In this document: in pieces, positions 1 to 64,000 of the stretch
Position numbering within the stretch: position 1 is the first letter of the stretch
How the letters are laid out: each line of letters begins with the position of its first letter
Source of the DNA: Ceratodon purpureus
Lineage: Eukaryota; Streptophyta; Bryopsida; Pseudoditrichales; Ditrichaceae
DNA: 64,000 nucleotides
Assembly: GCA_014871385.1 (NCBI GenBank)
Contig: CM026426.1
Coordinates: 64,275,877 to 64,339,876 of the forward strand
Direction: 5' to 3'
The notes under the pieces: generated by a model
What the model saw: only the letters and a program-made list of their open reading frames with translations
Told to the model about the DNA's origin: nothing
Databases searched by the model: none
Program-made: the position numbers and the translations under genes

Positions 1-139
1 TCCCAGACGAACATATTCACTTTTATGCTTCTAACTATCATGATTACGTAAATCCATAGTTCATTTGTTGGTTCAGAAGTCAACTCGGGCCGGATATGTA
101 CATATATTGAGCTTATTCCTTGGTTTTTCTCGAAAAACA

Positions 140-840
140 TATTGGAATGATGTAGTGTAACCAGGTAACAGGGCCCGAGCAGACTCTTAGCAGGCACTTG
201 AGTGTATTTGATCGTGGTAGTGTAACCAGGTGGAAGGGCCCGAGCAGACTCTCTGCAGGCACTAGAAGGTATGTGATCTCGGTAGTGTAACCAGGGGGTA
301 GGGCCTGAGCAGACTTTCTGCAGGCTCTAATGAATCTAGAATTCAGTAGTGTTGCCAGGGGTAAGGGCCTGAGCAGACTGGCAGCAAGCACTAGAAGGTA
401 TGTGATCTCGGTAGTGTAACCAGCTGGAAGGGCCCGAGTAGTCTTGCAGCAGGCACTTGGAGGTATGTGATCTCGGTAGTGTAACCAGGTGGATGGGCCC
501 GAGCAGACTCTCTGCAGGCTCACCTGAATCATGAATTCAGTAGTGTTACCAAGAATAAGGAACTGAGCAGACTGGCAGCAGGCACTAAAAGGTATGTGAT
601 CTCGGTAGTGTAACTAGCTGGAAGGGCCCGAGCAGACTCGTAGCAGGCACTTGAAGGTATGTGATCTCGGTAGTGTTACCAGGGAGAAGGGCCCGAGCAG
701 AGTTGCACCAGGCTCATCTTAGAATTAAATTGATGTAGTGTAACCAAGTGAAAGGGCCTGAGCAGACTCGCTGGAGGCTGTTGAATCAATTGCATTGACT
801 TGGTGGAGCAAGGTGCAAGGGCCGAGGGAGAGTCGTGGCA
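140..840. repeat. 64-bp tandem array, copy 1
   Basis: About eleven degenerate units of roughly 64 bp. Each carries a GGGCCCGAGCAGACTC-like block and a GGTAGTGTAACCAGG block, separated either by GGTATGTGATCTC or by a GAATTCAGTAGTG variant. The GAGCAGACT core recurs near 172, 237, 303, 367, 430, 494, 559, 624, 686, 753 and 821. The open minus-strand frame across the array is a by-product of the repeat. The array lies just upstream of PM1, and a second block of the same family fills a PM1 intron. Nothing else is recognisable in 1-1310. Confidence 0.9.
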
Positions 841-1514
841 GGAAAGACACAAAGCTTATAGACATGTGCTGATGGTCTGCTCGTCTCCTAGCTTGCTTGC
901 AGCAGCGTTGTTTGGACTTATTTAATGTTGTTCAGGTGGCCGTTGACATTTGGTTTGGGCCGAGCAGGATAAATTTCTTTTTTATTTACTTGAATTCATC
1001 GACTCACAGAGGATAGTCAGGTGTGACATAGTGTACTAATTCTTCTGCTTCCTATCAGGGCAGCGAAGTTCTGTTGAGAATTAGGTACATTGTTTTTTAA
1101 TTCAGGCCGTATGTTGAGTTTAAATTGAAGCAAGGGCTATTGATCAATATTGATTCATATTGGATATTACTCTTTCTTTTTTTGGCAACTATTGTGCTCT
1201 GTCCTCAACCATTTATCGAAGAACTTTGATCATGCATAACTTTGATCAGAACTTTGTACCTGCTGGTCTGCATTCTCTCGTAAAATTCGAATTCATTATT
1301 CGCCTTTCTAATGTGGTATTGCATGAGATTGCAAGAGCACCAACCTAAAGTAGGAGGCAATTTGGATGAGTCCCCACTGGCCCTGACCCAAAAATTTGAC
1401 GGTCAAGATGGAGATTCAGATGGAGAAGCAGACTCAACTGGTGATACATTTGTGGGGAATGAGGACAAAATTCGGAACCGCCAGAAGCTAAATTTTGTTT
1501 CGACAATTGCTGAG

Positions 1515-1863
1515 CTCCGAATGCAGCCACATTATGCATCAAGATTTGAAGTTCCTCTTTGCCGTATGCTTGCAATGCCGATGGTGCGGCCTACGTTACA
1601 GAGTGACCTGTCCGGACTTGAGCAGGAATTTGTGCATGGCTATCGCGAGGGTGCCTCGGTATTCTACTTGTCAACCACTGACGAAGAGGAGAGAACCCGG
1701 GAGATTTTTGAAACTGACAAGGCCAAGTGGGGACCAATTTGGGACAAGAAAAACGATGAACTCAACAACTACCTCCTCTCCATTCCCGAGTTGGCTTCCC
1801 TTACCAATCTGATGTTTTTTGTTTGCGACGGTAACCATCGGTACTAGGCCTGGTGGAACCACA
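1515..1863 (+). other. ParB/Srx-like domain of PM1
   Basis: The exon encodes FEVPLCRM, a conserved EFVHGYREGASVFYL stretch and CDGNHRY. This follows the ParB N-domain order: a leading strand with an I/V-P motif, a helix followed by an HG turn, then D-G-x-x-R. In PM2 the same place reads WDGNHRHKAW, matching the ParB GxxRxxA box. Here the codon after Tyr is TAG (1846-1848), and the conserved AW follows in frame after the stop. The ParB assignment is by motif pattern and needs a profile comparison. Confidence 0.6.
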
Positions 1864-3365
1864 TTGAGCGCCTGCACAAGACGGATGAGTCATGGCACTA
1901 CTCGGTTGATTCTATTCTCTTGGAAACTAGAGGTAGAATTGGCCTAGTAATGCAGGTGATGCACAACATCAACAAGTGAGTTGCACCTTCAAACTATAGC
2001 ACCTTCAATACACTCAGCTGATTTAGAAACCATTCTATAATTTAATTCTTGTGCTGATATTTTGCGTGACAGGAACAGAGAGGATGCTCATGTTAAGACC
2101 AATCCAGTTCACACCCTCTTCAGGGTACAGAAGTACGGCCTCATGCCACTAGAGCAATTCAATGATATTTTGTCAAGTACTAATTTGAAGAGGTGCAAGA
2201 AAACAAAGCACAGTACTTGGCAAACCTTGCGTGTGAACGTGTTCACGAGTTTCATTTTCCAGGTACATTTTCATGATCCCCTTTCATTGTTATTTAATTT
2301 TTCTGCATGGTTGACTAGCTAATGATTTCAATAATCCCGAATGTCGCCAAAAACCACACGCAGGCTGTCCTAGTCTTTGTCGAATGCCATGGGGCATCAG
2401 CAGTGGATGATCATCATGGTCCGCCATGGTCTATGTAGCATTATTCAGCATCATCTATCTATGTCCATCGCAGACTATGCTAAATCTCTATCGTAGCATC
2501 ATTGGATCATTGGTAGCTTGGCTTTAAAGAACCTTGTCTGACTAAGTTCGTATTTGACATTAAGTTGGTATTTGCCCCTGTGGGAACTGGATTGGTATTG
2601 CAGCATGAGATAAGCCGTGCCGCTGATGATGGTCTTCGAGGATTCCTTGAACACAACGACGGCGATGTCACAGAAGCTGATAAGATTAGGGCCATGAAGG
2701 CCGCGGTGAAGAGCAAAACACGAAAACTTCGCTCTAAAATGAGTAAGTTTATTGCCGTGGCGAACCCTGAACTGACACCAGCGTGGCTGCGTGAGGTAAG
2801 TATCCGTTGCTTATCCCTTAACACTATTATTTCCTAACTTCTAAACATTCATTTAAGCTTACAAAGAACCAGTGATTCAGTCTCTTCGTATGTCGAAAGT
2901 TCACATCAATGTTGATAGTTCATTTCGAATGAGAGTTTTCAGTTCAGTACCTCGCGTTTCCCTCTACCTCAGGTCAATGCTCATTTAGCAGTGTCTAGCA
3001 GTGCTGGAGCAAGTGTGCTTGGGGCCGAGCACACTTGGGCACTCCCATCACATGTTTGTTTTTCATCTCAAATCGATGAATGTTGGGAGAGACAAATTCT
3101 GTCCACGATAGTCCCAATCCAACTGTGCTCAGCCCCGAGCAGTCTCATTACGAAGGGTCTCGGTGATTGGACTCTCCATATTTTTTAAGGACATAGACAT
3201 TCTAGCTGAGGCATATGGACCATCACATTCCGGCATGCAAAGATTCTAGGACTGTTCTAAATCACAACATATAGAAGGAAATCATAGTCATTTGAATTGT
3301 CATTATTGCCTCTTCGTAGGTCATCATAGCCATATCGTTGGTCATCATAGGAAGTCCTAAGATAA

Positions 3366-3880
3366 GCAGACTCGCAGCAGGCACTTGGAGGTATGTGATC
3401 TCGGTAGTGTAAGTTGTAACCAGGGGGAAGGGCACGAGCAAACTCGCAGCAAGCACTAGAAGGTATGTGATCTCGGTAGTGTAACCAGCTGGAAGGGCCC
3501 GAGTAGACTCGCAGCAGGCACTTGAAGGTATGTGATCTCGGTAGTGTAACCAGGTGGAAGGGCCTGAGCAGACTCCCAGCAGGCTCACCTGAATCTTGAA
3601 TTCAGTATTGTTACCAGGGGGAAGCGCCCGAGCAGACTTGCAGCAGGCACTAGAAGGTATGTGATCTCGGTAGTATAACCAGGGTGAAGGGCCTGAGCAG
3701 ACTTGCAGCTGGCACTTGGAGGTATGTGACCTCGGTAGTGTCACTAGGTTGAAGGGCCTGAGCAGACTCTCTGCAGGCCTTTCTGAATTTACAATTCAGT
3801 AGTGTTACCAGGGAGAAGGGCCCAAGCAGACTCGCAGCAGGCACTTGGAAGTACTAGAATTCGGTAGTGTAATAAATCTC
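3366..3880. repeat. 64-bp tandem array, copy 2, inside a PM1 intron
   Basis: About eight units of the family seen at 140-840, with GAGCAGACT-like cores near 3366, 3429, 3492, 3557, 3623, 3686, 3751 and 3817. The array lies in the intron between PM1 exons ending at 2795 and starting at 4022. The homologous PM2 intron is also filled with tandem repeats, but of an unrelated sequence. Confidence 0.88.
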
Positions 3881-6022
3881 ATCATAGCATTGTCGAAGAT
3901 CATCATAGCCATCAATTACAGAATGTCAAGCACTGACCACCTTTCATATTGCAGAGTTTTCTGTTGCTCTAACAATCTCCCATTTGGATTCTTACAATCG
4001 AACTTTCCAGATCAATTGCAGGTGGAGCGGCATTATTAATCTAACACCACCAATACAGAGCTAACCATGGAAAAGTTGCAACTCATAGCCACGGCAAAGG
4101 CTACCCCCACGGCTAAGATCAGATGGCTTCAATTCTTCAACTCCTCCGCCGCCACCCGTGAGGCCCGGAAGATCGCATCGAAGCCCGTCAACGAAGAGAG
4201 GCTGACATCCTGGCTTGCGAGGGCAACTTTTTGGGCAGAGGTATGTTGCTATACATTTAGCACTTTAAATGTTTTGACTTGGATATATAATAACTAGATT
4301 CAGGCTAACTACTGTCTCTTTGAATTGCTCATATCAGCTATCAGAGCAGGCGTCCGCAAATTTCGAGGAGATTGTGCGACAGGACCAGGTCAGTATTGAC
4401 ATGACAGTCTCCACTGAGCCGATGACTCTAGTAGCTTACGTGGAGGACTGCCGAATGAAGCTCTGGGACCACGTTTTTAATTCATACTTCCGAGGAGCCG
4501 AAGGTTTCCAGAAACAACTCGAATTTCGGGAGTTCAAGGGAACAGATCTCATTGTCAGACGAGTTCTATTCAGGTGTACCCTTATGATCCAGTGGTTTGC
4601 ACAATCGTGAGGTTCATAAGTCCCACTGGTTAGTGGTTTGTTATTGACAGTCCTTAAAATTGCGTGGATTCTATGGTAATCATTCGTGCCGCAACTCAAA
4701 TATTTTCGAGTCTGCTTATTTGAATATGCTTGATACATTGAGACCAGAAAGGCTCCATTTGCTATGGAAATTGTCACCATGCTAGGCTTTTAATCACCTT
4801 GTCATGCCCACGATGTCTATGCTTACCATGCTTTCGGTTACCCTTCTATGCTGCCCTTGTCTAATATGCTACGCATAACTTGCTGCAATGGAATCGGGTT
4901 TCGGTGCTCATGAAACTGGTGATGGAATTCTTGCAGATATTTCAAGTACGAGCTCTTGGCCAAGCAGGCAATCAGAAAAGAGAATCTTCCAGTTTTTCTT
5001 ACCGCATGGGTCGACAGATCGAATGAAGCATGCATGTTCTCAGCTTCACAGCAGCGGACATGGACAACGTCTCATCTTACTGCTGGAGCATGGTACTTGG
5101 ACTGTGTGCCAAAATTTACTCCATCCTTTGAAATCGAGCTGCGGAAGTCGAGGGATGCCATCGGGGAGTCTGGTATTGAAATGGTCGATCTTCAAGGGAT
5201 AGAGGATGAAACTGAGCGGGCCAAGGCTCTTAAGAGAAGGATTTAGGAGGACCGGAAGAAGGCCCAGAAAGTAAGAGAAGCCGAGGAGAGGGCGGAGCAG
5301 AAGGAGCTGGAGAAGGAGCTGAAAGCAAAGGAAAAGTCGGGCAGAAAGGGCAAGAAGAAACTCAACACCCCTGGTCAGGATGATAAGAATAGTCCATCTG
5401 GCAATTCCGGCCACAAAGAGAAAACCAACTCCAGGGGTACAAAAAGAGGATCTTCCTATGATCAGCTCAATCAACTCCTGGAATTCAACGATGCTGGGGA
5501 GTGTGGCCAGAATTCCGAGTTAATCTTGAACTCATCCCTCATAGATGTCCTCGCAGGCAGTGGTAATGAATTCACTCCCATGTACCTGGAGATCAAGCGT
5601 ACCCTGCTTAAGGTAATCCAGATCACATGCATTTCGAACTTGTTATAATTTTTGGATGAATTTGCTCATGCCATGATGCCATGGGCATCCCATGATGTGC
5701 CATGATACCATGGTCGTGGCGGGTAAGGGCCTCTGCACCAGCTTGCTATTTAATTGCCCACCAGCTTCCTCTTGACCAGCCTGTTCAGATGATATTCGTT
5801 TGTAAGGTTTTGTGCTTTCTCTCCTAGTTTTCGTTCTTAATTTTGTCCATGTAACCTGGTGGTCTGGCCCGAGCAGAGTCTAGAGCAATGACACCGCAGG
5901 CAATCTGAGTTGGCCTTTTGAAGTGATGCGGGTATTTGCAGCTCGATTTATTTAGAATCATGCTCGTAGTTTTGACTTTTTACCATACCACTGACTTTCC
6001 TTGAAATTGAATACCTGTACAG

Positions 6023-7502
6023 GTCACCAATAGGAGAAGCCTCTTCATGAGTGGGAAACACGTCAAACATCACTTTGTCGACCTTATTATTGCAGATCTA
6101 GCTGAGGGCCTTCCTGTCCCCGGCGTTTCAGACCCACCTACATCCATCCCTGCTTGGAACGAAGACTCTACTGATTTCTGGCAGAACACCTTCGACTTTG
6201 CCGAGAACCACCTGCACGATGACGGAGCCATGATTCTTTTTCATCCGTATCATGCAGCAACAAAATCAAATATCCTAGGTTACTGCAATGCATTCAATTT
6301 CAGAGTTCGCAAGGAATGGTGGGCAATGAACCGACCCCACCTGACATCACCCTTCGATCCGTTAGTTACTGTAAGTTTCAATGCAATATATAAATCCCCT
6401 CATTTTATTGGACTATCATCTGACCTCTTAGTGATTGTCACGAATTGCCTATAAAGTCTTTCTGATAACCATTGAAAATTAAGTCTCAATTTACCTCGAA
6501 TCTGATGAGTTGGCTTTTGTTACCAGTACTTCAGTTCTTTTATCCCAATCCCCTTCTTGCCATAGAGAAAGTGTACGTCCCTGGCATGGTATGACCATAA
6601 ATTTAAAACTTGCATTCGTGGGGTGCCCACGGCCTAGGCATGAAATGGACTCTAAATTTGTTACTGCATTTTTCCTTGAGGTTATGGCCCATGCATTGCC
6701 TCTGCATTGACTTGGTATGGCCTGCAATTCGGAATTTGGATTTGTGGAATAGTCATGCCTGCTCTGGTCTGTCCCCACGCATTGGTATGGCCTGCGATTT
6801 GGAATTTGGATTCGTGGATTAGTCATGCCTGCTCTGATCTGTCCCCACGCAGAGTTCTAACATTGCAGCCTGGAACTCATGTGGTACTAACTTGCTTGTT
6901 GTTCGTTCCTGGATTATAGACACTTCGGTTTGGGATTACACTGCTGGTGAAGACCGGACCTCCTCCTTCAAAGTTTGCTTTTCGGCCTGTTCCTAAGCTG
7001 CTGAGCCGTCACGGTGTAGACGTGGGTCGTGACGATTGCTTGCAGAATATAGTTCTGCCAGGGAACCAGATGTGCAATGGTCCGAAGCCATGGAGAGGCC
7101 CTCGCGAGAAGTCCGTGGTTCTGATGGAAATGTTGATTGAAGCATGCTCCGATCCCGGGAATGTTGTGTTTGAGTGCACAGCAGCAACTGGTATGTTTTT
7201 GGTTTGCCTAAAATTAATGTTTTACCTTCTGTCTGAGAACTTTGCCTACTGTTTAATGTTTTTGAGTAGCACTAATAAAGTAAAGTGGATTGTACTTCAG
7301 GTCCGTCAATCCACGCTTGCCGCAACGTTGACCGCCACGTCGTGGCCTTGGAGGCTGATCCAGACATTTTCAAGGCTTTGTTGCAGCCGTTAATTCGGAC
7401 TTCCACAGTTCCTCAAGCCACCAATACTGAGCATGTCATTGTTGATGATCCTGAGGGTGAAGTTCCCGTTGCTAAGATCCTTAAGAGATCTCGATTCCAG
7501 AA
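6023..7502 (+). other. Permuted N6/N4-type methyltransferase fold of PM1
   Basis: Exon 6023-6370 encodes VDLIIADLAEGLPVP, in the place of motif IV (usually D-x-P-P-Y in this class), followed by a DDGAMILFHP strand like the next conserved strand of these enzymes. Exons 6920-7190 and 7301-7502 encode PWRGPREKS (motif X-like), then SDPGNVVFECTAATG (motif I-like, replacing DPFxGSG) and HVVALEAD (motif II acidic residue). This order, IV before X, I and II, is that of class-beta amino-methyltransferases. The missing PPY makes catalysis doubtful. Confidence 0.65.
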
Positions 7503-8063
7503 GTGAGTTTAGATACTTTTTCCCTAGTGTTACGTTTTATGTACTCGCATTGAATTTGGAGTGGATTTATAAACAATGTGCCATTTACATTTGCAGATGC
7601 GATAATATGGGCTATCCTGTGCATCGTCCTTTTTTTTCTGATCCTAATTTCTACCCTAGTCCTCCACCATCATGGCATCTTCCATCTTATGCGAACAATG
7701 CTGCCATCGAACTAGCTCGTGGTTCTTATCGTTACTACAGATCTGAAAATGCACCAAATAGATCATTGGAGTTTGTTGATATTGAAGCAGATGAGTCAGA
7801 GGAGGCTGAAGACGAAGAAGAGCCATCCACTATCACTTTATCGTCCTCTGAAGACGAAGAAGACTGCAAAGAAGAGCGCCGTATCGTACGCTCTTTGAGT
7901 ACATTGGAGGATATTTTGGATATGTGAGTTAGAGGCGGTAGCGAGTAGATAGGGAACTTTTATGTACCTTTCTAATTTATTAACATCTCCTTCTGTTTTT
8001 GTTGTTCATTTTAGTCGGTTCAAAGTGTCTGAATTTCAACCCGTCATGCGCTTCAAAATGTGA

Positions 8064-9855
8064 TACACCTCTCAGCGTTCGTCACGCTACTTTGTGAATG
8101 TTATGATAATGTCATCATTTTATTTTCTTTTCCCATCTCCTTTTACATTTCCCATTTATCCCTTGAATAGGCACCCTTCTTCTCTATTAACACCGCCTTC
8201 ATTTTTATTTTTATTTTTTCTCCTTATTATCCATCTTATATTCTCATTTATCCCTTCCACTCCCAAGCTCACCGTAGTACCCGTTATGATTTCGTTTTTG
8301 TATTCCACTTCCCCTTTTTATTTTCCATCTATCCCTTTCATTGGCACCTTTCTTCTTTATTAACGCCTCTATTGTTTTTTTTTGGTTTATTTTTCATTCC
8401 ATCTTATATTCTCATTCATCCCTTCCGCTCCCAAGTTTATCCTCACTCCCATCCTCGTTTTCATTTTGTTTTTCTTTTTTCCGTTTCCTTTTCCTTTTTT
8501 CCATTTATCCCTTCCATTGGCACCTTTCTTTTTTATTAACACTTCCGTTTTTTTATTTATTTTTATTTTTTACATTCCATCTTATATTCTCAATTATCTC
8601 TTCCACTCCCAAGTTCATCCTCACTCCCATCCTCGTTTTCATTTTGTTTTTCTTTTTCCCGTTTCCTCTTCCTTTTTTCCATTCATCCCTTTCATCGGCA
8701 CCTTTCTTCTTTATTAAGGCCTCCACTTTTTTATTTTATTTTTTTTTCCTTTTTCATCCATCTTAAATTCTCATTTATCCCTTCCTCACCCAAGCTCACC
8801 CTCATTCCCATCCCCGTTATGTTTTTGTTATTATTTTCCACTTTCCTTTTTTATTTTCCATTTATCCCTTCCATTGGCACCTTTCTTCTTTATTAACACC
8901 CCCTTTGTTTTTTTCTTTTTTTTTCATTCCATCTCATATTATCATTTATCCCTTCCGCTCCCGAGCTCACCCTCATTCTCATCCTCGTCTTCACTTTATT
9001 TTTCTTTTCCCATTCCCTTTTTTTTCGATTCTGCATTCCATCGTATATTTTCACCTATCCTTCCTTTGCCGCTTTCCACCCTCTTTATCCAATAGTCTGA
9101 TTAATACGAAGAAAGTAAAGCCAGTTTCCTAATGTCAGAGCAGTGATTTCCAGAATCCATGCTGCGCCTATAAAGTCTGCTCGGGGCCTTGCAATAAGTT
9201 CCTGGTCATGCTTATCCACTCTCATTCTATAAATTCGTGGCCTTCAGAGCATTGCTCCACACCGGATAGACTTGAGAGAGGCAGCTCATGAGAACACGCT
9301 CGACAAGAGTGGAACTATAAGCTCCAAAATAACATACTTAACTCCTTTGAGCGGATTATTATATCAAATTCCGCCCTTTTTTTCCCCTCTCTCTTTTAAT
9401 GAAATAATAAGCACAAGAGGAAGAGTTCTAAGTACAGCGTTTTTAGTGTTAAGAAACTCATTTTACATGTTGCTCAAATCTGGACTCTCATATTCATGAC
9501 TGAAGAGGAACCATATTACATTCAAGTGGATTAACAATCTTGATGTACAGTTGAAGGCCGCCACCCATTTACAGAGGCAACACTCATCTATGTGCCATCT
9601 TCTCAAACCCATAACAGCAATGATTATCATCCCAAAAAAACAAAACATATCTCCATATAAGTAGAGGTACTAATCTACCGGCACTTATGACCGAAGCCTG
9701 CATTTATAGTCAACATATGGATAAGCAGCTAACAGCTCCGCATGTCTATATATGGTGCGTGAAGCTCCTTATGGTAAAGGAAGCTAAATCTGCACTACGA
9801 GATACACTCTTTAGCATCTTGGAGGACCCCACTAGTTTCCTATTTCTTAATGTAA
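8064..9855. repeat. Pyrimidine-rich satellite-like array (8090-9130) and unassigned DNA
   Basis: From about 8090 to 9130 the plus strand is T/C-rich and made of degenerate repeats. The landmark GGCACC(C/T)TTCTT recurs at 8170, 8343, 8519, 8697 and 8876, a period of 173-179 bp. Phe/Ser-rich open frames here are products of composition. From 9130 to 9855 I see no gene. A block at 9176 (CTGCTCGGGGCC) resembles the core of the 64-bp repeats. Confidence 0.75.
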
Positions 9856-10227
9856 TCAAGCCATCGGGGGACACTCCATCCAACTCTTGTCTATATCAAA
9901 CCAGCAAGTCTCGCCATCCGAAATGATCACTTCGGGCAGCTGAACAACTGGATTCACAACGGCGGTGGAGGCCAAGAGATACGGGATAAGGGATGCCTCC
10001 ATGATTTGGACGAGCTCAATGGTACAGAGCACTGTCCAGTGCCATTCCCCAGCGCCAACATGGAGGCGTCCGATGTGCCTATATGGCGGCAGGTCCATGC
10101 CTAGAAGCCTGGCGAGCTCCACCTCCACCAGCCATGCCCGCAGCTCCTCATAACTCGCCGGTCCCTTTGGGGCTAGACCCACAGCCGCTCTCGTCCTCTT
10201 CGACATCGCATTTCGGACCTTTGGCAT
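9856..10227 (-). CDS. Hypothetical 123-aa protein
   Basis: A single open frame starts with ATG at 10227 and ends with TGA at 9856-9858. The GC-rich coding composition stands out from AT-rich DNA on the left. The protein begins with a basic stretch (MPKVRNAMSKRTRAAVG) and continues with a mixed soluble sequence containing GEWHWTVLCTIELVQIME; I see no signal peptide or known domain. It lies outside element A, whose left target duplication is about 190 bp upstream of the start. It could be a host gene or part of element D. No splice partner was found. Confidence 0.45.
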   Translation of the reverse strand: MPKVRNAMSKRTRAAVGLAPKGPASYEELRAWLVEVELARLLGMDLPPYRHIGRLHVGAGEWHWTVLCTIELVQIMEASLIPYLLASTAVVNPVVQLPEVIISDGETCWFDIDKSWMECPPMA

Positions 10228-10415
10228 CGCACCCCAGAAGGGTTTGTTGTTCCTAAACCTTTCAAGCTAGACTACAGATTTCCTTCCCCACGTCGTTCTG
10301 CACCTCTTCATGCAACAAGGAATGGCGGTACTTAACCCTAAATCCTAAAACGCCACCTGAAAGCGAGCTCAAAATCCTGGATTCGCCACTTCAAGAGGAT
10401 GTCACCTGCTGCAGA

Positions 10416-10426
10416 GTGCTAGGAAT
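10416..10426 (+). repeat. Left target-site duplication of element A
   Basis: GTGCTAGGAAT. The identical 11-mer is at 39156-39166, directly outside the other end of element A. Eleven bases falls in the 9-11 bp range usual for MULE insertions. Confidence 0.85.
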
Positions 10427-10557
10427 GAGGAATGCAATCTTGTGAGCAGCGAGTAGCGAGCAGCGAGCAGAGTACTGTTCATCGGGCAGTTTCTGAATTT
10501 TTTTGAAAATTTTCGTTTTTTTCTGAAAAAAATAATAAGAGCGCCTATTACCGTGGA
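10427..10557 (+). repeat. Left TIR of element A
   Basis: Begins GAGGAATGCAATCTTGTGAG, runs through GCAGCGAG-type 7-bp units (10445-10475), then an A/T-rich stretch, and ends with CCTATTACCGTGGA (10544-10557). The inverted counterparts on the right are TCCACGGTAATAGG at 25613-25626 and CTCACAAGATTGC at 39137-39149, separated by the LTR retrotransposon. The middle is poorly conserved, so this is an imperfect TIR. Confidence 0.8.
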
Positions 10558-10842
10558 ATCTTTAAAGAATCTGAAGGGAATCTTTGGGATTCAATGGCCG
10601 TTTCGGCTGGTCCCGGGATCGTTAATATTGGATTTTTTTAATTCGAAGACATGTATAGATATACGTATCCGGTAAATTATATACTTTATAGATAGGATGG
10701 AAAAATGTACAAAATTTAACTGCCTATACATCGGGTATACTTAACAAAGTATACTGAAACTCGAATAATACAATCTAGTATAAGTACAAATAAAACTGGA
10801 TGTACATACGAAGAAGCTAACTAACTAGAGTCAAGGTAAAAT

Positions 10843-11442
10843 CTAGAAGTAATCAGGGCTGCGCCAAACTTGGCTATCATCGGTATCAGTGTCATTGAAC
10901 ATAATTGGGTAACCCTCATTATCTCCCCAGCCGTTGGACTCGGTCGAGGCTTCATCATAATCAGAGGAAGCTCCATCGTGAAAAAGGCGCTCCTCTGGTG
11001 CTGGAGGAGCCTCGTAGCTGTAGTCAATCTGGCCGCCAAAGTACTCCTCTAAACCGTCGGAGTCGTAGCCATCACCAGGACAATAGTCATCACCAGGGGC
11101 GCCATGAACATCCAACCCCCAGGGATCCTTGGGCTTCGAATCTCCATGGTCTGAGTGGGGAACCTCAACACAGATGTTGGTGTTCCCCACTTCAACCACC
11201 TGGATGGTGAGCTCATCGTCGCAGCCTCCAATGTCAATTCCTGCCTCCTTAAGATAGTCCAAAGCTCCGACAGGCTTGCGGACTGGAGGTGCCTCTGGAT
11301 CCACCGGAGTACCCTCCTCTCCGTTCTCCGGCATTGATAAAGGGGTCTTCAAAGGAGTGCGATCCGATGCAGCGCCTGGGAGGATTTCGAGAGCCATTCC
11401 AAGATCAGAAAGCCTCTTGTGCTGAGCCCGTGTGAGCACCAT
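10843..11442 (-). CDS. Acidic 199-aa protein of element A
   Basis: ATG at 11440-11442, TAG at 10843-10845, uninterrupted. It opens with MVLTRAQHKRLSDLG, a short basic helix, and then becomes strongly acidic, with DDELTIQVVEVGN, repeated Asp/Gly/Tyr runs (GDDYCPGDGYDSDGLEEYFGG) and a C-terminal NDTDTDD stretch. No domain was recognised. It is the gene nearest the left TIR and points outward, like PM2. Acidic tails of this kind are common in chromatin or DNA-mimic proteins, but no role is assigned. TIR and AT-rich DNA (10558-10842) lie downstream. Confidence 0.6.
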   Translation of the reverse strand: MVLTRAQHKRLSDLGMALEILPGAASDRTPLKTPLSMPENGEEGTPVDPEAPPVRKPVGALDYLKEAGIDIGGCDDELTIQVVEVGNTNICVEVPHSDHGDSKPKDPWGLDVHGAPGDDYCPGDGYDSDGLEEYFGGQIDYSYEAPPAPEERLFHDGASSDYDEASTESNGWGDNEGYPIMFNDTDTDDSQVWRSPDYF

Positions 11443-12484
11443 GGTGGTGTGTCGAAAGTGGAACTCCCGAAACCTGGAAATGAATGTAAAGAATTTGATT
11501 AAATGGAGTTGAGTAAGTGAAGAGAATTTACTCCCATAAGACGTTCACATACTCAATTCGAAATGATCAAATGAAGAAGCTAAATGACGTAAAACAACAA
11601 GAGCAAGATCCGCATTGAAGTGATTTTATAAGGTATAAGACATGAACAAAACCAGATTACCAAGAGGACTTACCGTAATGAAAGCAATCGCAGACAGTTC
11701 TGATGCTGATATTAAGCACTGGAATACTGTACAAGATGAAGAGTTTAGTTTTGCGGTTTTCAATGAGATAATGTTAATGTGCAACAGTTGATCAGTGCTA
11801 GAAGAGCAGTGCTTGCAAAGATAGAGAAATTACAGAAAAGGAAATCAGTATGAGCCGCGGCAAAATTCAGTAAATACGGAAAAGGAAATCAGTAGAAGCC
11901 GCAACAAAATTCAAAAAATACAGAAAAGGAAACCAGTTCAAGCCGCGACAAAAAAATTCAATATAAACAAATAAAAAAAACAGTGGCAACTAGAACAACA
12001 CAAAATGACAAAGTGCTGAAACTAACGAGCAATGCAGATCGATAGAAGTAGGGATTCGAGAAGAGCGCAAATCTGCAAGCAAAAAGGAGACAATGGTCAG
12101 AAACATGGTTACTGACATCGCATGGCTACCGACAAAAGCATAGCAAAACCCGCGACCAAAAGCAATAGCAAAACCCGAAACCAAAAGAAATAGCAAAACC
12201 CGCGACCAAGAACAATAGCAGAACCCGAAACCAAAAGCAATAGCAAAACCATACTACAGTAAGCAATGGCAAAACCCGAGACTAAAACCATACTACAGTA
12301 ACGCAAAACTGAAACCAAAGTACGATAAATCTGAGAACAAACTCCGGGAAACTAAGAACTAAAACTAACATCTAACAAAGTAGAAACTAACATGATCAAC
12401 ACTAACAACTCACAAACATAAACTAACATACTAACCTTGTTAGGACGTGAAAATAAGAGAAAGTGGGGAGAGAAACCCGCTCCC
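11443..12484. other. Non-coding; degenerate A-rich tandem repeat at 12115-12300
   Basis: No gene is supported here. Between about 12115 and 12300 the motif AGCAAAACCCGCGACCAAAA and close variants repeat every 20-40 bp. Similar AAATCAGTA-GCCGC-ACAAAATTCA units occur at 11840-11960. A bridging role as the 5' region of the acidic gene is possible. Confidence 0.5.
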
Positions 12485-12493
12485 TCTTATATT

Positions 12494-13580
12494 GGCTCTC
12501 GGATCCGAGAGCCAGTGAGGGAGGGGAGGGTGGCGGCGCACCAGGGTTAGGGGTTAGAGGGGAGGGGAAGGACGTGTCTCGGATCCGAGACACAGTCCCT
12601 CGGATCCGAGACACGCAGGAAGAGAGAGAGAAAGAGAGGGAGAGAGAGAGAGAGGGGGGATGGAGGGAGGTAGAGGGAAAGGGAGGGAGGGAGGGATGAA
12701 TGGAGAGGGGATGGGGGGAGGGGCAGGGGGAAGGGGGAGGGAAAGGGGAGGGGCAGGGGGAAGGGGGAGGGAAAGAGGGGAGGGGCAGGGGGAAGGGGGA
12801 GGGAAAGAGGGGAGGGGCAGGGGGAAGGGGGAGGGAAAGGGGGGAGGGGCAGGGGGAAGGGGGAGAGAAAGGGGGGAGGGGCAGGGGGTAGGGCGGGGGT
12901 AGGGGGAGGGAAAGGGGAGGGGCAGGGGGGGTTTTAATTTTTTTGGGTAATTTTTGGAAAAAAAAAAAGCCGAGACAACGTGTCTCGGATCCGAGACACG
13001 TTGTCTCGGCTCCGGGGGAGGGTAAGGGAGGGGTTTAAGGGAGGGGAGTAGGGGGAGGGTAGGGGGAGAGTAGGGGAGGGGAGAGGGGTTTTTCTTTATT
13101 TTAGTTTAATTTTTTAAGAAAATAAAAAGCCGAGACAACGTGTCTCGGCCGGGTAGGGAGGTGGTAGGGGAGGGGTTAAAGGGGTTGGCGAGGGGGAAAG
13201 GGGGGATAGGAAGGGTGAAGGGAGAGAGGTTTTTTTTTTATTTTAGTTAATTTTTTAAGAAAATAAAAAGCCGAGACAACGTGTCTCGGATCCGAGACAC
13301 GTTGTCTCGGCCGGGCAAGGGGGTGGTAGGGGAGGGGTTAAAGGGGTTGGCGAGGGGGAAAGGGGGGATGGGAAGGGTGAAGGGAGAGAGGTTTTTTTTT
13401 ATTTTAGTTAATTTTTTAAGAAAATAAAAAGCCGAGACAACGTGTCTCGGCCGGGTAGGGGGGTGGTAGGGGAAGGGTTAAAGGGGTTGGCAAGGAAGGG
13501 TAAGGGTAGGGTAGGAAATAATCGGAGAAAACAAAAAGCCTTGAAAACGTGTCTCGGATCCGAGACACGTTTTCAAGCAC
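12494..13580. repeat. G-rich minisatellite interleaved with GGATCC-centred palindromes
   Basis: A 20-bp palindrome lies at 12494-12513. From about 12614 to 12930 the plus strand is a G/A minisatellite of roughly 31-32 bp units (GGGGAGGGGCAGGGGGAAGG type), with strong quadruplex potential. From 12969 come units of 140-161 bp, each with a GCCGAGACAACGTGTCTCGG block. Complete 42-bp palindromes are at 12969-13010 and about 13270-13311; half-copies are near 13129 and 13431; a variant lies near 13540-13577. Gly-rich frames are compositional. AT-rich DNA from 13580 to 14053 holds no gene. Confidence 0.85.
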
Positions 13581-14053
13581 TTGTAGAGGACGTGTAAATA
13601 TTATTGAAATGTAGGAAATATAAAGAAATGGAATCGAGTACTAAAAGTTTCTATGTGGTTTCTAATTTGTAATAAATGATATGCCATCATAAATAGAAAA
13701 GAATGAAAATTGCATTATCAATTAATGCATTGAAACGAACTAGGGCAAACTGCAGGAAAAAAATTAAATTTGACGTAATGGAAGAACACAATCTCAGCCG
13801 CATAAAACGAAAGCCAGAATATTATATATTCATAGAAGTATGGGTATACAAAATGGAACGTGACATTCCTGTTCAGGCTAGGCCACAGACAAAGTCCTGT
13901 CCCACAGATTAACGCAACTCAAAATGTAATCTGTCTAAACTGAATGAAACATACGTAGATAGTGGGTATTATCCTATAAAATATAAGTATCATATAGTCT
14001 ATAGAAGAGTGGCATAGGTGGTGCTGACTTGAGGACCGCGAGCAGCAGTGCGC

Positions 14054-17000
14054 TCACTTTATATCTGCAAAAAAATATATAATTAGAAAGAGTCTGAAAA
14101 GATGATTCAAATTCGAAAAATAAAACTTCCAAAATATTTATAGTAAAAACAGTAATCACTCACAGGAGCGTCTAGGAGCTTTCTTCGAAGGAGGCTCTTC
14201 AGCGTGTTTGGATGGTCCACGTTTCTTTGGAGGAGGAGTAGGTGCCGGCGAATCATCCTCGACAGCATCCGGAACAAGTGGAAGCAGAATCTCATCGTGA
14301 AGGTGCTGGTCCTCCTCGAGAGCAATTAGGTGCCTGTGCATATATTTGCAGGCCTTGATAGAGGCGCCTGGAAAAGGAACAGAAATAGGAAGTAAGATGT
14401 AGAGGAGGATTCAAGAAACGATGAAACTAACAAGTGTGACAGAATTTAAGTTTACCTGTGGATGTGGTGAGGTCCATAACTATGTCCTCCTCTTGACTTA
14501 GAAGGTCCAACAAACCAATGAAAAGGTCTTCTGACTTCTCACGTGGACCACGCCATGGACCACCACTGACTTCTCTCACTGTCTAGTTATCCTGGTTTAT
14601 CTTGTTAACAAGGAAACCTAGATTAACCATGTCAACGCCCTTAGCCTCAAGGTTAGATTGCTCATAGAAATGGAATCGAGAAGCAGGAATGCCTAAAGCG
14701 GCATTTTCTTCTCGCGCAAACAGCATGGCGTTAGTGACCGTGGTCTGTATATCTGGAAAATTAGGGCTGTTTGTCTTAAGGTCGTTCATGACGATCCACT
14801 TGTGTTGCACCTTGAATCCCGCCCAATGAGACCAGCCCTCCAACTCCGACAGAATGAACTTACTGTCAGGATAAAACACAAGGACTACTCCATTGTCTGC
14901 GATCCACTCACTGGCCCATTCAAAGTGTTTATGGATCCAGGGAGACTCTGACTTCTGGGAATCCGGATCTGTATCAATGGGCAATACATTCCACTCTGGA
15001 ATGGCATCATCATCAAAGAAGGGCACGGGCAAATTCTCTGGAACGTCAAACACAATAAGGTCAACTGCTTTGACATTCTGAATTTCACCCTTGTACTGGC
15101 GACGCTTGTGCGACTGGTGGCCACCCACGAACCGACCGACCGCTTTCCAATCGTTTACAGATCTTGGATTGTTGTTGCTAATGTCGTCCATAATCTGCGC
15201 TGCACTCTTATTGATCAGCAGAACATCCGGTGGATGATTGGGATAGGCCTTCGACTTGACAGAATAGTATGTCTGACTAAGGACCTGGCTGGGCAGAATA
15301 GAGACTCCCTGCGATCTCTGAGAGGGCATACTACTGCCTGAAGGGGAAATTCCCTCTTCGTCCATAGCGCCTTTTAGTCCCTTCTGCTTGACAAGCTTAG
15401 CAAGTCTCTCATTATTGACCTTATCCTCAGCTGCCTTCTGCTTGGCCAGCGTCTTCTCCTTGTCGCTCTGAGCCTTCGCTGCAGCCCTTTTCTCTTCGGC
15501 CTGCTTCTTAACGACTGCCTTTGCTCGATCTTTCTCAGACATGAATTCCTCCGCGGTTGGATTCTGCGTATTGACTCCTTGCGCCTCCATCTCCTCTCTC
15601 TCCCTGACACATTTGGCTTTGTAGGCGCGCTCAGAGTCCTGCTCTTTCTCTTCCTTTTTGAGCTCGAGATACCACGGACACTCTTGGAGATGAGGGCGAG
15701 AGAAATGTTTCCTCTGATAATCGTTGAAGATACAGTCGGGGCTGGAGGTATCAAGCCACTTGGAGAAACGAATGGGAATGTTGTCAACTGTAATGGCATC
15801 TTTCCTGAGAAGCTCCCAGTAAAAATACCTTACAATCATCCGGTTCACAGCCAGCTTAGTGTCTTTTTGATCATTGAAAGGCTTGGACTTCACAAACCCG
15901 CCATACCTTCCAAGAAATTCCGGGAACCCCTTCTTCCAAAGTTTGTGAGCTCCTGTGCTAACGAACTTATCAATGGACACAATACCCATTGCAGGTGCCT
16001 GAGGTGGTATAACGATCCCCTCGTCCTCAAGAATTTGGGCATATTGAATCCCAGTTTCTTCTTCAAGCTGCAAGGAAATATGATGTTCACTGTCAGCCCA
16101 TGTGAATAGATTCACCGATATAGCTGACTTTCGTCATCTAATTGCAAAACTATCACCTTCAATGATGACTTTTACAAAAATCATTGCATTGAACTATGTC
16201 TTTCGACTCGGATAGATATAAATTGGTATCTCAAAATAAGCAAACATTTTGAAAACTGAAATGAACTTATTCCGGCCCAGAAAGCTGCAACTTCCACCCA
16301 AGGTCGAAGGGCTGATGTTGAGGCGGGATACTTTGGGAAGTTATAAATTTCACGTGATTCTTTGCTCATATTCCACCAGTGTACCCATCTCTCCTTGTAT
16401 TTTGCTGGTACTTTGGCAGTTGCAAACAGCTGGAGCTTCTCAGGATTCATCTCTGTTTTGCTTCTGAAAGTGCTGAAATGGGCTTCAATCTACAAGAAAT
16501 CAGTGAAGTTTATGTCAAAACATCATGAAACTCGAAGAATACCATATACATAGTCATAATTTAGGAAAATGATGCAAATATGATGATAAATTAGCTATTA
16601 TAGGGGGCCTAAAAACGTCTCTCGGATCCGAGAGACGTTTTTAGGACCTCTGAAAGAGCTAATTTATGATGATAAATTAGCTCTTTCAGGGGGCCTAAAA
16701 TCGTCTCTCGGATCCGAGAGACGTTTTTAGGCCCCCTATAATAGCTAATTCATGATGATAAATTAGCTATTATAGGGGGCCTAAAAACGTCTCTCGGATC
16801 CGAGAGACGATTTTAGGCCCCTGAAAGAGCTAATTTATCATCATAAATTAGCTCTTTCAGGGGGCCTTAAATCGTCTCTCGAATCCGAGAGACGATTTTA
16901 GGCCCCCCGAAAGAGCTTATTTATCATCATAAATTAGCTCTTTCAGGGGGCCCTTTAGCGTCTCTCGGATCCGAGAGACGCTAAAGGGCCCCCTGAAAGA

Positions 17001-18810
17001 GCTAAAATATGATGATATTTTAGCTCTTTCAGAGGGCCTAAAATGGTCTCTCGGATCCGAGAGACGATTTTAGGCCCCCTAACAAAGCTAATTTATCATC
17101 ATAAATTAGCTTTGTTAGGGGGCCTAAGATCGTCTCTCGGATCCGAGAGACGATTTTAGGCCCCTTCATGTGCTGCAATATCATCATATTGCAGCACATT
17201 TAGGGGCCTTTTAACGTCTCTCGGATCCGAGAGACGTTAAAAGGCCCCCCAAATGTGCTGCAATATGATGATATTGCAGCACATTGGGTCTAAAATGACC
17301 CTCGGAAAGGGTCCCTCGGATCCGAGAGACCCTTTCGGAGGGTCAAAGGAAGGCAAAATAACTTAAAAAACCAAAGAAAAACAAAGCAAAACAATAGAAC
17401 AGTCTTACCTCTCTGATGAATCCCTCTCCATTCTTCGGATCCGCTATTGCCAGTAAGCGTTCCATGTCAGTGTGCAGGTGCGTTTTGCAAGCCTTTATCG
17501 CTGCATTTGCACGTTCAATTAGAATGTTGCTGTCTCCTTGTCTCTTTTCACCGTGAGTTATTAAGGAGTCCTCGTATATCTTCATTGCTGCTTTCTGTGC
17601 ATTGATAATTTCTCTCTGCAAAAGAGAGATATTGAGTAAGTCCACGGGTACTCCTATGCCATTATAATCAACTTTTAGAAGACATAGAAGTGTTTTCGTA
17701 AAATACCTCATACAGTAAGTTGCAAAATGCATCCCCTGTTAGATGGTACCACTTCTTATTCTTTGTGACTCGGTTCCACTCTGTCAGACTGTTCTCATAA
17801 TCGCGTTCAGAGATGAGATTTCTCAACTGGTCGAAGGGCATACTACCAAACTGTATGACTCTTCGGAGCTCGTGAGTCCAATGTTGGTTCACATGGTCGT
17901 ATTCGTTCTTCCTGATATTGAATAATCCGATGATTAGTACTTCACAGTAACCAAAACTTTCCATAAAAGACAGTTGTAGAAGTGAACTTACTTGTTCCAC
18001 TGTGTCATCGCATGTAGAAGTCGTTGCTTGTTCTCCTCTGTGACACATATTATATGTGTCTTGGGGCTTGGATGAAACGCTGGATTTGGATCATGGGAAT
18101 GAAAGTCTCTTATGACCCTACTCCATGCCTTGTGCCGGTGATTACCATCCCAGATGTAAAACATCTTATTCGAGTACTTTTCCAAACCAGGTGTTCTCTT
18201 CAACCTCTCCTCAAATGTCTTCTCAGCCTCCCTCCAAATCGGATCCCACGAGCCTCGCTGCTCTTCAGTTTCCTCCTGAGTCTCCATTGTATAACTTCGG
18301 GTGGCCACGTAGAAAACAGATGACCCAAGTCTGTAGCCGTGAGCAAACTTAGATTTCAGCTTCTCTATGTCAGGAGCTAATGCGCCGCGAACCTCTGTCA
18401 TTGGAATCATTCGACACAGAGGAATTTCAAGCTCATAGACGGGTTTGTCAAGGCTTTCAGTCACTGCTTCTTGGCCTCTCCCCTTCCTTCTCTGCCGCAG
18501 TCTCTCCATGGTTACATGAATGCCAGGATCAACATCACCCTCTCCAATGTGCGGAGGTGCATCCATGTCCACGGGCTCGTAAGGTGTAATCTGTCCATAC
18601 ACATAGGCGCACACAGTATGAGTATGTTTCCCGAATTCCTGCGCAGGAAAACAATGTCGCTTTCTTAAATCATCTAATTCTCTGAGCTGCAGAATCGTCC
18701 CTCGGATCCGAGACACGTGTTTCTACTGCCCACCCTCCGATCTAAACCTAATTTGTTCTGGCCCCTCTTACCTGCGAACCCTCAGAAACCACAGACTCAC
18801 GCTCCTCCAT
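14054..18810 (-). pseudogene. ParB-like / DNA methyltransferase-like fusion gene, copy 2 (PM2), cargo of element A
   Basis: Exons on the minus strand: 18810-18772 (MEERESVVSEGSQ), 18686-17992, 17911-17707, 17615-17409, 16489-16271, 16067-14456, 14365-14164 and a tentative last exon 14064-14054. The ParB-like part has YELEIPLCRM, KFAHGYRLGSSVFYV and WDGNHRHKAW. A Lys/Glu-rich coiled linker lies at about 15370-15680. The methyltransferase fold has VDLIVFDVPENLPVP (motif IV place), PWRGPREKS, DIVMDLTTSTG (motif I place) and HLIALEED (motif II). Defects are TAG at 14583-14585, a net 2-nt loss near 14340 that breaks the frame between ACKY and MHRH, and a GT to AT change at the expected donor 16270. 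Intron 16490-17408 is an 86-bp palindromic array. Exons of the gene at 19361-20225 might belong upstream. Confidence 0.8.
16590..17345. repeat. 86-bp palindromic array in a PM2 intron
   Basis: Nine centres GTCTCTCGGATCCGAGAGAC (or near variants) lie near 16617, 16705, 16791, 16876, 16962, 17048, 17134, 17217 and 17312, about 86 bp apart. Between them a second symmetry centre (ATCATCAT or ATGATGAT) joins AAATTAGCT-type arms. Arm sequences change from unit to unit (for example CTTTCAGGGGGCC, TTTGTTAGGGGGCC, CAGCACATTTAGGGGCC), yet each stays nearly self-complementary with its neighbour. Confidence 0.92.
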
Positions 18811-19360
18811 TGTCATACACAAGAAATTCACTACTTTAAAGAGACCCACAAAACCCTCTCTGTTTATTTACTCCCTAGAACACCCCAACAATCCTCACAA
18901 ACTAACTTCCGAACACACCCTCAACAACTTAAACCACTAAATCTTTACACCCTCAACCTCAGTGAACCCCTACCTAAACCCTGAAACATAGAACCCCCCT
19001 CCTCAAAGGAACCCGCGGACTCTCCCCCGCAAACGCCCTACATCCTCACACTCACGAAACACACACCCACATACTCACAACAAGCTCTGCCCCCTCCACC
19101 ACCACAATACTCTCCAAACCCCTCTCAAACAACCGCGGACTCCTCCACCAAGAAAGAGATGAAAAGAGCTTCTCTCAGTACCCCCACCCTTTTATACCCC
19201 CCGCGGCCCCCACCCTCTTAAATGCTCACCCGCGGACCCCCACCCACTGCTCGCGCAATCACACAGACACTCTAAACAGCAAGTTCTCAATCCGAACTGA
19301 TATAGAAAATTATTCAAACAGCGATGACCAAATTCATAAGAATGTCTCTCCACTGCTTAC

Positions 19361-20225
19361 CTCCTCTATGGCCCCTTCCTCCATCGCGGAGGACCCCCCC
19401 GCAGTCTGAGTTGAAGCAGATGCGTCGCCTGACTTCTGCTTCGCCTTCCCCTTTCCTCTTGACGCGCTTCGCACTCCCCCCGACATTTCCTGGTTACCCA
19501 CATTGGACCGACATGGATTAGTGCTCTCCTTCTCGTCACTACTATCTGACCCTTCGAGGGGTATAAGCGCACCAAAGTAACTAGTAATATCTTCTGCCAT
19601 CTCTCATTAACTCAAGACAGTCGACTCTCTAACTCGTCACTTACAAACAAATGCTGTGAAGAAAGACTTGCGTTTACAAATAAGAATATCCAAAGTCCCA
19701 ACCTCCAAAACAGCCTTATACTAGGGAAGAAGACGACAATGATTATACACAAGGCGACTCATGAGAATGGGATTAGGGACAACATGATCACACTCTACTT
19801 ACCTCAACCAAAACCTCTTCGTCACTCTCAATGAGGGCACTCTCACACGACTTCCTCTTTCCTCCTCCCCTAAACCCTAGGTTGTAATCCTTCGACCCCG
19901 CGTCACTGTACTCAAGTGCTGGCCCGGATGAGACGGCTTGGTTCCTTCCCGCCGCACTCTTCCCAGTACGTGGTGTTTCAAACTCAAGTGCGTCCTCCTC
20001 CACCCTTTCTAATCGAAATGACTCTGTCCCTTGTTCAGAGACTTCCTCATACATTAGAGTCCTAACAGTTCTGTCTATGCTATCACCTTCCACTCTTTTT
20101 TTCTTTTTCGCCACTGCAGCAGTTTTCTGCTTACCGCTAGAAAACTTATAAGTCTGGCCTCTCTTTTTGCTACTCCTAGGTACTGGCGTCTCTATTCCTA
20201 CATCTTTTGACTTATTTGCCGTCAT
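19361..20225 (-). CDS. Basic/Ser-rich protein gene, divergent from the accessory gene
   Basis: Exon 20225-19803 starts with ATG (MTANKSKDVG) and ends GAG before GTAAGT, giving 141 codons. It has two Lys-rich clusters that look like nuclear localisation signals (SSKKRG and AKKKKRV), and RGGGKRKSCESALIESDEE near the end. A second open block, ATG at 19600 (MAEDITSYFGAL) to a GTAAGC donor after 19361, contains GSDSSDEKES and SRGKGKAKQKSG. Its frame fits as a second exon if the acceptor is the AG just before that ATG. The downstream partner is unknown and could be the 5' part of PM2 (18810). No known domain. DNA at 18811-19360 holds no other gene. Confidence 0.45.
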
Positions 20226-20485
20226 GTGTGCAGAGCTGAAGAGAAATTCCCAACTATAACAACTGACTCTACACGCTCTCTAATGCCGTGCTCCAGACCA
20301 CGCTTCAGTACTTATACTCTACCCCTCTGGACATATAATTAAAATCTTAATTGAGATGAACAGTTCCGTGGATGTCAAATCCTCTCCGTCCACGAATGAC
20401 GTATCATTGGTAATATAAGGACCCATACCAATTAGTTCCTTCTCTCATAGTCGACGGTGCGGTTGTCCTCTTCGCATATCTGACC
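20226..20485. promoter_or_regulatory. Bidirectional promoter region inside element A
   Basis: The 260 bp between two divergent ATGs carry a TATA-like GGTAATATAAGG near 20410 for the plus-strand gene, and GAGTATAAGT (minus strand, near 20310-20320) for the minus-strand gene. Spacing to each ATG is about 75-95 bp. No experimental support. Confidence 0.4.
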
Positions 20486-20956
20486 ATGGATGCAGAGGGA
20501 GGCAAGCGGTCTAGTTCCCCCTTGGTCGAGGATGCCATGGCATTAGTGTTGTCAATTGACGATTTTGAAGGCCCTTTCGAGCCTATTCCGAAAGGTAGTG
20601 ATGAAGGCCACGTCTCACCTCCTCCTGATCCTCTTCCAAGTTCATTAGATTTTCATACTTTAAAGTCCCCGGGACATCCTGGCATTGAGGCTAGTGCGGC
20701 TGACGTTGACGATGCTCACGTCGATGATTCTGATTCCAGGAAGAAGCATGCCTATGCTGATGTTGGAATCATTCAACCGGGAACGTACACAAGAGCTCTG
20801 TTACGCGGTACACCGCGCCGTAAAGGACGAAAGCTTCAGATGAAGGGATGCTCGGCAATTGAAGATGTGGACCCTGGATCCCAAAAGAATAGTACGATCA
20901 ATATGCACGAAATTAAAAAATCCAAGCGAGGTCGCCACGTTAGATTCTTGGACTGA
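20486..20956 (+). CDS. MULE accessory protein of element A, 156 aa
   Basis: ATG 20486, TGA 20954-20956. The first half is acidic and Pro/Ser-rich, without recognised fold. The second half has HAYADVGIIQPGTYTRALLRG followed by RRKGRKLQ, and the C-terminus is KRGRHVRFLD. Element B has a homologue (62466-62913) with HAYSKVGKIPPGTYSREALRG and the C-terminus KGKRIKFRE, so the PGTY-R-LRG block and the basic K-R-x-K/R-F tail are conserved across elements. The gene sits 600 bp upstream of the transposase on the same strand. Its role is unknown; a small basic partner protein for the transposase is a guess. Confidence 0.65.
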   Translation: MDAEGGKRSSSPLVEDAMALVLSIDDFEGPFEPIPKGSDEGHVSPPPDPLPSSLDFHTLKSPGHPGIEASAADVDDAHVDDSDSRKKHAYADVGIIQPGTYTRALLRGTPRRKGRKLQMKGCSAIEDVDPGSQKNSTINMHEIKKSKRGRHVRFLD

Positions 20957-21557
20957 ATTAGGAGGAGTATTAACACTCTGCTAGAACCATGATCTTAGAT
21001 TTACTTGTTATATCACTTCCACTTATTTAAATTTATAAGGTAGGACATGTATCACTGGAAAGTGGCAGTCTATTTCTTAATAATATTGAAGCTACCAATC
21101 CTGTTTTGGTGTAGGTGGCCGTCATTCGTTTCTCCATTATCAGTTACGCCGTTGCATATGCTTTTTGTAATACTGTGTCGAGTTGTTGAGGAGATCAGTT
21201 TGAAAGCTCCACGTCAGTCATGTCTATATTTTCCCTGTTTTACACTTTGCAAATTGCGGCGTAAAACTGTCTCTCGGATCCGAGAGACATATTATCTCTG
21301 CACCGCGCCACGTACTCCTGTTTGTATCTGGAAAAAGAGTGATTGATTTGAATTTCATGCTAATCTAGCCAACAGTATTCTCTTAGCCGTCTTATTGCTT
21401 AACGCCAATGCTTAACAACTTTACTAATTTGATTTGTCATCCACCATGTCGCTCTTACCTAATAGATGGCTCATGAAGTGATACCAACATAAAAGAGTTA
21501 AAGAGTAATCATCATCACCTCACTTCTTATTCCCACTCTTCCTTTAGTTCTCTCTCA
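20957..21557. other. Transposase upstream region with one palindrome
   Basis: No gene seen. A perfect 20-bp palindrome GTCTCTCGGATCCGAGAGAC lies at 21269-21288. CATAAAAG near 21489 is a possible TATA element for the transposase, about 65 bp upstream of its ATG. Confidence 0.5.
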
Positions 21558-24500
21558 ATGCATGACTCTACATCTCCAATCTTCTACCAGGCGCTTAGAA
21601 TGGCATCTATTCGTGCCCATGGCCATGTGGCCCCGTTTACAGCGCCATTAGGTGCAGATGGATCAGTGAAGGTGTCTGAGCAGCTTCTGAGTCTTAGGTT
21701 TCATTTTCGAATGGGGTCAATGTACGTTGAGAGGGAGATTTTTGATGACAATGGAGTGTTGAGTGAGACTGTTCTTCAAGTGAAAACCAGAGAGGAAGAG
21801 GGTTTCGTTTGGACATTACATAGTGGTACATATAAAGTCTACGGCCTCACGGATTCACAGATGTCAGAGTCTACTGTCATGCTAACTCCGCCCAGTTCTA
21901 CTTCCACTGTTCGGGTTCCTGCTTTGGTGAAGGTCAAGGTAGAAGGCAGTGCTCCCGACATCCACTGCCTGAGCGATTCGGACGATGATGTGGTCCCTGA
22001 TATCCGTCTAGCAGATACTTGTGCGAATCCTTTTCAACGACGGACCTCTGTTGGGTCCACTCGCTCACTGCCGGGCAGGACTCACCTACGTTCGCCATCA
22101 GTTTCCGCTGGCCGTCCCCCTGTTCATCCAACTTCACGGAAGCCGCGTAGCATCTTGGAGGCCATCAAGAAGACTGCTGGAAGGAGGGGCTGCAGGTCAG
22201 ATATCTTGTCGATTGATTTTGCTAGCCTCGAGCATGTAGAAGTAAAGTACCTTCCCGCAACCTATGATGGTGACAAGATCTTCGAGTTGCCTCCTCTCCC
22301 TGAGAACATCCCGACGACATTCAGTGGAGAGTTGGATGGTATGGGGAAACAATATGACGGGCACGCGTGGTGTAAGACTATGACCACGAATGTTAAGAAT
22401 GACTTTGGCTTAAAGTTTCGTAAGTCCAACTGTACGGGACATCTTCAGTGCCCAAACTTGAACTGTGATTATATAGATAGGAATCCAGGGAAGGTGAATT
22501 CCACTTAGTGGGCTGGGCTTACCCCAAGTCAGATTTTAGTAGGAGAGAAGCATCCCCCTAACTCAACTCTTGTTTGCAAAATCTGCCATACTCCCCCTGT
22601 CTGTTTAGAATTATGTGCTGCGAGGATCTTCCATGTCACCAGCAAAGATCCAGACATGACTCGGGCCGCCATCCATCTCGGGCATCATAAACATCCAGTT
22701 TCGGATGGTACCTGCCTTGAGACCTTGGATCTCATGTACGAGTGCATAGGCGAGCAAGTCCTCCGTACTCCGAATGCGAAGAACTCTGCCATCGTTTTGG
22801 GAGCGAGCAAGATATTTCTGGCGGACTACCTCATTCGAGCGACTCCAGGGCAGAATCACCTTCGTGGTTCACCCATGGCTCAGGTGATGGACAAGTTTGA
22901 GACCATGTCGGATGCAAACATTCGGCACTTTGTTGCAGGTACGAAGAAATTCCTACGCCAGGACAATGGTCTAGTCGATAACATCATGCGATTGAAGGAG
23001 TACAACGCCTTCAAATTCATCCACGAAAACCGATTTCCAGGCCAGACAAAAGGGAAGGTGCTCATCTTCAAAATGTCAGTGGATATGCCTGGCAGTGGTA
23101 CGGACCTAGTCAAGCGCATGCAGCCCGGGGGAGACCTTCAAGATTCGTGGATCATGTTCAACCATGTCAGACGAGTGAAGGACTGGAGCACCATGGCATG
23201 CCATGTATATGATAGTAGATACTGCAGAGTCATGACCATAGCTCTATGTGATATGCAGTCTGAGGACGCCACTGCCCAGACCTTGTTCTGGGAGAACCTG
23301 AACAGTGTGATGGAGGACAATGGACATCCGAAGCCAAACTTCAAAGGATTCATGGCGGACAGTGCAGGCGCGAACTGGCATGCTGTGCGGAAGGTGTACG
23401 GCAACGGAAACGTGAATGACAAGATGGAAGGTCGGGAACGAACTTGTCTTTTTCACTGGACCAAGTGCCTTGAGCGGGTGACCATAGCCCACATCAAGCC
23501 GGAGTATCAAGAGCAAATGAGATCCCTGTGCAAGCAATGGAAGGACACTAAGACCCAGGAGGAGGCAGAGGACATGTACAACGTCATCAGAGGATGGTGG
23601 CAATCTGGAGGGTGTGTCACCTCGGACGCTGCGTTACGAGCTCTCAATGACTGGATGGTCTTCTGGCACTACCGCTACAGGCAATGGGGTGGAGCAATGC
23701 AGCTGGTAAGTAACTAACCTTAAACCTTGGCCCCTGTGCAAGTCCTGTATGAAATTCTTCTATTCACTGAAACAGTTCTCTTTTTCTCTATCAGAATCTA
23801 TCGCTTGATGAACGAGCAGACATGCCTTCTTGCAACCTAGCGGAGACAATACACAACAAGTGGCTTCAACAATCTGGTAACACTGGGAACTGCCTATACG
23901 ACGCCACAGTGGATGATATGATGCGCGCCTTCATGCAAATCACGCAGTACAGGAAGTATCTAAAGGGGAGGCGAGGGGGCAAAGGACCTGATAAAGCAGA
24001 GCTCCGACTTCGTCAAGCACAACGGAGCTTGGACCCTGTCATGATTGCTGAAGCAATGAAGGCCTATCCTGAAGCGGACGATGTGCTAACGAAAGAGAAA
24101 GGACTAGAGGGCGCCGAGATGTTTGGCTCATTGAAGCGGAAGCTTGATCTCCCCGCAGGATCAGCTCACGACTCACATCGCTCAGATAAGGTGAATTATT
24201 CAATATCTGCGATGGGGACCAGGTCAAGAAGAGCGAGGATTGAGGAAGCACTTTCAGATCCAACGTGCGGTGTCCAGCATACCACGTCTGTAGAGGAAAC
24301 AGACTGTGATCCTAACACGTGGCACATTGCTCGCCTTTCAAATCGGTCAGCACGAAAATGTCAAGCCCTACAAGCCCAGACAAGGAAAAAATGCGATGCA
24401 AAGATATCGAGGGGAGCAAAGGGAACACTTGCGCCTACGTATTCAGGGAGGAAGAAAGACTATCACACCAAACGTCTTATTCCTGCAGAGTTTTGGTTCT

Positions 24501-25153
24501 GCCCCGATGACATCAACCGTTGCGTGAAGGGGGGGCCCAAGAATTGGGTTATGGATTGGCCGAGCATCCCTATGGTGTGGCCTGTGAAAATTGGAACTAA
24601 TCTAACTCGTCAGGAAGTTCTAGATCTTGAGGAGGCTGGATTTCAATTGCAGCAGCGAGGTGAATTGTCCCCAAGGCGTCAATTCCAAGGAGCTTCAAAG
24701 TGGCCACTTCCCAGGTCCCATTTCAAGAAACCAGCAAACCCAGATGCGCATCCTACGCTGCGCAACAATCATTCCATTCGAAGGAATCCTGACGTACCCA
24801 CTGTAGATCACAGAAACAAGTGGGAAAGTGCCGCTCTCATGGACTACTGTGGTGTTACAGGAGTAACCACTATTCCTTATCCAGGTTATCAATGCGTGGT
24901 AACTCTAAACACAGGAGGGAACAAGATGTACCGCATCACCATTGCGAGCTTCCCCGAATGCACTTGCCCAGATTTTGTGAAGATGATTTCGGAGACTCTT
25001 GGAAAGGCAAAGCAATGGAAATATTGCAAACATGTATACTATATTCTTCGATACATGTGCAAGATGGATCCTAAGGAGGACTCCTTCATGCATGCTCCTA
25101 GCTATAGCTACAATGAAGTTATGCGCGTTCTCGAACGTATGGGCGCAGTGTAG
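21558..25153 (+). CDS. MULE-type transposase of element A, one in-frame TAG
   Basis: Two exons, 21558-23705 and 23795-25153 (CTG before GTAAGT, TATCAG before AAT), read about 1,168 aa. N-terminal part: Ser/Asp-rich, then a GCM/WRKY-like zinc finger with CTGHLQCPNLNC, CKICHTPPVC and HLGHHKHPV. The catalytic core shows KMSVDMPGSG (first Asp), GFMADSAGANWHAVRKVYG (second Asp), CLFHWTKCLE (C/H motif) and NLAETIHNKW (Glu) just after the intron. The C-terminus has a SWIM finger, CTCPDF then YCKHVYY. A single TAG (22506-22508) interrupts the frame between the finger halves, and reading resumes in the same frame. Either the copy is inactivated or the stop is bypassed. The natural stop is also TAG (25151-25153). 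Confidence 0.85.
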
Positions 25154-25765
25154 CATGCATTTAGCCTTCAGAAGTGAACATCTATGTTAACAATATCCCA
25201 GCAGTCGCTTGATTTGAAATGGATTTGTATTTGATTTGAACTGCGAAGAATTAAGATTCTACTACTTTCTTATACTTTAGTTATTTATTTTGCACAGATG
25301 ATCTACAAGCATAGTCCTAAAGAGCCAATAATCATCCATATTCAATTTTTTTTTTTAAATTTTATGTTTTTTTTTTTTTTTTTTTTTTTTTTGGGGTAAA
25401 AAAATTTGTAATTTTCCGCCTCGTCAAAGGGTATCTCGGATCCGAGAGACACCTACCAAATGCAAATGTGGAGTCCCTCGGATCCGAGATACCCCTTAAC
25501 GAGGCTGGAAATCGTGAAGCATATATCATCGTGAATCCATATTTTATTGTTTTTTAAGAGTAAAACCTTTGTTTTTTGTATTTATATGTACTATTTGTGG
25601 TTATTCATGGAATCCACGGTAATAGGTACTTTACTAAAAATAATCATTTCTGACTGCCCGTAAAAAAAAAACCAAAAAAAAAAAAAAAAAACGCAAATTC
25701 TGAAAAAAGTCGACTTTTTTTCAAAAATTTACACCAATTTAAGATTTCCTGCTCGCTGCTCGCTG
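25154..25765. other. Element A 3' flank: palindrome pair and right TIR (inner part)
   Basis: Poly-T at about 25365-25392. A dyad at about 25430-25497 has GTATCTCGGATCCGAGAGAC on one side and CCTCGGATCCGAGATACC on the other. The inner right TIR starts at 25613 (TCCACGGTAATAGG) and runs to the CTGCTCG units that end at the LTR insertion point. No gene. Confidence 0.75.
25761..25765 (+). repeat. Left target-site duplication of the LTR retrotransposon
   Basis: CGCTG, repeated at 39118-39122 immediately after the 3' LTR. It lies within the 7-bp CTGCTCG repeats of the right TIR of element A. Confidence 0.8.
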
Positions 25766-26130
25766 TGTGGGATCCGAGAAACTCAGAATAAACCGGAAGA
25801 GCCCCAGCCGGCGTAAGTATTCCATTTATTTTTCATTTTTTTGGTTAATTAGATAAAAACTGGCCAGACACTAGCAGCATTAGCAGTTAACGCAAATCGG
25901 ATACTCCAGAAACGTTAAAACAGTTAACGTAGGAAGTGTTCCCGGAACCTGGGTTCCGGTAACTCGGAAGATAAGATACGGAACGAGTGGACGATCCGAG
26001 TACTGACCGTTACTGTAACCGCGTCAAGGATCCGAAGCGACGCGGAAGTCATCATGACTCGGATAGGCGTTTACCCCGGTACGTTGGCGGCTGCAATTAC
26101 GGGCCGCCACAGCGTTTATTATGCCTGGGG

Positions 26131-26138
26131 TATATAAG
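26131..26138 (+). promoter_or_regulatory. TATA box of the 5' LTR
   Basis: TATATAAG in GGGGTATATAAGCGAGGG, about 150 bp upstream of the LTR ORF start at 26290. Transcription would start near 26160, leaving the ORF and over 3 kb of the LTR in the RNA. Confidence 0.7.
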
Positions 26139-26289
26139 CGAGGGTGTTAGGGTTTGGAGTTCCTTTTTGCGAACTGGGAGTAGAGAGTGAAAGAGCGGTG
26201 AGGTGTCTTTGACTTTTCCGATTCACCGGCAGTTGGATTGCCGGGTTTCTTGCTGTCGGATCGTAGAGGGAGAGAAGTGAGGAGTAGAG

Positions 26290-28475
26290 ATGGCACGCGT
26301 GCAGTGTTGCGTCCTTAGCCCCGGAACTCCAGTGAAGGAATCGGATATGGAGGAACTGATCACCGACCTCACTCGGATGAGGTGTGAGGGATTGTTGGCA
26401 CGGCCGTGGTTACTGAAGAGTGAGGTGATGGTGAGGGAGGTCCTGGAAGGTCCGGACAACCGGTGGGATAATACGATCCGAGGCAAGCCCACGCTGTGGA
26501 ATGCGGAACAGTGGGCGGAAGCTTACGGTTTCGAGCAGAAGGGACTCCTTTGGGCGACCCGGACGGATCAGTACGTGCAGGATAGGTTCCACGGGAAGAT
26601 CCATAGGAACAATGGATACGAGATAGACGCTTGCAAGGATAGGAGGCAGAGGCAGGTCTTAGCTTTCCTCGTTCCGATCCTGTATCCGCAGAAACCGGCA
26701 CAAGTTACCATTACGGTCGGGAATACCATCCTCGGAGCGTATACAGGAGAACGTCCGGTGAATTGGGCTGCACTCATGGCGGAAGTGGTGCAGAAGATGG
26801 TTCCGACGATCGGAAAGAAGCCGACCCCACTCTCCCCTTACCTCTTTCACCTTTACCATGCGTATGACTTGCTGACCGATAAGGAGGACGAGACGTATAC
26901 GCACGCGAAGAACTGCCTCAACTTCTCGGAGATTCCGCCCGGAATGGAACCCGATCCGCGAGGTGAGCCCTCTGATACAACAGACTCGGAAGATGAGGAC
27001 GATACGAGGGAAGTTCCGAACCCTGGCGCTGCTAGGGCTCAGTCCAGGTCGAGATCGGAGCAGGCTCCATCACGACACGCGGAGCCGTCTACGGTCCGGG
27101 GAGATCCGGAACGGAGAGAGGTCAGTTTCTTACCGGAACGGAGAGAGGTCAGATTCGGGAGGAGACTCACCGGGCTCAAGCTTCTTATGATCGGATCGAA
27201 ACCCTGTTCCGGAGGGTCTGTACAGCTCTGGGAGGGTGCTTACCGGAAGAGGTGATCCGAGAAGTGGAGTTGTTGAAGGATGCCCCAACTCTCCGGAGTG
27301 AGAAGAAGCGGCTGGAGCTTCAGTTGCAGGAGCTGACGAAGGAGCTGGCGGCAAAGAGTGACGAGATCCGTAAGTTCCACGCCGAGCAGGAGGAGACTTT
27401 GGGGGAGCTTCGGAAGTTGGTGGGAAGTTCGGGAGCGGTAATCAACAAGGCCCGGCTGTTTGATGAGAACGTAGTGCAGCCGGCCGATTTCGAGGACAAG
27501 CAGAAGATCATCAAGATCCTCTCCAAATGCGAGCACTCGATGAACATGATCCTGAAGAAGGTCCGGCAGCTGCTCAATCCGAGCACCGGAAGTCCCAGTC
27601 TCGTAGTCGCTGGCCGGGGTCTTCCGCTCCCCGGATCGCCCTCTCGTGCCGTGGTAGGAGAATCTCGCGGAGTTGGGTTCCGAACCCCGATAGGGAGTAA
27701 CCTCCAAGCAGCAGAACAGATGACGGTCGAAGAGGCCGCCATGACAAATCGGACGATTGCGGAGGCGATCCGGGAAGTCCAAGCACAGGCGGCGTCACCC
27801 GGAACCAGTACGGTCCAGCAGAGCTGCGCGATCCCCAGAGGACAGGTGGAGGTGACCGGAACGACAGTCACCGAGAGGCGGATCGAGGAGAGGACGGTTT
27901 CGGAACAGGTGACTCGGACCGTGCCACCGGATGTTCTTCCACGACTCGGAGAGGAAGTGATCATTGCGAATTACCGAGGGGAGGTAGCGGGACCGGAATG
28001 GGGACGACCTATTTCACCACCCGGACGGACCCGAGTAACTCAGGAGGGGGGATTGACCCCTTCACCCACAGCCAAGACCGGAACGGTGACGCCTACTCCC
28101 ACCGGAACGCCAGCAGCGGGTTCCCCTCCGAACACTGTCGGTGAGTTCCGGAGGTTGCGGAAAAGGAAGGAGCCGATTACGATTTCCGAGTCCGACTCAG
28201 AGACGCATGGGAGCTCTCCGGTCAGGACCACCGGAACTGAAACTCAGACTCCGACGTCCGGAACCCCTCCCGCACATATGATCCCGAAATCGCCCAATTC
28301 TCCCAAGCCCCGGATCGTTACCCGGTTGTCCTTAGAGGCTCAGGAGAGAGAGTCAAAGGCGGAACGGAGTGCTAGGCGCAAGGCGGCACGAGCAGCAGAG
28401 GCGGGCGGATCAGAGCCACGGGTGACCAGGTCGAAGGATCGCGAGCAGGAGAGCCACAAGAAGACAAAGAAGTGA
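26290..28475 (+). pseudogene. LTR-encoded ORF, 5' LTR copy, frameshifted
   Basis: Identical in layout to the intact copy at 35989-38184, but split into 26290-27255 and 27252-28475 in different frames. The break follows the local replacement at 27122-27148 (27 nt instead of 37 nt). The first part keeps the N-terminal globular region; the second keeps the coiled coil and the Pro/Thr-rich, basic C-terminus. If genomic RNA is transcribed from this LTR it would encode only the truncated N-terminal protein, unless reverse transcription restores the sequence from the 3' copy. Confidence 0.85.
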
Positions 28476-29417
28476 TAGATTCCTCTCTCTGCCACTTGTC
28501 GTAACTTTCCGGATTTATAGGAGTAGATTCCGGATCGGGAGATCCGTTCTAGTCGTAAAGTAGAATTCTAGGTAGATAGTTAGGGATTAGGGTTTTGATT
28601 GAACTGCCGGCGCCGCCGCTTTGTAAAAGCCCCTGCTTACTTAAACCGGGCAGGCAATGCGGTCCGGGTCTTCGTTTTGCATGTTTTCCCCCTATATTCC
28701 TTATCAGTAAAGTATTTGTGTTTTGTAAGTACTGTGCGTGATTTCCCGCTAAGTGTGAATGATCCGGGAAGGATATGGGAGTTCCGCTGTAGCTCGGATA
28801 GGAAGGTGATGGGAGTTGCGACGAGACCCGAACCGGAAAGGAAATGGGATTGAGCGGAAAGATTTAGCGGATTGTCGTAGGAGTGAAGCCTCACTGTTCC
28901 GTCCCCAAATCAACCTCATACGGAATAGCCGTCGCTAGGGTCGAAGCGGATCAAGAACTACTTGGTCGGGCTCCCTGAACTTCTGAAGAGGTTCCGTGCA
29001 CAGTGAGAGGGGGAGTCGGAACGTGGTACGGGTCGCCTAGGGATAATCGGATCCTGGTTCTCCCAGATCCGGATTGGTTTGTCGTTGTAGTCCCACGGAT
29101 CGGAGAGGATCGTTTGTGTGACCTGCTAGCCAAAGTACTCTAGGACAGTTGTGAGACGGTAACTGATCCGAGACGTTGGGGTTTGTGGACGAAACACCTA
29201 ATGAGAGAAGAATAGAGAAGGAGATAGTTCGGGAGTTACGGTCCGAATACACTATCCGAGCAGTGGCAAGGCTCGGAACGATTAGAAGTAACTACTTGGT
29301 GAAACACTATTGAATCCCTGGACGATACTCGGAACCTAGTGACAGTACGGAAGTTTACGCTCAATTAGAGCACTATCCGGATGATAGTTGCGTTTCCGTG
29401 TTCCGACACGTAAAAAT

Positions 29418-29435
29418 CTGGGGCCGCTGCCGGGG
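29418..29435 (+). promoter_or_regulatory. Primer binding site, tRNA-Asp type
   Basis: The sequence TGGGGCCGCTGCCGGGGA lies 9 bp after the 5' LTR. It closely resembles TGGCGCCGTTGCCGGGGA, the tRNA-Asp 3'-end complement used by many plant gypsy elements, with a few mismatches. Confidence 0.65.
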
Positions 29436-29606
29436 ATTCGATAAGCTGTGAACCAGGTGGATACTCGGAAGATAAGTGAGCGCAGATTTGAAGAAAAGTG
29501 GAGTCAGACCGTGAAGGCTTCATTTAGGTGGATATGCGGTAGGCGGAAGTCTTACGTACAGATCTTGCCTTCCGAGGAATCGGAAGAAGAATTCCCAATC
29601 TCTTCC

Positions 29607-31277
29607 ATGGTTGGGGCGCAACCGGAAGAGTTAGGGGGAAGAAGATCCACTCGGTTGCTACAGAAGAGGGGAAGAGTTTTGGTACACGATCTACCGGGAA
29701 CGAATCTACTTCCCCGGATCCAGACTGCTGTAGAACGAGAAGGAGACGTAATCGTGGTATCGTTGGCCGGAACCTCCACAGCCGGAGCAGGTACAGCTCC
29801 AGATCCGGAAGAAGAAGAAGTTGTAGCTGACGAAGTCGAAGCCGACGCAGGAGGAGAAGAGGAGACCGAGGAAGAGGAAGAAGACGAGGAAGACAATCCA
29901 ATGGCACCCTCTACCCGACTGAAGTACAACAGATTCAAAGGGGACGGAAGTCAAGACGTGGACGAATGGCTCTGTGAGTTCGAATCCATCGCTCTGGCCA
30001 ATCAGGAAGATCCGGATGCGAAGAGGAGGATATTCCAGGGTCTTCTGAAGGGAGAAGCTCTCCAGTGGTACCAAGACGTTCCGGAACGTACACGTAACGA
30101 CTGGACCAGTTTCGTGACCTTGTTCCGACGTACGTTCCGTGAGGCCGGAGGAGAAGCTCGCGCACTCGGAAAGCTGAGTCGGATGACGATGAGATCTTCC
30201 GAATCAGTACGGAAGTACAGTCAGAGGGTAAAGGCGCTCATACAGAAACTCACTACGGCCATAGCTCCGAGTGTACAAGTGGAATGGTTTGTCGCCGGAT
30301 TCCCAGAGGAGATGGGGTTTCAGATACGACAAACCCGTCCCGCCACACTTCAGGAAGCCGTGGAAGCAGCTCAGAACTATGAGAACTCGGCCCAGTCTCT
30401 ACGGAAGTCCCTGAAGCATACCGAGAAGCGGGGTAAGAAGATCCGGAAGGAGAGAGAGCGCCGTCGGAGGCACGAGTCCTCCTCGGAAGATTCCGACTCT
30501 ACCAGTAAGAGCGATTCCACTTCATCCAGTTCCGATCAGTCGGAAGAGGACTCCAGGGGAGCCTCGAAACGCCCAGGCGGTTCCAGTAGAGACTCCCGGC
30601 CTAGACGGAACCGAGAGTTGATCAAGGTGAAGGTGGAGGATGACGATTCTCGGAAGGTCATGAAGGAGATGAAGGAGATCCGAGAATCGATTGCCGAACT
30701 CAACGTTCACCTTTCCGAGAATCGGAAACCTCGTAAGATGATTCCAACCAGCAGAGCTAATGTGTGGTGTGCTAACTGCGGAAAGCAAGGACATCATCCT
30801 CCGGAGTGTACTGAACCCCGCCAGAAACGAATTCACTACGTCCATCCGGAAGAAGAGGTATACTTTGCCTATCCGGAAGAGGAGGAGTTTCAGATGGAGG
30901 AGTACCAACCTGTGTATCAGGTTCAGACCACTTACGGGCGAGGGAAAGCTCCGATCCAGATAGCTCGTCCTCCCGCCGGATACCGCATTCCACAGAACGT
31001 TCCGGGTAGGCCGATGTACCAGAAGCCGACCCACGGGTACTGCTTTAACTGTGGGAGCCCGGATCATTACGCGCCTAATTGTCCGTTTGAGCGACAGGGG
31101 CAGGGAGCACCGCGGATCCTTCCGTGCCAAAATTGCGGAGAGTACGGACATACGGCTCCTCAGTGTGCCAAACCGGCACAACCCCGCCCGACTTTCAAAC
31201 AGGTGGAGGTCCCTCCGAGAGAGATGACTGGGCTAAACTACGGTCACTCGGGTGGGATAGAGAATCCGGACAAATGA
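29607..31277 (+). CDS. gag: Gag polyprotein of the LTR retrotransposon
   Basis: The frame is open from 29445. The first ATG is 29607, and an alternative start is the ATG at 29901 that precedes the conserved core. The N-terminal part has a long Glu/Asp run. The core, YNRFKGDGSQDVDEWLCEFE through ALQWYQDVPE to FVAGFPEEMG, is a Retrotrans_gag (Ty3 capsid-like) domain. A Ser/Lys-rich linker follows. Three CCHC zinc knuckles are visible: CANCGKQGHHPPEC, CFNCGSPDHYAPNC and CQNCGEYGHTAPQC. The ORF ends at TGA 31275-31277, followed by CGG, and pol continues in the same frame. About 556 aa from 29607. Confidence 0.9.
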   Translation: MVGAQPEELGGRRSTRLLQKRGRVLVHDLPGTNLLPRIQTAVEREGDVIVVSLAGTSTAGAGTAPDPEEEEVVADEVEADAGGEEETEEEEEDEEDNPMAPSTRLKYNRFKGDGSQDVDEWLCEFESIALANQEDPDAKRRIFQGLLKGEALQWYQDVPERTRNDWTSFVTLFRRTFREAGGEARALGKLSRMTMRSSESVRKYSQRVKALIQKLTTAIAPSVQVEWFVAGFPEEMGFQIRQTRPATLQEAVEAAQNYENSAQSLRKSLKHTEKRGKKIRKERERRRRHESSSEDSDSTSKSDSTSSSSDQSEEDSRGASKRPGGSSRDSRPRRNRELIKVKVEDDDSRKVMKEMKEIRESIAELNVHLSENRKPRKMIPTSRANVWCANCGKQGHHPPECTEPRQKRIHYVHPEEEVYFAYPEEEEFQMEEYQPVYQVQTTYGRGKAPIQIARPPAGYRIPQNVPGRPMYQKPTHGYCFNCGSPDHYAPNCPFERQGQGAPRILPCQNCGEYGHTAPQCAKPAQPRPTFKQVEVPPREMTGLNYGHSGGIENPDK

Positions 31278-31280
31278 CGG
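31275..31280 (+). promoter_or_regulatory. Candidate stop-codon readthrough site between gag and pol
   Basis: The sequence AAA UGA CGG UUC separates gag from pol with no frame change. UGA-CGG is the context used for translational readthrough by several plant and animal RNA viruses. A short GUUC/GAAC hairpin may form just downstream (31280-31293). The frame is open from 31278 to the end of pol, as expected for a Gag-Pol fusion made by suppression. Confidence 0.7.
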
Positions 31281-34200
31281 TTCGCGACGGAACTACAGGA
31301 GGGCGCGGAAGTACCAGTACACAGAATATCAACCCGTAGTTCCGCTAGAGAACGTGCCCAAGAACCGGAGCTTCCGAAATCCCGGAAGACCAGGAGGAGG
31401 GTAAGATCCAGAAGAGTGGATTCGGATTCGGGATCCGAACCCTCTACGGTAACCAGAGCTTTACCAGAAGAAAATGACCGTCCAAGAGCGGAAAATGGGG
31501 TGGAAGGAGGGAACCTTCCGGAAGATATCAGCGAGGAAGTTCAGAAAGAACTCACGGATCCCCCTGTCCGGAAGATCACCAAGCCTTCGGTCCGGTTTGA
31601 TGACGTTCCGGTGATTATTCCTGCCGATCCCAGAGTGGACGAGTATGACATTCTTGGGGACATCAAATCCCTCAAGGCAAATGTCACGATTGGACAGTTG
31701 CTCCATGACAATGTGAATTACCAGAAGGTAATCCGAGAGGCATGGACGAAGCGGAGGCGCCGAGGGGTGAAACTTCCGTCTGTAGCTACTAACTTCTTAC
31801 AGGTTGAGGATCACGGAGCCCCGGAACTGACGGTGCTAATAGAAGGATGTGCTATCCCGAAAGTTCCGGTAGATGGAGGATCCGGTGTGAACCTGATGTT
31901 GGAGGATACGGCCTTTGAACTCGGATACACCTCGTTCGAATCCACCGATCAGGTGTTACGAATGGCGGATCAATCTAGAGTTAAACCCGTGGGAAGGTTG
32001 TCCCAAGTTCCGACCACGATCGGAGAGGTAACCTACCTCTTGAATTACGTGATAATCCGAGTTAGTACGGGCCGTCCCTTTCCGATGTTGTTGGGAAGAC
32101 CCTGGCTATACATGGCGCGAGTCCTCGTTGATTGGGGAGCCAAGGAGTTCGTGCTCGGAAAAACCAATCAACGGATTCCGTGGAAGATGGATGGATATCT
32201 AGGGGAAACCAGTGGCTCGGATGGGTATACGTCTGATTGGTCCGACCCGGAAGAGGAGGATGACGAAGTATTTAGTTATTTCGTGAATCAGTTCTCGGAA
32301 GTTACCGAGGAGGACTTCCGATTTCATAATCCGATCAGTGAGCAACCCCAACCATCACCGGAGAACGTGAAATTCCCGGTACTAGAGGATCGCTCTCTCG
32401 GAGAAGGAAGTGTCCCACTCTCAGCTGAATGGTTCCGACAACAGGTCGAGGAGGGAAACCTGCCCGCCATGGGTCTCGATCCGGACACCCCTGTCCGGGT
32501 GTGGAGCGCATGGACGGATCAGGGAGAGGAACAGGAATCGGAACGAGTCAAGAACGTTGTGAAACCATCCGACTATGATAAGGTGGAAGTAGCCCCCGGA
32601 AAGACATTTCTGCTAGGGCAAAGCATGAGCAAGGAGCAGAGAAAGGAGTATGTGGATTTACTAAAGGAATATTTAGACGTATTCGCTTGGTCACCATCCG
32701 ACCTCAAGGGAATACCTCCGGAACTCGGCCAACATCATATAGATTTGGTTGACGGATCAGTCCCGGTCAGACAACGCCAGTACAGGCTCAATCCGAAGTA
32801 TTCTCTGATGGTGAAGGAAGAAATCGATAGCCTCCTGGAGGCCGGATTCATTTATCCAGTAAATAATTCCGAGTGGGTATCGCCCATAGTCGTCGTTCCG
32901 AAGAAAGTTGGCTCGGATGGGAAAGTAAAGATCCGAGTTTGTCAAGATTTTCGGAAACTGAATGCGGCCACAAAGAAGGATTACTTTCCGTTACCTTTTA
33001 CGGACATTATCCTCGATCACGTGGCAGGGCAGGAGTGCTACAGCTTTCTTGATGGATTTTCCGGTTACAACCAGGTGTCGATCCGGGAAGAAGATCAGCT
33101 GAAGACGACCTTCACCACGGAATGGGGGACGTTCGCCTTCAACAGAATGCCCTTCGGACTGTGTAACGCTCCCGGAACATTCCAAAGGCTGATGGTGGAT
33201 ATTTTTCGAGATTTCTTGAGGCATTTTCTAGAAGTCTTCATCGATGACTTCGCGGTGTTCAGTAAGTGGAAGGAACATCTCGAGTACCTCCGAAGGACCT
33301 TCCAGAGGTGCAGGGAAACCGGACTGAAATTACACCCCGGAAAATGTTTTATGGGGATGATTTCTGGAATTCTTCTCGGGCACATCGTAAGTCGGAACGG
33401 GTTGGAAGTCGATTCGGATAAGGTACGAGCTATCCTTATTCTAGTGTCTCCCACCAACGTCCGAGAGGTCCGGGGATTCCTAGGATGCGTCGGATACTAC
33501 AGGAGGTTTATTATTGCGTATGCCAAATTGGCAGCCCCATTAACGGAACTGTTGAAGAAGGAAGAAGAGTTTTTGTGGACGGAACGGAGGCAGCAGGCGT
33601 TCGAGGAACTGAAGAAAGCCCTGACCACCGCTCCGATCCTATCAGCACCGGATTGGTCGAGGGAATTCCATGTGACAATCGACGCTTCCGGGTGGTGCCT
33701 AGGGGCGATTCTGTGGCAGCAAGGGGAGGATCGGAAGGAGCATCCGATCTATTATGCTAGCAGGCAGATGAGCCTTGCGGAACGAAAATATACTACCACT
33801 GAACGGGAAGCCTTGGCGGTAGTATACGCCTGCAAGAAGTTCCGACACTACCTTCTCGGATACAAGATCGTGTTCCATACGGATCATGACTCCCTGAAGT
33901 ATTTGGTGAACAAACCGGATCTCTCAGGGCGTATTGCACGATGGATCTTGCTGCTCCAGGAATTCAACTACGAGGTAGTAGTGAAACCGGGTAAGGCCAA
34001 TGCCAACGCTGACTACCTGTCCAGGATGCGAGGCCCGGAAGCAGTCTCGGATATCACCGCCACGTTTCCGGATGAATTTCCGGAAGAGGCGGAGGTATTT
34101 CACATTTCCGGAACGGAGGAATCCGATTATTCGGAGATTATCCAGTATTTAACACAACGGAGGTACCCGGAGGGATTTACGCGGGAGGAGAAGATGGTAT

Positions 34201-35342
34201 TTCAGAATACAGTAGCTCCTTTCACACTGATCCGAGGGGTACTTTTCCGGATGGGACCGGATGATGTATTACGGAGGTGCCTCGAGGAGTCCGAACGAAG
34301 GCAGGTCATGAGGGCCTTACACGCCGGACCCTCGGGCGGCCATTTCGCCTCGGAGACAACCATCAAGCGGATCCGATCAGCCGGATATTGGTGGCCTTAC
34401 CTCTCCCGGGACGTGAAGGAATTTGTAGGGCAGTGTGACCAATGTCAAAGAACCGGGGCACCCTTGTTCCGGAACCACTGGCCCCTCACTCCCATTATTC
34501 CCTTGGCTCCGTTTGAAAAATGGGGGATAGACTTTATCGGACCGATCAATCCGGTCACAGCCCGGAAGAGGAGATACATTATCCTGGCTACGGATTATGC
34601 GACCAGATGGGTAGAGGCAAGAGCAACGGTGAAGAATGACGCCGCAGCCGCAGCCACATTCCTCTTTGAAGAAATAATGATGAGATTTGGACATCCGTTA
34701 GAACTGGTGAGTGACCGGGGAAAACATTTCCTGAACGATGTCATCATCAATATCACGGAACGGTATCTCATCAAGCACCGGAAGACGACCCCTTATAATC
34801 CGAAAGCGAATGGGCTGACGGAACGAGCTAATGGCATCGTCGGAAAGATTCTGAACAAGATGGTTTCGGCTCATAAGACGGATTGGGATCGGAAGCTCCC
34901 TTCAGCTGTACACGCCTACAATACCAGTGAAAAGAAAACCATGGGTAAGAGTCCGTTCTTCCTAGTCTTTGGACAATCCGCAGTTCACGGAGTGGAGCTG
35001 GAGGTAGAAACCTTACGGGTTATGGCTGCCCGTCACGGGACGAGAGTCGAGGATCCGGGGTACCGGATCGTGGCGTTACAGGATCTGGAAGAAGTCAGGA
35101 GAGGCGCTCTACAGCAAGCTGTAGATGTCCAGGCAAAACGTAAGGAGACCTACGACAAAAGAATTCCTAAGGACAATAAGGTGATAGAAGGAGGCTTGGT
35201 GCTCTTATACGATAATCGGCACCAAAAGTTTCCGGGAAAGTTACATACGATATGGATGGGACCTTACCGGGTTACGCGGATCTTTGAGACGGATCATTAC
35301 AACTGGCGGACCTCCAGGGAAATAGCTTCGAAACCCGGGTGA
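31278..35342 (+). CDS. pol: Pol polyprotein: protease, reverse transcriptase, RNase H, integrase
   Basis: Open from the UGA at 31275, in frame with gag; the first internal ATG is 31416. Protease motif VDGGSGVNLM at about 31870. RT has RQYRLNPKY, RVCQDFRKLN, FLDGFSGYNQ, MPFGLCNAPGTFQRLM and a FIDDF catalytic box (YxDD with Phe first). RNase H has IDASGWCLGAILWQ, the EREALAVVYA acidic residue and HTDHDSLKYL. Integrase has an HHCC finger (HAGPSGGHF, CDQCQ) and a D,D35E core: WGIDFIG, LVSDRGKHF, NGLTERANG. A single-base loss near 35291-35294 shifts the frame; the displaced C-terminus (SLQLADLQG to EEEE, TAG 35426-35428) is readable in the next frame. About 1,355 codons to 35342. Confidence 0.93.
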   Translation, partial: RFATELQEGAEVPVHRISTRSSARERAQEPELPKSRKTRRRVRSRRVDSDSGSEPSTVTRALPEENDRPRAENGVEGGNLPEDISEEVQKELTDPPVRKITKPSVRFDDVPVIIPADPRVDEYDILGDIKSLKANVTIGQLLHDNVNYQKVIREAWTKRRRRGVKLPSVATNFLQVEDHGAPELTVLIEGCAIPKVPVDGGSGVNLMLEDTAFELGYTSFESTDQVLRMADQSRVKPVGRLSQVPTTIGEVTYLLNYVIIRVSTGRPFPMLLGRPWLYMARVLVDWGAKEFVLGKTNQRIPWKMDGYLGETSGSDGYTSDWSDPEEEDDEVFSYFVNQFSEVTEEDFRFHNPISEQPQPSPENVKFPVLEDRSLGEGSVPLSAEWFRQQVEEGNLPAMGLDPDTPVRVWSAWTDQGEEQESERVKNVVKPSDYDKVEVAPGKTFLLGQSMSKEQRKEYVDLLKEYLDVFAWSPSDLKGIPPELGQHHIDLVDGSVPVRQRQYRLNPKYSLMVKEEIDSLLEAGFIYPVNNSEWVSPIVVVPKKVGSDGKVKIRVCQDFRKLNAATKKDYFPLPFTDIILDHVAGQECYSFLDGFSGYNQVSIREEDQLKTTFTTEWGTFAFNRMPFGLCNAPGTFQRLMVDIFRDFLRHFLEVFIDDFAVFSKWKEHLEYLRRTFQRCRETGLKLHPGKCFMGMISGILLGHIVSRNGLEVDSDKVRAILILVSPTNVREVRGFLGCVGYYRRFIIAYAKLAAPLTELLKKEEEFLWTERRQQAFEELKKALTTAPILSAPDWSREFHVTIDASGWCLGAILWQQGEDRKEHPIYYASRQMSLAERKYTTTEREALAVVYACKKFRHYLLGYKIVFHTDHDSLKYLVNKPDLSGRIARWILLLQEFNYEVVVKPGKANANADYLSRMRGPEAVSDITATFPDEFPEEAEVFHISGTEESDYSEIIQYLTQRRYPEGFTREEKMVFQNTVAPFTLIRGVLFRMGPDDVLRRCLEESERRQVMRALHAGPSGGHFASETTIKRIRSAGYWWPYLSRDVKEFVGQCDQCQRTGAPLFRNHWPLTPIIPLAPFEKWGIDFIGPINPVTARKRRYIILATDYATRWVEARATVKNDAAAAATFLFEEIMMRFGHPLELVSDRGKHFLNDVIINITERYLIKHRKTTPYNPKANGLTERANGIVGKILNKMVSAHKTDWDRKLPSAVHAYNTSEKKTMGKSPFFLVFGQSAVHGVELEVETLRVMAARHGTRVEDPGYRIVALQDLEEVRRGALQQAVDVQAKRKETYDKRIPKDNKVIEGGLVLLYDNRHQKFPGKLHTIWMGPYRVTRIFETDHYNWRTSREIASKPG

Positions 35343-35449
35343 ACGGATCCCGAGTGAAGAATTACAACCCTGAGGAGTTCACAGACACCGAAGGAAGCGA
35401 AAGCCCGGAAGGGGAGGAAGAAGAATAGTGTTCGCGGGGACTCTCACAT

Positions 35450-35464
35450 TTGAAAATGGGGTAA
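35450..35464 (+). promoter_or_regulatory. Polypurine tract before the 3' LTR
   Basis: TGAAAATGGGGTAA directly precedes the TGTGGG start of the 3' LTR. AAAATGGGG-type tracts are typical plus-strand priming sites in gypsy elements. Confidence 0.65.
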
Positions 35465-38400
35465 TGTGGGATCCGAGAAACTCAGAATAAACCGGAAGAG
35501 CCCCAGCCGGCGTAAGTATTCCATTTATTTTTCATTTTTTTGGTTAATTAGATAAAAACTGGCCAGACACTAGCAGCATTAGCAGTTAACGCAAATCGGA
35601 TACTCCAGAAACGTTAAAACAGTTAACGTAGGAAGTGTTCCCGGAACCTGGGTTCCGGAAACTCGGAAGATAAGATACGGAACGAGTGGACGATCCGAGT
35701 ACTGACCGTTACTGTAACCGCGTCAAGGATCCGAAGCGACGCGGAAGTCATCATGACTCGGATAGGCGTTTACCCCGGTACGTTGGCGGCTGCAATTACG
35801 GGCCGCCACAGCGTTTATTATGCCTGGGGTATATAAGCGAGGGTGTTAGGGTTTGGAGTTCCTTTTTGCGAACTGGGAGTAGAGAGTGAAAGAGCGGTGA
35901 GGTGTCTTTGACTTTTCCGATTCACCGGCAGTTGGATTGCCGGGTTTCTTGCTGTCGGATCGTAGAGGGAGAGAAGTGAGGAGTAGAGATGGCACGCGTG
36001 CAGTGTTGCGTCCTTAGCCCCGGAACTCCAGTGAAGGAATCGGATATGGAGGAACTGATCACCGACCTCACTCGGATGAGGTGTGAGGGATTGTTGGCAC
36101 GGCCGTGGTTACTGAAGAGTGAGGTGATGGTGAGGGAGGTCCTGGAAGGTCCGGACAACCGGTGGGATAATACGATCCGAGGCAAGCCCACGCTGTGGAA
36201 TGCGGAACAGTGGGCGGAAGCTTACGGTTTCGAGCAGAAGGGACTCCTTTGGGCGACCCGGACGGATCAGTACGTGCAGGATAGGTTCCACGGGAAGATC
36301 CATAGGAACAATGGATACGAGATAGACGCTTGCAAGGATAGGAGGCAGAGGCAGGTCTTAGCTTTCCTCGTTCCGATCCTGTATCCGCAGAAACCGGCAC
36401 AAGTTACCATTACGGTCGGGAATACCATCCTCGGAGCGTATACAGGAGAACGTCCGGTGAATTGGGCTGCACTCATGGCGGAAGTGGTGCAGAAGATGGT
36501 TCCGACGATCGGAAAGAAGCCGACCCCACTCTCCCCTTACCTCTTTCACCTTTACCATGCGTATGACTTGCTGACCGATAAGGAGGACGAGACGTATACG
36601 CACGCGAAGAACTGCCTCAACTTCTCGGAGATTCCGCCTGGAATGGAACCCGATCCGCGAGGTGAGCCCTCTGATACAACAGACTCGGAAGATGAGGACG
36701 ATACGAGGGAAGTTCCGAACCCTGGCGCTGCTAGGGCTCAGTCCAGGTCGAGATCGGAGCAGGCTCCGTCACGACACGCGGAGCCGTCTACGGTCCGGGG
36801 AGATCCGGAACGGAGAGAGGTCAGTTCCGATCGGGGATTTCCGGTGGACCTGTTTCGGGGGATTCGGGAGGAGACTCACCGGGCTCAAGCTTCTTATGAT
36901 CGGATCGAAACCCTGTTCCGGAGGGTCTGTACAGCTCTGGGAGGGTGCTTACCGGAAGAGGTGATCCGAGAAGTGGAGTTGTTGAAGGATGCCCCAACTC
37001 TCCGGAGTGAGAAGAAGCGGCTGGAGCTTCAGTTGCAGGAGCTGACGAAGGAGCTGGCGGCAAAGAGTGACGAGATCCGTAAGTTCCACGCCGAGCAGGA
37101 GGAGACTTTGGGGGAGCTTCGGAAGTTGGTGGGAAGTTCGGGAGCGGTAATCAACAAGGCCCGGCTGTTTGATGAGAACGTAGTGCAGCCGGCCGATTTC
37201 GAGGACAAGCAGAAGATCATCAAGATCCTCTCCAAATGCGAGCACTCGATGAACATGATCCTGAAGAAGGTCCGGCAGCTGCTCAATCCGAGCACCGGAA
37301 GTCCCAGTCTCGTAGTCGCTGGCCGGGGTCTTCCGCTCCCCGGATCGCCCTCTCGTGCCGTGGTAGGAGAATCTCGCGGAGTTGGGTTCCGAACCCCGAT
37401 AGGGAGTAACCTCCAAGCAGCAGAACAGATGACGGTCGAAGAGGCCGCCATGACAAATCGGACGATTGCGGAGGCGATCCGGGAAGTCCAAGCACAGGCG
37501 GCGTCACCCGGAACCAGTACGGTCCAGCAGAGCTGCGCGATCCCCAGAGGACAGGTGGAGGTGACCGGAACGACAGTCACCGAGAGGCGGATCGAGGAGA
37601 GGACGGTTTCGGAACAGGTGACTCGGACCGTGCCACCGGATGTTCTTCCACGACTCGGAGAGGAAGTGATCATTGCGAATTACCGAGGGGAGGTAGCGGG
37701 ACCGGAATGGGGACGACCTATTTCACCACCCGGACGGACCCGAGTAACTCAGGAGGGGGGATTGACCCCTTCACCCACAGCCAAGACCGGAACGGTGACG
37801 CCTACTCCCACCGGAACGCCAGCAGCGGGTTCCCCTCCGAACACTGTCGGTGAGTTCCGGAGGTTGCGGAAAAGGAAGGAGCCGATTACGATTTCCGAGT
37901 CCGACTCAGAGACGCATGGGAGCTCTCCGGTCAGGACCACCGGAACTGAAACTCAGACTCCGACGTCCGGAACCCCTCCCGCACATATGATCCCGAAATC
38001 GCCCAATTCTCCCAAGCCCCGGATCGTTACCCGGTTGTCCTTAGAGGCTCAGGAGAGAGAGTCAAAGGCGGAACGGAGTGCTAGGCGCAAGGCGGCACGA
38101 GCAGCAGAGGCGGGCGGATCAGAGCCACGGGTGACCAGGTCGAAGGATCGCGAGCAGGAGAGCCACAAGAAGACAAAGAAGTGATAGATTCCTCTCTCTG
38201 CCACTTGTCGTAACTTTCCGGATTTATAGGAGTAGATTCCGGATCGGGAGATCCGTTCTAGTCGTAAAGTAGAATTCTAGGTAGATAGTTAGGGATTAGG
38301 GTTTTGATTGAACTGCCGGCGCCGCCGCTTTGTAAAAGCCCCTGCTTACTTAAACCGGGCAGGCAATGCGGTCCGGGTCTTCGTTTTGCATGTTTTCCCC

Positions 38401-39117
38401 CTATATTCCTTATCAGTAAAGTATTTGTGTTTTGTAAGTACTGTGCGTGATTTCCCGCTAAGTGTGAATGATCCGGGAAGGATATGGGAGTTCCGCTGTA
38501 GCTCGGATAGGAAGGTGATGGGAGTTGCGACGAGACCCGAACCGGAAAGGAAATGGGATTGAGCGGAAAGATTTAGCGGATTGTCGTAGGAGTGAAGCCT
38601 CACTGTTCCGTCCCCAAATCAACCTCATACGGAATAGCCGTCGCTAGGGTCGAAGCGGATCAAGAACTACTTGGTCGGGCTCCCTGAACTTCTGAAGAGG
38701 TTCCGTGCACAGTGAGAGGGGGAGTCGGAACGTGGTACGGGTCGCCTAGGGATAATCGGATCCTGGTTCTCCCAGATCCGGATTGGTTTGTCGTTGTAGT
38801 CCCACGGATCGGAGAGGATCGTTTGTGTGACCTGCTAGCCAAAGTACTCTAGGACAGTTGTGAGACGGTAACTGATCCGAGACGTTGGGGTTTGTGGACG
38901 AAACACCTAATGAGAGAAGAATAGAGAAGGAGATAGTTCGGGAGTTACGGTCCGAATACACTATCCGAGCAGTGGCAAGGCTCGGAACGATTAGAAGTAA
39001 CTACTTGGTGAAACACTATTGAATCCCTGGACGATACTCGGAACCTAGTGACAGTACGGAAGTTTACGCTCAATTAGAGCACTATCCGGATGATAGTTGC
39101 GTTTCCGTGTTCCGACA
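35465..39117 (+). repeat. 3' LTR, 3,653 bp
   Basis: Same start and end as the 5' LTR. TATATAAG is at 35830-35837 and the 731-aa ORF is intact. The part 38185-39117 has no supported gene. Together the TATA box and ORF make this LTR a potential stand-alone transcription unit. Confidence 0.93.
35989..38184 (+). CDS. LTR-encoded 731-aa protein, intact copy
   Basis: ATG 35989, TGA 38182-38184, about 150 bp after a TATA box. Residues 1-225 are a mixed alpha/beta-looking region with LLWATRTDQYVQDRFHG and RPVNWAALMAEVVQKMVP; the latter is weakly like plant retrotransposon accessory proteins of the plant-mobile type. Residues 225-250 are acidic. Residues about 323-382 form a heptad-rich coiled coil (LRSEKKRLELQLQELTKEL). 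A Pro/Thr/Ser-rich stretch follows. The C-terminus is basic (RESKAERSARRKAARAA) and ends KKTKK, a likely nuclear signal. No catalytic motif. Near-identity with the 5' LTR copy outside one rearrangement indicates recent function or recent insertion. Confidence 0.8.
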   Translation: MARVQCCVLSPGTPVKESDMEELITDLTRMRCEGLLARPWLLKSEVMVREVLEGPDNRWDNTIRGKPTLWNAEQWAEAYGFEQKGLLWATRTDQYVQDRFHGKIHRNNGYEIDACKDRRQRQVLAFLVPILYPQKPAQVTITVGNTILGAYTGERPVNWAALMAEVVQKMVPTIGKKPTPLSPYLFHLYHAYDLLTDKEDETYTHAKNCLNFSEIPPGMEPDPRGEPSDTTDSEDEDDTREVPNPGAARAQSRSRSEQAPSRHAEPSTVRGDPERREVSSDRGFPVDLFRGIREETHRAQASYDRIETLFRRVCTALGGCLPEEVIREVELLKDAPTLRSEKKRLELQLQELTKELAAKSDEIRKFHAEQEETLGELRKLVGSSGAVINKARLFDENVVQPADFEDKQKIIKILSKCEHSMNMILKKVRQLLNPSTGSPSLVVAGRGLPLPGSPSRAVVGESRGVGFRTPIGSNLQAAEQMTVEEAAMTNRTIAEAIREVQAQAASPGTSTVQQSCAIPRGQVEVTGTTVTERRIEERTVSEQVTRTVPPDVLPRLGEEVIIANYRGEVAGPEWGRPISPPGRTRVTQEGGLTPSPTAKTGTVTPTPTGTPAAGSPPNTVGEFRRLRKRKEPITISESDSETHGSSPVRTTGTETQTPTSGTPPAHMIPKSPNSPKPRIVTRLSLEAQERESKAERSARRKAARAAEAGGSEPRVTRSKDREQESHKKTKK

Positions 39118-39155
39118 CGCTGCTCGCTGCTCGCTGCTCACAAGATTGCTTCGCT
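39118..39155 (+). repeat. Right TIR of element A, outer part
   Basis: Starts with the CGCTG duplication of the LTR element, continues through CTCGCTG units and ends CTCACAAGATTGCTTCGCT. Its reverse complement matches the left end at GCAATCTTGTGAGCAGCGAG. The two halves of this TIR are separated by the LTR retrotransposon. Confidence 0.8.
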
Positions 39156-39166
39156 GTGCTAGGAAT
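39156..39166 (+). repeat. Right target-site duplication of element A
   Basis: GTGCTAGGAAT, identical to 10416-10426. Confidence 0.85.
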
Positions 39167-40421
39167 CTCTTAGATGTATGATAGAGTTGAAGTGAATTAG
39201 GTACGTGGGAAGCACCGCCACTGCGATCTCGACGCCCTTGAGAAAAATTTCGTCCGCTCAGTTATTACATTCTAGGGATTCGGCATCCATATCCCATACT
39301 TGCATTACACATCTAGGTTTAGTGTACTAGTTGCTAGGTTCCAATCCTTATCTTGTTCAGCACAGAATCCATTCTTTGTACACTGTTTTCAACTTATTTA
39401 ACCTTGCATTGGAATTTTACTCTATGCTTGTCATTTATTTCTTCCATGCTAAGTCTTTTTTTCTACTTCTCTTTTCTTTTTTTCGTAAATGTCATAAAAC
39501 TTATTTCATTGTTTTTTTAATAGTTTTTCTCTTTCACAAACAGATCATATATTCTCTCATAATGCACATTACATACACATCACATACACATCACATACAC
39601 ATCACATACACATCACATTCAGATCACATACACATCACATACACATCACATACACATCACATTCAGATCATATACACATCACATTCAGATCACATTTAGA
39701 TCACATTCAGATCACATACACATCACATTCAGATCACATTCAGATCACATACACATCACATTCAGATCACATACACATCGCATACACATCATGTACACAT
39801 CCCATACACATCACCCATACATCCCATATACATCACCCATACATCCCATACTAATCAAGGTCAATCAGATAAGCTCGTCAGCAATTTACGAGGTTTATCC
39901 CATAATCTTTGGTGGCATCGAATTTAACTTGAATATAATCCTGTACATGTGAGCTAATTAACGTCAATTGGCCAGTGGCTTCGGTGTGTTATACTTCTCG
40001 AGAGAAAGCAATGGACGTCGTACCTCGCAAAGGATAATCGCTGGGGCCATTCCCAAAATGACATAAACAAATTCAAATTGGATGAAAGAAAAATGTAATA
40101 AAAGAAAAAATCTGCAGTTGCTCCGCAGTCTTTTTATACGCCAATTTACCCTTTATCTCTCTTACTTGGCTATACTTTATCTTGATAGTAGACTTAGGGA
40201 CTAAATAAAGAATAGCATTTTATTCTTAGAAAATTTCTATGAAATCTAGTAGTCTTCATTATCCTAAACCGTATCCACCCCAAGATAAACTTAATCCATT
40301 CAATTCTCGTAAGCTTACTACGTGGAAAGATGAAAATTCAAAATACTAACACCCGTAGCCTTCAATGATGGCTGTAAATCACATCTAAAGACGGATATAG
40401 GTAAGCACAGAAATAGGCACG
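39167..40421. other. Non-coding flank with an 11-bp tandem repeat at 39560-39850
   Basis: No gene is supported. CACATACACAT and CACATTCAGAT units of 11 bp repeat from about 39560 to 39790 and decay toward 39850. The rest is AT-rich. If element D is real, this DNA is its right subterminal part. Confidence 0.6.
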
Positions 40422-40600
40422 CACGGTCATAGGTGTTATTAAGTTCATACTTTTCAAAAAAAAATTAATGTGAAAACCAATATGCTGTAGTTGTAGACTG
40501 TGAGAAACTTCACCAAAAACATCAAAATTTCTGCAAAGTTACCGCTCACCGCTCTCCGCTCTCCGCTCACCGCTCGCAGAATAGCATTTCCCGGAAGACT
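40422..40600 (-). repeat. Putative right terminus of an older MULE relative (element D)
   Basis: CACGGTCATAGGT (40422-40434), then an A/T-rich stretch, then five 7-bp units CCGCTC(A/T/G) at 40542-40576, then CAGAATAGCATTTCCC. The order matches the right end of element A: CACGGTAATAGG, A/T-rich DNA, CTGCTCG units, then CACAAGATTGCTTCGCT. The 13-mer is also present, inverted, in element B (62162-62174). The exact end and target duplication are not determined. Confidence 0.6.
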
Positions 40601-42280
40601 GGAAGGGATTACGTACAGCAATCAGTTTGCCCTTATTTTCTGGCCTCTTAGCAACCTCAATAGCTGCAGCGGTAGCAGATCCGGATGAAATTGCAACACA
40701 TTATCCATGAAATTACACAAGTTATATATAGTGCTAGTGGTATCTACCAGTATGCACACCAACTAATTCTCGACATGCATATTGTGGTGATCCATCGTGC
40801 CTTATAGTCACTGGCTCAAAAATCGCTCAGATTTTAGATTAGTAGGCTTGGTGGGGAGCTATAAAAGGAATCCAATTTTGGAGGATGGATAAAGTGTATA
40901 GAAAAGTGGACCAATTGAAATAATTAATTTTGGATTAATACTGAATTTGTTATGAATTTTGGAAGGGGAACTTCTAGGTGGCTCAAAAACAGCTCGACCT
41001 AAAATGTACACCATAAGTACATAAAAATTTGAAATTGGAAGCTATAATTTACCTTCTGCTTGGACAGGCCTAGACTGCAATTTGAGGTGCCGCGCGGGTT
41101 TTGAGCCACATACTCTAAGTATCAACCTTTTGATAGTTCACATCTAAAACTTAGACACAGCTCAAAATGAACAAAGCATCTTAGAATAGAGGACATACCT
41201 CCAGATGTGCAAGAACTCAATAAAATATGAAAAAAAAAAATAATTGTAATAAATTTAGGATTGTTCCACAGTAGACAAACACAAAATATTTATGGGAAAA
41301 ATGTACATTTTCTCTATAGGGAATTAACGTATTTTTGAGCTATTTATTATGAAACTAGCTTCAACCACTAGTATGCAGTGTTGTTTAAAGTCAGATATCA
41401 AAAGAAAATGTTTGGGCACCTCTGTATGTAGTACTTTTCCAAGTTATTAAAGTATGTCAGATTGTAGAAATTTTGACAAAATACTTATTTTCTTGCAACT
41501 GGAGTTTTTTCTTACTCTGATTTTATTGCGGTTAATGTGGCTTGTTTGTCGCTACATATCTCTATCAAAAAAAGAACCAAAAAATAAAAATCCGTGGGAA
41601 AAATTGATGTGGTGGGGGTTTTTATGCTGCAGTCCAAAAGTCTACAAAAAAATGGGCGCAAGATTGATTCTCCTATGCAGGTGGCGTTCCTAACGTCTAC
41701 TCTTTGTTGGCTAATGGCTGGATCTTCTATAAATTCTATTTTTGGTGGACTTTAGGATTTCATGTGGCCGCCACTAAGAGTACTATGTGGGTTACTTTCT
41801 AGAAACTGAAGTACTCAAAGTACTTTATAGCGCAATCTCCATCGTCGAATTTTGATGCCTTCCTATTCAGCCGTACACGTGATGATAAGATCCAAATATA
41901 TTGGATCTGGGCTGTTTGAGTTTCGGTGAAGTTTCTGTTCATTCATAATACGGATGACGTTTCTTCTTTTCTATTCATCTACTTGTGGGTTGTCTTGCAT
42001 GCGCACATGCGCAACGTCGTCTCTATTCTCCCTTCAGTGTTCCTGGCGGTGTGAGGTGCGGCGCTGCTGTTGCAAGGGTTTGCAATACCAATGTCTGGGG
42101 AAGGCTTTTCCTACAACTTAGCATTAATTCAGTCCCTAATAACGTCGTACTATGTAGTTAGAGAACCTCCTCAGCTTGTCCAACAACGAATTACTCACTA
42201 CTACCCTGCTTGCGATGGTGTCGATGACGAGAGTTAGAGTGTAGATCAACCGTTTACCTCCCCTTCATGCTATAGTTCGG
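40601..42280. other. AT-rich DNA without supported gene
   Basis: I see no coding exon with support. The open frame at 41454-41693 has no recognisable features. Confidence 0.4.
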
Positions 42281-45200
42281 ATGATGATGTGTCAAGCACC
42301 TCGCACATTTCCGGTACACCAACTTCAAGGCTTGGAGATATTGCATGGTACCTCCATAGTGGAAACCAAGCAGTACATGCCCGTAAGTGTCTTGTCCGGA
42401 ATTCGAAGACCCTATTTGGAACCGAGCTCACTGAAGACGCACTGTCACCTGAGGAGCTCACCGCATATCCATCCCCGACCCCTTCTAGTGCGCCCTTGGT
42501 GAGTTTAATTTTCCTTATCCTTTAGATTCTGAGCTTCATTAAAGTTATATATTACAGTTTGGAATCAAAATTACTGGTGCTGTAGACAACATGTTCCACA
42601 TGTTGACAAATGTTTTTGCTCGTAGGTCCACGACATGGCTCTTTGCAGACTCAATTATCCCAGACTGTCTCCTCCTTCTCTAACCGCGTAGTCTCTCCTT
42701 GTTGGTGTTCGCCGCTCTTCACGGGCATTTGTAGGATGGGCGACAAAACCTGGACACAAAGGTCCAGAGCGTGACGGCCTGGTCCTGCGGAGAGGGCGGC
42801 AGTAATGGAATCGGCAGAGGCTACACGGTTAGAGAAACCGGAGCACAATCATGTGTACCAGCAACGCCATTGAGAGAAGTCTTCGGTGCGTTCGGAAGGA
42901 GGGGAGGAGATATTGACGAGGGACTCAACCATTGATGAAGTCGACTACATTTCGCCTAGAGATGCATTGAGAGTTGCACAGAAAATTGGGACAAGCATAT
43001 CTCATGAGCTCAATGCTCTCCCTAGACCATAGTGTCAACAGACTGTGTTCGAGAAGGTTCTGCGCCATAATCAAGTTTGGCCTCTCTTACCCTACTACTA
43101 CCCTCGTCATTTAGAGACAAAAAGTATTTATTACTTGATTCAAAGTTTTAGAGTTGAGTTACAATCCCTATCTATACCAATTTCGAACAACATGTTAGTT
43201 AGAAAAGGTGCCTTGTTAGATGCTGCTATGAGTGGCAGTGTAGGTGGTGTTAGGGCCCTTGCACGTGTTTTAGGAACTAAACCTGAAAATATTCAAGCTT
43301 CCTTGGAAAGGAGAGAAGAATACGAAGAGAGAGCTCCTTAGTTCGTACCACTACGCAAGCAAAAAAGAATTGACACTACAACAACTTACACAGTTGAGTT
43401 AGTCAAAGCATGGTGGCACAGTCACACTAGAATTAGCCCGAATAGGAAGGACGTGGTCAACAAAGGCGGTGGTGTGAAAAGGGGAGGAGAGACGCATGCA
43501 AAGCACTACTTGACTGTCATAGTGGTATGGATTTAGTACAATATTCGAACCCATTGCTTTACCACATCTATGCTAAGTACTGCAGTGTCACTTTGCTTGT
43601 TGTATAGTACTTCAGATATCGTGAATCGCCTTGTGCAGTACTCTTTTTATGTCCGAGTTCAGAATTATGTTACTTTCTGACTTGAACTAGTGGTACCCGT
43701 ACTAGAGTGTGTATTACCATTGCTCGAAGTGTATTACGTGAAGTACATTATCATAGAGATGATTTACCTGCATTAGATATCAAGTACTCCAAGGTATAAT
43801 TTACCTCTCACATTAGAGTACCATCTGTACTTGAACCACTTCGAACTGTTGTCATTTTACGTTTTCTCTTAAAGTATGTACTCTCATTTAGTACTCACTG
43901 ATGAAGAGTACTTTGAAGAGGTATGTGAAACATACTGTAGTACTTGCAGTGTTTCGGAGTAGTTCCATTTTGTACATTGTAATAGTTTGTCCATTCCGAA
44001 ATGTATTTCGAGGGTCATGGTGATGAGTACCGTAACTAGTTTCAATCGATGCAGAGTACTTCGTAGTAGTACCTTTACACCTACTATAGTACTCTTAGTG
44101 TTTTGGGGTGTTACAGTTTGTACTTTGTATTAGTCCGTCCATTTTGAACTGTACTTCGAGGGTCAAGTTGATGAGTATTGTAGTATTACTAATACTTATC
44201 ATCGGTGGCTTGTTGTATGCGACCTTCTTTTTGCAATTAAAAGAGGCTCACTCGAAGTGCAAGATAGGATAGCGGAGCTTCGATAACCTCAAGCCTTGGT
44301 ATGTGAAACCTCTAATGGACCGTAATGTCTGCTGCTGTATCTACCACGTAGAAATGGATCTAATGAGGGCAAGACTGAACACTCTACGGGAGGAAAAGAG
44401 GAGACTGCATGCACAACAGGGTTGCTCATGTAGATGTGATGTTTGTTCTACTGTCTCAGAGGGTGCATTGGGTGATAATGTGGGCTGTGATGCTCATCAC
44501 AGCACATGCAAACAAATCACCCTACTTTGGAAAGATTGTCTTTGTCCAAAATCTGAGTTTGATGAATGGCACAAACTGAGCTGTATAATGGGTGACTGTG
44601 AGAACTGTGGGGTAGATACTCTAAAGCTTTATCCACAGGAGTTGTCTGAGGCTGAGGAGCCGAAGCTACACTGGAAGCAATTTTCCGACGTTCAGATTGG
44701 AATGGATTGAGAGCCGGGGAAACCAAAAAAACGTTTGTAGGAGGTGTACAAAGAAACGAGTCCAGTCGAATTCATCAACTACATGAAGCCGAAGGAAGAG
44801 GCTTTCATAAAGCACAACTTTATTGCCAATTGGCAAGATTCTAAGTGCAAGGAAATGATGGAAGGCTTGCTTGAGGGAGTTCTAGTTTCCCACATCGATT
44901 TTGGAGAGAACTATGAATTCCAGATTCAAAACGAAGTCCAAAGCATGTACTATATGTCTGAGTATGTTTCCTTGTTGGTTCACATCACTTTGCAGAGAGT
45001 CCGTGATGTAAGTGGTGATTTGATCACCATAAAACATACACACTACTATATATCGGACGACAGAAACATGACTCATTGTTTGTTCAACATTGTTTGATGC
45101 TTCACTGGGGGTGGTTAAATGCTAACGGTCAAAGACCAGTGGAGCATTGGGTTTTTAGTGACGGATGTGAAGGTAATTTTGAGGGTGCGACCGCTATGTA

Positions 45201-46494
45201 TTTTGTTGCGAGGTACCCGAGTCTCATTAGTGGCTGCTCCATGATCTGGAATTATTTTGCGACGGGATACGGAAAAGGTACTTTTCGTACTTTTTAAGTT
45301 TAGTCAAGTACTTTTAGTACTTAAATCCACAATGCTGTCTTCTGTACTCTAGAATGCGCAGTGAATAAAATGCCAATTCATAGAAGAGGCTAATGATTTG
45401 ATGTTATATCATGCCCTCTGAAATCTCTGGTTGCTTGAATTTGCAGACGAATGAGATGGCGCAGGGGCAGTAGTGAAGCGTGCGTTACAAATGGAGCAAA
45501 TCCGAAACCCAGAGCGGCAGTTGCAGATCGCTCTACAGTGTGTCGAGTTCTTGCAACAGGGCTTCTCCACTCGTGCGACTTCCTCTTATGCTCGGACAAG
45601 TAGTAGAGACATCCACCATACCTTTTGGCACGTAAGCGAGCACGAAATCAACAAGGAGTCATCAATGGCTTGCAACACCATTGCAGGCTCGAGAGCACTG
45701 CATTCAATTATGGGGAATTCGGTCATTAACAAAACTGTTTTGTTAGTGAGACAACTTTCAGGTTTTTGTAGGGCATGCATAGAGAAGGATTGGGAGAATT
45801 GTGAGCAACATGCACATGTTTCTCGGTGGCGTGCAGTGCAACTTTAGCCAAAGACCCCAACTGAGGAGCTGGACCCCATTGAAGATGATCCAATGAAGCA
45901 GGTGATAATGATATATGTATATGTTCATTTCTGTAATTAAGTTTTTTCTCATGTTTTCCTAGTGTACAACATTAAACATATTGTTGGATTGATGTTCAAC
46001 TCTTACCTTAATTTTGTCTACAATTTGCCATTCAGGTTCAGCAAGGAGAGAGACTAGATGATGTGTTCGACGTTGGAGACAACTTCGTGGTCCCAACTAA
46101 GCAACCAAATAAGGAAGGAGTTGACTTTTATGTCATGCAATGCCAACGTCAAAAATATCAATTGCAGGCTCCTTTGCACTGTCCATGGGGTGCTGAATTC
46201 GAAGTAGGAGACTATGTTGTTGAAGGAACATATTATAGGAAGTCAGGGCGGGGGGAATTTACTTACACTTACTTGGATAAGTCTGTGGTAGCTCAAGTTG
46301 CTTTTCATCTTGTTATAGCATGCAAGTTCCGTATGAAACTGGCTCCATATTGTTTGAAAGGTGGAGATCCACTTTACAAAATTTCCTTTGAAGTTGTAGA
46401 GGTAGTTCGGCATGCTCTAGCTCAGTTGTGGGAAAATGACAATGACTTATACTTAGAAGTATTGTCATTTGCTTTGTTTTTAATTTCTTCATGA
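42281..46494 (+). pseudogene. Transposase-like gene with SDGC / GKG / DGAGA motifs, decayed
   Basis: Coding segments follow one another on the plus strand: 42289-42498 (ends at a GTGAGT donor), 43045-43341, 44303-44740, 44744-45277, 45447-45900 and 46036-46494. Recognisable blocks are SPNRKDVV (about 43435), a Cys-rich part (CCCIYHVEMDL), HYYISDD, WVFSDGCEGNF, NYFATGYGKG and, after an intron, DGAGAVVKRALQ. The last exon has VGDYVVEGTYY, perhaps a small barrel domain. I recall this SDGC/HGKG/DGAGA set from multicopy, probably transposon-encoded plant and algal proteins, but cannot name the superfamily. Defects: TGA 44708, TAG 44738, a frameshift near 45080, TGA 45452 (where related proteins have Trp) and TAG 45845. 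Confidence 0.6.
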
Positions 46495-47521
46495 GATTGC
46501 CTTGAGTTTATTGAGAAATTTTTTTATCATGAGCTTTGACTTTAATGATTATGTTTTATCCCTCTGACCTTGAATTGTTCTGCTGTTGAATATTAAGAAT
46601 GGAGTTCAATGATTACTCTATTACAAACACACAGCTCAATCTATATGCTTCTTGTTTTGGTTTATTACATGTACGCTGATTAACAATATCCAATAGACGT
46701 TCTGTACCGCTGTTGCATGAACTCATTATTGGTCAAAATGTAAGATGAAATTGCAAAAACCAGTGTTAGCTGGATATACAATACTACTTGAACCTACCAG
46801 AACCTCGTAGAAATAATCGAACAAAGGAACCATGAATGATAAACCTTTGCTGAAGAGCCGACACTTATGGATTTTGACAAGTTTGACATGGTGTCATTAT
46901 TGGGGATCATGAACCAGTTTCTTAACTAGGGATGTCTTACGACAGTGATACTGACCGTTCAAAACTGGAGAGTTTGACATCTCCTAAGAAAATCTCTATA
47001 TTTTTAATTCTGAACTGCCTTTTTCTAATATAGTGGGGACTCTCTCCTTTGCCGCCTACCTAACCAACCAAAATGCTATTTTCGACCAAATATAAAGAAC
47101 TTGCTTTTTACTAGGGCTTTGGGAGCAGAGCATTATAGTATTCCTACTTGCAACAGTAAGTATGTCCTATGCTAAGAAAAGAATACAGATCTTGGGAAAC
47201 AATGTACCATCATAAACAAATGCCACAGCGTGTCTTGACCAGAACATAAAGGTATACAAACAGTCCCCTGTTCATTCATAAAAAAAGAAGACCAATAACA
47301 TAAAATAAAATATATGAGACAATTATTATAAATGAAAAAAGGAAAGACATATTCATCTAGTGATAATATAGGAATAAGAAAAACCGGTACAAATTTAATA
47401 TTTGAAAGGGAAGGATAAAAAAATAAAAAATGAAATACAGACAAGATAATAAAAGGAAAATAAAAATGAGAAGGGAAATGAAGAACAAAACAAGGAAATG
47501 TAGAGTTAAAGAATGATGAAA

Positions 47522-47576
<55 letters not shown>

Positions 47577-49103
47577 AAAACTAATAATAAAAGAAGTTTA
47601 ATAAAATGTGATATAATGGAGTGATTTTGGAAGGGAAAAAAATGAAGGAATTAAAGGATACTAATAGAAGTTTAAGAAATAATTAAAAATTCATTTGAAT
47701 GAGAATGGAGGATCAAAAAAATGAACCAATAAAAGAATTAGAATGGAAGTTTTTGAAAAAAATATTGAATGGAAGAGAAATTCTAAATGTGTTTCAAAAC
47801 TCATACGCTTTAGAATTGATTTCATTCTCTTGATTCGAAGCAAAAAACATGACTATCCCTTCTCCTAATATGTTTCCTTCATAAAGACACACCATTTTGA
47901 ATACTAGGATATTTACATTTTTATACGTAAAGCTCTAGTAATTTTCATCATATAAGCCATGAAAAGCAAGTTCATAATTTCAAGGATTTTATTTTTAATG
48001 GATACTCTCACCTACATGAGTCCTTTATTTTGTAAGATTCATCATTAAATGTAATCACAAACACCTTTCTTATCCCTTTGTTGTTTCCTTTATTTATTTT
48101 TCCAATTCTCATTCTCTTTTTTTCTATTTCTTTTTTAACTTCCACTCTTATTCTTTTATTTTTTCATTTACTAATTCTTCCATTCCCTTAGCTTCGGGAT
48201 TTTAAAAACATCTTTCTTATCCCTTTGTTGTTTCCTTTATTTATTTTTTCAATTCTCATTCTTTTTTTTTCTATTTCTTTTTTAACTTCCATTCTTATTC
48301 CTTTATTTTTTCATTTACTAATTCTTCCATTCCCTTAGCTTTGTGATTCTCCACTACATATTCCTTATCTCTTTATTGTTTCCTTTATTTTTTTCTCCAA
48401 TTCTCATTTTTTTTTTTTTTTTTTTTTTTTTAACTTCCATTTTTATTCCTTCATTTTATTGAAATTTGAGAGTTATGTGGATGAAGTTCCAAAGTAATAT
48501 GAATAAGCTTCGGTTTGCAAGATCCCATCAATAATTACATATAAGGTTTGAAGCAATATTTATACTATGTTTCTAAAACTAACCAATTCTATGCAAGCTA
48601 GTTCTCCAATACAGTAGACAAATGGCCGTAAGAAATTAAATTAGATGTTGATCCTACCAAAACTTGAATCCAATACCGTAACTGCTGCACACAAACTCTA
48701 TATTGTTGAGCCTGAATAGATGGATTAATTATTAACGGCTACATGTGGCGGGAGAAGCAGGAGCGGGAAGTCTTCATAGTGGAGGGAACTTTTTCTTTTT
48801 AGAGTGAAAGGTCCGAGCGGAATGGGATCAAGGGCGACCAAGTTCCCCCCTAAATGTGTCCGTTCAGAGACAAAAGAGGAAGATAAGGGAACATCGAGAC
48901 TATACCTTCGCAATTACAGACTCTTTGTGTTTCAACTTGGACAACATTGCCTCAGAATCAGAACCTGGTCCTAGCCTAGGTACGCTTCACTTTTATTATT
49001 CTCTAATTTCAGCTGCTTCTTTACTTGTGCTTGTTCCTCTACAGTGTTCTGTGTTTATTGAGGGACTCAACTGAATGAGGCCTCGGTCTTGCATATTCCG
49101 TGT
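46495..49103. repeat. AT-rich intergenic DNA with microsatellites
   Basis: An AAAT microsatellite followed by poly-A lies at about 47520-47580. From 48060 to 48450 a pyrimidine-rich unit of about 145 bp repeats, with CCATTCCCTTAGCTT at about 48181 and 48329. No gene is supported. Confidence 0.6.
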
Positions 49104-50446
49104 TCATTTAAGTTTTTTTTTTTCTGTTGCTCCTTCTTAGCGACCTGCTTGGCTTCCCTCGTGTAGATTTCTTTGTCTTCTCCCGTTGTAATTGTAGCGA
49201 TGACTGCTTTCCCTTGTCTCGACACTTGCTACTCCCGCAAGTGCATCTAAGGCCGGGTATATCTCCATCATCAGACTTGAAATCCTCGCCATAGTCCTAC
49301 CACACCCGGTTCAATGAGTTAGTCATAGACTTTTTTTCCTTAAGTTAAGAAATTGCAGATTCATAAATTCAAGGTTGGTCCGAAGAGAGTTAGCGCATCA
49401 TGTTCGATTAAGGGTCCTTACCCAAGTCAACTCTTCTCCTGCGTATATGTCACGGCTGGCAAAGAATGCCACATGGTAGATACGTTCATCTCCGGAGTGC
49501 ACTTGCGCAGGCATGTCGACAACGTTAGCTCCCTCACACCTGAAACAAGATCAGTCACAAATTTCGTAGTAAGATTCACAACTAGGCCTTAAGCACTGTA
49601 TTTGATTTTATATAAATCAATTAGAGCTAGGACGGTCCATGCCTGTGATTTAGGAATCTCGCAACATTTCCATAGTAGGTGGCATCGATACAGAGTGATT
49701 TGTTGTCATTGGCCATAACTTCAGACCGCCAAGAAGCATCCTGTTGTAGAGTGTAGGTTTGACGAAAACCAAGTAGCTTGTGCACGAGGTGGTTCCGCTC
49801 AATGAATTCACCGTTAGTCACAATCTCTCCGGCGAGCTCAAATGGAAACTTACCTGCCTTGATGTGCTCCACTGTCTGGACACCCCAGCCGCAAGTAGGA
49901 GTCATGAAAACCTGTGCAATTAAAATTACATGTTAAAAATGAGAATATTAAAAATAGAAAATGATAATTAAAATGACATTTCTTTAATTCTGGACAAGCC
50001 TTACCTGTACCTTCACCGTCATGCCATGCTCTATAATGCGGTTGCCACACTTTAAGAGGCAATCACACATAGAATTACATTCTGTGATAAAGGTCCGGGA
50101 TTGGTGACCATGACAAACTCCATCGTTAGCGCTACTACTATCTTCAGTAGGGAGACTCGCACAGTAACAGCCTATTCCTTTAGTACAAAATTCCAAAGCA
50201 ATTTTGTCATCCAAATTCTTTATGACGTCAGCCCGAAGGAGACCAGCTGTGTTGTACACAAAATCCCCTGCTGAACGACCTCCTAACACTCTTCCACAAG
50301 TCGCCACCATTAGGCTCTTCAACAAGCACCATGCTCTCTTTAGTGTACCAGAAATTAGAAGGATGAATGTGAGATCCAATAGGACAGACCACTTGCATAG
50401 GATTCCGCTCCAAACCATAGGATAGATCTTGAACCAATATATTATC
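49104..50446 (-). CDS. SET-domain histone methyltransferase, SUVR-like C-terminal exons
   Basis: Four exons: 50446-50005 (pre-SET), 49911-49643, 49539-49422 and 49298-49104 (TGA). The pre-SET part has CTKGIGCYC, FITECNSMCDCLLKCGNR and IIEHGMTVKVQ. SET motifs are CGWGVQTVEHIKAG, ELAGEIVTN, LCIDATYYGNVARFLNHR, YHVAFFASRDIYAGEELTW and DYGEDF; post-SET has LRCTCGSSKC. This is the SUV39/SUVR type that methylates histone H3 Lys9, placing it in the nucleus. Phase is kept across all junctions. Oddities: exon 2 ends AG before GC rather than GT (49642-49641), and the pre-SET exon changes frame near 50300. The basic tail ends RKKKLK. The N-terminal exons are uncertain; see 50687-52262. Confidence 0.82.
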
Positions 50447-50686
50447 CTGTTTTGACAAGGCACATGCAATCAGCAATTCAAATGAAAGACTTGTGTGCGA
50501 GCTCAAATGTTTTTGCAAGTGAAAGAATACATAAGAAAATGTATTCTACAATAAATGAACCATAGATCCAAAGGAGCCCACGTATAAATGTTTCACGATA
50601 CAAAACAGAGTGTACAAAGTTTTCTTACAGCCACTCTAATCTGCCTACCCAATCTTACACAACCTTGCAGATTCGCACTACATCAG

Positions 50687-52262
50687 TTAGTTAGAGGACT
50701 CCAACAAAAACTTCACCGATTTTTGCTTCTTTCCACTAGGGCTCCCTCCTGGACTTGCAACCTCAGGGACGTTACGCAGAGTAGGCGTCTCTTTCTTCTT
50801 CCTTTTGCTTGATTTTTTTCCCCCAACCCTCTCCATCGCATTGTCCTTCTTCTGCTTCCTGGTCTTATGTGCACGGTGGGATGCCTGCTCTACACCTTCC
50901 CCTAAGTGCTGATTATCTCCGCCATCGGTCGATCTTATGCGTCCCCAAGTCCTCTGAGCTGGCCCTTGATCCGTGGCAACTTCTTTTGCCATATTCTGTC
51001 CTTCCAACTCCTTCTGGAGCCTTCTCCCCTCCTCGGACTTCCTCTTCCCTCAATGATGTTTCACCTCACGGTTCACCTCGACTGTTCTGGCCCCTTCATC
51101 TCCCTCTGGCTTCTTCTTCGTTGATAGACCTTCAAGCCTTCCCCGTGTATGCTGACTCTAGGAAGTCAACGTCTTCCCCTGTGGTGGGCAATTCTTGACC
51201 TAGTCGGCGCTTAGTTCCGTGGCCATGTTGGACTGGACTAGCGCTGTCTATGGCCTACCCCATATCTCCAAGCTCTCTTGTTCTAGCTCCATTTCCTGCC
51301 CTTCATCTAATCCCTCTTCTATGCCTTGAAGCTTCACTACCTCAACAACCCCCCCTGCCTTCCCCTTAGTTTCCCCCTCCCCTTCGATTTCACTATCTAA
51401 TTCCATATCACTCTCCCTCTTTTCTCCACCCGGCTTTCTAACTTCCTGACATCCTGTCCCTTGCACTACATCTACATCCACTGAGGGCACAAACGCATGT
51501 GGGATATCCACGCACTCTAGCTCTTGAGTTCTCAACTACTGAACCGGAGGATTCACTAAACCTCCTTCCTTAAACCTCTTCTCCACCTCTAACTTTCTAC
51601 TGTTCTCCCTCTTACCTTCTTCTTGTACTTTGTCTTCCAACTCGCAACTCTGGCCACTATTGCCCTCGTCTTCTTCATCCTGACTCTCCTTGCTGTCGCT
51701 GCCACTGCCACTCCACTGCCACTGACACTAGTCCCTGAGCTCGATTTAAAATATGGGACATTACCTTCAACAATCCCACCATCCCAATTAGCCCAATCCA
51801 CACCATCACATGAGTCATTTGACTACATTATTGAGTGGTCATGCACTGTCTAACCCTTCTAAAGCGTATGTTCTATTTCGACTATAATCAGGAATATTAA
51901 GCTACCATAAGTAAGACACAAGATTCAAATGGCATACCTTCGGATTTAGATTCTTCCTTGTCCGACTTGTCGTTCAACTCTGGCTCCATTGCCTTTGACT
52001 TCCCACGCGAATCCTCCACAAGACATCGTAATTTGTCTACAAACTTTGTTGTTGTCACGTGTATTTTTTGTGGACTGTCCACCACCATTTTCCTGTTCTC
52101 CTCCTCTCTAATCTGGAATAGGCTGCTGGTAAAAGTTTCTCCATTAGCTGAGTCCCGTAACCACGTCGAGCAAACCGCTTGGCCTTGTTCTCCAAAACTC
52201 GCAACTCCGTGAGAAAGGATAGACATGGGCTTCAACGACGAGTCTGCAATCACAACAAACAA
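50687..52262 (-). CDS. Possible upstream exons of the SET gene
   Basis: Coding-like blocks on the minus strand lie between the zinc-finger gene and the SET exons. Block 52245-51943 (SSLKPMSILSHGVASFGEQG to ESKSEG) starts after a TTGCAG acceptor and ends at a GTATGC donor; its phase fits the exon ending at 52978. Block 51801-51620 reads as an acidic Ser/Glu/Asp exon ending before GTAAGAGG. Block 51535-51248 is acidic (MELDSEIEGEGE). Block 51007-50687 is basic (KKSSKRKKKE). Intervening stops mean the model is incomplete. Disordered acidic and basic linkers would be normal in a chromatin regulator. Confidence 0.35.
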
Positions 52263-52977
52263 ACTAATTTAAAAGAGAATCTAAAAGTACATCAATATAC
52301 TATAAGTACTTCCAATCTTGCGGGAGATAGTAATAGTACATTATTATTAAGTAAATCTTGATAATTGCCCACTACAAACTGCTACAGTACACTTTTTGAG
52401 TAGCGTATTGTACTACTATGCGACCAAAGTACTATTAGTACTGAACTACCTGAGTACTATTAGTACTGAACGATCTAGGTATGCCATACTTTTAGTACTA
52501 ACAGAATACATTTACAAAAAAGTAATAAGTCGGATCTGGCTACAATATGTAAGTGAATACACAATGTACTTCATATACAGTATGTAAATCAGTATATCCA
52601 TATTACAGCAGTATTCAATGTACACCAACAATCTGATAAAACCAACAAGTATATGAAAGTACACATAATTTCAAAACAAATACAATAAGTACAGAAAATG
52701 TAGAAACAGAAAACGATTCCAGTCACAAAAAGTACAAATGGTAGAGGGGAATGTATTCGTCCTTGATCCTCTGCAAGACAAGTAGTACTGATCAGTGACT
52801 CTGGATTGAACAAAAAAATACCAAGTTCACTAAGAAGTACATCTATGTTAATCCCACTAATATAAAAATTGCAGAAAGTATACTAAGCTAAACGACTCCA
52901 ACTAGATCAAGTACTAGGAGTATCACGAAACAACAAGCCACGATGAGAACAGATTTTAAGCACTGCTATGTACTCAC

Positions 52978-55080
52978 CCGTGTTTGGACATCATAGACGT
53001 GCTCGTTCAGCTTGCTCCGAAAGTAAACGTGCCACCTCCTTGTCACATATCGTCATCTGGGCAGCTACATCTTCAACGACAACACTCCCTAGACCTCCCC
53101 ACCCGAAGCTACGATGCCAATCTGGATCTACAAGTTTATCTAAACAATTTGCTACGGCACATTTATAACCATTCTTGTAGGTCACCTTAGCACAGAGAGG
53201 GTGGTACATATGCTTACAAGATGCAATGACAATGTCACTCTTAGGAAAGTTAAAAACCCGCAAAGCGCACACTTAGTAATTTTAAGGAACCTCTTCTTGG
53301 GAGAATCATCCTCTCCAAACGCACTGTCAGGGTACACGAGTGGAACTGGGTTGAGACTAGCGCTGTTTCTTCCATACTTGATGCATTCTATCTCCACCCT
53401 GACCCCTTCCCACATCCAAATCTTCTGCTTCCTTAACCTTTGACATTCTGCTGCTCCTAAGTCTTTCGCTAGCGCCTCGGTTTCCTTAGTTGCTAGAGTG
53501 GGCCTTTGATCCTCCAGGAGCTCTGCCAAAACATTCCGCTTCCCTTCGTTTCCACATTGCTCCCCGTCACTGCTCTGAAGTGAAGCCAGATTAGCCTCGT
53601 AGCTCTCCACCATTAAAAGCGCAAGTCGCTTATCTTGCGTAGCTGAGTCCTTCGCCTTCACCGCCATCTCCTCGTCCACCTTCAAACCTTCTATCTCCAT
53701 CAAGAGTATCGTGTGCATCGTCTGGAAATATTCTAGTCTCAACATCGATGCTATTCCAGGATCTTTGACCTTCAACAAATCTACCGCCAATTCACCCTTC
53801 AGTCCCACCTTCCAATTCGTCTGCGCATTGTTCGATGGCGGGACACCCCTCCTCTACAAGTACAATAACATTACATTGTACCACATTGTTAAAACCAAAC
53901 AAAGCTTTCAGAAAATAAATCACATCTACAAATAAACTGAATGCAATAATACTACACCTAACTTTGTATCTCTCTAACTCTGTATCTCTCTAAACTCTGT
54001 ATCTCTCTTATTCTCTATCTCTCTAATTCTAAAACGACACTGACATTAAGTAATAGCAAATTGTTAACACTAAACAGAGCATACGAAGAATATGTTACAT
54101 CTAGACTTAAACTGAAAGCAATAACAAAAGTATATCACAAAACAATGCAATGCAATACGACTAATTTACAGTGCTAGGTCTAAAAGTACTGTTCAAATTT
54201 GCAATGCTAAGTATACAAACAAAGAAATTAGCAAAACAGTAATCAATTTCACAAACAACTCTAATCAACAATACAAACAACTCTTATCATAAACACAAAC
54301 AACTCTTATCATAATCAAACAAAGAAACAACTTACAAAAAACTAGGTAGAGTACATACCTTTGTCAGCATTGCAGCATTGACTCCAACATTCGGCTCCAA
54401 CTTCACCGCAACGTCAACCTTCAAACTCCTCCAAGTGCGCTTCGTCACCCTGGCCCCCGTATTGATCGCGAACAGGAGCTTCGACAGATTCTGCTCATAC
54501 TTCCTTCGCTGGTGATTGTTGGTCTCTTGACCATACAAAGCCCAATTCACCGCATTCTTCTCGTACTCCAAAACGACTCCGACTGCGAACTGCTTTGTCA
54601 CACACCTTGGGATCTCATCTGGTTCATGCTGGTACACAGTTGGGTGCATGTATTTGATGCGGTTGACAATTTCCCGCACCTTGCAGTCCCTCCAAGAGTA
54701 CCCGCCACGACCGTTAACCCCCTCCGGCCTAAACCCTAACTCTTGCATCTGCTTGTCTGAGATATCCTTATCTTTGCGACAGCGATGCGGGTTGATAGAG
54801 TTAGGGTTGCACTCCAAAGCATATCTATCGCGAAAGTCCTCCCAAGTTAGCAAACCTGGAGGGGATTTCAAGCTCGCTATCAACTCCTATAAATCACCGA
54901 CCTCCACAAAACGCTCCTCCTCCTTCACCAAAACCCCTACCACCTCGCTCACACCCGACTTAGTCTTCCCAATTTTAACTCCCATTCTAGATCCACCATC
55001 AACTCCCAACTTAACCTTTCCATCCCGAGAACTTGCTTTTAGTCCTTCTCCCCCCCTCCGGACTTAGACCTCCTAGACAT
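52978..55080 (-). CDS. RING-like zinc-finger protein gene, damaged
   Basis: The first exon, about 55080-54359, holds LLTWEDFRDRYALECNP, a WRDCKVREIVNRIKYMHP stretch and NVGVNAAMLTK before GTATGT. The second exon, 53853-52978, begins after a TTGTAG acceptor and encodes a long helical region (EYFQTMHTILLMEIEGLKV) and a zinc finger: KCALCG, then DIVIASCKHMYHPLCA and KCAVANC, then DWHRSFGWG. The cysteine/histidine spacing is RING-like. Defects: TAG at 54887-54889, a frame change in the early part (near 55040), a frameshift after KCALCGF (about 53245) and TGA just before the donor at 52978. It may be the 5' part of the SET gene because phases match at 52978/52245. Ligase activity is not shown. Confidence 0.5.
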
Positions 55081-57655
55081 TGCGAGACACCTTAAACAAA
55101 CTGAATCGCAACTAAAACCTACTTGAAGCAAAACCTTGAAAACAAAAACCCAACTTAAAACCTATAGCAGTTGAGAAACCATATCGGAAATAGTCGCTAC
55201 AAACTGAAACCTGGGAGCCACATTACTCTCTAACCCTTTGACGCAAAACCCTCAATCCCCATCTGAACTAGCGAAATGATATAAAAAATACCAAAAACTA
55301 CGACAGCAAACTCAACCCCAAGCTCATCACAAGTATCTCACACACAAACCCTCTAACTCTCTATCTCTGTGTCTCACCCTAAAAACTCTAATCCTCTATC
55401 TGAACCAACGTAAAACAAATAACACACTGTCTCCTCTCCAAACTCCAAAGTTTTAACTAGGATGCAAAACCACAATACACAAACGAGAGAGACAACAACA
55501 CTGAGACCAGCAAACACCGACCAGTGAACGAGACTAGAGTGACGTTGGAAGTGCGAGACGAAGACTATCGGCTACGGCAGGTACCACCCAATCTAGGTAC
55601 CTACAACCACTGGTCTGATGCTTTCTCATTGGTCGATATGAGCTTGGGTGCCGGTGGCACGCGGCAATGATATGGACGGCTCAGATTATCTGGAAAAAGT
55701 ACATCAAGTACATCGGGGTAGAAATGTACATGGGAAGTACTTCTTAAATCTGCCCCGAGTGTACCCGGTGTAGCTTGCCAACACCCTATATTGAAATATA
55801 GGTCGCTAGATACAAAATGATTTGTAGGACTCTAATAACAACTAATTTGTAGTTCCAATACAGACAATGTTATTTGATGTAGAAATATGTGCTTTAGGGG
55901 GAAAAAAAAAAACCCTAAAGTTTTTGGCCATGAAATCCCTATTGTTTTTTCAAAATGGAAGAGAGGAAGGGCTATGAAAAGGGATAATCTCCAATCTGTG
56001 ATTTCTAACATGTTTAAAATGTGTTTAACAACAGATAAAATAAATGTACAATATATGAACAAATATGCTAGGAGGGTACAACTTTTTAGATAAGTAGTTG
56101 GATGTCAATCCAAAAATAAAATTGTAAGTTTTACTTGTTTTTAATTATATAAAACTAAAATGTTAAAAGTAATTACGTTGTCATAGCGTAAAAGTTATTT
56201 CATTTTATTTTTAATTTAAAATTAAAATCTAATACTTATATTTAGGAATTCTAAGAAATGCCAAAGACATGCAAGTGTGAGGTAGTAATAGAAAATAGAG
56301 GTTAGTGACTTTAGTGATATATAATAAGTATCATGTATTACTAGCCTCTGTTTTGGGGTTAGTGACGTTAGTGACAAATGATAAGTACATACTAGGGATA
56401 CTTAAAGATCTCAAGTAATCACTTCGGATATTTGGGCATCTCAAGTAATTATTTGGGATACTTGGACATTCTTAGTACTTACTTGAGATACTTGGGTGTT
56501 GAAGACATGACGTGGGTTTGGAAAAAAAGGAAAATAAGAACAAAGTAGTTGTCGACGAACGAACAAACTAAGAAATTTAGAAAGAATGGAAACTGCAGTT
56601 TTGAAAAGGGTTTTGTAGACAAACCTAATACTTTTAAGAGTTGAAGTGTCCTTCCAAGAAACTTGAATGATAAGTAGATGGATTTGAACCCAAAAATAAA
56701 ATTGTGCTTACTGTGCAAATATATAGCATAATTTTATAAACTGGCTTAGATGACTAAAATAATATGAATTTCCACTATTAAAATCCTGCAAAAGCAGGTC
56801 TGTTCTCTGATTAGGTGATCAAGAGTGTCGTCTACGTCGATAGTAGTGCAGCTGCAGCTGCATTCAGTTATAATCTAAATATTACTTGTAAGCATGGGAT
56901 TCCGTTAGCATAGGATTCAGTGACTGTATGCTGTCTAAGAGAGACGAGATTCCAATTTATGCTTCAAAATCTTTGACTGAAGTTTTTGTTAGTACCTCAC
57001 ACATGCATATCTTAGGTGTTTTTAGCTTGTCGAGGAGTGTCATTAGAGAACATTTTGGCTCTACAAGAAGCCCTTTACGGGCTGAAACGGTCATTGCAAT
57101 AGGACAGTGCCAGGGTTATCAAGACGCTCCATGTCCGGGTGGATGTCCCTAGACGTCCACAATCGCTTCAAGAAGTCCTGTGGCTTAGAAAAATAAATTC
57201 ATACGGACAAGTTTCACCCCCGGGTGAAATGTATTTGAGATGGCGGGGGCCGTTGCGGCGTTGGAGTGGCAAGGGGTCCTCCCGGCATTGCGGCCGCCTA
57301 CGTGGCGGGCGCGAGGGGACGTAGCCGCTGCGACGCGCCGACGGCCAAGGGTCGGAGGGTCGGAGGGTCGGAGGGTTGATGGCGACCCGCGGCCATTTTC
57401 CTCCCTTGGTTCTCCCCTCTTCCCGGCGGACATTTCTAAGGACGAGCATAAAAGCCCCCTTCTGGAATCGAACACTCCACTTTTGAATTGTATTCCATGA
57501 CCTACTAGTTGCACTAACATACGTGTGTTCGTGTTGGATGGTGAACGGCGTGCAGAAGTGACTTGAATTGGAGATTCTTTGGAGGCTGGAGTTCTTTTGT
57601 TGACTTGCTACACACACTTTTTACAGTGCTTTCTAGTGACTTTTCGAGTGCAACG
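55081..57655. other. Mostly AT-rich DNA with a GC-rich island at 57235-57460
   Basis: No gene is supported at 55081-57234. At about 57235-57460 base composition changes sharply to GC-rich, with a short GGGTCGGAG repeat (57352-57375) and a downstream CATAAAAG. The abrupt change suggests a fragment of a promoter or LTR from another source. Confidence 0.4.
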
Positions 57656-58482
57656 ATGGAGTCTAGAGACTACTCACCATGGTACATCGAGATGAAGCCT
57701 GATAGAAATGCTAATAAGTCTAACAGCGTACAATGTTCTCTCTGCAAGAAGGTTTTTACAAAGAGTTTGAAGCGAATGCTCGTTTGTTTGGACTATGAAA
57801 ATATGTTAGGGGTACGGTCTAGTGGTGTGGATTGTTGTCTTAATTTGACAAACTGTATATCGACCTTTTCAAAAATTGCAGTGGCAAATTTCCCAAAGAC
57901 CTTGGAATATTCATGTCGTAGCAAAACAGTTCACCAGTGACTCGTTATGATCTATCTCCGGGAGTGAGCACCCAGAGGTCTACCAAAGGACCATATTTAG
58001 ATGGCAACCGTCATCGAGAAGTTCATTCAACAAATTGGGAAGGACAACATCCTTCAAGTATGCACTCATAATGCGTTGGTGATGCTCAATGCGGGAAGCA
58101 AATCTCCTCTAGGTACCCACACATTTTTTTCTAAAGATGTGCTCCGCATGCTATGGATCTGTTGCTGGAGGACAGGGCTAGGATGAAGTGGGTTAAGAAC
58201 TTATTAGAACGAGTAAAAGCCTTGGTGAAGTTCATAAAGATAAGGAAAATGCCACTTCTAGTATTTTGGAAGCACGAGGCATCCCTGAGCTTGTTGATGC
58301 CCGGTCTGAGTAGATTTGCATCCCACTACATTATGATCTCTCGTTTATTGAGAGTTCAAGGAGCATTGGAGCGAAGTGTTAAAGGGTGGTTTAACTACAC
58401 CCTGAAATCCTATTCTGTTCCTAATAAACGCTCTGAAAATCCACAAAAATTAGTACCACCCCTTTTACTTTACTCATTCTAA
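57656..58482 (+). pseudogene. hAT-type transposase fragment
   Basis: An ATG at 57656 opens MESRDYSPWYIEMKPD followed by CSLCKKVFTKS, a BED-like finger start. Downstream, MATVIEKFIQQIGKDNILQV and THNALVMLNAG (58001-58186), then AHAMDLLLEDRARMKW and LSRFASHYIMI (from about 58145), match the DUF659-to-core part of hAT transposases. The pieces lie in different frames and the C-terminal dimerisation region is not seen, so the copy is dead and truncated. Confidence 0.65.
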
Positions 58483-60014
58483 CTAACTCAATCTTGCCCT
58501 ACACTAGGAGACTTAACATCCTGCTCCTGACTGTGAAAAATACCAGCTCCACAACACATTCACTTCACTGAAACCCTAGCAATTAATACCCACAATCTTC
58601 AATGATCTGAAATGATATTGCTTTTGTCATTAACTTCTTCAATACACAACTCGTCCTGCACCCTCCATGTGCTGTCTTACTACCCCACCCAACTTCTTAA
58701 CCCTCTAACCTCCTAATCTTCCATAGCCTACCTCTGAAAGCACTCAAGAGAGTGAGAGAGAGTGAGAGCCGCCATGGCCTCATTCCTCATTAACCCCCCC
58801 CTTCCAAACCTTAGCCGCCTTCATCCATCCGTCCATTTATCATCCAAGTCACAAGTTCATCCGACTGTCAAAACTTCATACAAAATACAGTAACTGCGGA
58901 CTAACAGTAACTTCGCTGTTTTATGGCTACCTCCAATTTACTCTTCCTACCCCCTGATTTACTGTTCCTGCTCCTAGCCTAAGGGGTGAAAACAATGTTA
59001 ACATTATACCCCTTTTAGTCTACATCTACCCTCAGATTCTCCGGTTTTTACGAAGTTAACCAAAAATAAGAAAGTATCAAAAAAATCAAAAGTGTAAAAG
59101 AGAGTCTTCTACTGCTTCTACCAGTCCTCTACGGATGTGTAATTCCTAGCCACTAGAGGGCGTCATTCCTGCTGCTGTTGCAACCAACCCTCTTAGTATA
59201 GAATCTAATATTGGTGGTGTCGCAATTGAAGCTCGTCCTAGGCCTTCTGCTGATGATGTTTCGACTTGTCGTAACTCTCTTATTAGTACTGATGATGTTT
59301 CGACTTGTCCTAACTCACCCACTGGTGCTGATGATGATGGTCCGAGGCCTCCACAGGCTGGTGAAGTAACTCGTACTGGTCCATGGTAAAGGGAGGATCT
59401 ACCTGCTAAACTTTAGCCTTCACAATCCCATCAAAAGCCAACAAAACCTAACTAAACTAAGTGCGCCAAACCCTCATAGGATGCTGGAAATGTACAATAC
59501 AAGTGCATAAAGAGGTCGAAACTGCATAAAATGGGTCAAAACAGCCCCAAAACATGGTACATTAGTTCCTAATAGCTCTTAAAGCTCAATGACTCTACCT
59601 GCTCTAGTGTAGAATGGTTATAGGAAACCCTAACCTTGCCTCTTAAACCTCCTAAAGTAGCGGAAGTCATCCAGTCGTATGATGACAGAGTTCATCCAAC
59701 TCGGTTGTGGCATAATTCATCCAGCCAACTGGATAATTGTCGGGGACAAGGATGAAAACTGAAAGGAAGTTAGAAGGAACTAAGGGAAAGGGAGATGGGG
59801 GAAATCTCCGGTTAACATTATCCCCTTTTTCCGGTAGTTTTGCCCTCAGAACGAGAAGGAGAGTGGAAAAGAGAGAAAAATGAAAACCTGACTAGAGAAA
59901 CAAGCTAAGCTATGAAAATGTCAAAAAGAGCTAGCCTCAACAAAAACTACAAAAATGAAGTCGTAGTCGAAGTAGTCGCAGGTGAAGTCAGTCGGTCGGC
60001 TCGTGCGAAGATGC
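58483..60014. other. No supported gene
   Basis: A 26-bp near-direct repeat around GATGATGTTTCGACTTGTC occurs at about 59253 and 59292. The rest is unassigned. A stretch of Ala/Asp-rich frame at 59160-59390 may be a coding remnant. Confidence 0.35.
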
Positions 60015-61873
60015 CTATGTCTCGGTCGGTGGTGCAGGAGTCGGCTCGTCAATGTCTAGCCATGGCTCAAAAGTCGGGTCATGATCCTCAAACTTGGACA
60101 ACCAAGTCTGCTGACGTGTGAAGTCGGCTCTGTAGGCAGTCAGCGCCGTGTCCAGATCTTCCTGCTTGGTAGCAGCATAATCTCGGATTGCCCAACTAAG
60201 CTCCCTAGGCGCGAGGGTGTGTAAGGCAAGCTCCGTCTTCAACTACTGGTTCTCTAGTAGAAGAAGTGAGCCTGTTGGAGCCAGGCGCTGAGGGCAGTCT
60301 CCAACTCCAATCTTCGAACAGAGGGAGCAGGTGTTGGAGTGGATAGAGGCCGGGTGTCGAGGTCGACCTGTAAGGCCTGTACCTGCTGCTGAAGGACTGT
60401 GTGGGCTCGAAGCAGATCCGAATGAGTGGCAATAAGAATGCTGAGTTCAGAGTCACGGGCTGCAACTTGTTGGTGAAGCGTATGAATCTGGAAATCGCGC
60501 TCCGCTACTGCCGTGGCTACCTGCTGTCGGCTGGGCTCAAGCTGCTCAACCGCGCTACGTGTCTGTACAAGGGCGCTGGCAATGGCCTGAAGATTGTACA
60601 TGACAACCTGAAAGTCGAGTGTCTCCGCAGAGCCGACGGGTGGTGCAATTGGCGAGTCGTGGGAAGGCCCGCCATGGTGATGAGGAGGCTGAGAAGAACC
60701 GCCGTTTTGCTGTGCGGCACGCGAAGAGTCGGGCAAGGGGCAATCTCTAGAAGAGGGAACTATGTCCACGGGGTCGACTGGAATGGAAGGCTGCACCCTC
60801 GCCGACCGAGGAGCCGTCACTGGAGCCGAGGTCGAGGCCGTGTTGGTGGTCGGCTCTGTAGGTCCGAAGGGCGTACAACGAGGGTGCCAACGAACGAGCT
60901 CCCTGCCTGTAATGGGCGGGAGTAGGTCATGTCGACTAGGTGAATGCCGAGATGCAGGAGTTGTCGGAGTCGGTTGTGTAGAAATCGGAGCCTACAATAA
61001 TGTACTCCATCATATCGTTGCTAACAAAAAGTAGACGTTGCTTGAATCCAATCATGTCGCAAAGTGCCTGATCTCGCACCTGGTACACAGGAAGAAGCGC
61101 TGAGACACGTTTGCCATCGTGTTGGTGATCGGCCTCAGTCAGGCCATATCTAGAGTAGCGCAGCTCGAACTTGTGCACAGGTTTGTGTCCAGCAAGACTG
61201 AGACCTGCCTCAAAACCTAATGCAGCTTGAATGACAGAAGCTGTAATCTCCACTAGCTTACCTCGAACCATAAATCAAATGGAACCGTACTCGCTGGAGG
61301 GTTGACGGGTGCCGCACACGGGCTGGACGTACTCAAAGCCCTCGACGAAGTTAAACAGCAGCTCCGAGCGCGGTTCAGGCTAGTGGAAATGATAGAAAAC
61401 TTCAAGGCTAGTCTGCGCGGCCCATACGTCATCAAAAACTTCTGTCCACGGGCCCCAGTGAGTAAACCCCTCGATCTGGATATCCCAGCGTTGGTGCAGC
61501 TTGCGCTAGACATGGATGCGCTTGGGCACTCGGCCATCCACCGGGGTGAGTTTCAACTTGACTCCGCGGCGGTGAAGCTCTGACGGTGGGGTGTCGTCAT
61601 TGACGGGCTAGAGAGGCGCAGGGAGAGTGGCTACGGGCTGCGTAGGCTCTGAAGAAGCAGCTAAGTTGGCTGCTGCAGGAGGTTCCGCATTGCAGGTGAC
61701 AATCGGGTTGGCTGTTGGTGGGGGTTGGCTGGGCCCAGCATCCATTGACTTATGGCTGTTAGCTCGATGGAGGGTTCCTCGAGCGAAGTAACGTTCCAGC
61801 GTCCCATGACGGCCATGACATCGTCCGTGACAGGTTTGAGAAGGTCGGGGGTGAAGGTGGTCGGCTGTGTCAA
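60015..61873 (-). pseudogene. Degenerate retroelement-like protein gene
   Basis: Several GC-rich minus-strand ORFs follow each other: 61873-61661 (MTQPTTFTPDLLKPV), a piece readable at about 61520-61280 with WDIQIEGFTHWGPWTEVFDD, 61271-60936 (MVRGKLVEITASVIQAALGF), 60820-60254 (Pro/Ser-rich start, then a coiled coil with LHQQVAARDSEL) and 60242-60015. The order N-terminal globular, then coiled coil, resembles gag-like or accessory proteins of plant retrotransposons, but no zinc knuckle or enzyme domain is present. Frames are broken by several stops. The identity is tentative. Confidence 0.4.
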
Positions 61874-61989
61874 CTCAGAAGTCCGCCCTGAAAATGTTAA
61901 AATTGACGTGCGGACTAAAACCTTGGGTGCAACGTTGCGGGAAATATAAAGGATCAGAGCTGATATCAGTAACAGATGGACATTGCGGA

Positions 61990-62175
61990 GAGGGAGACTT
62001 GTATGCGAGCATGGAGCGGAGATTTGGAAGGCGGAGAGCAGAAAATGGGGTCTGAAATCTAAAAACAGAACTTTTTTTACTAAAATTATATACTAAAATC
62101 AGAAAATTAGAATATTCTGAGAATATTCTTCCAATGCTACTTTTTAAGCGCTTCAATTAGGACCTATGACCGTGG
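61990..62175 (+). repeat. Putative left terminus of element B
   Basis: A GCGAGCATGGAGCGGAG stretch (62003-62019) and GGCGGAGAGCAG (62030-62041), then A/T-rich DNA, then ACCTATGACCGTG (62162-62174). The last 13-mer is the exact reverse complement of 40422-40434 and differs by one base from the element A motif. The outer end and target duplication are not resolved. Confidence 0.5.
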
Positions 62176-62465
62176 AGTTTTTTCCAATATTCTCATCAAT
62201 ATACGACATTTGATCCTATTACCGTTTTATTATTTTTAATATTTTTGGTGGAGAAAAATAATTTTACACATTTCTGTGCATTTCTACTTATTATTGGTTC
62301 CATTCCATCGCATGAATGTTGATGTGGGGTGCACTGTCCGTAATCTAAGGGCACCAAGCACATGCCTTAAGATATTTAAGTTCAAGGTATGAAGAGTGTC
62401 TTCTTCACTTTCACTTGCCTTTTTTTTGAGTAAGGGACACTTCTCTTTTGTACCAATCTACGATT

Positions 62466-62913
62466 ATGGAGGACGTAGAGGTGGTTGTTGTTTCGCTTGG
62501 TGATGTTGTTGGCCTGTTTCAACCTTACGTGGAGGTTGAGGGAGAAGACGAGGTGTTTGGATGTGGCGAAGCACTTACACTTCCGGTGGTCATGGATGTT
62601 GGAGTGGAGTTGGGAGGAGACCGTTCTGTGTTACAAGATCCTAAAGAGATCATAGTGGTTGGGGACGAGGTGGAGAAACCGTTCCCAACTCATGCATACT
62701 CTAAGGTTGGAAAGATCCCACCGGGGACTTATTCTAGGGAAGCACTTAGAGGGTCAAGTGGGAGTAGTCCATTGTTGAAACGTCCCTACCTAGGACAATT
62801 GCCAAGAGTGGGACCCAAAATGGACAAAAAAAGTAGCTTCTCATGTAGTAGAGTTTGAGGTTGGTAGATATGCTGAGAATGCAAAGGGTAAACGCATTAA
62901 GTTCAGAGAATGA
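62466..62913 (+). pseudogene. MULE accessory protein of element B, late frameshift
   Basis: ATG 62466. The protein starts MEDVEVVVVSLGDVVGLFQP, is acidic, and then has HAYSKVGKIPPGTYSREALRG, homologous to the element A accessory gene (20486-20956). After an A7 run at about 62825-62831 the homologous frame continues as VASHVVEFEVGRYAENAKG and ends KGKRIKFRE with TGA 62911-62913. The uninterrupted frame instead stops at 62856-62858. It lies 290 bp inside the element B terminus. In element A the gene is on the same strand as the transposase; here the two converge. Confidence 0.6.
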
Positions 62914-63218
62914 AATAGCTATTTGCATCAGTTTTTTGGTTGAAATAAAGTCATGACTTACTATAATAATTCTATGATTAACGTGGTTTAGGGTACAAGT
63001 CACCGAATGTAGTAATGTGGCATGCATTGCATTATTAGTTGGACCAATTACTAGGCGTGGCAATCAATGTGAATAGTGAGACCCTATATTAAAAAAAAAA
63101 AACAATACAAATATGTATTGCTGACTCAGTACAGGGAATAATTCAAATAGCAAATACTGTGCAACCTATTTGCCACCGTCCACGTGAAAGAACTTGGACT
63201 AAAAGTAGATTGCCCCCT
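62914..63218. other. Convergent intergenic stretch of element B
   Basis: About 300 bp between two gene 3' ends, with a poly-A run near 63090. Nothing else is recognised. Confidence 0.5.
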
Positions 63219-64000
63219 AATTTCCTGCTAAAGGGTGTGTCAGGATTCCGCTTTCAAGACGTATCCTGACCTCCTTGAAGCTATAGGTAGGCGCGTGGAT
63301 GAAAAGGTCGGCGTTGGGATCGCGGATGCAAACCTTCAAAAGGATGATGTAGACGTGTTTACAGTAGGAGAATGGGATCCGCCTACAAAACTTAGTCATG
63401 GTCTTTCTAAATGCTGGGCAACTGCAATCGGGGTTCGAGCTGATGGTGATCTGGTAGTGCGTGACATAAAGTGGAATGCCGGAATCCAATCCTATGATGC
63501 AACCATGGCCTGGATGAGGTATCATGGTGACAGAACGGAGGCAAGCTTTGAGGGTGTCGGAGGAGCCTATGGAGAATCGCTGCGGGGATTAGGGCGAGTG
63601 GCAGTGCGCTCCACCATCCTCTGGCCTCTCTTGCCTAGGTAGCGGTCAGCATCTACAGGAAATGCCAAGGAACTTAGATTTGCAGGTGGCGTAGCGGAAG
63701 AGACGAGGCGTTGTGGAGAGACTGGCCTCTTCTGAGGGAGCCGGAATCCAGCCGCCTCTAGTGTACAAATTTCTATGATGTTCAAGTTTGTCCCGAGCTT
63801 TACAGGCCAGACGGTTGGAATTGGAGGCATCTCCTGATTTGCAGAGTACTTTGTAACCCACTTGAGCCTCGAGCCCTTCACGAATCTCTCAATGTCGCAG
63901 AACAGAAGAAGAATTATGTCCTCTCTGATGTGTTGCAACGGATGTTGGTCCAAACTCCTGTGTAGGTTGGTGTAGCAGTAGCGTTTGCGTTTCTCACGAT
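63219..64000 (-). pseudogene. MULE transposase of element B, C-terminal part, leaves the window
   Basis: Homologous to residues from about 780 of the element A transposase to its end. Visible blocks are ATPTYTG-like (about 63985), FCDIERFVKG, PTVWPVKLGTNL (A: PMVWPVKIGTNL), LEAAGFRLPQ, and the SWIM finger CSCPAF then YCKHVYI, with HAPTYSF near the end. The blocks lie in at least three frames and a TAG interrupts the segment before the SWIM finger, so this copy is inactive. The N-terminal and catalytic parts lie beyond 64000. Confidence 0.7.

What the first reader, a model, noticed from the sequence alone, without database searches (positions are those of the whole stretch)
1331..18810. New-looking eukaryotic gene family joining a ParB-like domain to a permuted N6/N4 methyltransferase fold
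Seen: PM1 and PM2 both have DGNHR-type ParB motifs, a charged linker, then motif IV, X, I and II regions in class-beta order, with shared intron positions. Known: ParB-methylase fusions occur in bacteria and phages; bdelloid rotifer N4CMT is a documented capture of a bacterial amino-methyltransferase by eukaryotes. Inference: an old prokaryote or phage-derived fusion gained introns and spread with a DNA transposon.
Basis: partly seen in the sequence, partly recalled or inferred. Interest (0 to 1): 0.95.

Follow-up and report, generated by a model that had tools for sequence, protein, structure and literature searches.

The report
Moss transposon carrying ParB-like methyltransferase gene
A moss genome holds hundreds of copies of a ParB-like motif, in the copies tested mostly tied to a bacterial-type DNA-methyltransferase fold; one lineage of this gene rides in a DNA transposon whose own non-coding DNA is filled with a private 12-letter palindrome, which suggests a selfish system by which the element recognises itself.

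Summary
PM1 (window 1284-7502, +) and PM2 (18816-14053, -) are full-length homologues (28% identity over 978 aa, E 1e-109) sharing five intron positions and phases. The methyltransferase is confirmed: PF01555 in 7 of 7 rows (6 over the cut-off; PM1 under it), profile hit to DpnA at 4e-11. The ParB fold is not confirmed: DGNHR is invariant, but no profile or profile-profile test passes, and structure prediction was off. Both window copies carry stop codons; copies with the main exons open exist.

New: PM2 is the second gene of a DNA transposon of about 15.4 kb with TIRs and 9-bp target duplications (4 of 4 copies). It faces a MULE-like transposase gene (16 of 17 transposase copies on two contigs have a divergent DGNHR nearby). 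Its methyltransferase exon is under purifying selection. The four copies read in full carry 18-19 CTCGGATCCGAG each, none in the flanks read; a third lineage has GCCGTTAACGGC arrays; PM1 has another repeat. This resembles the VANDAL/VANC anti-silencing transposons of Arabidopsis with a different protein. I propose that the protein recognises its lineage's motif to protect or license its element; binding and methylation are untested.

The parts
10427..39157 (.). Whole PM2 transposon copy: right end at 10427, left end at 39157; interrupted by a nested LTR retrotransposon
   Evidence: Homology to three other copies ends at 10427 and is cut at 25765 by the LTR element; TIR core at 10435-10453 (+) and 39130-39148 (-), 0 expected by chance
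10418..10426 (.). 9-bp target site duplication GCTAGGAAT (a preceding T is shared too)
   Evidence: read by eye
39158..39166 (.). Second copy of the 9-bp target site duplication
   Evidence: read by eye
14053..18816 (-). PM2 gene, 8 exons by hand: 18816-18772 (tentative), 18686-17992, 17911-17707, 17615-17409, 16489-16271, 16067-14456, 14367-14164, 14064-14053; one in-frame stop (codon 952) and a non-GT donor after 16271 (intact in the three other copies read)
17992..18686 (-). PM2 ParB-like exon with the DGNHR motif at 18149
14456..16067 (-). PM2 exon with charged linker and methyltransferase motifs IV (DVPEN) to X and first half of I
14164..14367 (-). PM2 exon with second half of motif I, motif II and a basic tail
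1284..7502 (+). PM1 gene, exons 1284-1975, 2073-2262, 2604-2795, 4022-4240, 4338-4573, 4937-5612, 6023-6370, 6920-7190, 7301-7502 (5' and 3' ends not fixed); three in-frame stops (codons 188, 364, 613)
   Evidence: copies up to 94% identical elsewhere have the exon-1 frame open; their other exons were not checked
20414..25150 (+). Divergent MULE-like transposase gene; ORFs 20414-20953 (start exon, tentative), 21477-22505, 22509-23714, 23771-25150; C-terminal CxC...CxH (SWIM-like)
   Evidence: one stop inside the window copy
10846..11544 (-). Further conserved ORF of the element (233 aa, acidic C terminus), function unknown
16579..17275 (.). Array of 86-bp units built on CTCGGATCCGAG, in the PM2 intron between 17409 and 16489
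12498..13564 (.). Six CTCGGATCCGAG sites downstream of PM2 (12498, 12578, 12599, 12984, 13285, 13553)
17315..25488 (.). Dispersed CTCGGATCCGAG sites at 17315, 18701, 21273, 25435, 25477, non-coding by the gene models used
152..778 (.). PM1 65-bp tandem repeats (GGGCCCGAGCAGACT unit) upstream of the gene
3415..3872 (.). Same 65-bp repeat in the PM1 intron that corresponds to the PM2 array intron
25766..39119 (+). Nested LTR retrotransposon; direct repeats 25766-29410 and 35465-39119, 99.3% identical

Best explanation
PM1 is a homologue from a sister lineage whose element was not delimited. SHOWN: the gene travels with a divergently transcribed transposase gene between TIRs and makes 9-bp target duplications; the pair is kept in subfamilies whose methyltransferase exon is only 38-42% identical; the methyltransferase exon is under purifying selection; each of three lineages carries its own repeated motif in non-coding DNA, a perfect 12-bp palindrome in two of them. 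INFERRED: the protein recognises its lineage's motif (through the ParB-like part, the methyltransferase part or both) and acts there with S-adenosylmethionine, so that the element escapes host silencing or is licensed for transposition, as VANC does for VANDAL elements by another protein. Lineages with DQPF/DQPY/DTPF at motif IV may methylate an amino group (6mA or 4mC). The PM1 and PM2 lineages lack the aromatic residue and may bind without methylating, or use altered chemistry.
For: Mobile unit: 24 copies (window included) of the PM2 methyltransferase exon at 93% identity or more among 83 scored. Three copies read over 26 kb plus the window copy share ends; 9-bp duplications in 4 of 4. The right-end TIR has 84 hits at up to 2 mismatches, 0 reversed. 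Partnership: 16 of 17 transposase exons listed on C1 and C2 have a divergent DGNHR within 12 kb (found at 4.1-6.2 kb); shift means 0.05 and 0.11. Within-gene linkage: 10 of 12 PM2-type and 5 of 7 PF01555-found methyltransferase exons on C1 and C2 have a same-strand DGNHR within 9 kb upstream; shift means 0.09 and 0.06. Selection: dN/dS of the methyltransferase exon against L010 is 0.06-0.22 for the 12 other open copies L011-L022 and 0.06-0.41 over all 22 comparisons; transposase 746-aa ORF 0.06-0.21 among four copies. Fold: PF01555 at E 0.001 or better in 7 of 7 rows, 6 over the cut-off; DpnA 4e-11, CcrM 0.001. Palindromes: 19, 19 and 18 per element, 0 in about 10.6 kb outside it for each of 3 copies; 18 of 18 window sites non-coding by the models used; 14-mer 1160 sites against 0 reversed; 8 of 18 clusters on C1:1-19.3 Mb within 12 kb of a family hit, shift mean 0.74. 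Third lineage: GCCGTTAACGGC 13 times in 4.7 kb of L044 with two families of arms, 1460 sites against 6 reversed. PM1 motif: 1141 hits against 0. VANC parallel: passages of PMC5735166 and PMC10398659.
Against: No test shows which protein binds the palindromes, and no binding, methylation or expression datum exists here. The ParB fold failed every statistical test. Motif IV in PM1 and PM2 is not DPPY-like, and the motif IV half alone does not match DpnA significantly. 10 of 18 palindrome clusters on C1:1-19.3 Mb have no listed family hit nearby, and the largest of 5000 shifts reached the observed 8. PM1 has no demonstrated transposase or termini. The ParB exon gives mixed dN/dS (0 to 0.31 among E1, E2, E5; 0.55-0.89 against the window copy), and two of the three comparison copies carry a stop themselves (E2 in the ParB stretch, E5 in the transposase).
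Confidence: 0.55

Rival explanations
1. The palindromes are binding or structural sites of the transposase (as subterminal TnpA motifs in Spm, recalled), and the ParB-like methyltransferase does something else.
For: On C1, sites lie about 1.7-1.9 kb from the transposase exon in elements of three subfamilies (coordinates). Transposase is better conserved between subfamilies (84% and 68%) than the methyltransferase (42% and 38%), and the motif is the same in these subfamilies.
Against: Sites are concentrated in an intron of PM2 and 3' of PM2, not only near the ends; the third lineage has its palindrome arrays upstream of and inside its ParB-like gene.
Confidence: 0.25
2. PM genes are passengers: a captured host or foreign gene that hitch-hikes without use to the element.
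For: MULEs often acquire further ORFs and genes (PMC6446971 passages); window copies are decayed.
Against: The divergent pair is retained in 16 of 17 transposase copies tested over deeply diverged subfamilies; dN/dS well below 1 in the methyltransferase exon; the noncanonical DVPEN recurs in P0008 and P0046.
Confidence: 0.08
3. The protein deposits an amino-methyl mark (6mA or 4mC) that serves the host, as bdelloid N4CMT does, rather than the element.
For: Bdelloid N4CMT is a captured bacterial amino-methyltransferase used by its host (PMC8885841 passages). Four of the six alignment rows that have the exon keep DQPF, DQPY or DTPF.
Against: Hundreds of motif copies, mobile elements and lineage-private motifs point to selfish use. 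A single-copy host gene was not specifically sought.
Confidence: 0.07
4. The genes descend from an endogenous large DNA virus.
For: ParB-fold/PF01555 fusions are frequent in phages (PMC12704722 section 7).
Against: No relative confirmed in viral contigs by two pattern scans; the ParB-like exon has only chance matches in phage records; copies have TIRs and target duplications of a cut-and-paste transposon.
Confidence: 0.04

Closest known systems
VANDAL transposons with VANC anti-silencing proteins (Arabidopsis MULEs)
   Same: MULE-type element with an accessory gene; lineage-specific short motifs in tandem arrays in non-coding DNA, including introns of the accessory gene (PMC5735166 passages; PMC10398659 passages).
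   Different: Here the accessory protein is a methyltransferase-fold protein with a ParB-like motif; in two lineages the motif is a perfect 12-bp palindrome; the element has clear TIRs (Vandal is called non-TIR in a passage of PMC13317346). Homology to VANC was not tested. Anti-silencing is not shown.
Phage ParB-CTPase fold / N6_N4 methyltransferase fusions
   Same: Same two-part plan; the GxxR P motif of the survey (PMC12704722, passages, abstract and section 7) corresponds to G-N-H-R here.
   Different: Eukaryotic, about 1000 aa, 7-8 introns, transposon-borne; ParB fold unproven; no close phage relative found.
Bdelloid rotifer N4CMT
   Same: Bacterial-type amino-methyltransferase in a eukaryote (PMC8885841 passages).
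   Different: N4CMT is a host gene with a chromodomain and SPPY; this family is multicopy, mobile in at least one lineage, and D(Q/T)P(F/Y) or degenerate.
DNMT-encoding retrotransposons; TET/JBP-encoding DNA transposons; SET-encoding MULEs
   Same: Transposons that carry a DNA- or chromatin-modifying gene (PMC5890265, start of abstract and passages; PMC12730594, passages).
   Different: Different enzymes: C5 methylation, oxidation or histone methylation rather than an amino-methyltransferase fold.

Membership tests
N6_N4_Mtase (PF01555), class beta amino-methyltransferases | PF01555 profile match | tested here: met
   7 of 7 rows at E 0.001 or better, 6 of 7 over the 26.7-bit cut-off; PM1 19.5 bits (under), PM2 domain 27.4 bits, PM2 whole protein 24.3 bits (under); 32 of 32 listed genome matches over the cut-off
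N6_N4_Mtase (PF01555), class beta amino-methyltransferases | Order IV, X, I, II | tested here: met
   (the IV half alone is weak, i-Evalue 1.6)
N6_N4_Mtase (PF01555), class beta amino-methyltransferases | Catalytic (D/N/S)PP(Y/F/W) motif | tested here: inconclusive
   Not met in PM1 (DLAE) and PM2 (DVPE); DQPF, DQPF, DQPY, DTPF in the four other rows that have that exon
N6_N4_Mtase (PF01555), class beta amino-methyltransferases | Methylates DNA | not testable with these tools
   needs bench or modified-base data
ParB/Srx (ParB-CTPase) fold | DGxHRxxA / GxxR P motif | tested here: met
   DGNHR in 21 of 21 rows of A3; 724 genome matches
ParB/Srx (ParB-CTPase) fold | PF02195 or related profile | tested here: not met
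   PF02195 not listed for any of 21 rows at E up to 10; DUF1015 E 0.13 (2 of 21), DGQHR E 0.13 (1 of 21), with unrelated families as good or better
ParB/Srx (ParB-CTPase) fold | Profile-profile similarity beyond the motif | tested here: not met
   HHalign probability 1.4-1.7%, within the shuffle range
ParB/Srx (ParB-CTPase) fold | Three-dimensional fold | not testable with these tools
   structure tool switched off
MULE transposons | TSD of 8-11 bp | tested here: met
   9 bp in 4 of 4 copies, read by eye
MULE transposons | TIRs | tested here: met
   imperfect, about 40 bp
MULE transposons | MULE transposase profile PF10551 | tested here: not met
   No Pfam match of the ORFs; the 93 listed PF10551 genome matches do not include the transposase places
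MULE transposons | SWIM-type CxCxnCxH | tested here: met
   read by eye in the 460-aa ORF; no profile match
VANDAL/VANC-like anti-silencing element | Lineage-private motif arrays in non-coding DNA of the element | tested here: met
   three lineages, three motifs; element ends known for the PM2 lineage only
VANDAL/VANC-like anti-silencing element | Homology of the accessory protein to VANC | not tested
   no VANC sequence was fetched
VANDAL/VANC-like anti-silencing element | Sequence-specific loss of DNA methylation | not testable with these tools
   needs methylome data

The most novel reading that the evidence does not exclude
A eukaryotic self-marking system: each transposon lineage encodes a ParB-like, SAM-dependent protein that loads on or methylates its own private 12-bp palindrome (GGATCC-centred in the PM2 lineage, GTTAAC-centred in a third lineage). 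This would be a parS-like or orphan-methylase-like mark by which an element tells its own copies from host and rival elements and overrides host 5mC silencing; protein and palindrome co-diversify.
Probability: 0.3. Interest if true: 0.96.

Novelty: new variant of a known kind. Interest (0 to 1): 0.86.

Why it matters
It would extend the transposon arms race from cytosine demethylation and histone marks to an amino-methyltransferase-fold protein. It also offers paired genes and palindromes from several lineages, with many nearly identical copies, in a moss. That makes it directly testable how selfish DNA tells self from non-self, and whether 6mA or 4mC has a site-specific role in a land plant. 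It also bears on how more than 700 copies of one motif came to fill one genome.

Tried and rejected
ParB by profile: Pfam, PHROGs, NCBIfam and PDB searches of ParB-exon alignments, HHalign against 46 YbdM-type proteins (YbdM and 45 of the 71 loci) and against a broader set of 24 with 26 excision variants, and an HMM search of 1171 ORFs of phage, E. coli and viral loci: nothing above chance. P1 Dmt as a ParB-methylase reference: Pfam shows no ParB domain in it.

Virus origin: no support. Prokaryotic genomes: none. The first full-length protein search (PM2) found nothing among 7992 scored candidates; alignment searches then found 47 (methyltransferase) and 516 (ParB exon, 120 listed) proteins from metagenome, ENA, NCBI and Logan contigs. 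Their hosts are unknown.

MULE by PF10551: not met. A first DGNHR pattern was mistyped by one N and gave 0; the corrected one gave 724. No phylogeny was built. Whether PM1 has a partner transposase could not be settled.

The Pfam and PDB tests were repeated with corrected rows (A5) and hold; the protein search and the PHROGs scan used A1 and were not repeated (no search left).

Literature: 10 searches. None of the rows shown was about a transposon-encoded ParB-like/amino-methyltransferase protein or this family; subscription papers and preprints are not held. A report on 4mC methyltransferases in Marchantia sperm is recalled, was not listed, and is not used.
Full report
WHERE. The window is G000:C6:64275877-64339876 in a genome of 362.5 Mb; contig C6 has 110.5 Mb. 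A 360-Mb genome with U and V sex chromosomes of more than 100 Mb each is described for the moss Ceratodon purpureus (PMC8000587, passages). The species name is therefore an inference.

THE TWO GENES. PM1 (1284-7502, +) and PM2 (18816-14053, -) were spliced by hand from GT-AG borders. The proteins align at 28% over 978 aa (E 1.4e-109), with five shared intron positions and phases and three extra introns in PM1. PM1 has stops at codons 188, 364 and 613. PM2 has one at 952 and a changed donor after 16271. Of the 24 copies at 93% identity or more (L009-L032, window included), 14 besides the window have no stop in the matched methyltransferase exon and a 568-aa frame. Of three copies read in full, one (E1, on C1) has the ParB-like exon, methyltransferase exon and both transposase ORFs open; E2 has a stop in the ParB stretch and E5 one in the transposase. 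The smaller exons were not checked in these copies.

METHYLTRANSFERASE. PF01555 matches 7 of 7 corrected rows at E 0.001 or better, 6 over the curated cut-off; PM1 is under it. The profile matches DpnA structures at 4e-11 and CcrM at 0.0012; the X-I-II part carries the score and the IV part alone is weak. Motif IV is DQPF, DQPF, DQPY and DTPF in four other rows, but DLAEG in PM1 and DVPEN in PM2. DVPEN recurs in P0008 and P0046 from other sources, so in the PM2 lineage it looks conserved rather than decayed. Loss of the aromatic residue argues against ordinary amino-methylation by that lineage (inference; in N4CMT, replacing Ser and Tyr of SPPY abolished activity, PMC8885841 passage).

PARB-LIKE PART. 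DGNHR is present in 21 of 21 rows, and DGNHRxxAW has 724 genome matches against 0 reversed. Its GxxR fits the P motif of the ParB-CTPase fold (PMC12704722 passages). But no profile passes: DUF1015 in 2 of 21 and DGQHR in 1 of 21 rows are sub-threshold, and unrelated families score as well or better. HHalign against phage ParB-like proteins aligns only 13-16 columns around DGNHR, and its score is reached by 10 of 100 and 5 of 24 shuffles. The structure tool was off. I therefore write ParB-like, not ParB.

THE ELEMENT. The PM2 methyltransferase exon has 83 scored matches in the genome: 24 at 93% or more, and further subfamilies at about 42% and 38%. Three copies read over 26 kb each (C5, C2, C1) share 15.3-15.5 kb with the same ends. 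The left end reads CAGCGAAGCAATCTTGTGAGCAGCGAG, the right end is its imperfect inverse, and the flanking 9-bp duplications are TTGCATGAG, CAGCTCGAT and ACTTGATAG. The window copy runs 10427-39157 with GCTAGGAAT on both sides. It is interrupted at 25766-39119 by an LTR retrotransposon with 3.65-kb LTRs, 99.3% identical. The right-end TIR has 84 genome matches at up to 2 mismatches, 0 reversed.

PARTNER. Divergent from PM2 lies a gene with ORFs of 746 and 460 aa in the C1 copy and 103 scored matches at 100% to about 66% identity. It has a C-terminal CxC...CxH as in SWIM fingers but no Pfam match, and listed PF10551 hits lie elsewhere. With 9-bp duplications it is MULE-like; MULE membership is not proven. 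On C1 and C2, 16 of 17 listed copies have a divergent DGNHR, at 4.1-6.2 kb (limit 12 kb; shift means 0.05 and 0.11). Same-strand DGNHR lies within 9 kb upstream of 10 of 12 PM2-type and 5 of 7 PF01555-found methyltransferase exons (shift means 0.09 and 0.06). The pair is kept where the methyltransferase exon is 38-42% identical to PM2 (for example C2:18.54-18.55 Mb and C2:6.42-6.43 Mb).

SELECTION. Against L010, dN/dS of the methyltransferase exon is 0.06-0.22 for the 12 other open copies L011-L022, and 0.06-0.41 over all 22 comparisons; L032 and L033 were left out because of gaps and L034-L038 were not tried. The transposase gives 0.06-0.21 (746-aa ORF) and 0-0.32 (460-aa ORF) among four copies. 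The ParB stretch is mixed: 0-0.31 among E1, E2 and E5, 0.55-0.89 against the decayed window copy. A further ORF (233 aa) gives 0.28-0.77.

PRIVATE PALINDROMES. CTCGGATCCGAG occurs 19, 19 and 18 times in the three elements and 0 times in about 10.6 kb outside each; the window copy has 18. All 18 are non-coding by the gene models used: an 86-bp array in one PM2 intron, a group 3' of PM2, and single sites towards and around the transposase. The arms differ between sites while the 12-bp core does not change. The 14-mer has 1160 sites against 0 reversed. Of the first 50 listed sites, forming 18 clusters on C1:1-19.3 Mb, 8 clusters lie within 12 kb of a family hit (shift mean 0.74, maximum 8); the other 10 are unexplained. 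Sites near transposases of the 84% and 68% subfamilies on C1 lie about 1.7-1.9 kb from the transposase exon, as in the PM2 element (coordinates).

A third lineage, next to the C1 copy (ParB exon at L044:6194-6766), has GCCGTTAACGGC 13 times in 4.7 kb with two families of arms, and 1460 sites in the genome against 6 reversed. The listed sites on C1 fall by eye into 4 groups (gaps up to 20 kb), 3 of which hold a DGNHR; no shift control was run for this. PM1 has 65-bp repeats upstream and in the intron matching the PM2 array intron. Their 15-mer GGGCCCGAGCAGACT has 1141 hits against 0; the first 100 listed lie next to PM1-type copies on C1 and C3, but the two C2 arrays lie 13.5 kb before and about 52 kb after a PM1 copy.

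MECHANISM. VANDAL transposons encode VANC proteins that bind lineage-specific motifs in tandem arrays of non-coding DNA, including introns, and remove silent marks (PMC5735166 and PMC10398659, passages). The layout here is alike; the protein is different. I infer that the PM protein recognises its palindrome and protects or licenses the element. Binding, chemistry and effect are not shown. The transposase as the palindrome reader is the main rival.

RELATIVES. No relative confirmed in viral contigs or prokaryote genomes; the ParB-like exon has only chance matches in phage records, the methyltransferase domain distant ones in 60. Relatives occur in metagenome-type contigs: 47 for the methyltransferase, 516 for the ParB exon (27 sequences read). 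Of those 27, 21 end exactly at the exon border of PM1 and PM2, and 6 run a short way past it, which points to intron-bearing hosts.

Noticed in passing
window 25766-39119: LTR retrotransposon with unusually long LTRs (3.65 kb, 99.3% identical) that hold ORF sequence of their own (26281 and 35980) and flank a gypsy-type polyprotein (by eye); inserted inside the TIR region of the PM2 element.
   Followed up: partly
L044:5314-10000 and L047 (C1:14.854-14.879 Mb): A PM2-type element sits inside an element of the third (GCCGTTAACGGC) lineage: palindromes of that lineage lie on both sides of it.
   Followed up: partly
window 10846-11544 (-): 233-aa ORF near the right end of the element, without stops in the four copies compared, no Pfam match; possibly a third element gene.
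   Followed up: partly
window 19791-20279 (-): 163-aa basic ORF between the two divergent genes, open in four copies, but with no synonymous change among them and 2-6 nonsynonymous ones.
   Followed up: no
G000:C6: Of the 24 PM2-type copies at 93% or more, 7 lie on C6 (window included); 4 of those carry stops inside the match, against 5 of 17 on other contigs. Decayed copies may pile up on the putative sex chromosome; numbers are small.
   Followed up: no
window 8115-9021: Pyrimidine-rich 178-bp tandem array just downstream of PM1.
   Followed up: no
window 39565-39851: 26 copies of an 11-bp repeat (CACATCACATA) just outside the PM2 element.
   Followed up: no
G000:C1: Ten clusters of the TCTCGGATCCGAGA palindrome without a listed ParB, transposase or methyltransferase hit nearby; possibly non-autonomous derivatives.
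   Followed up: no
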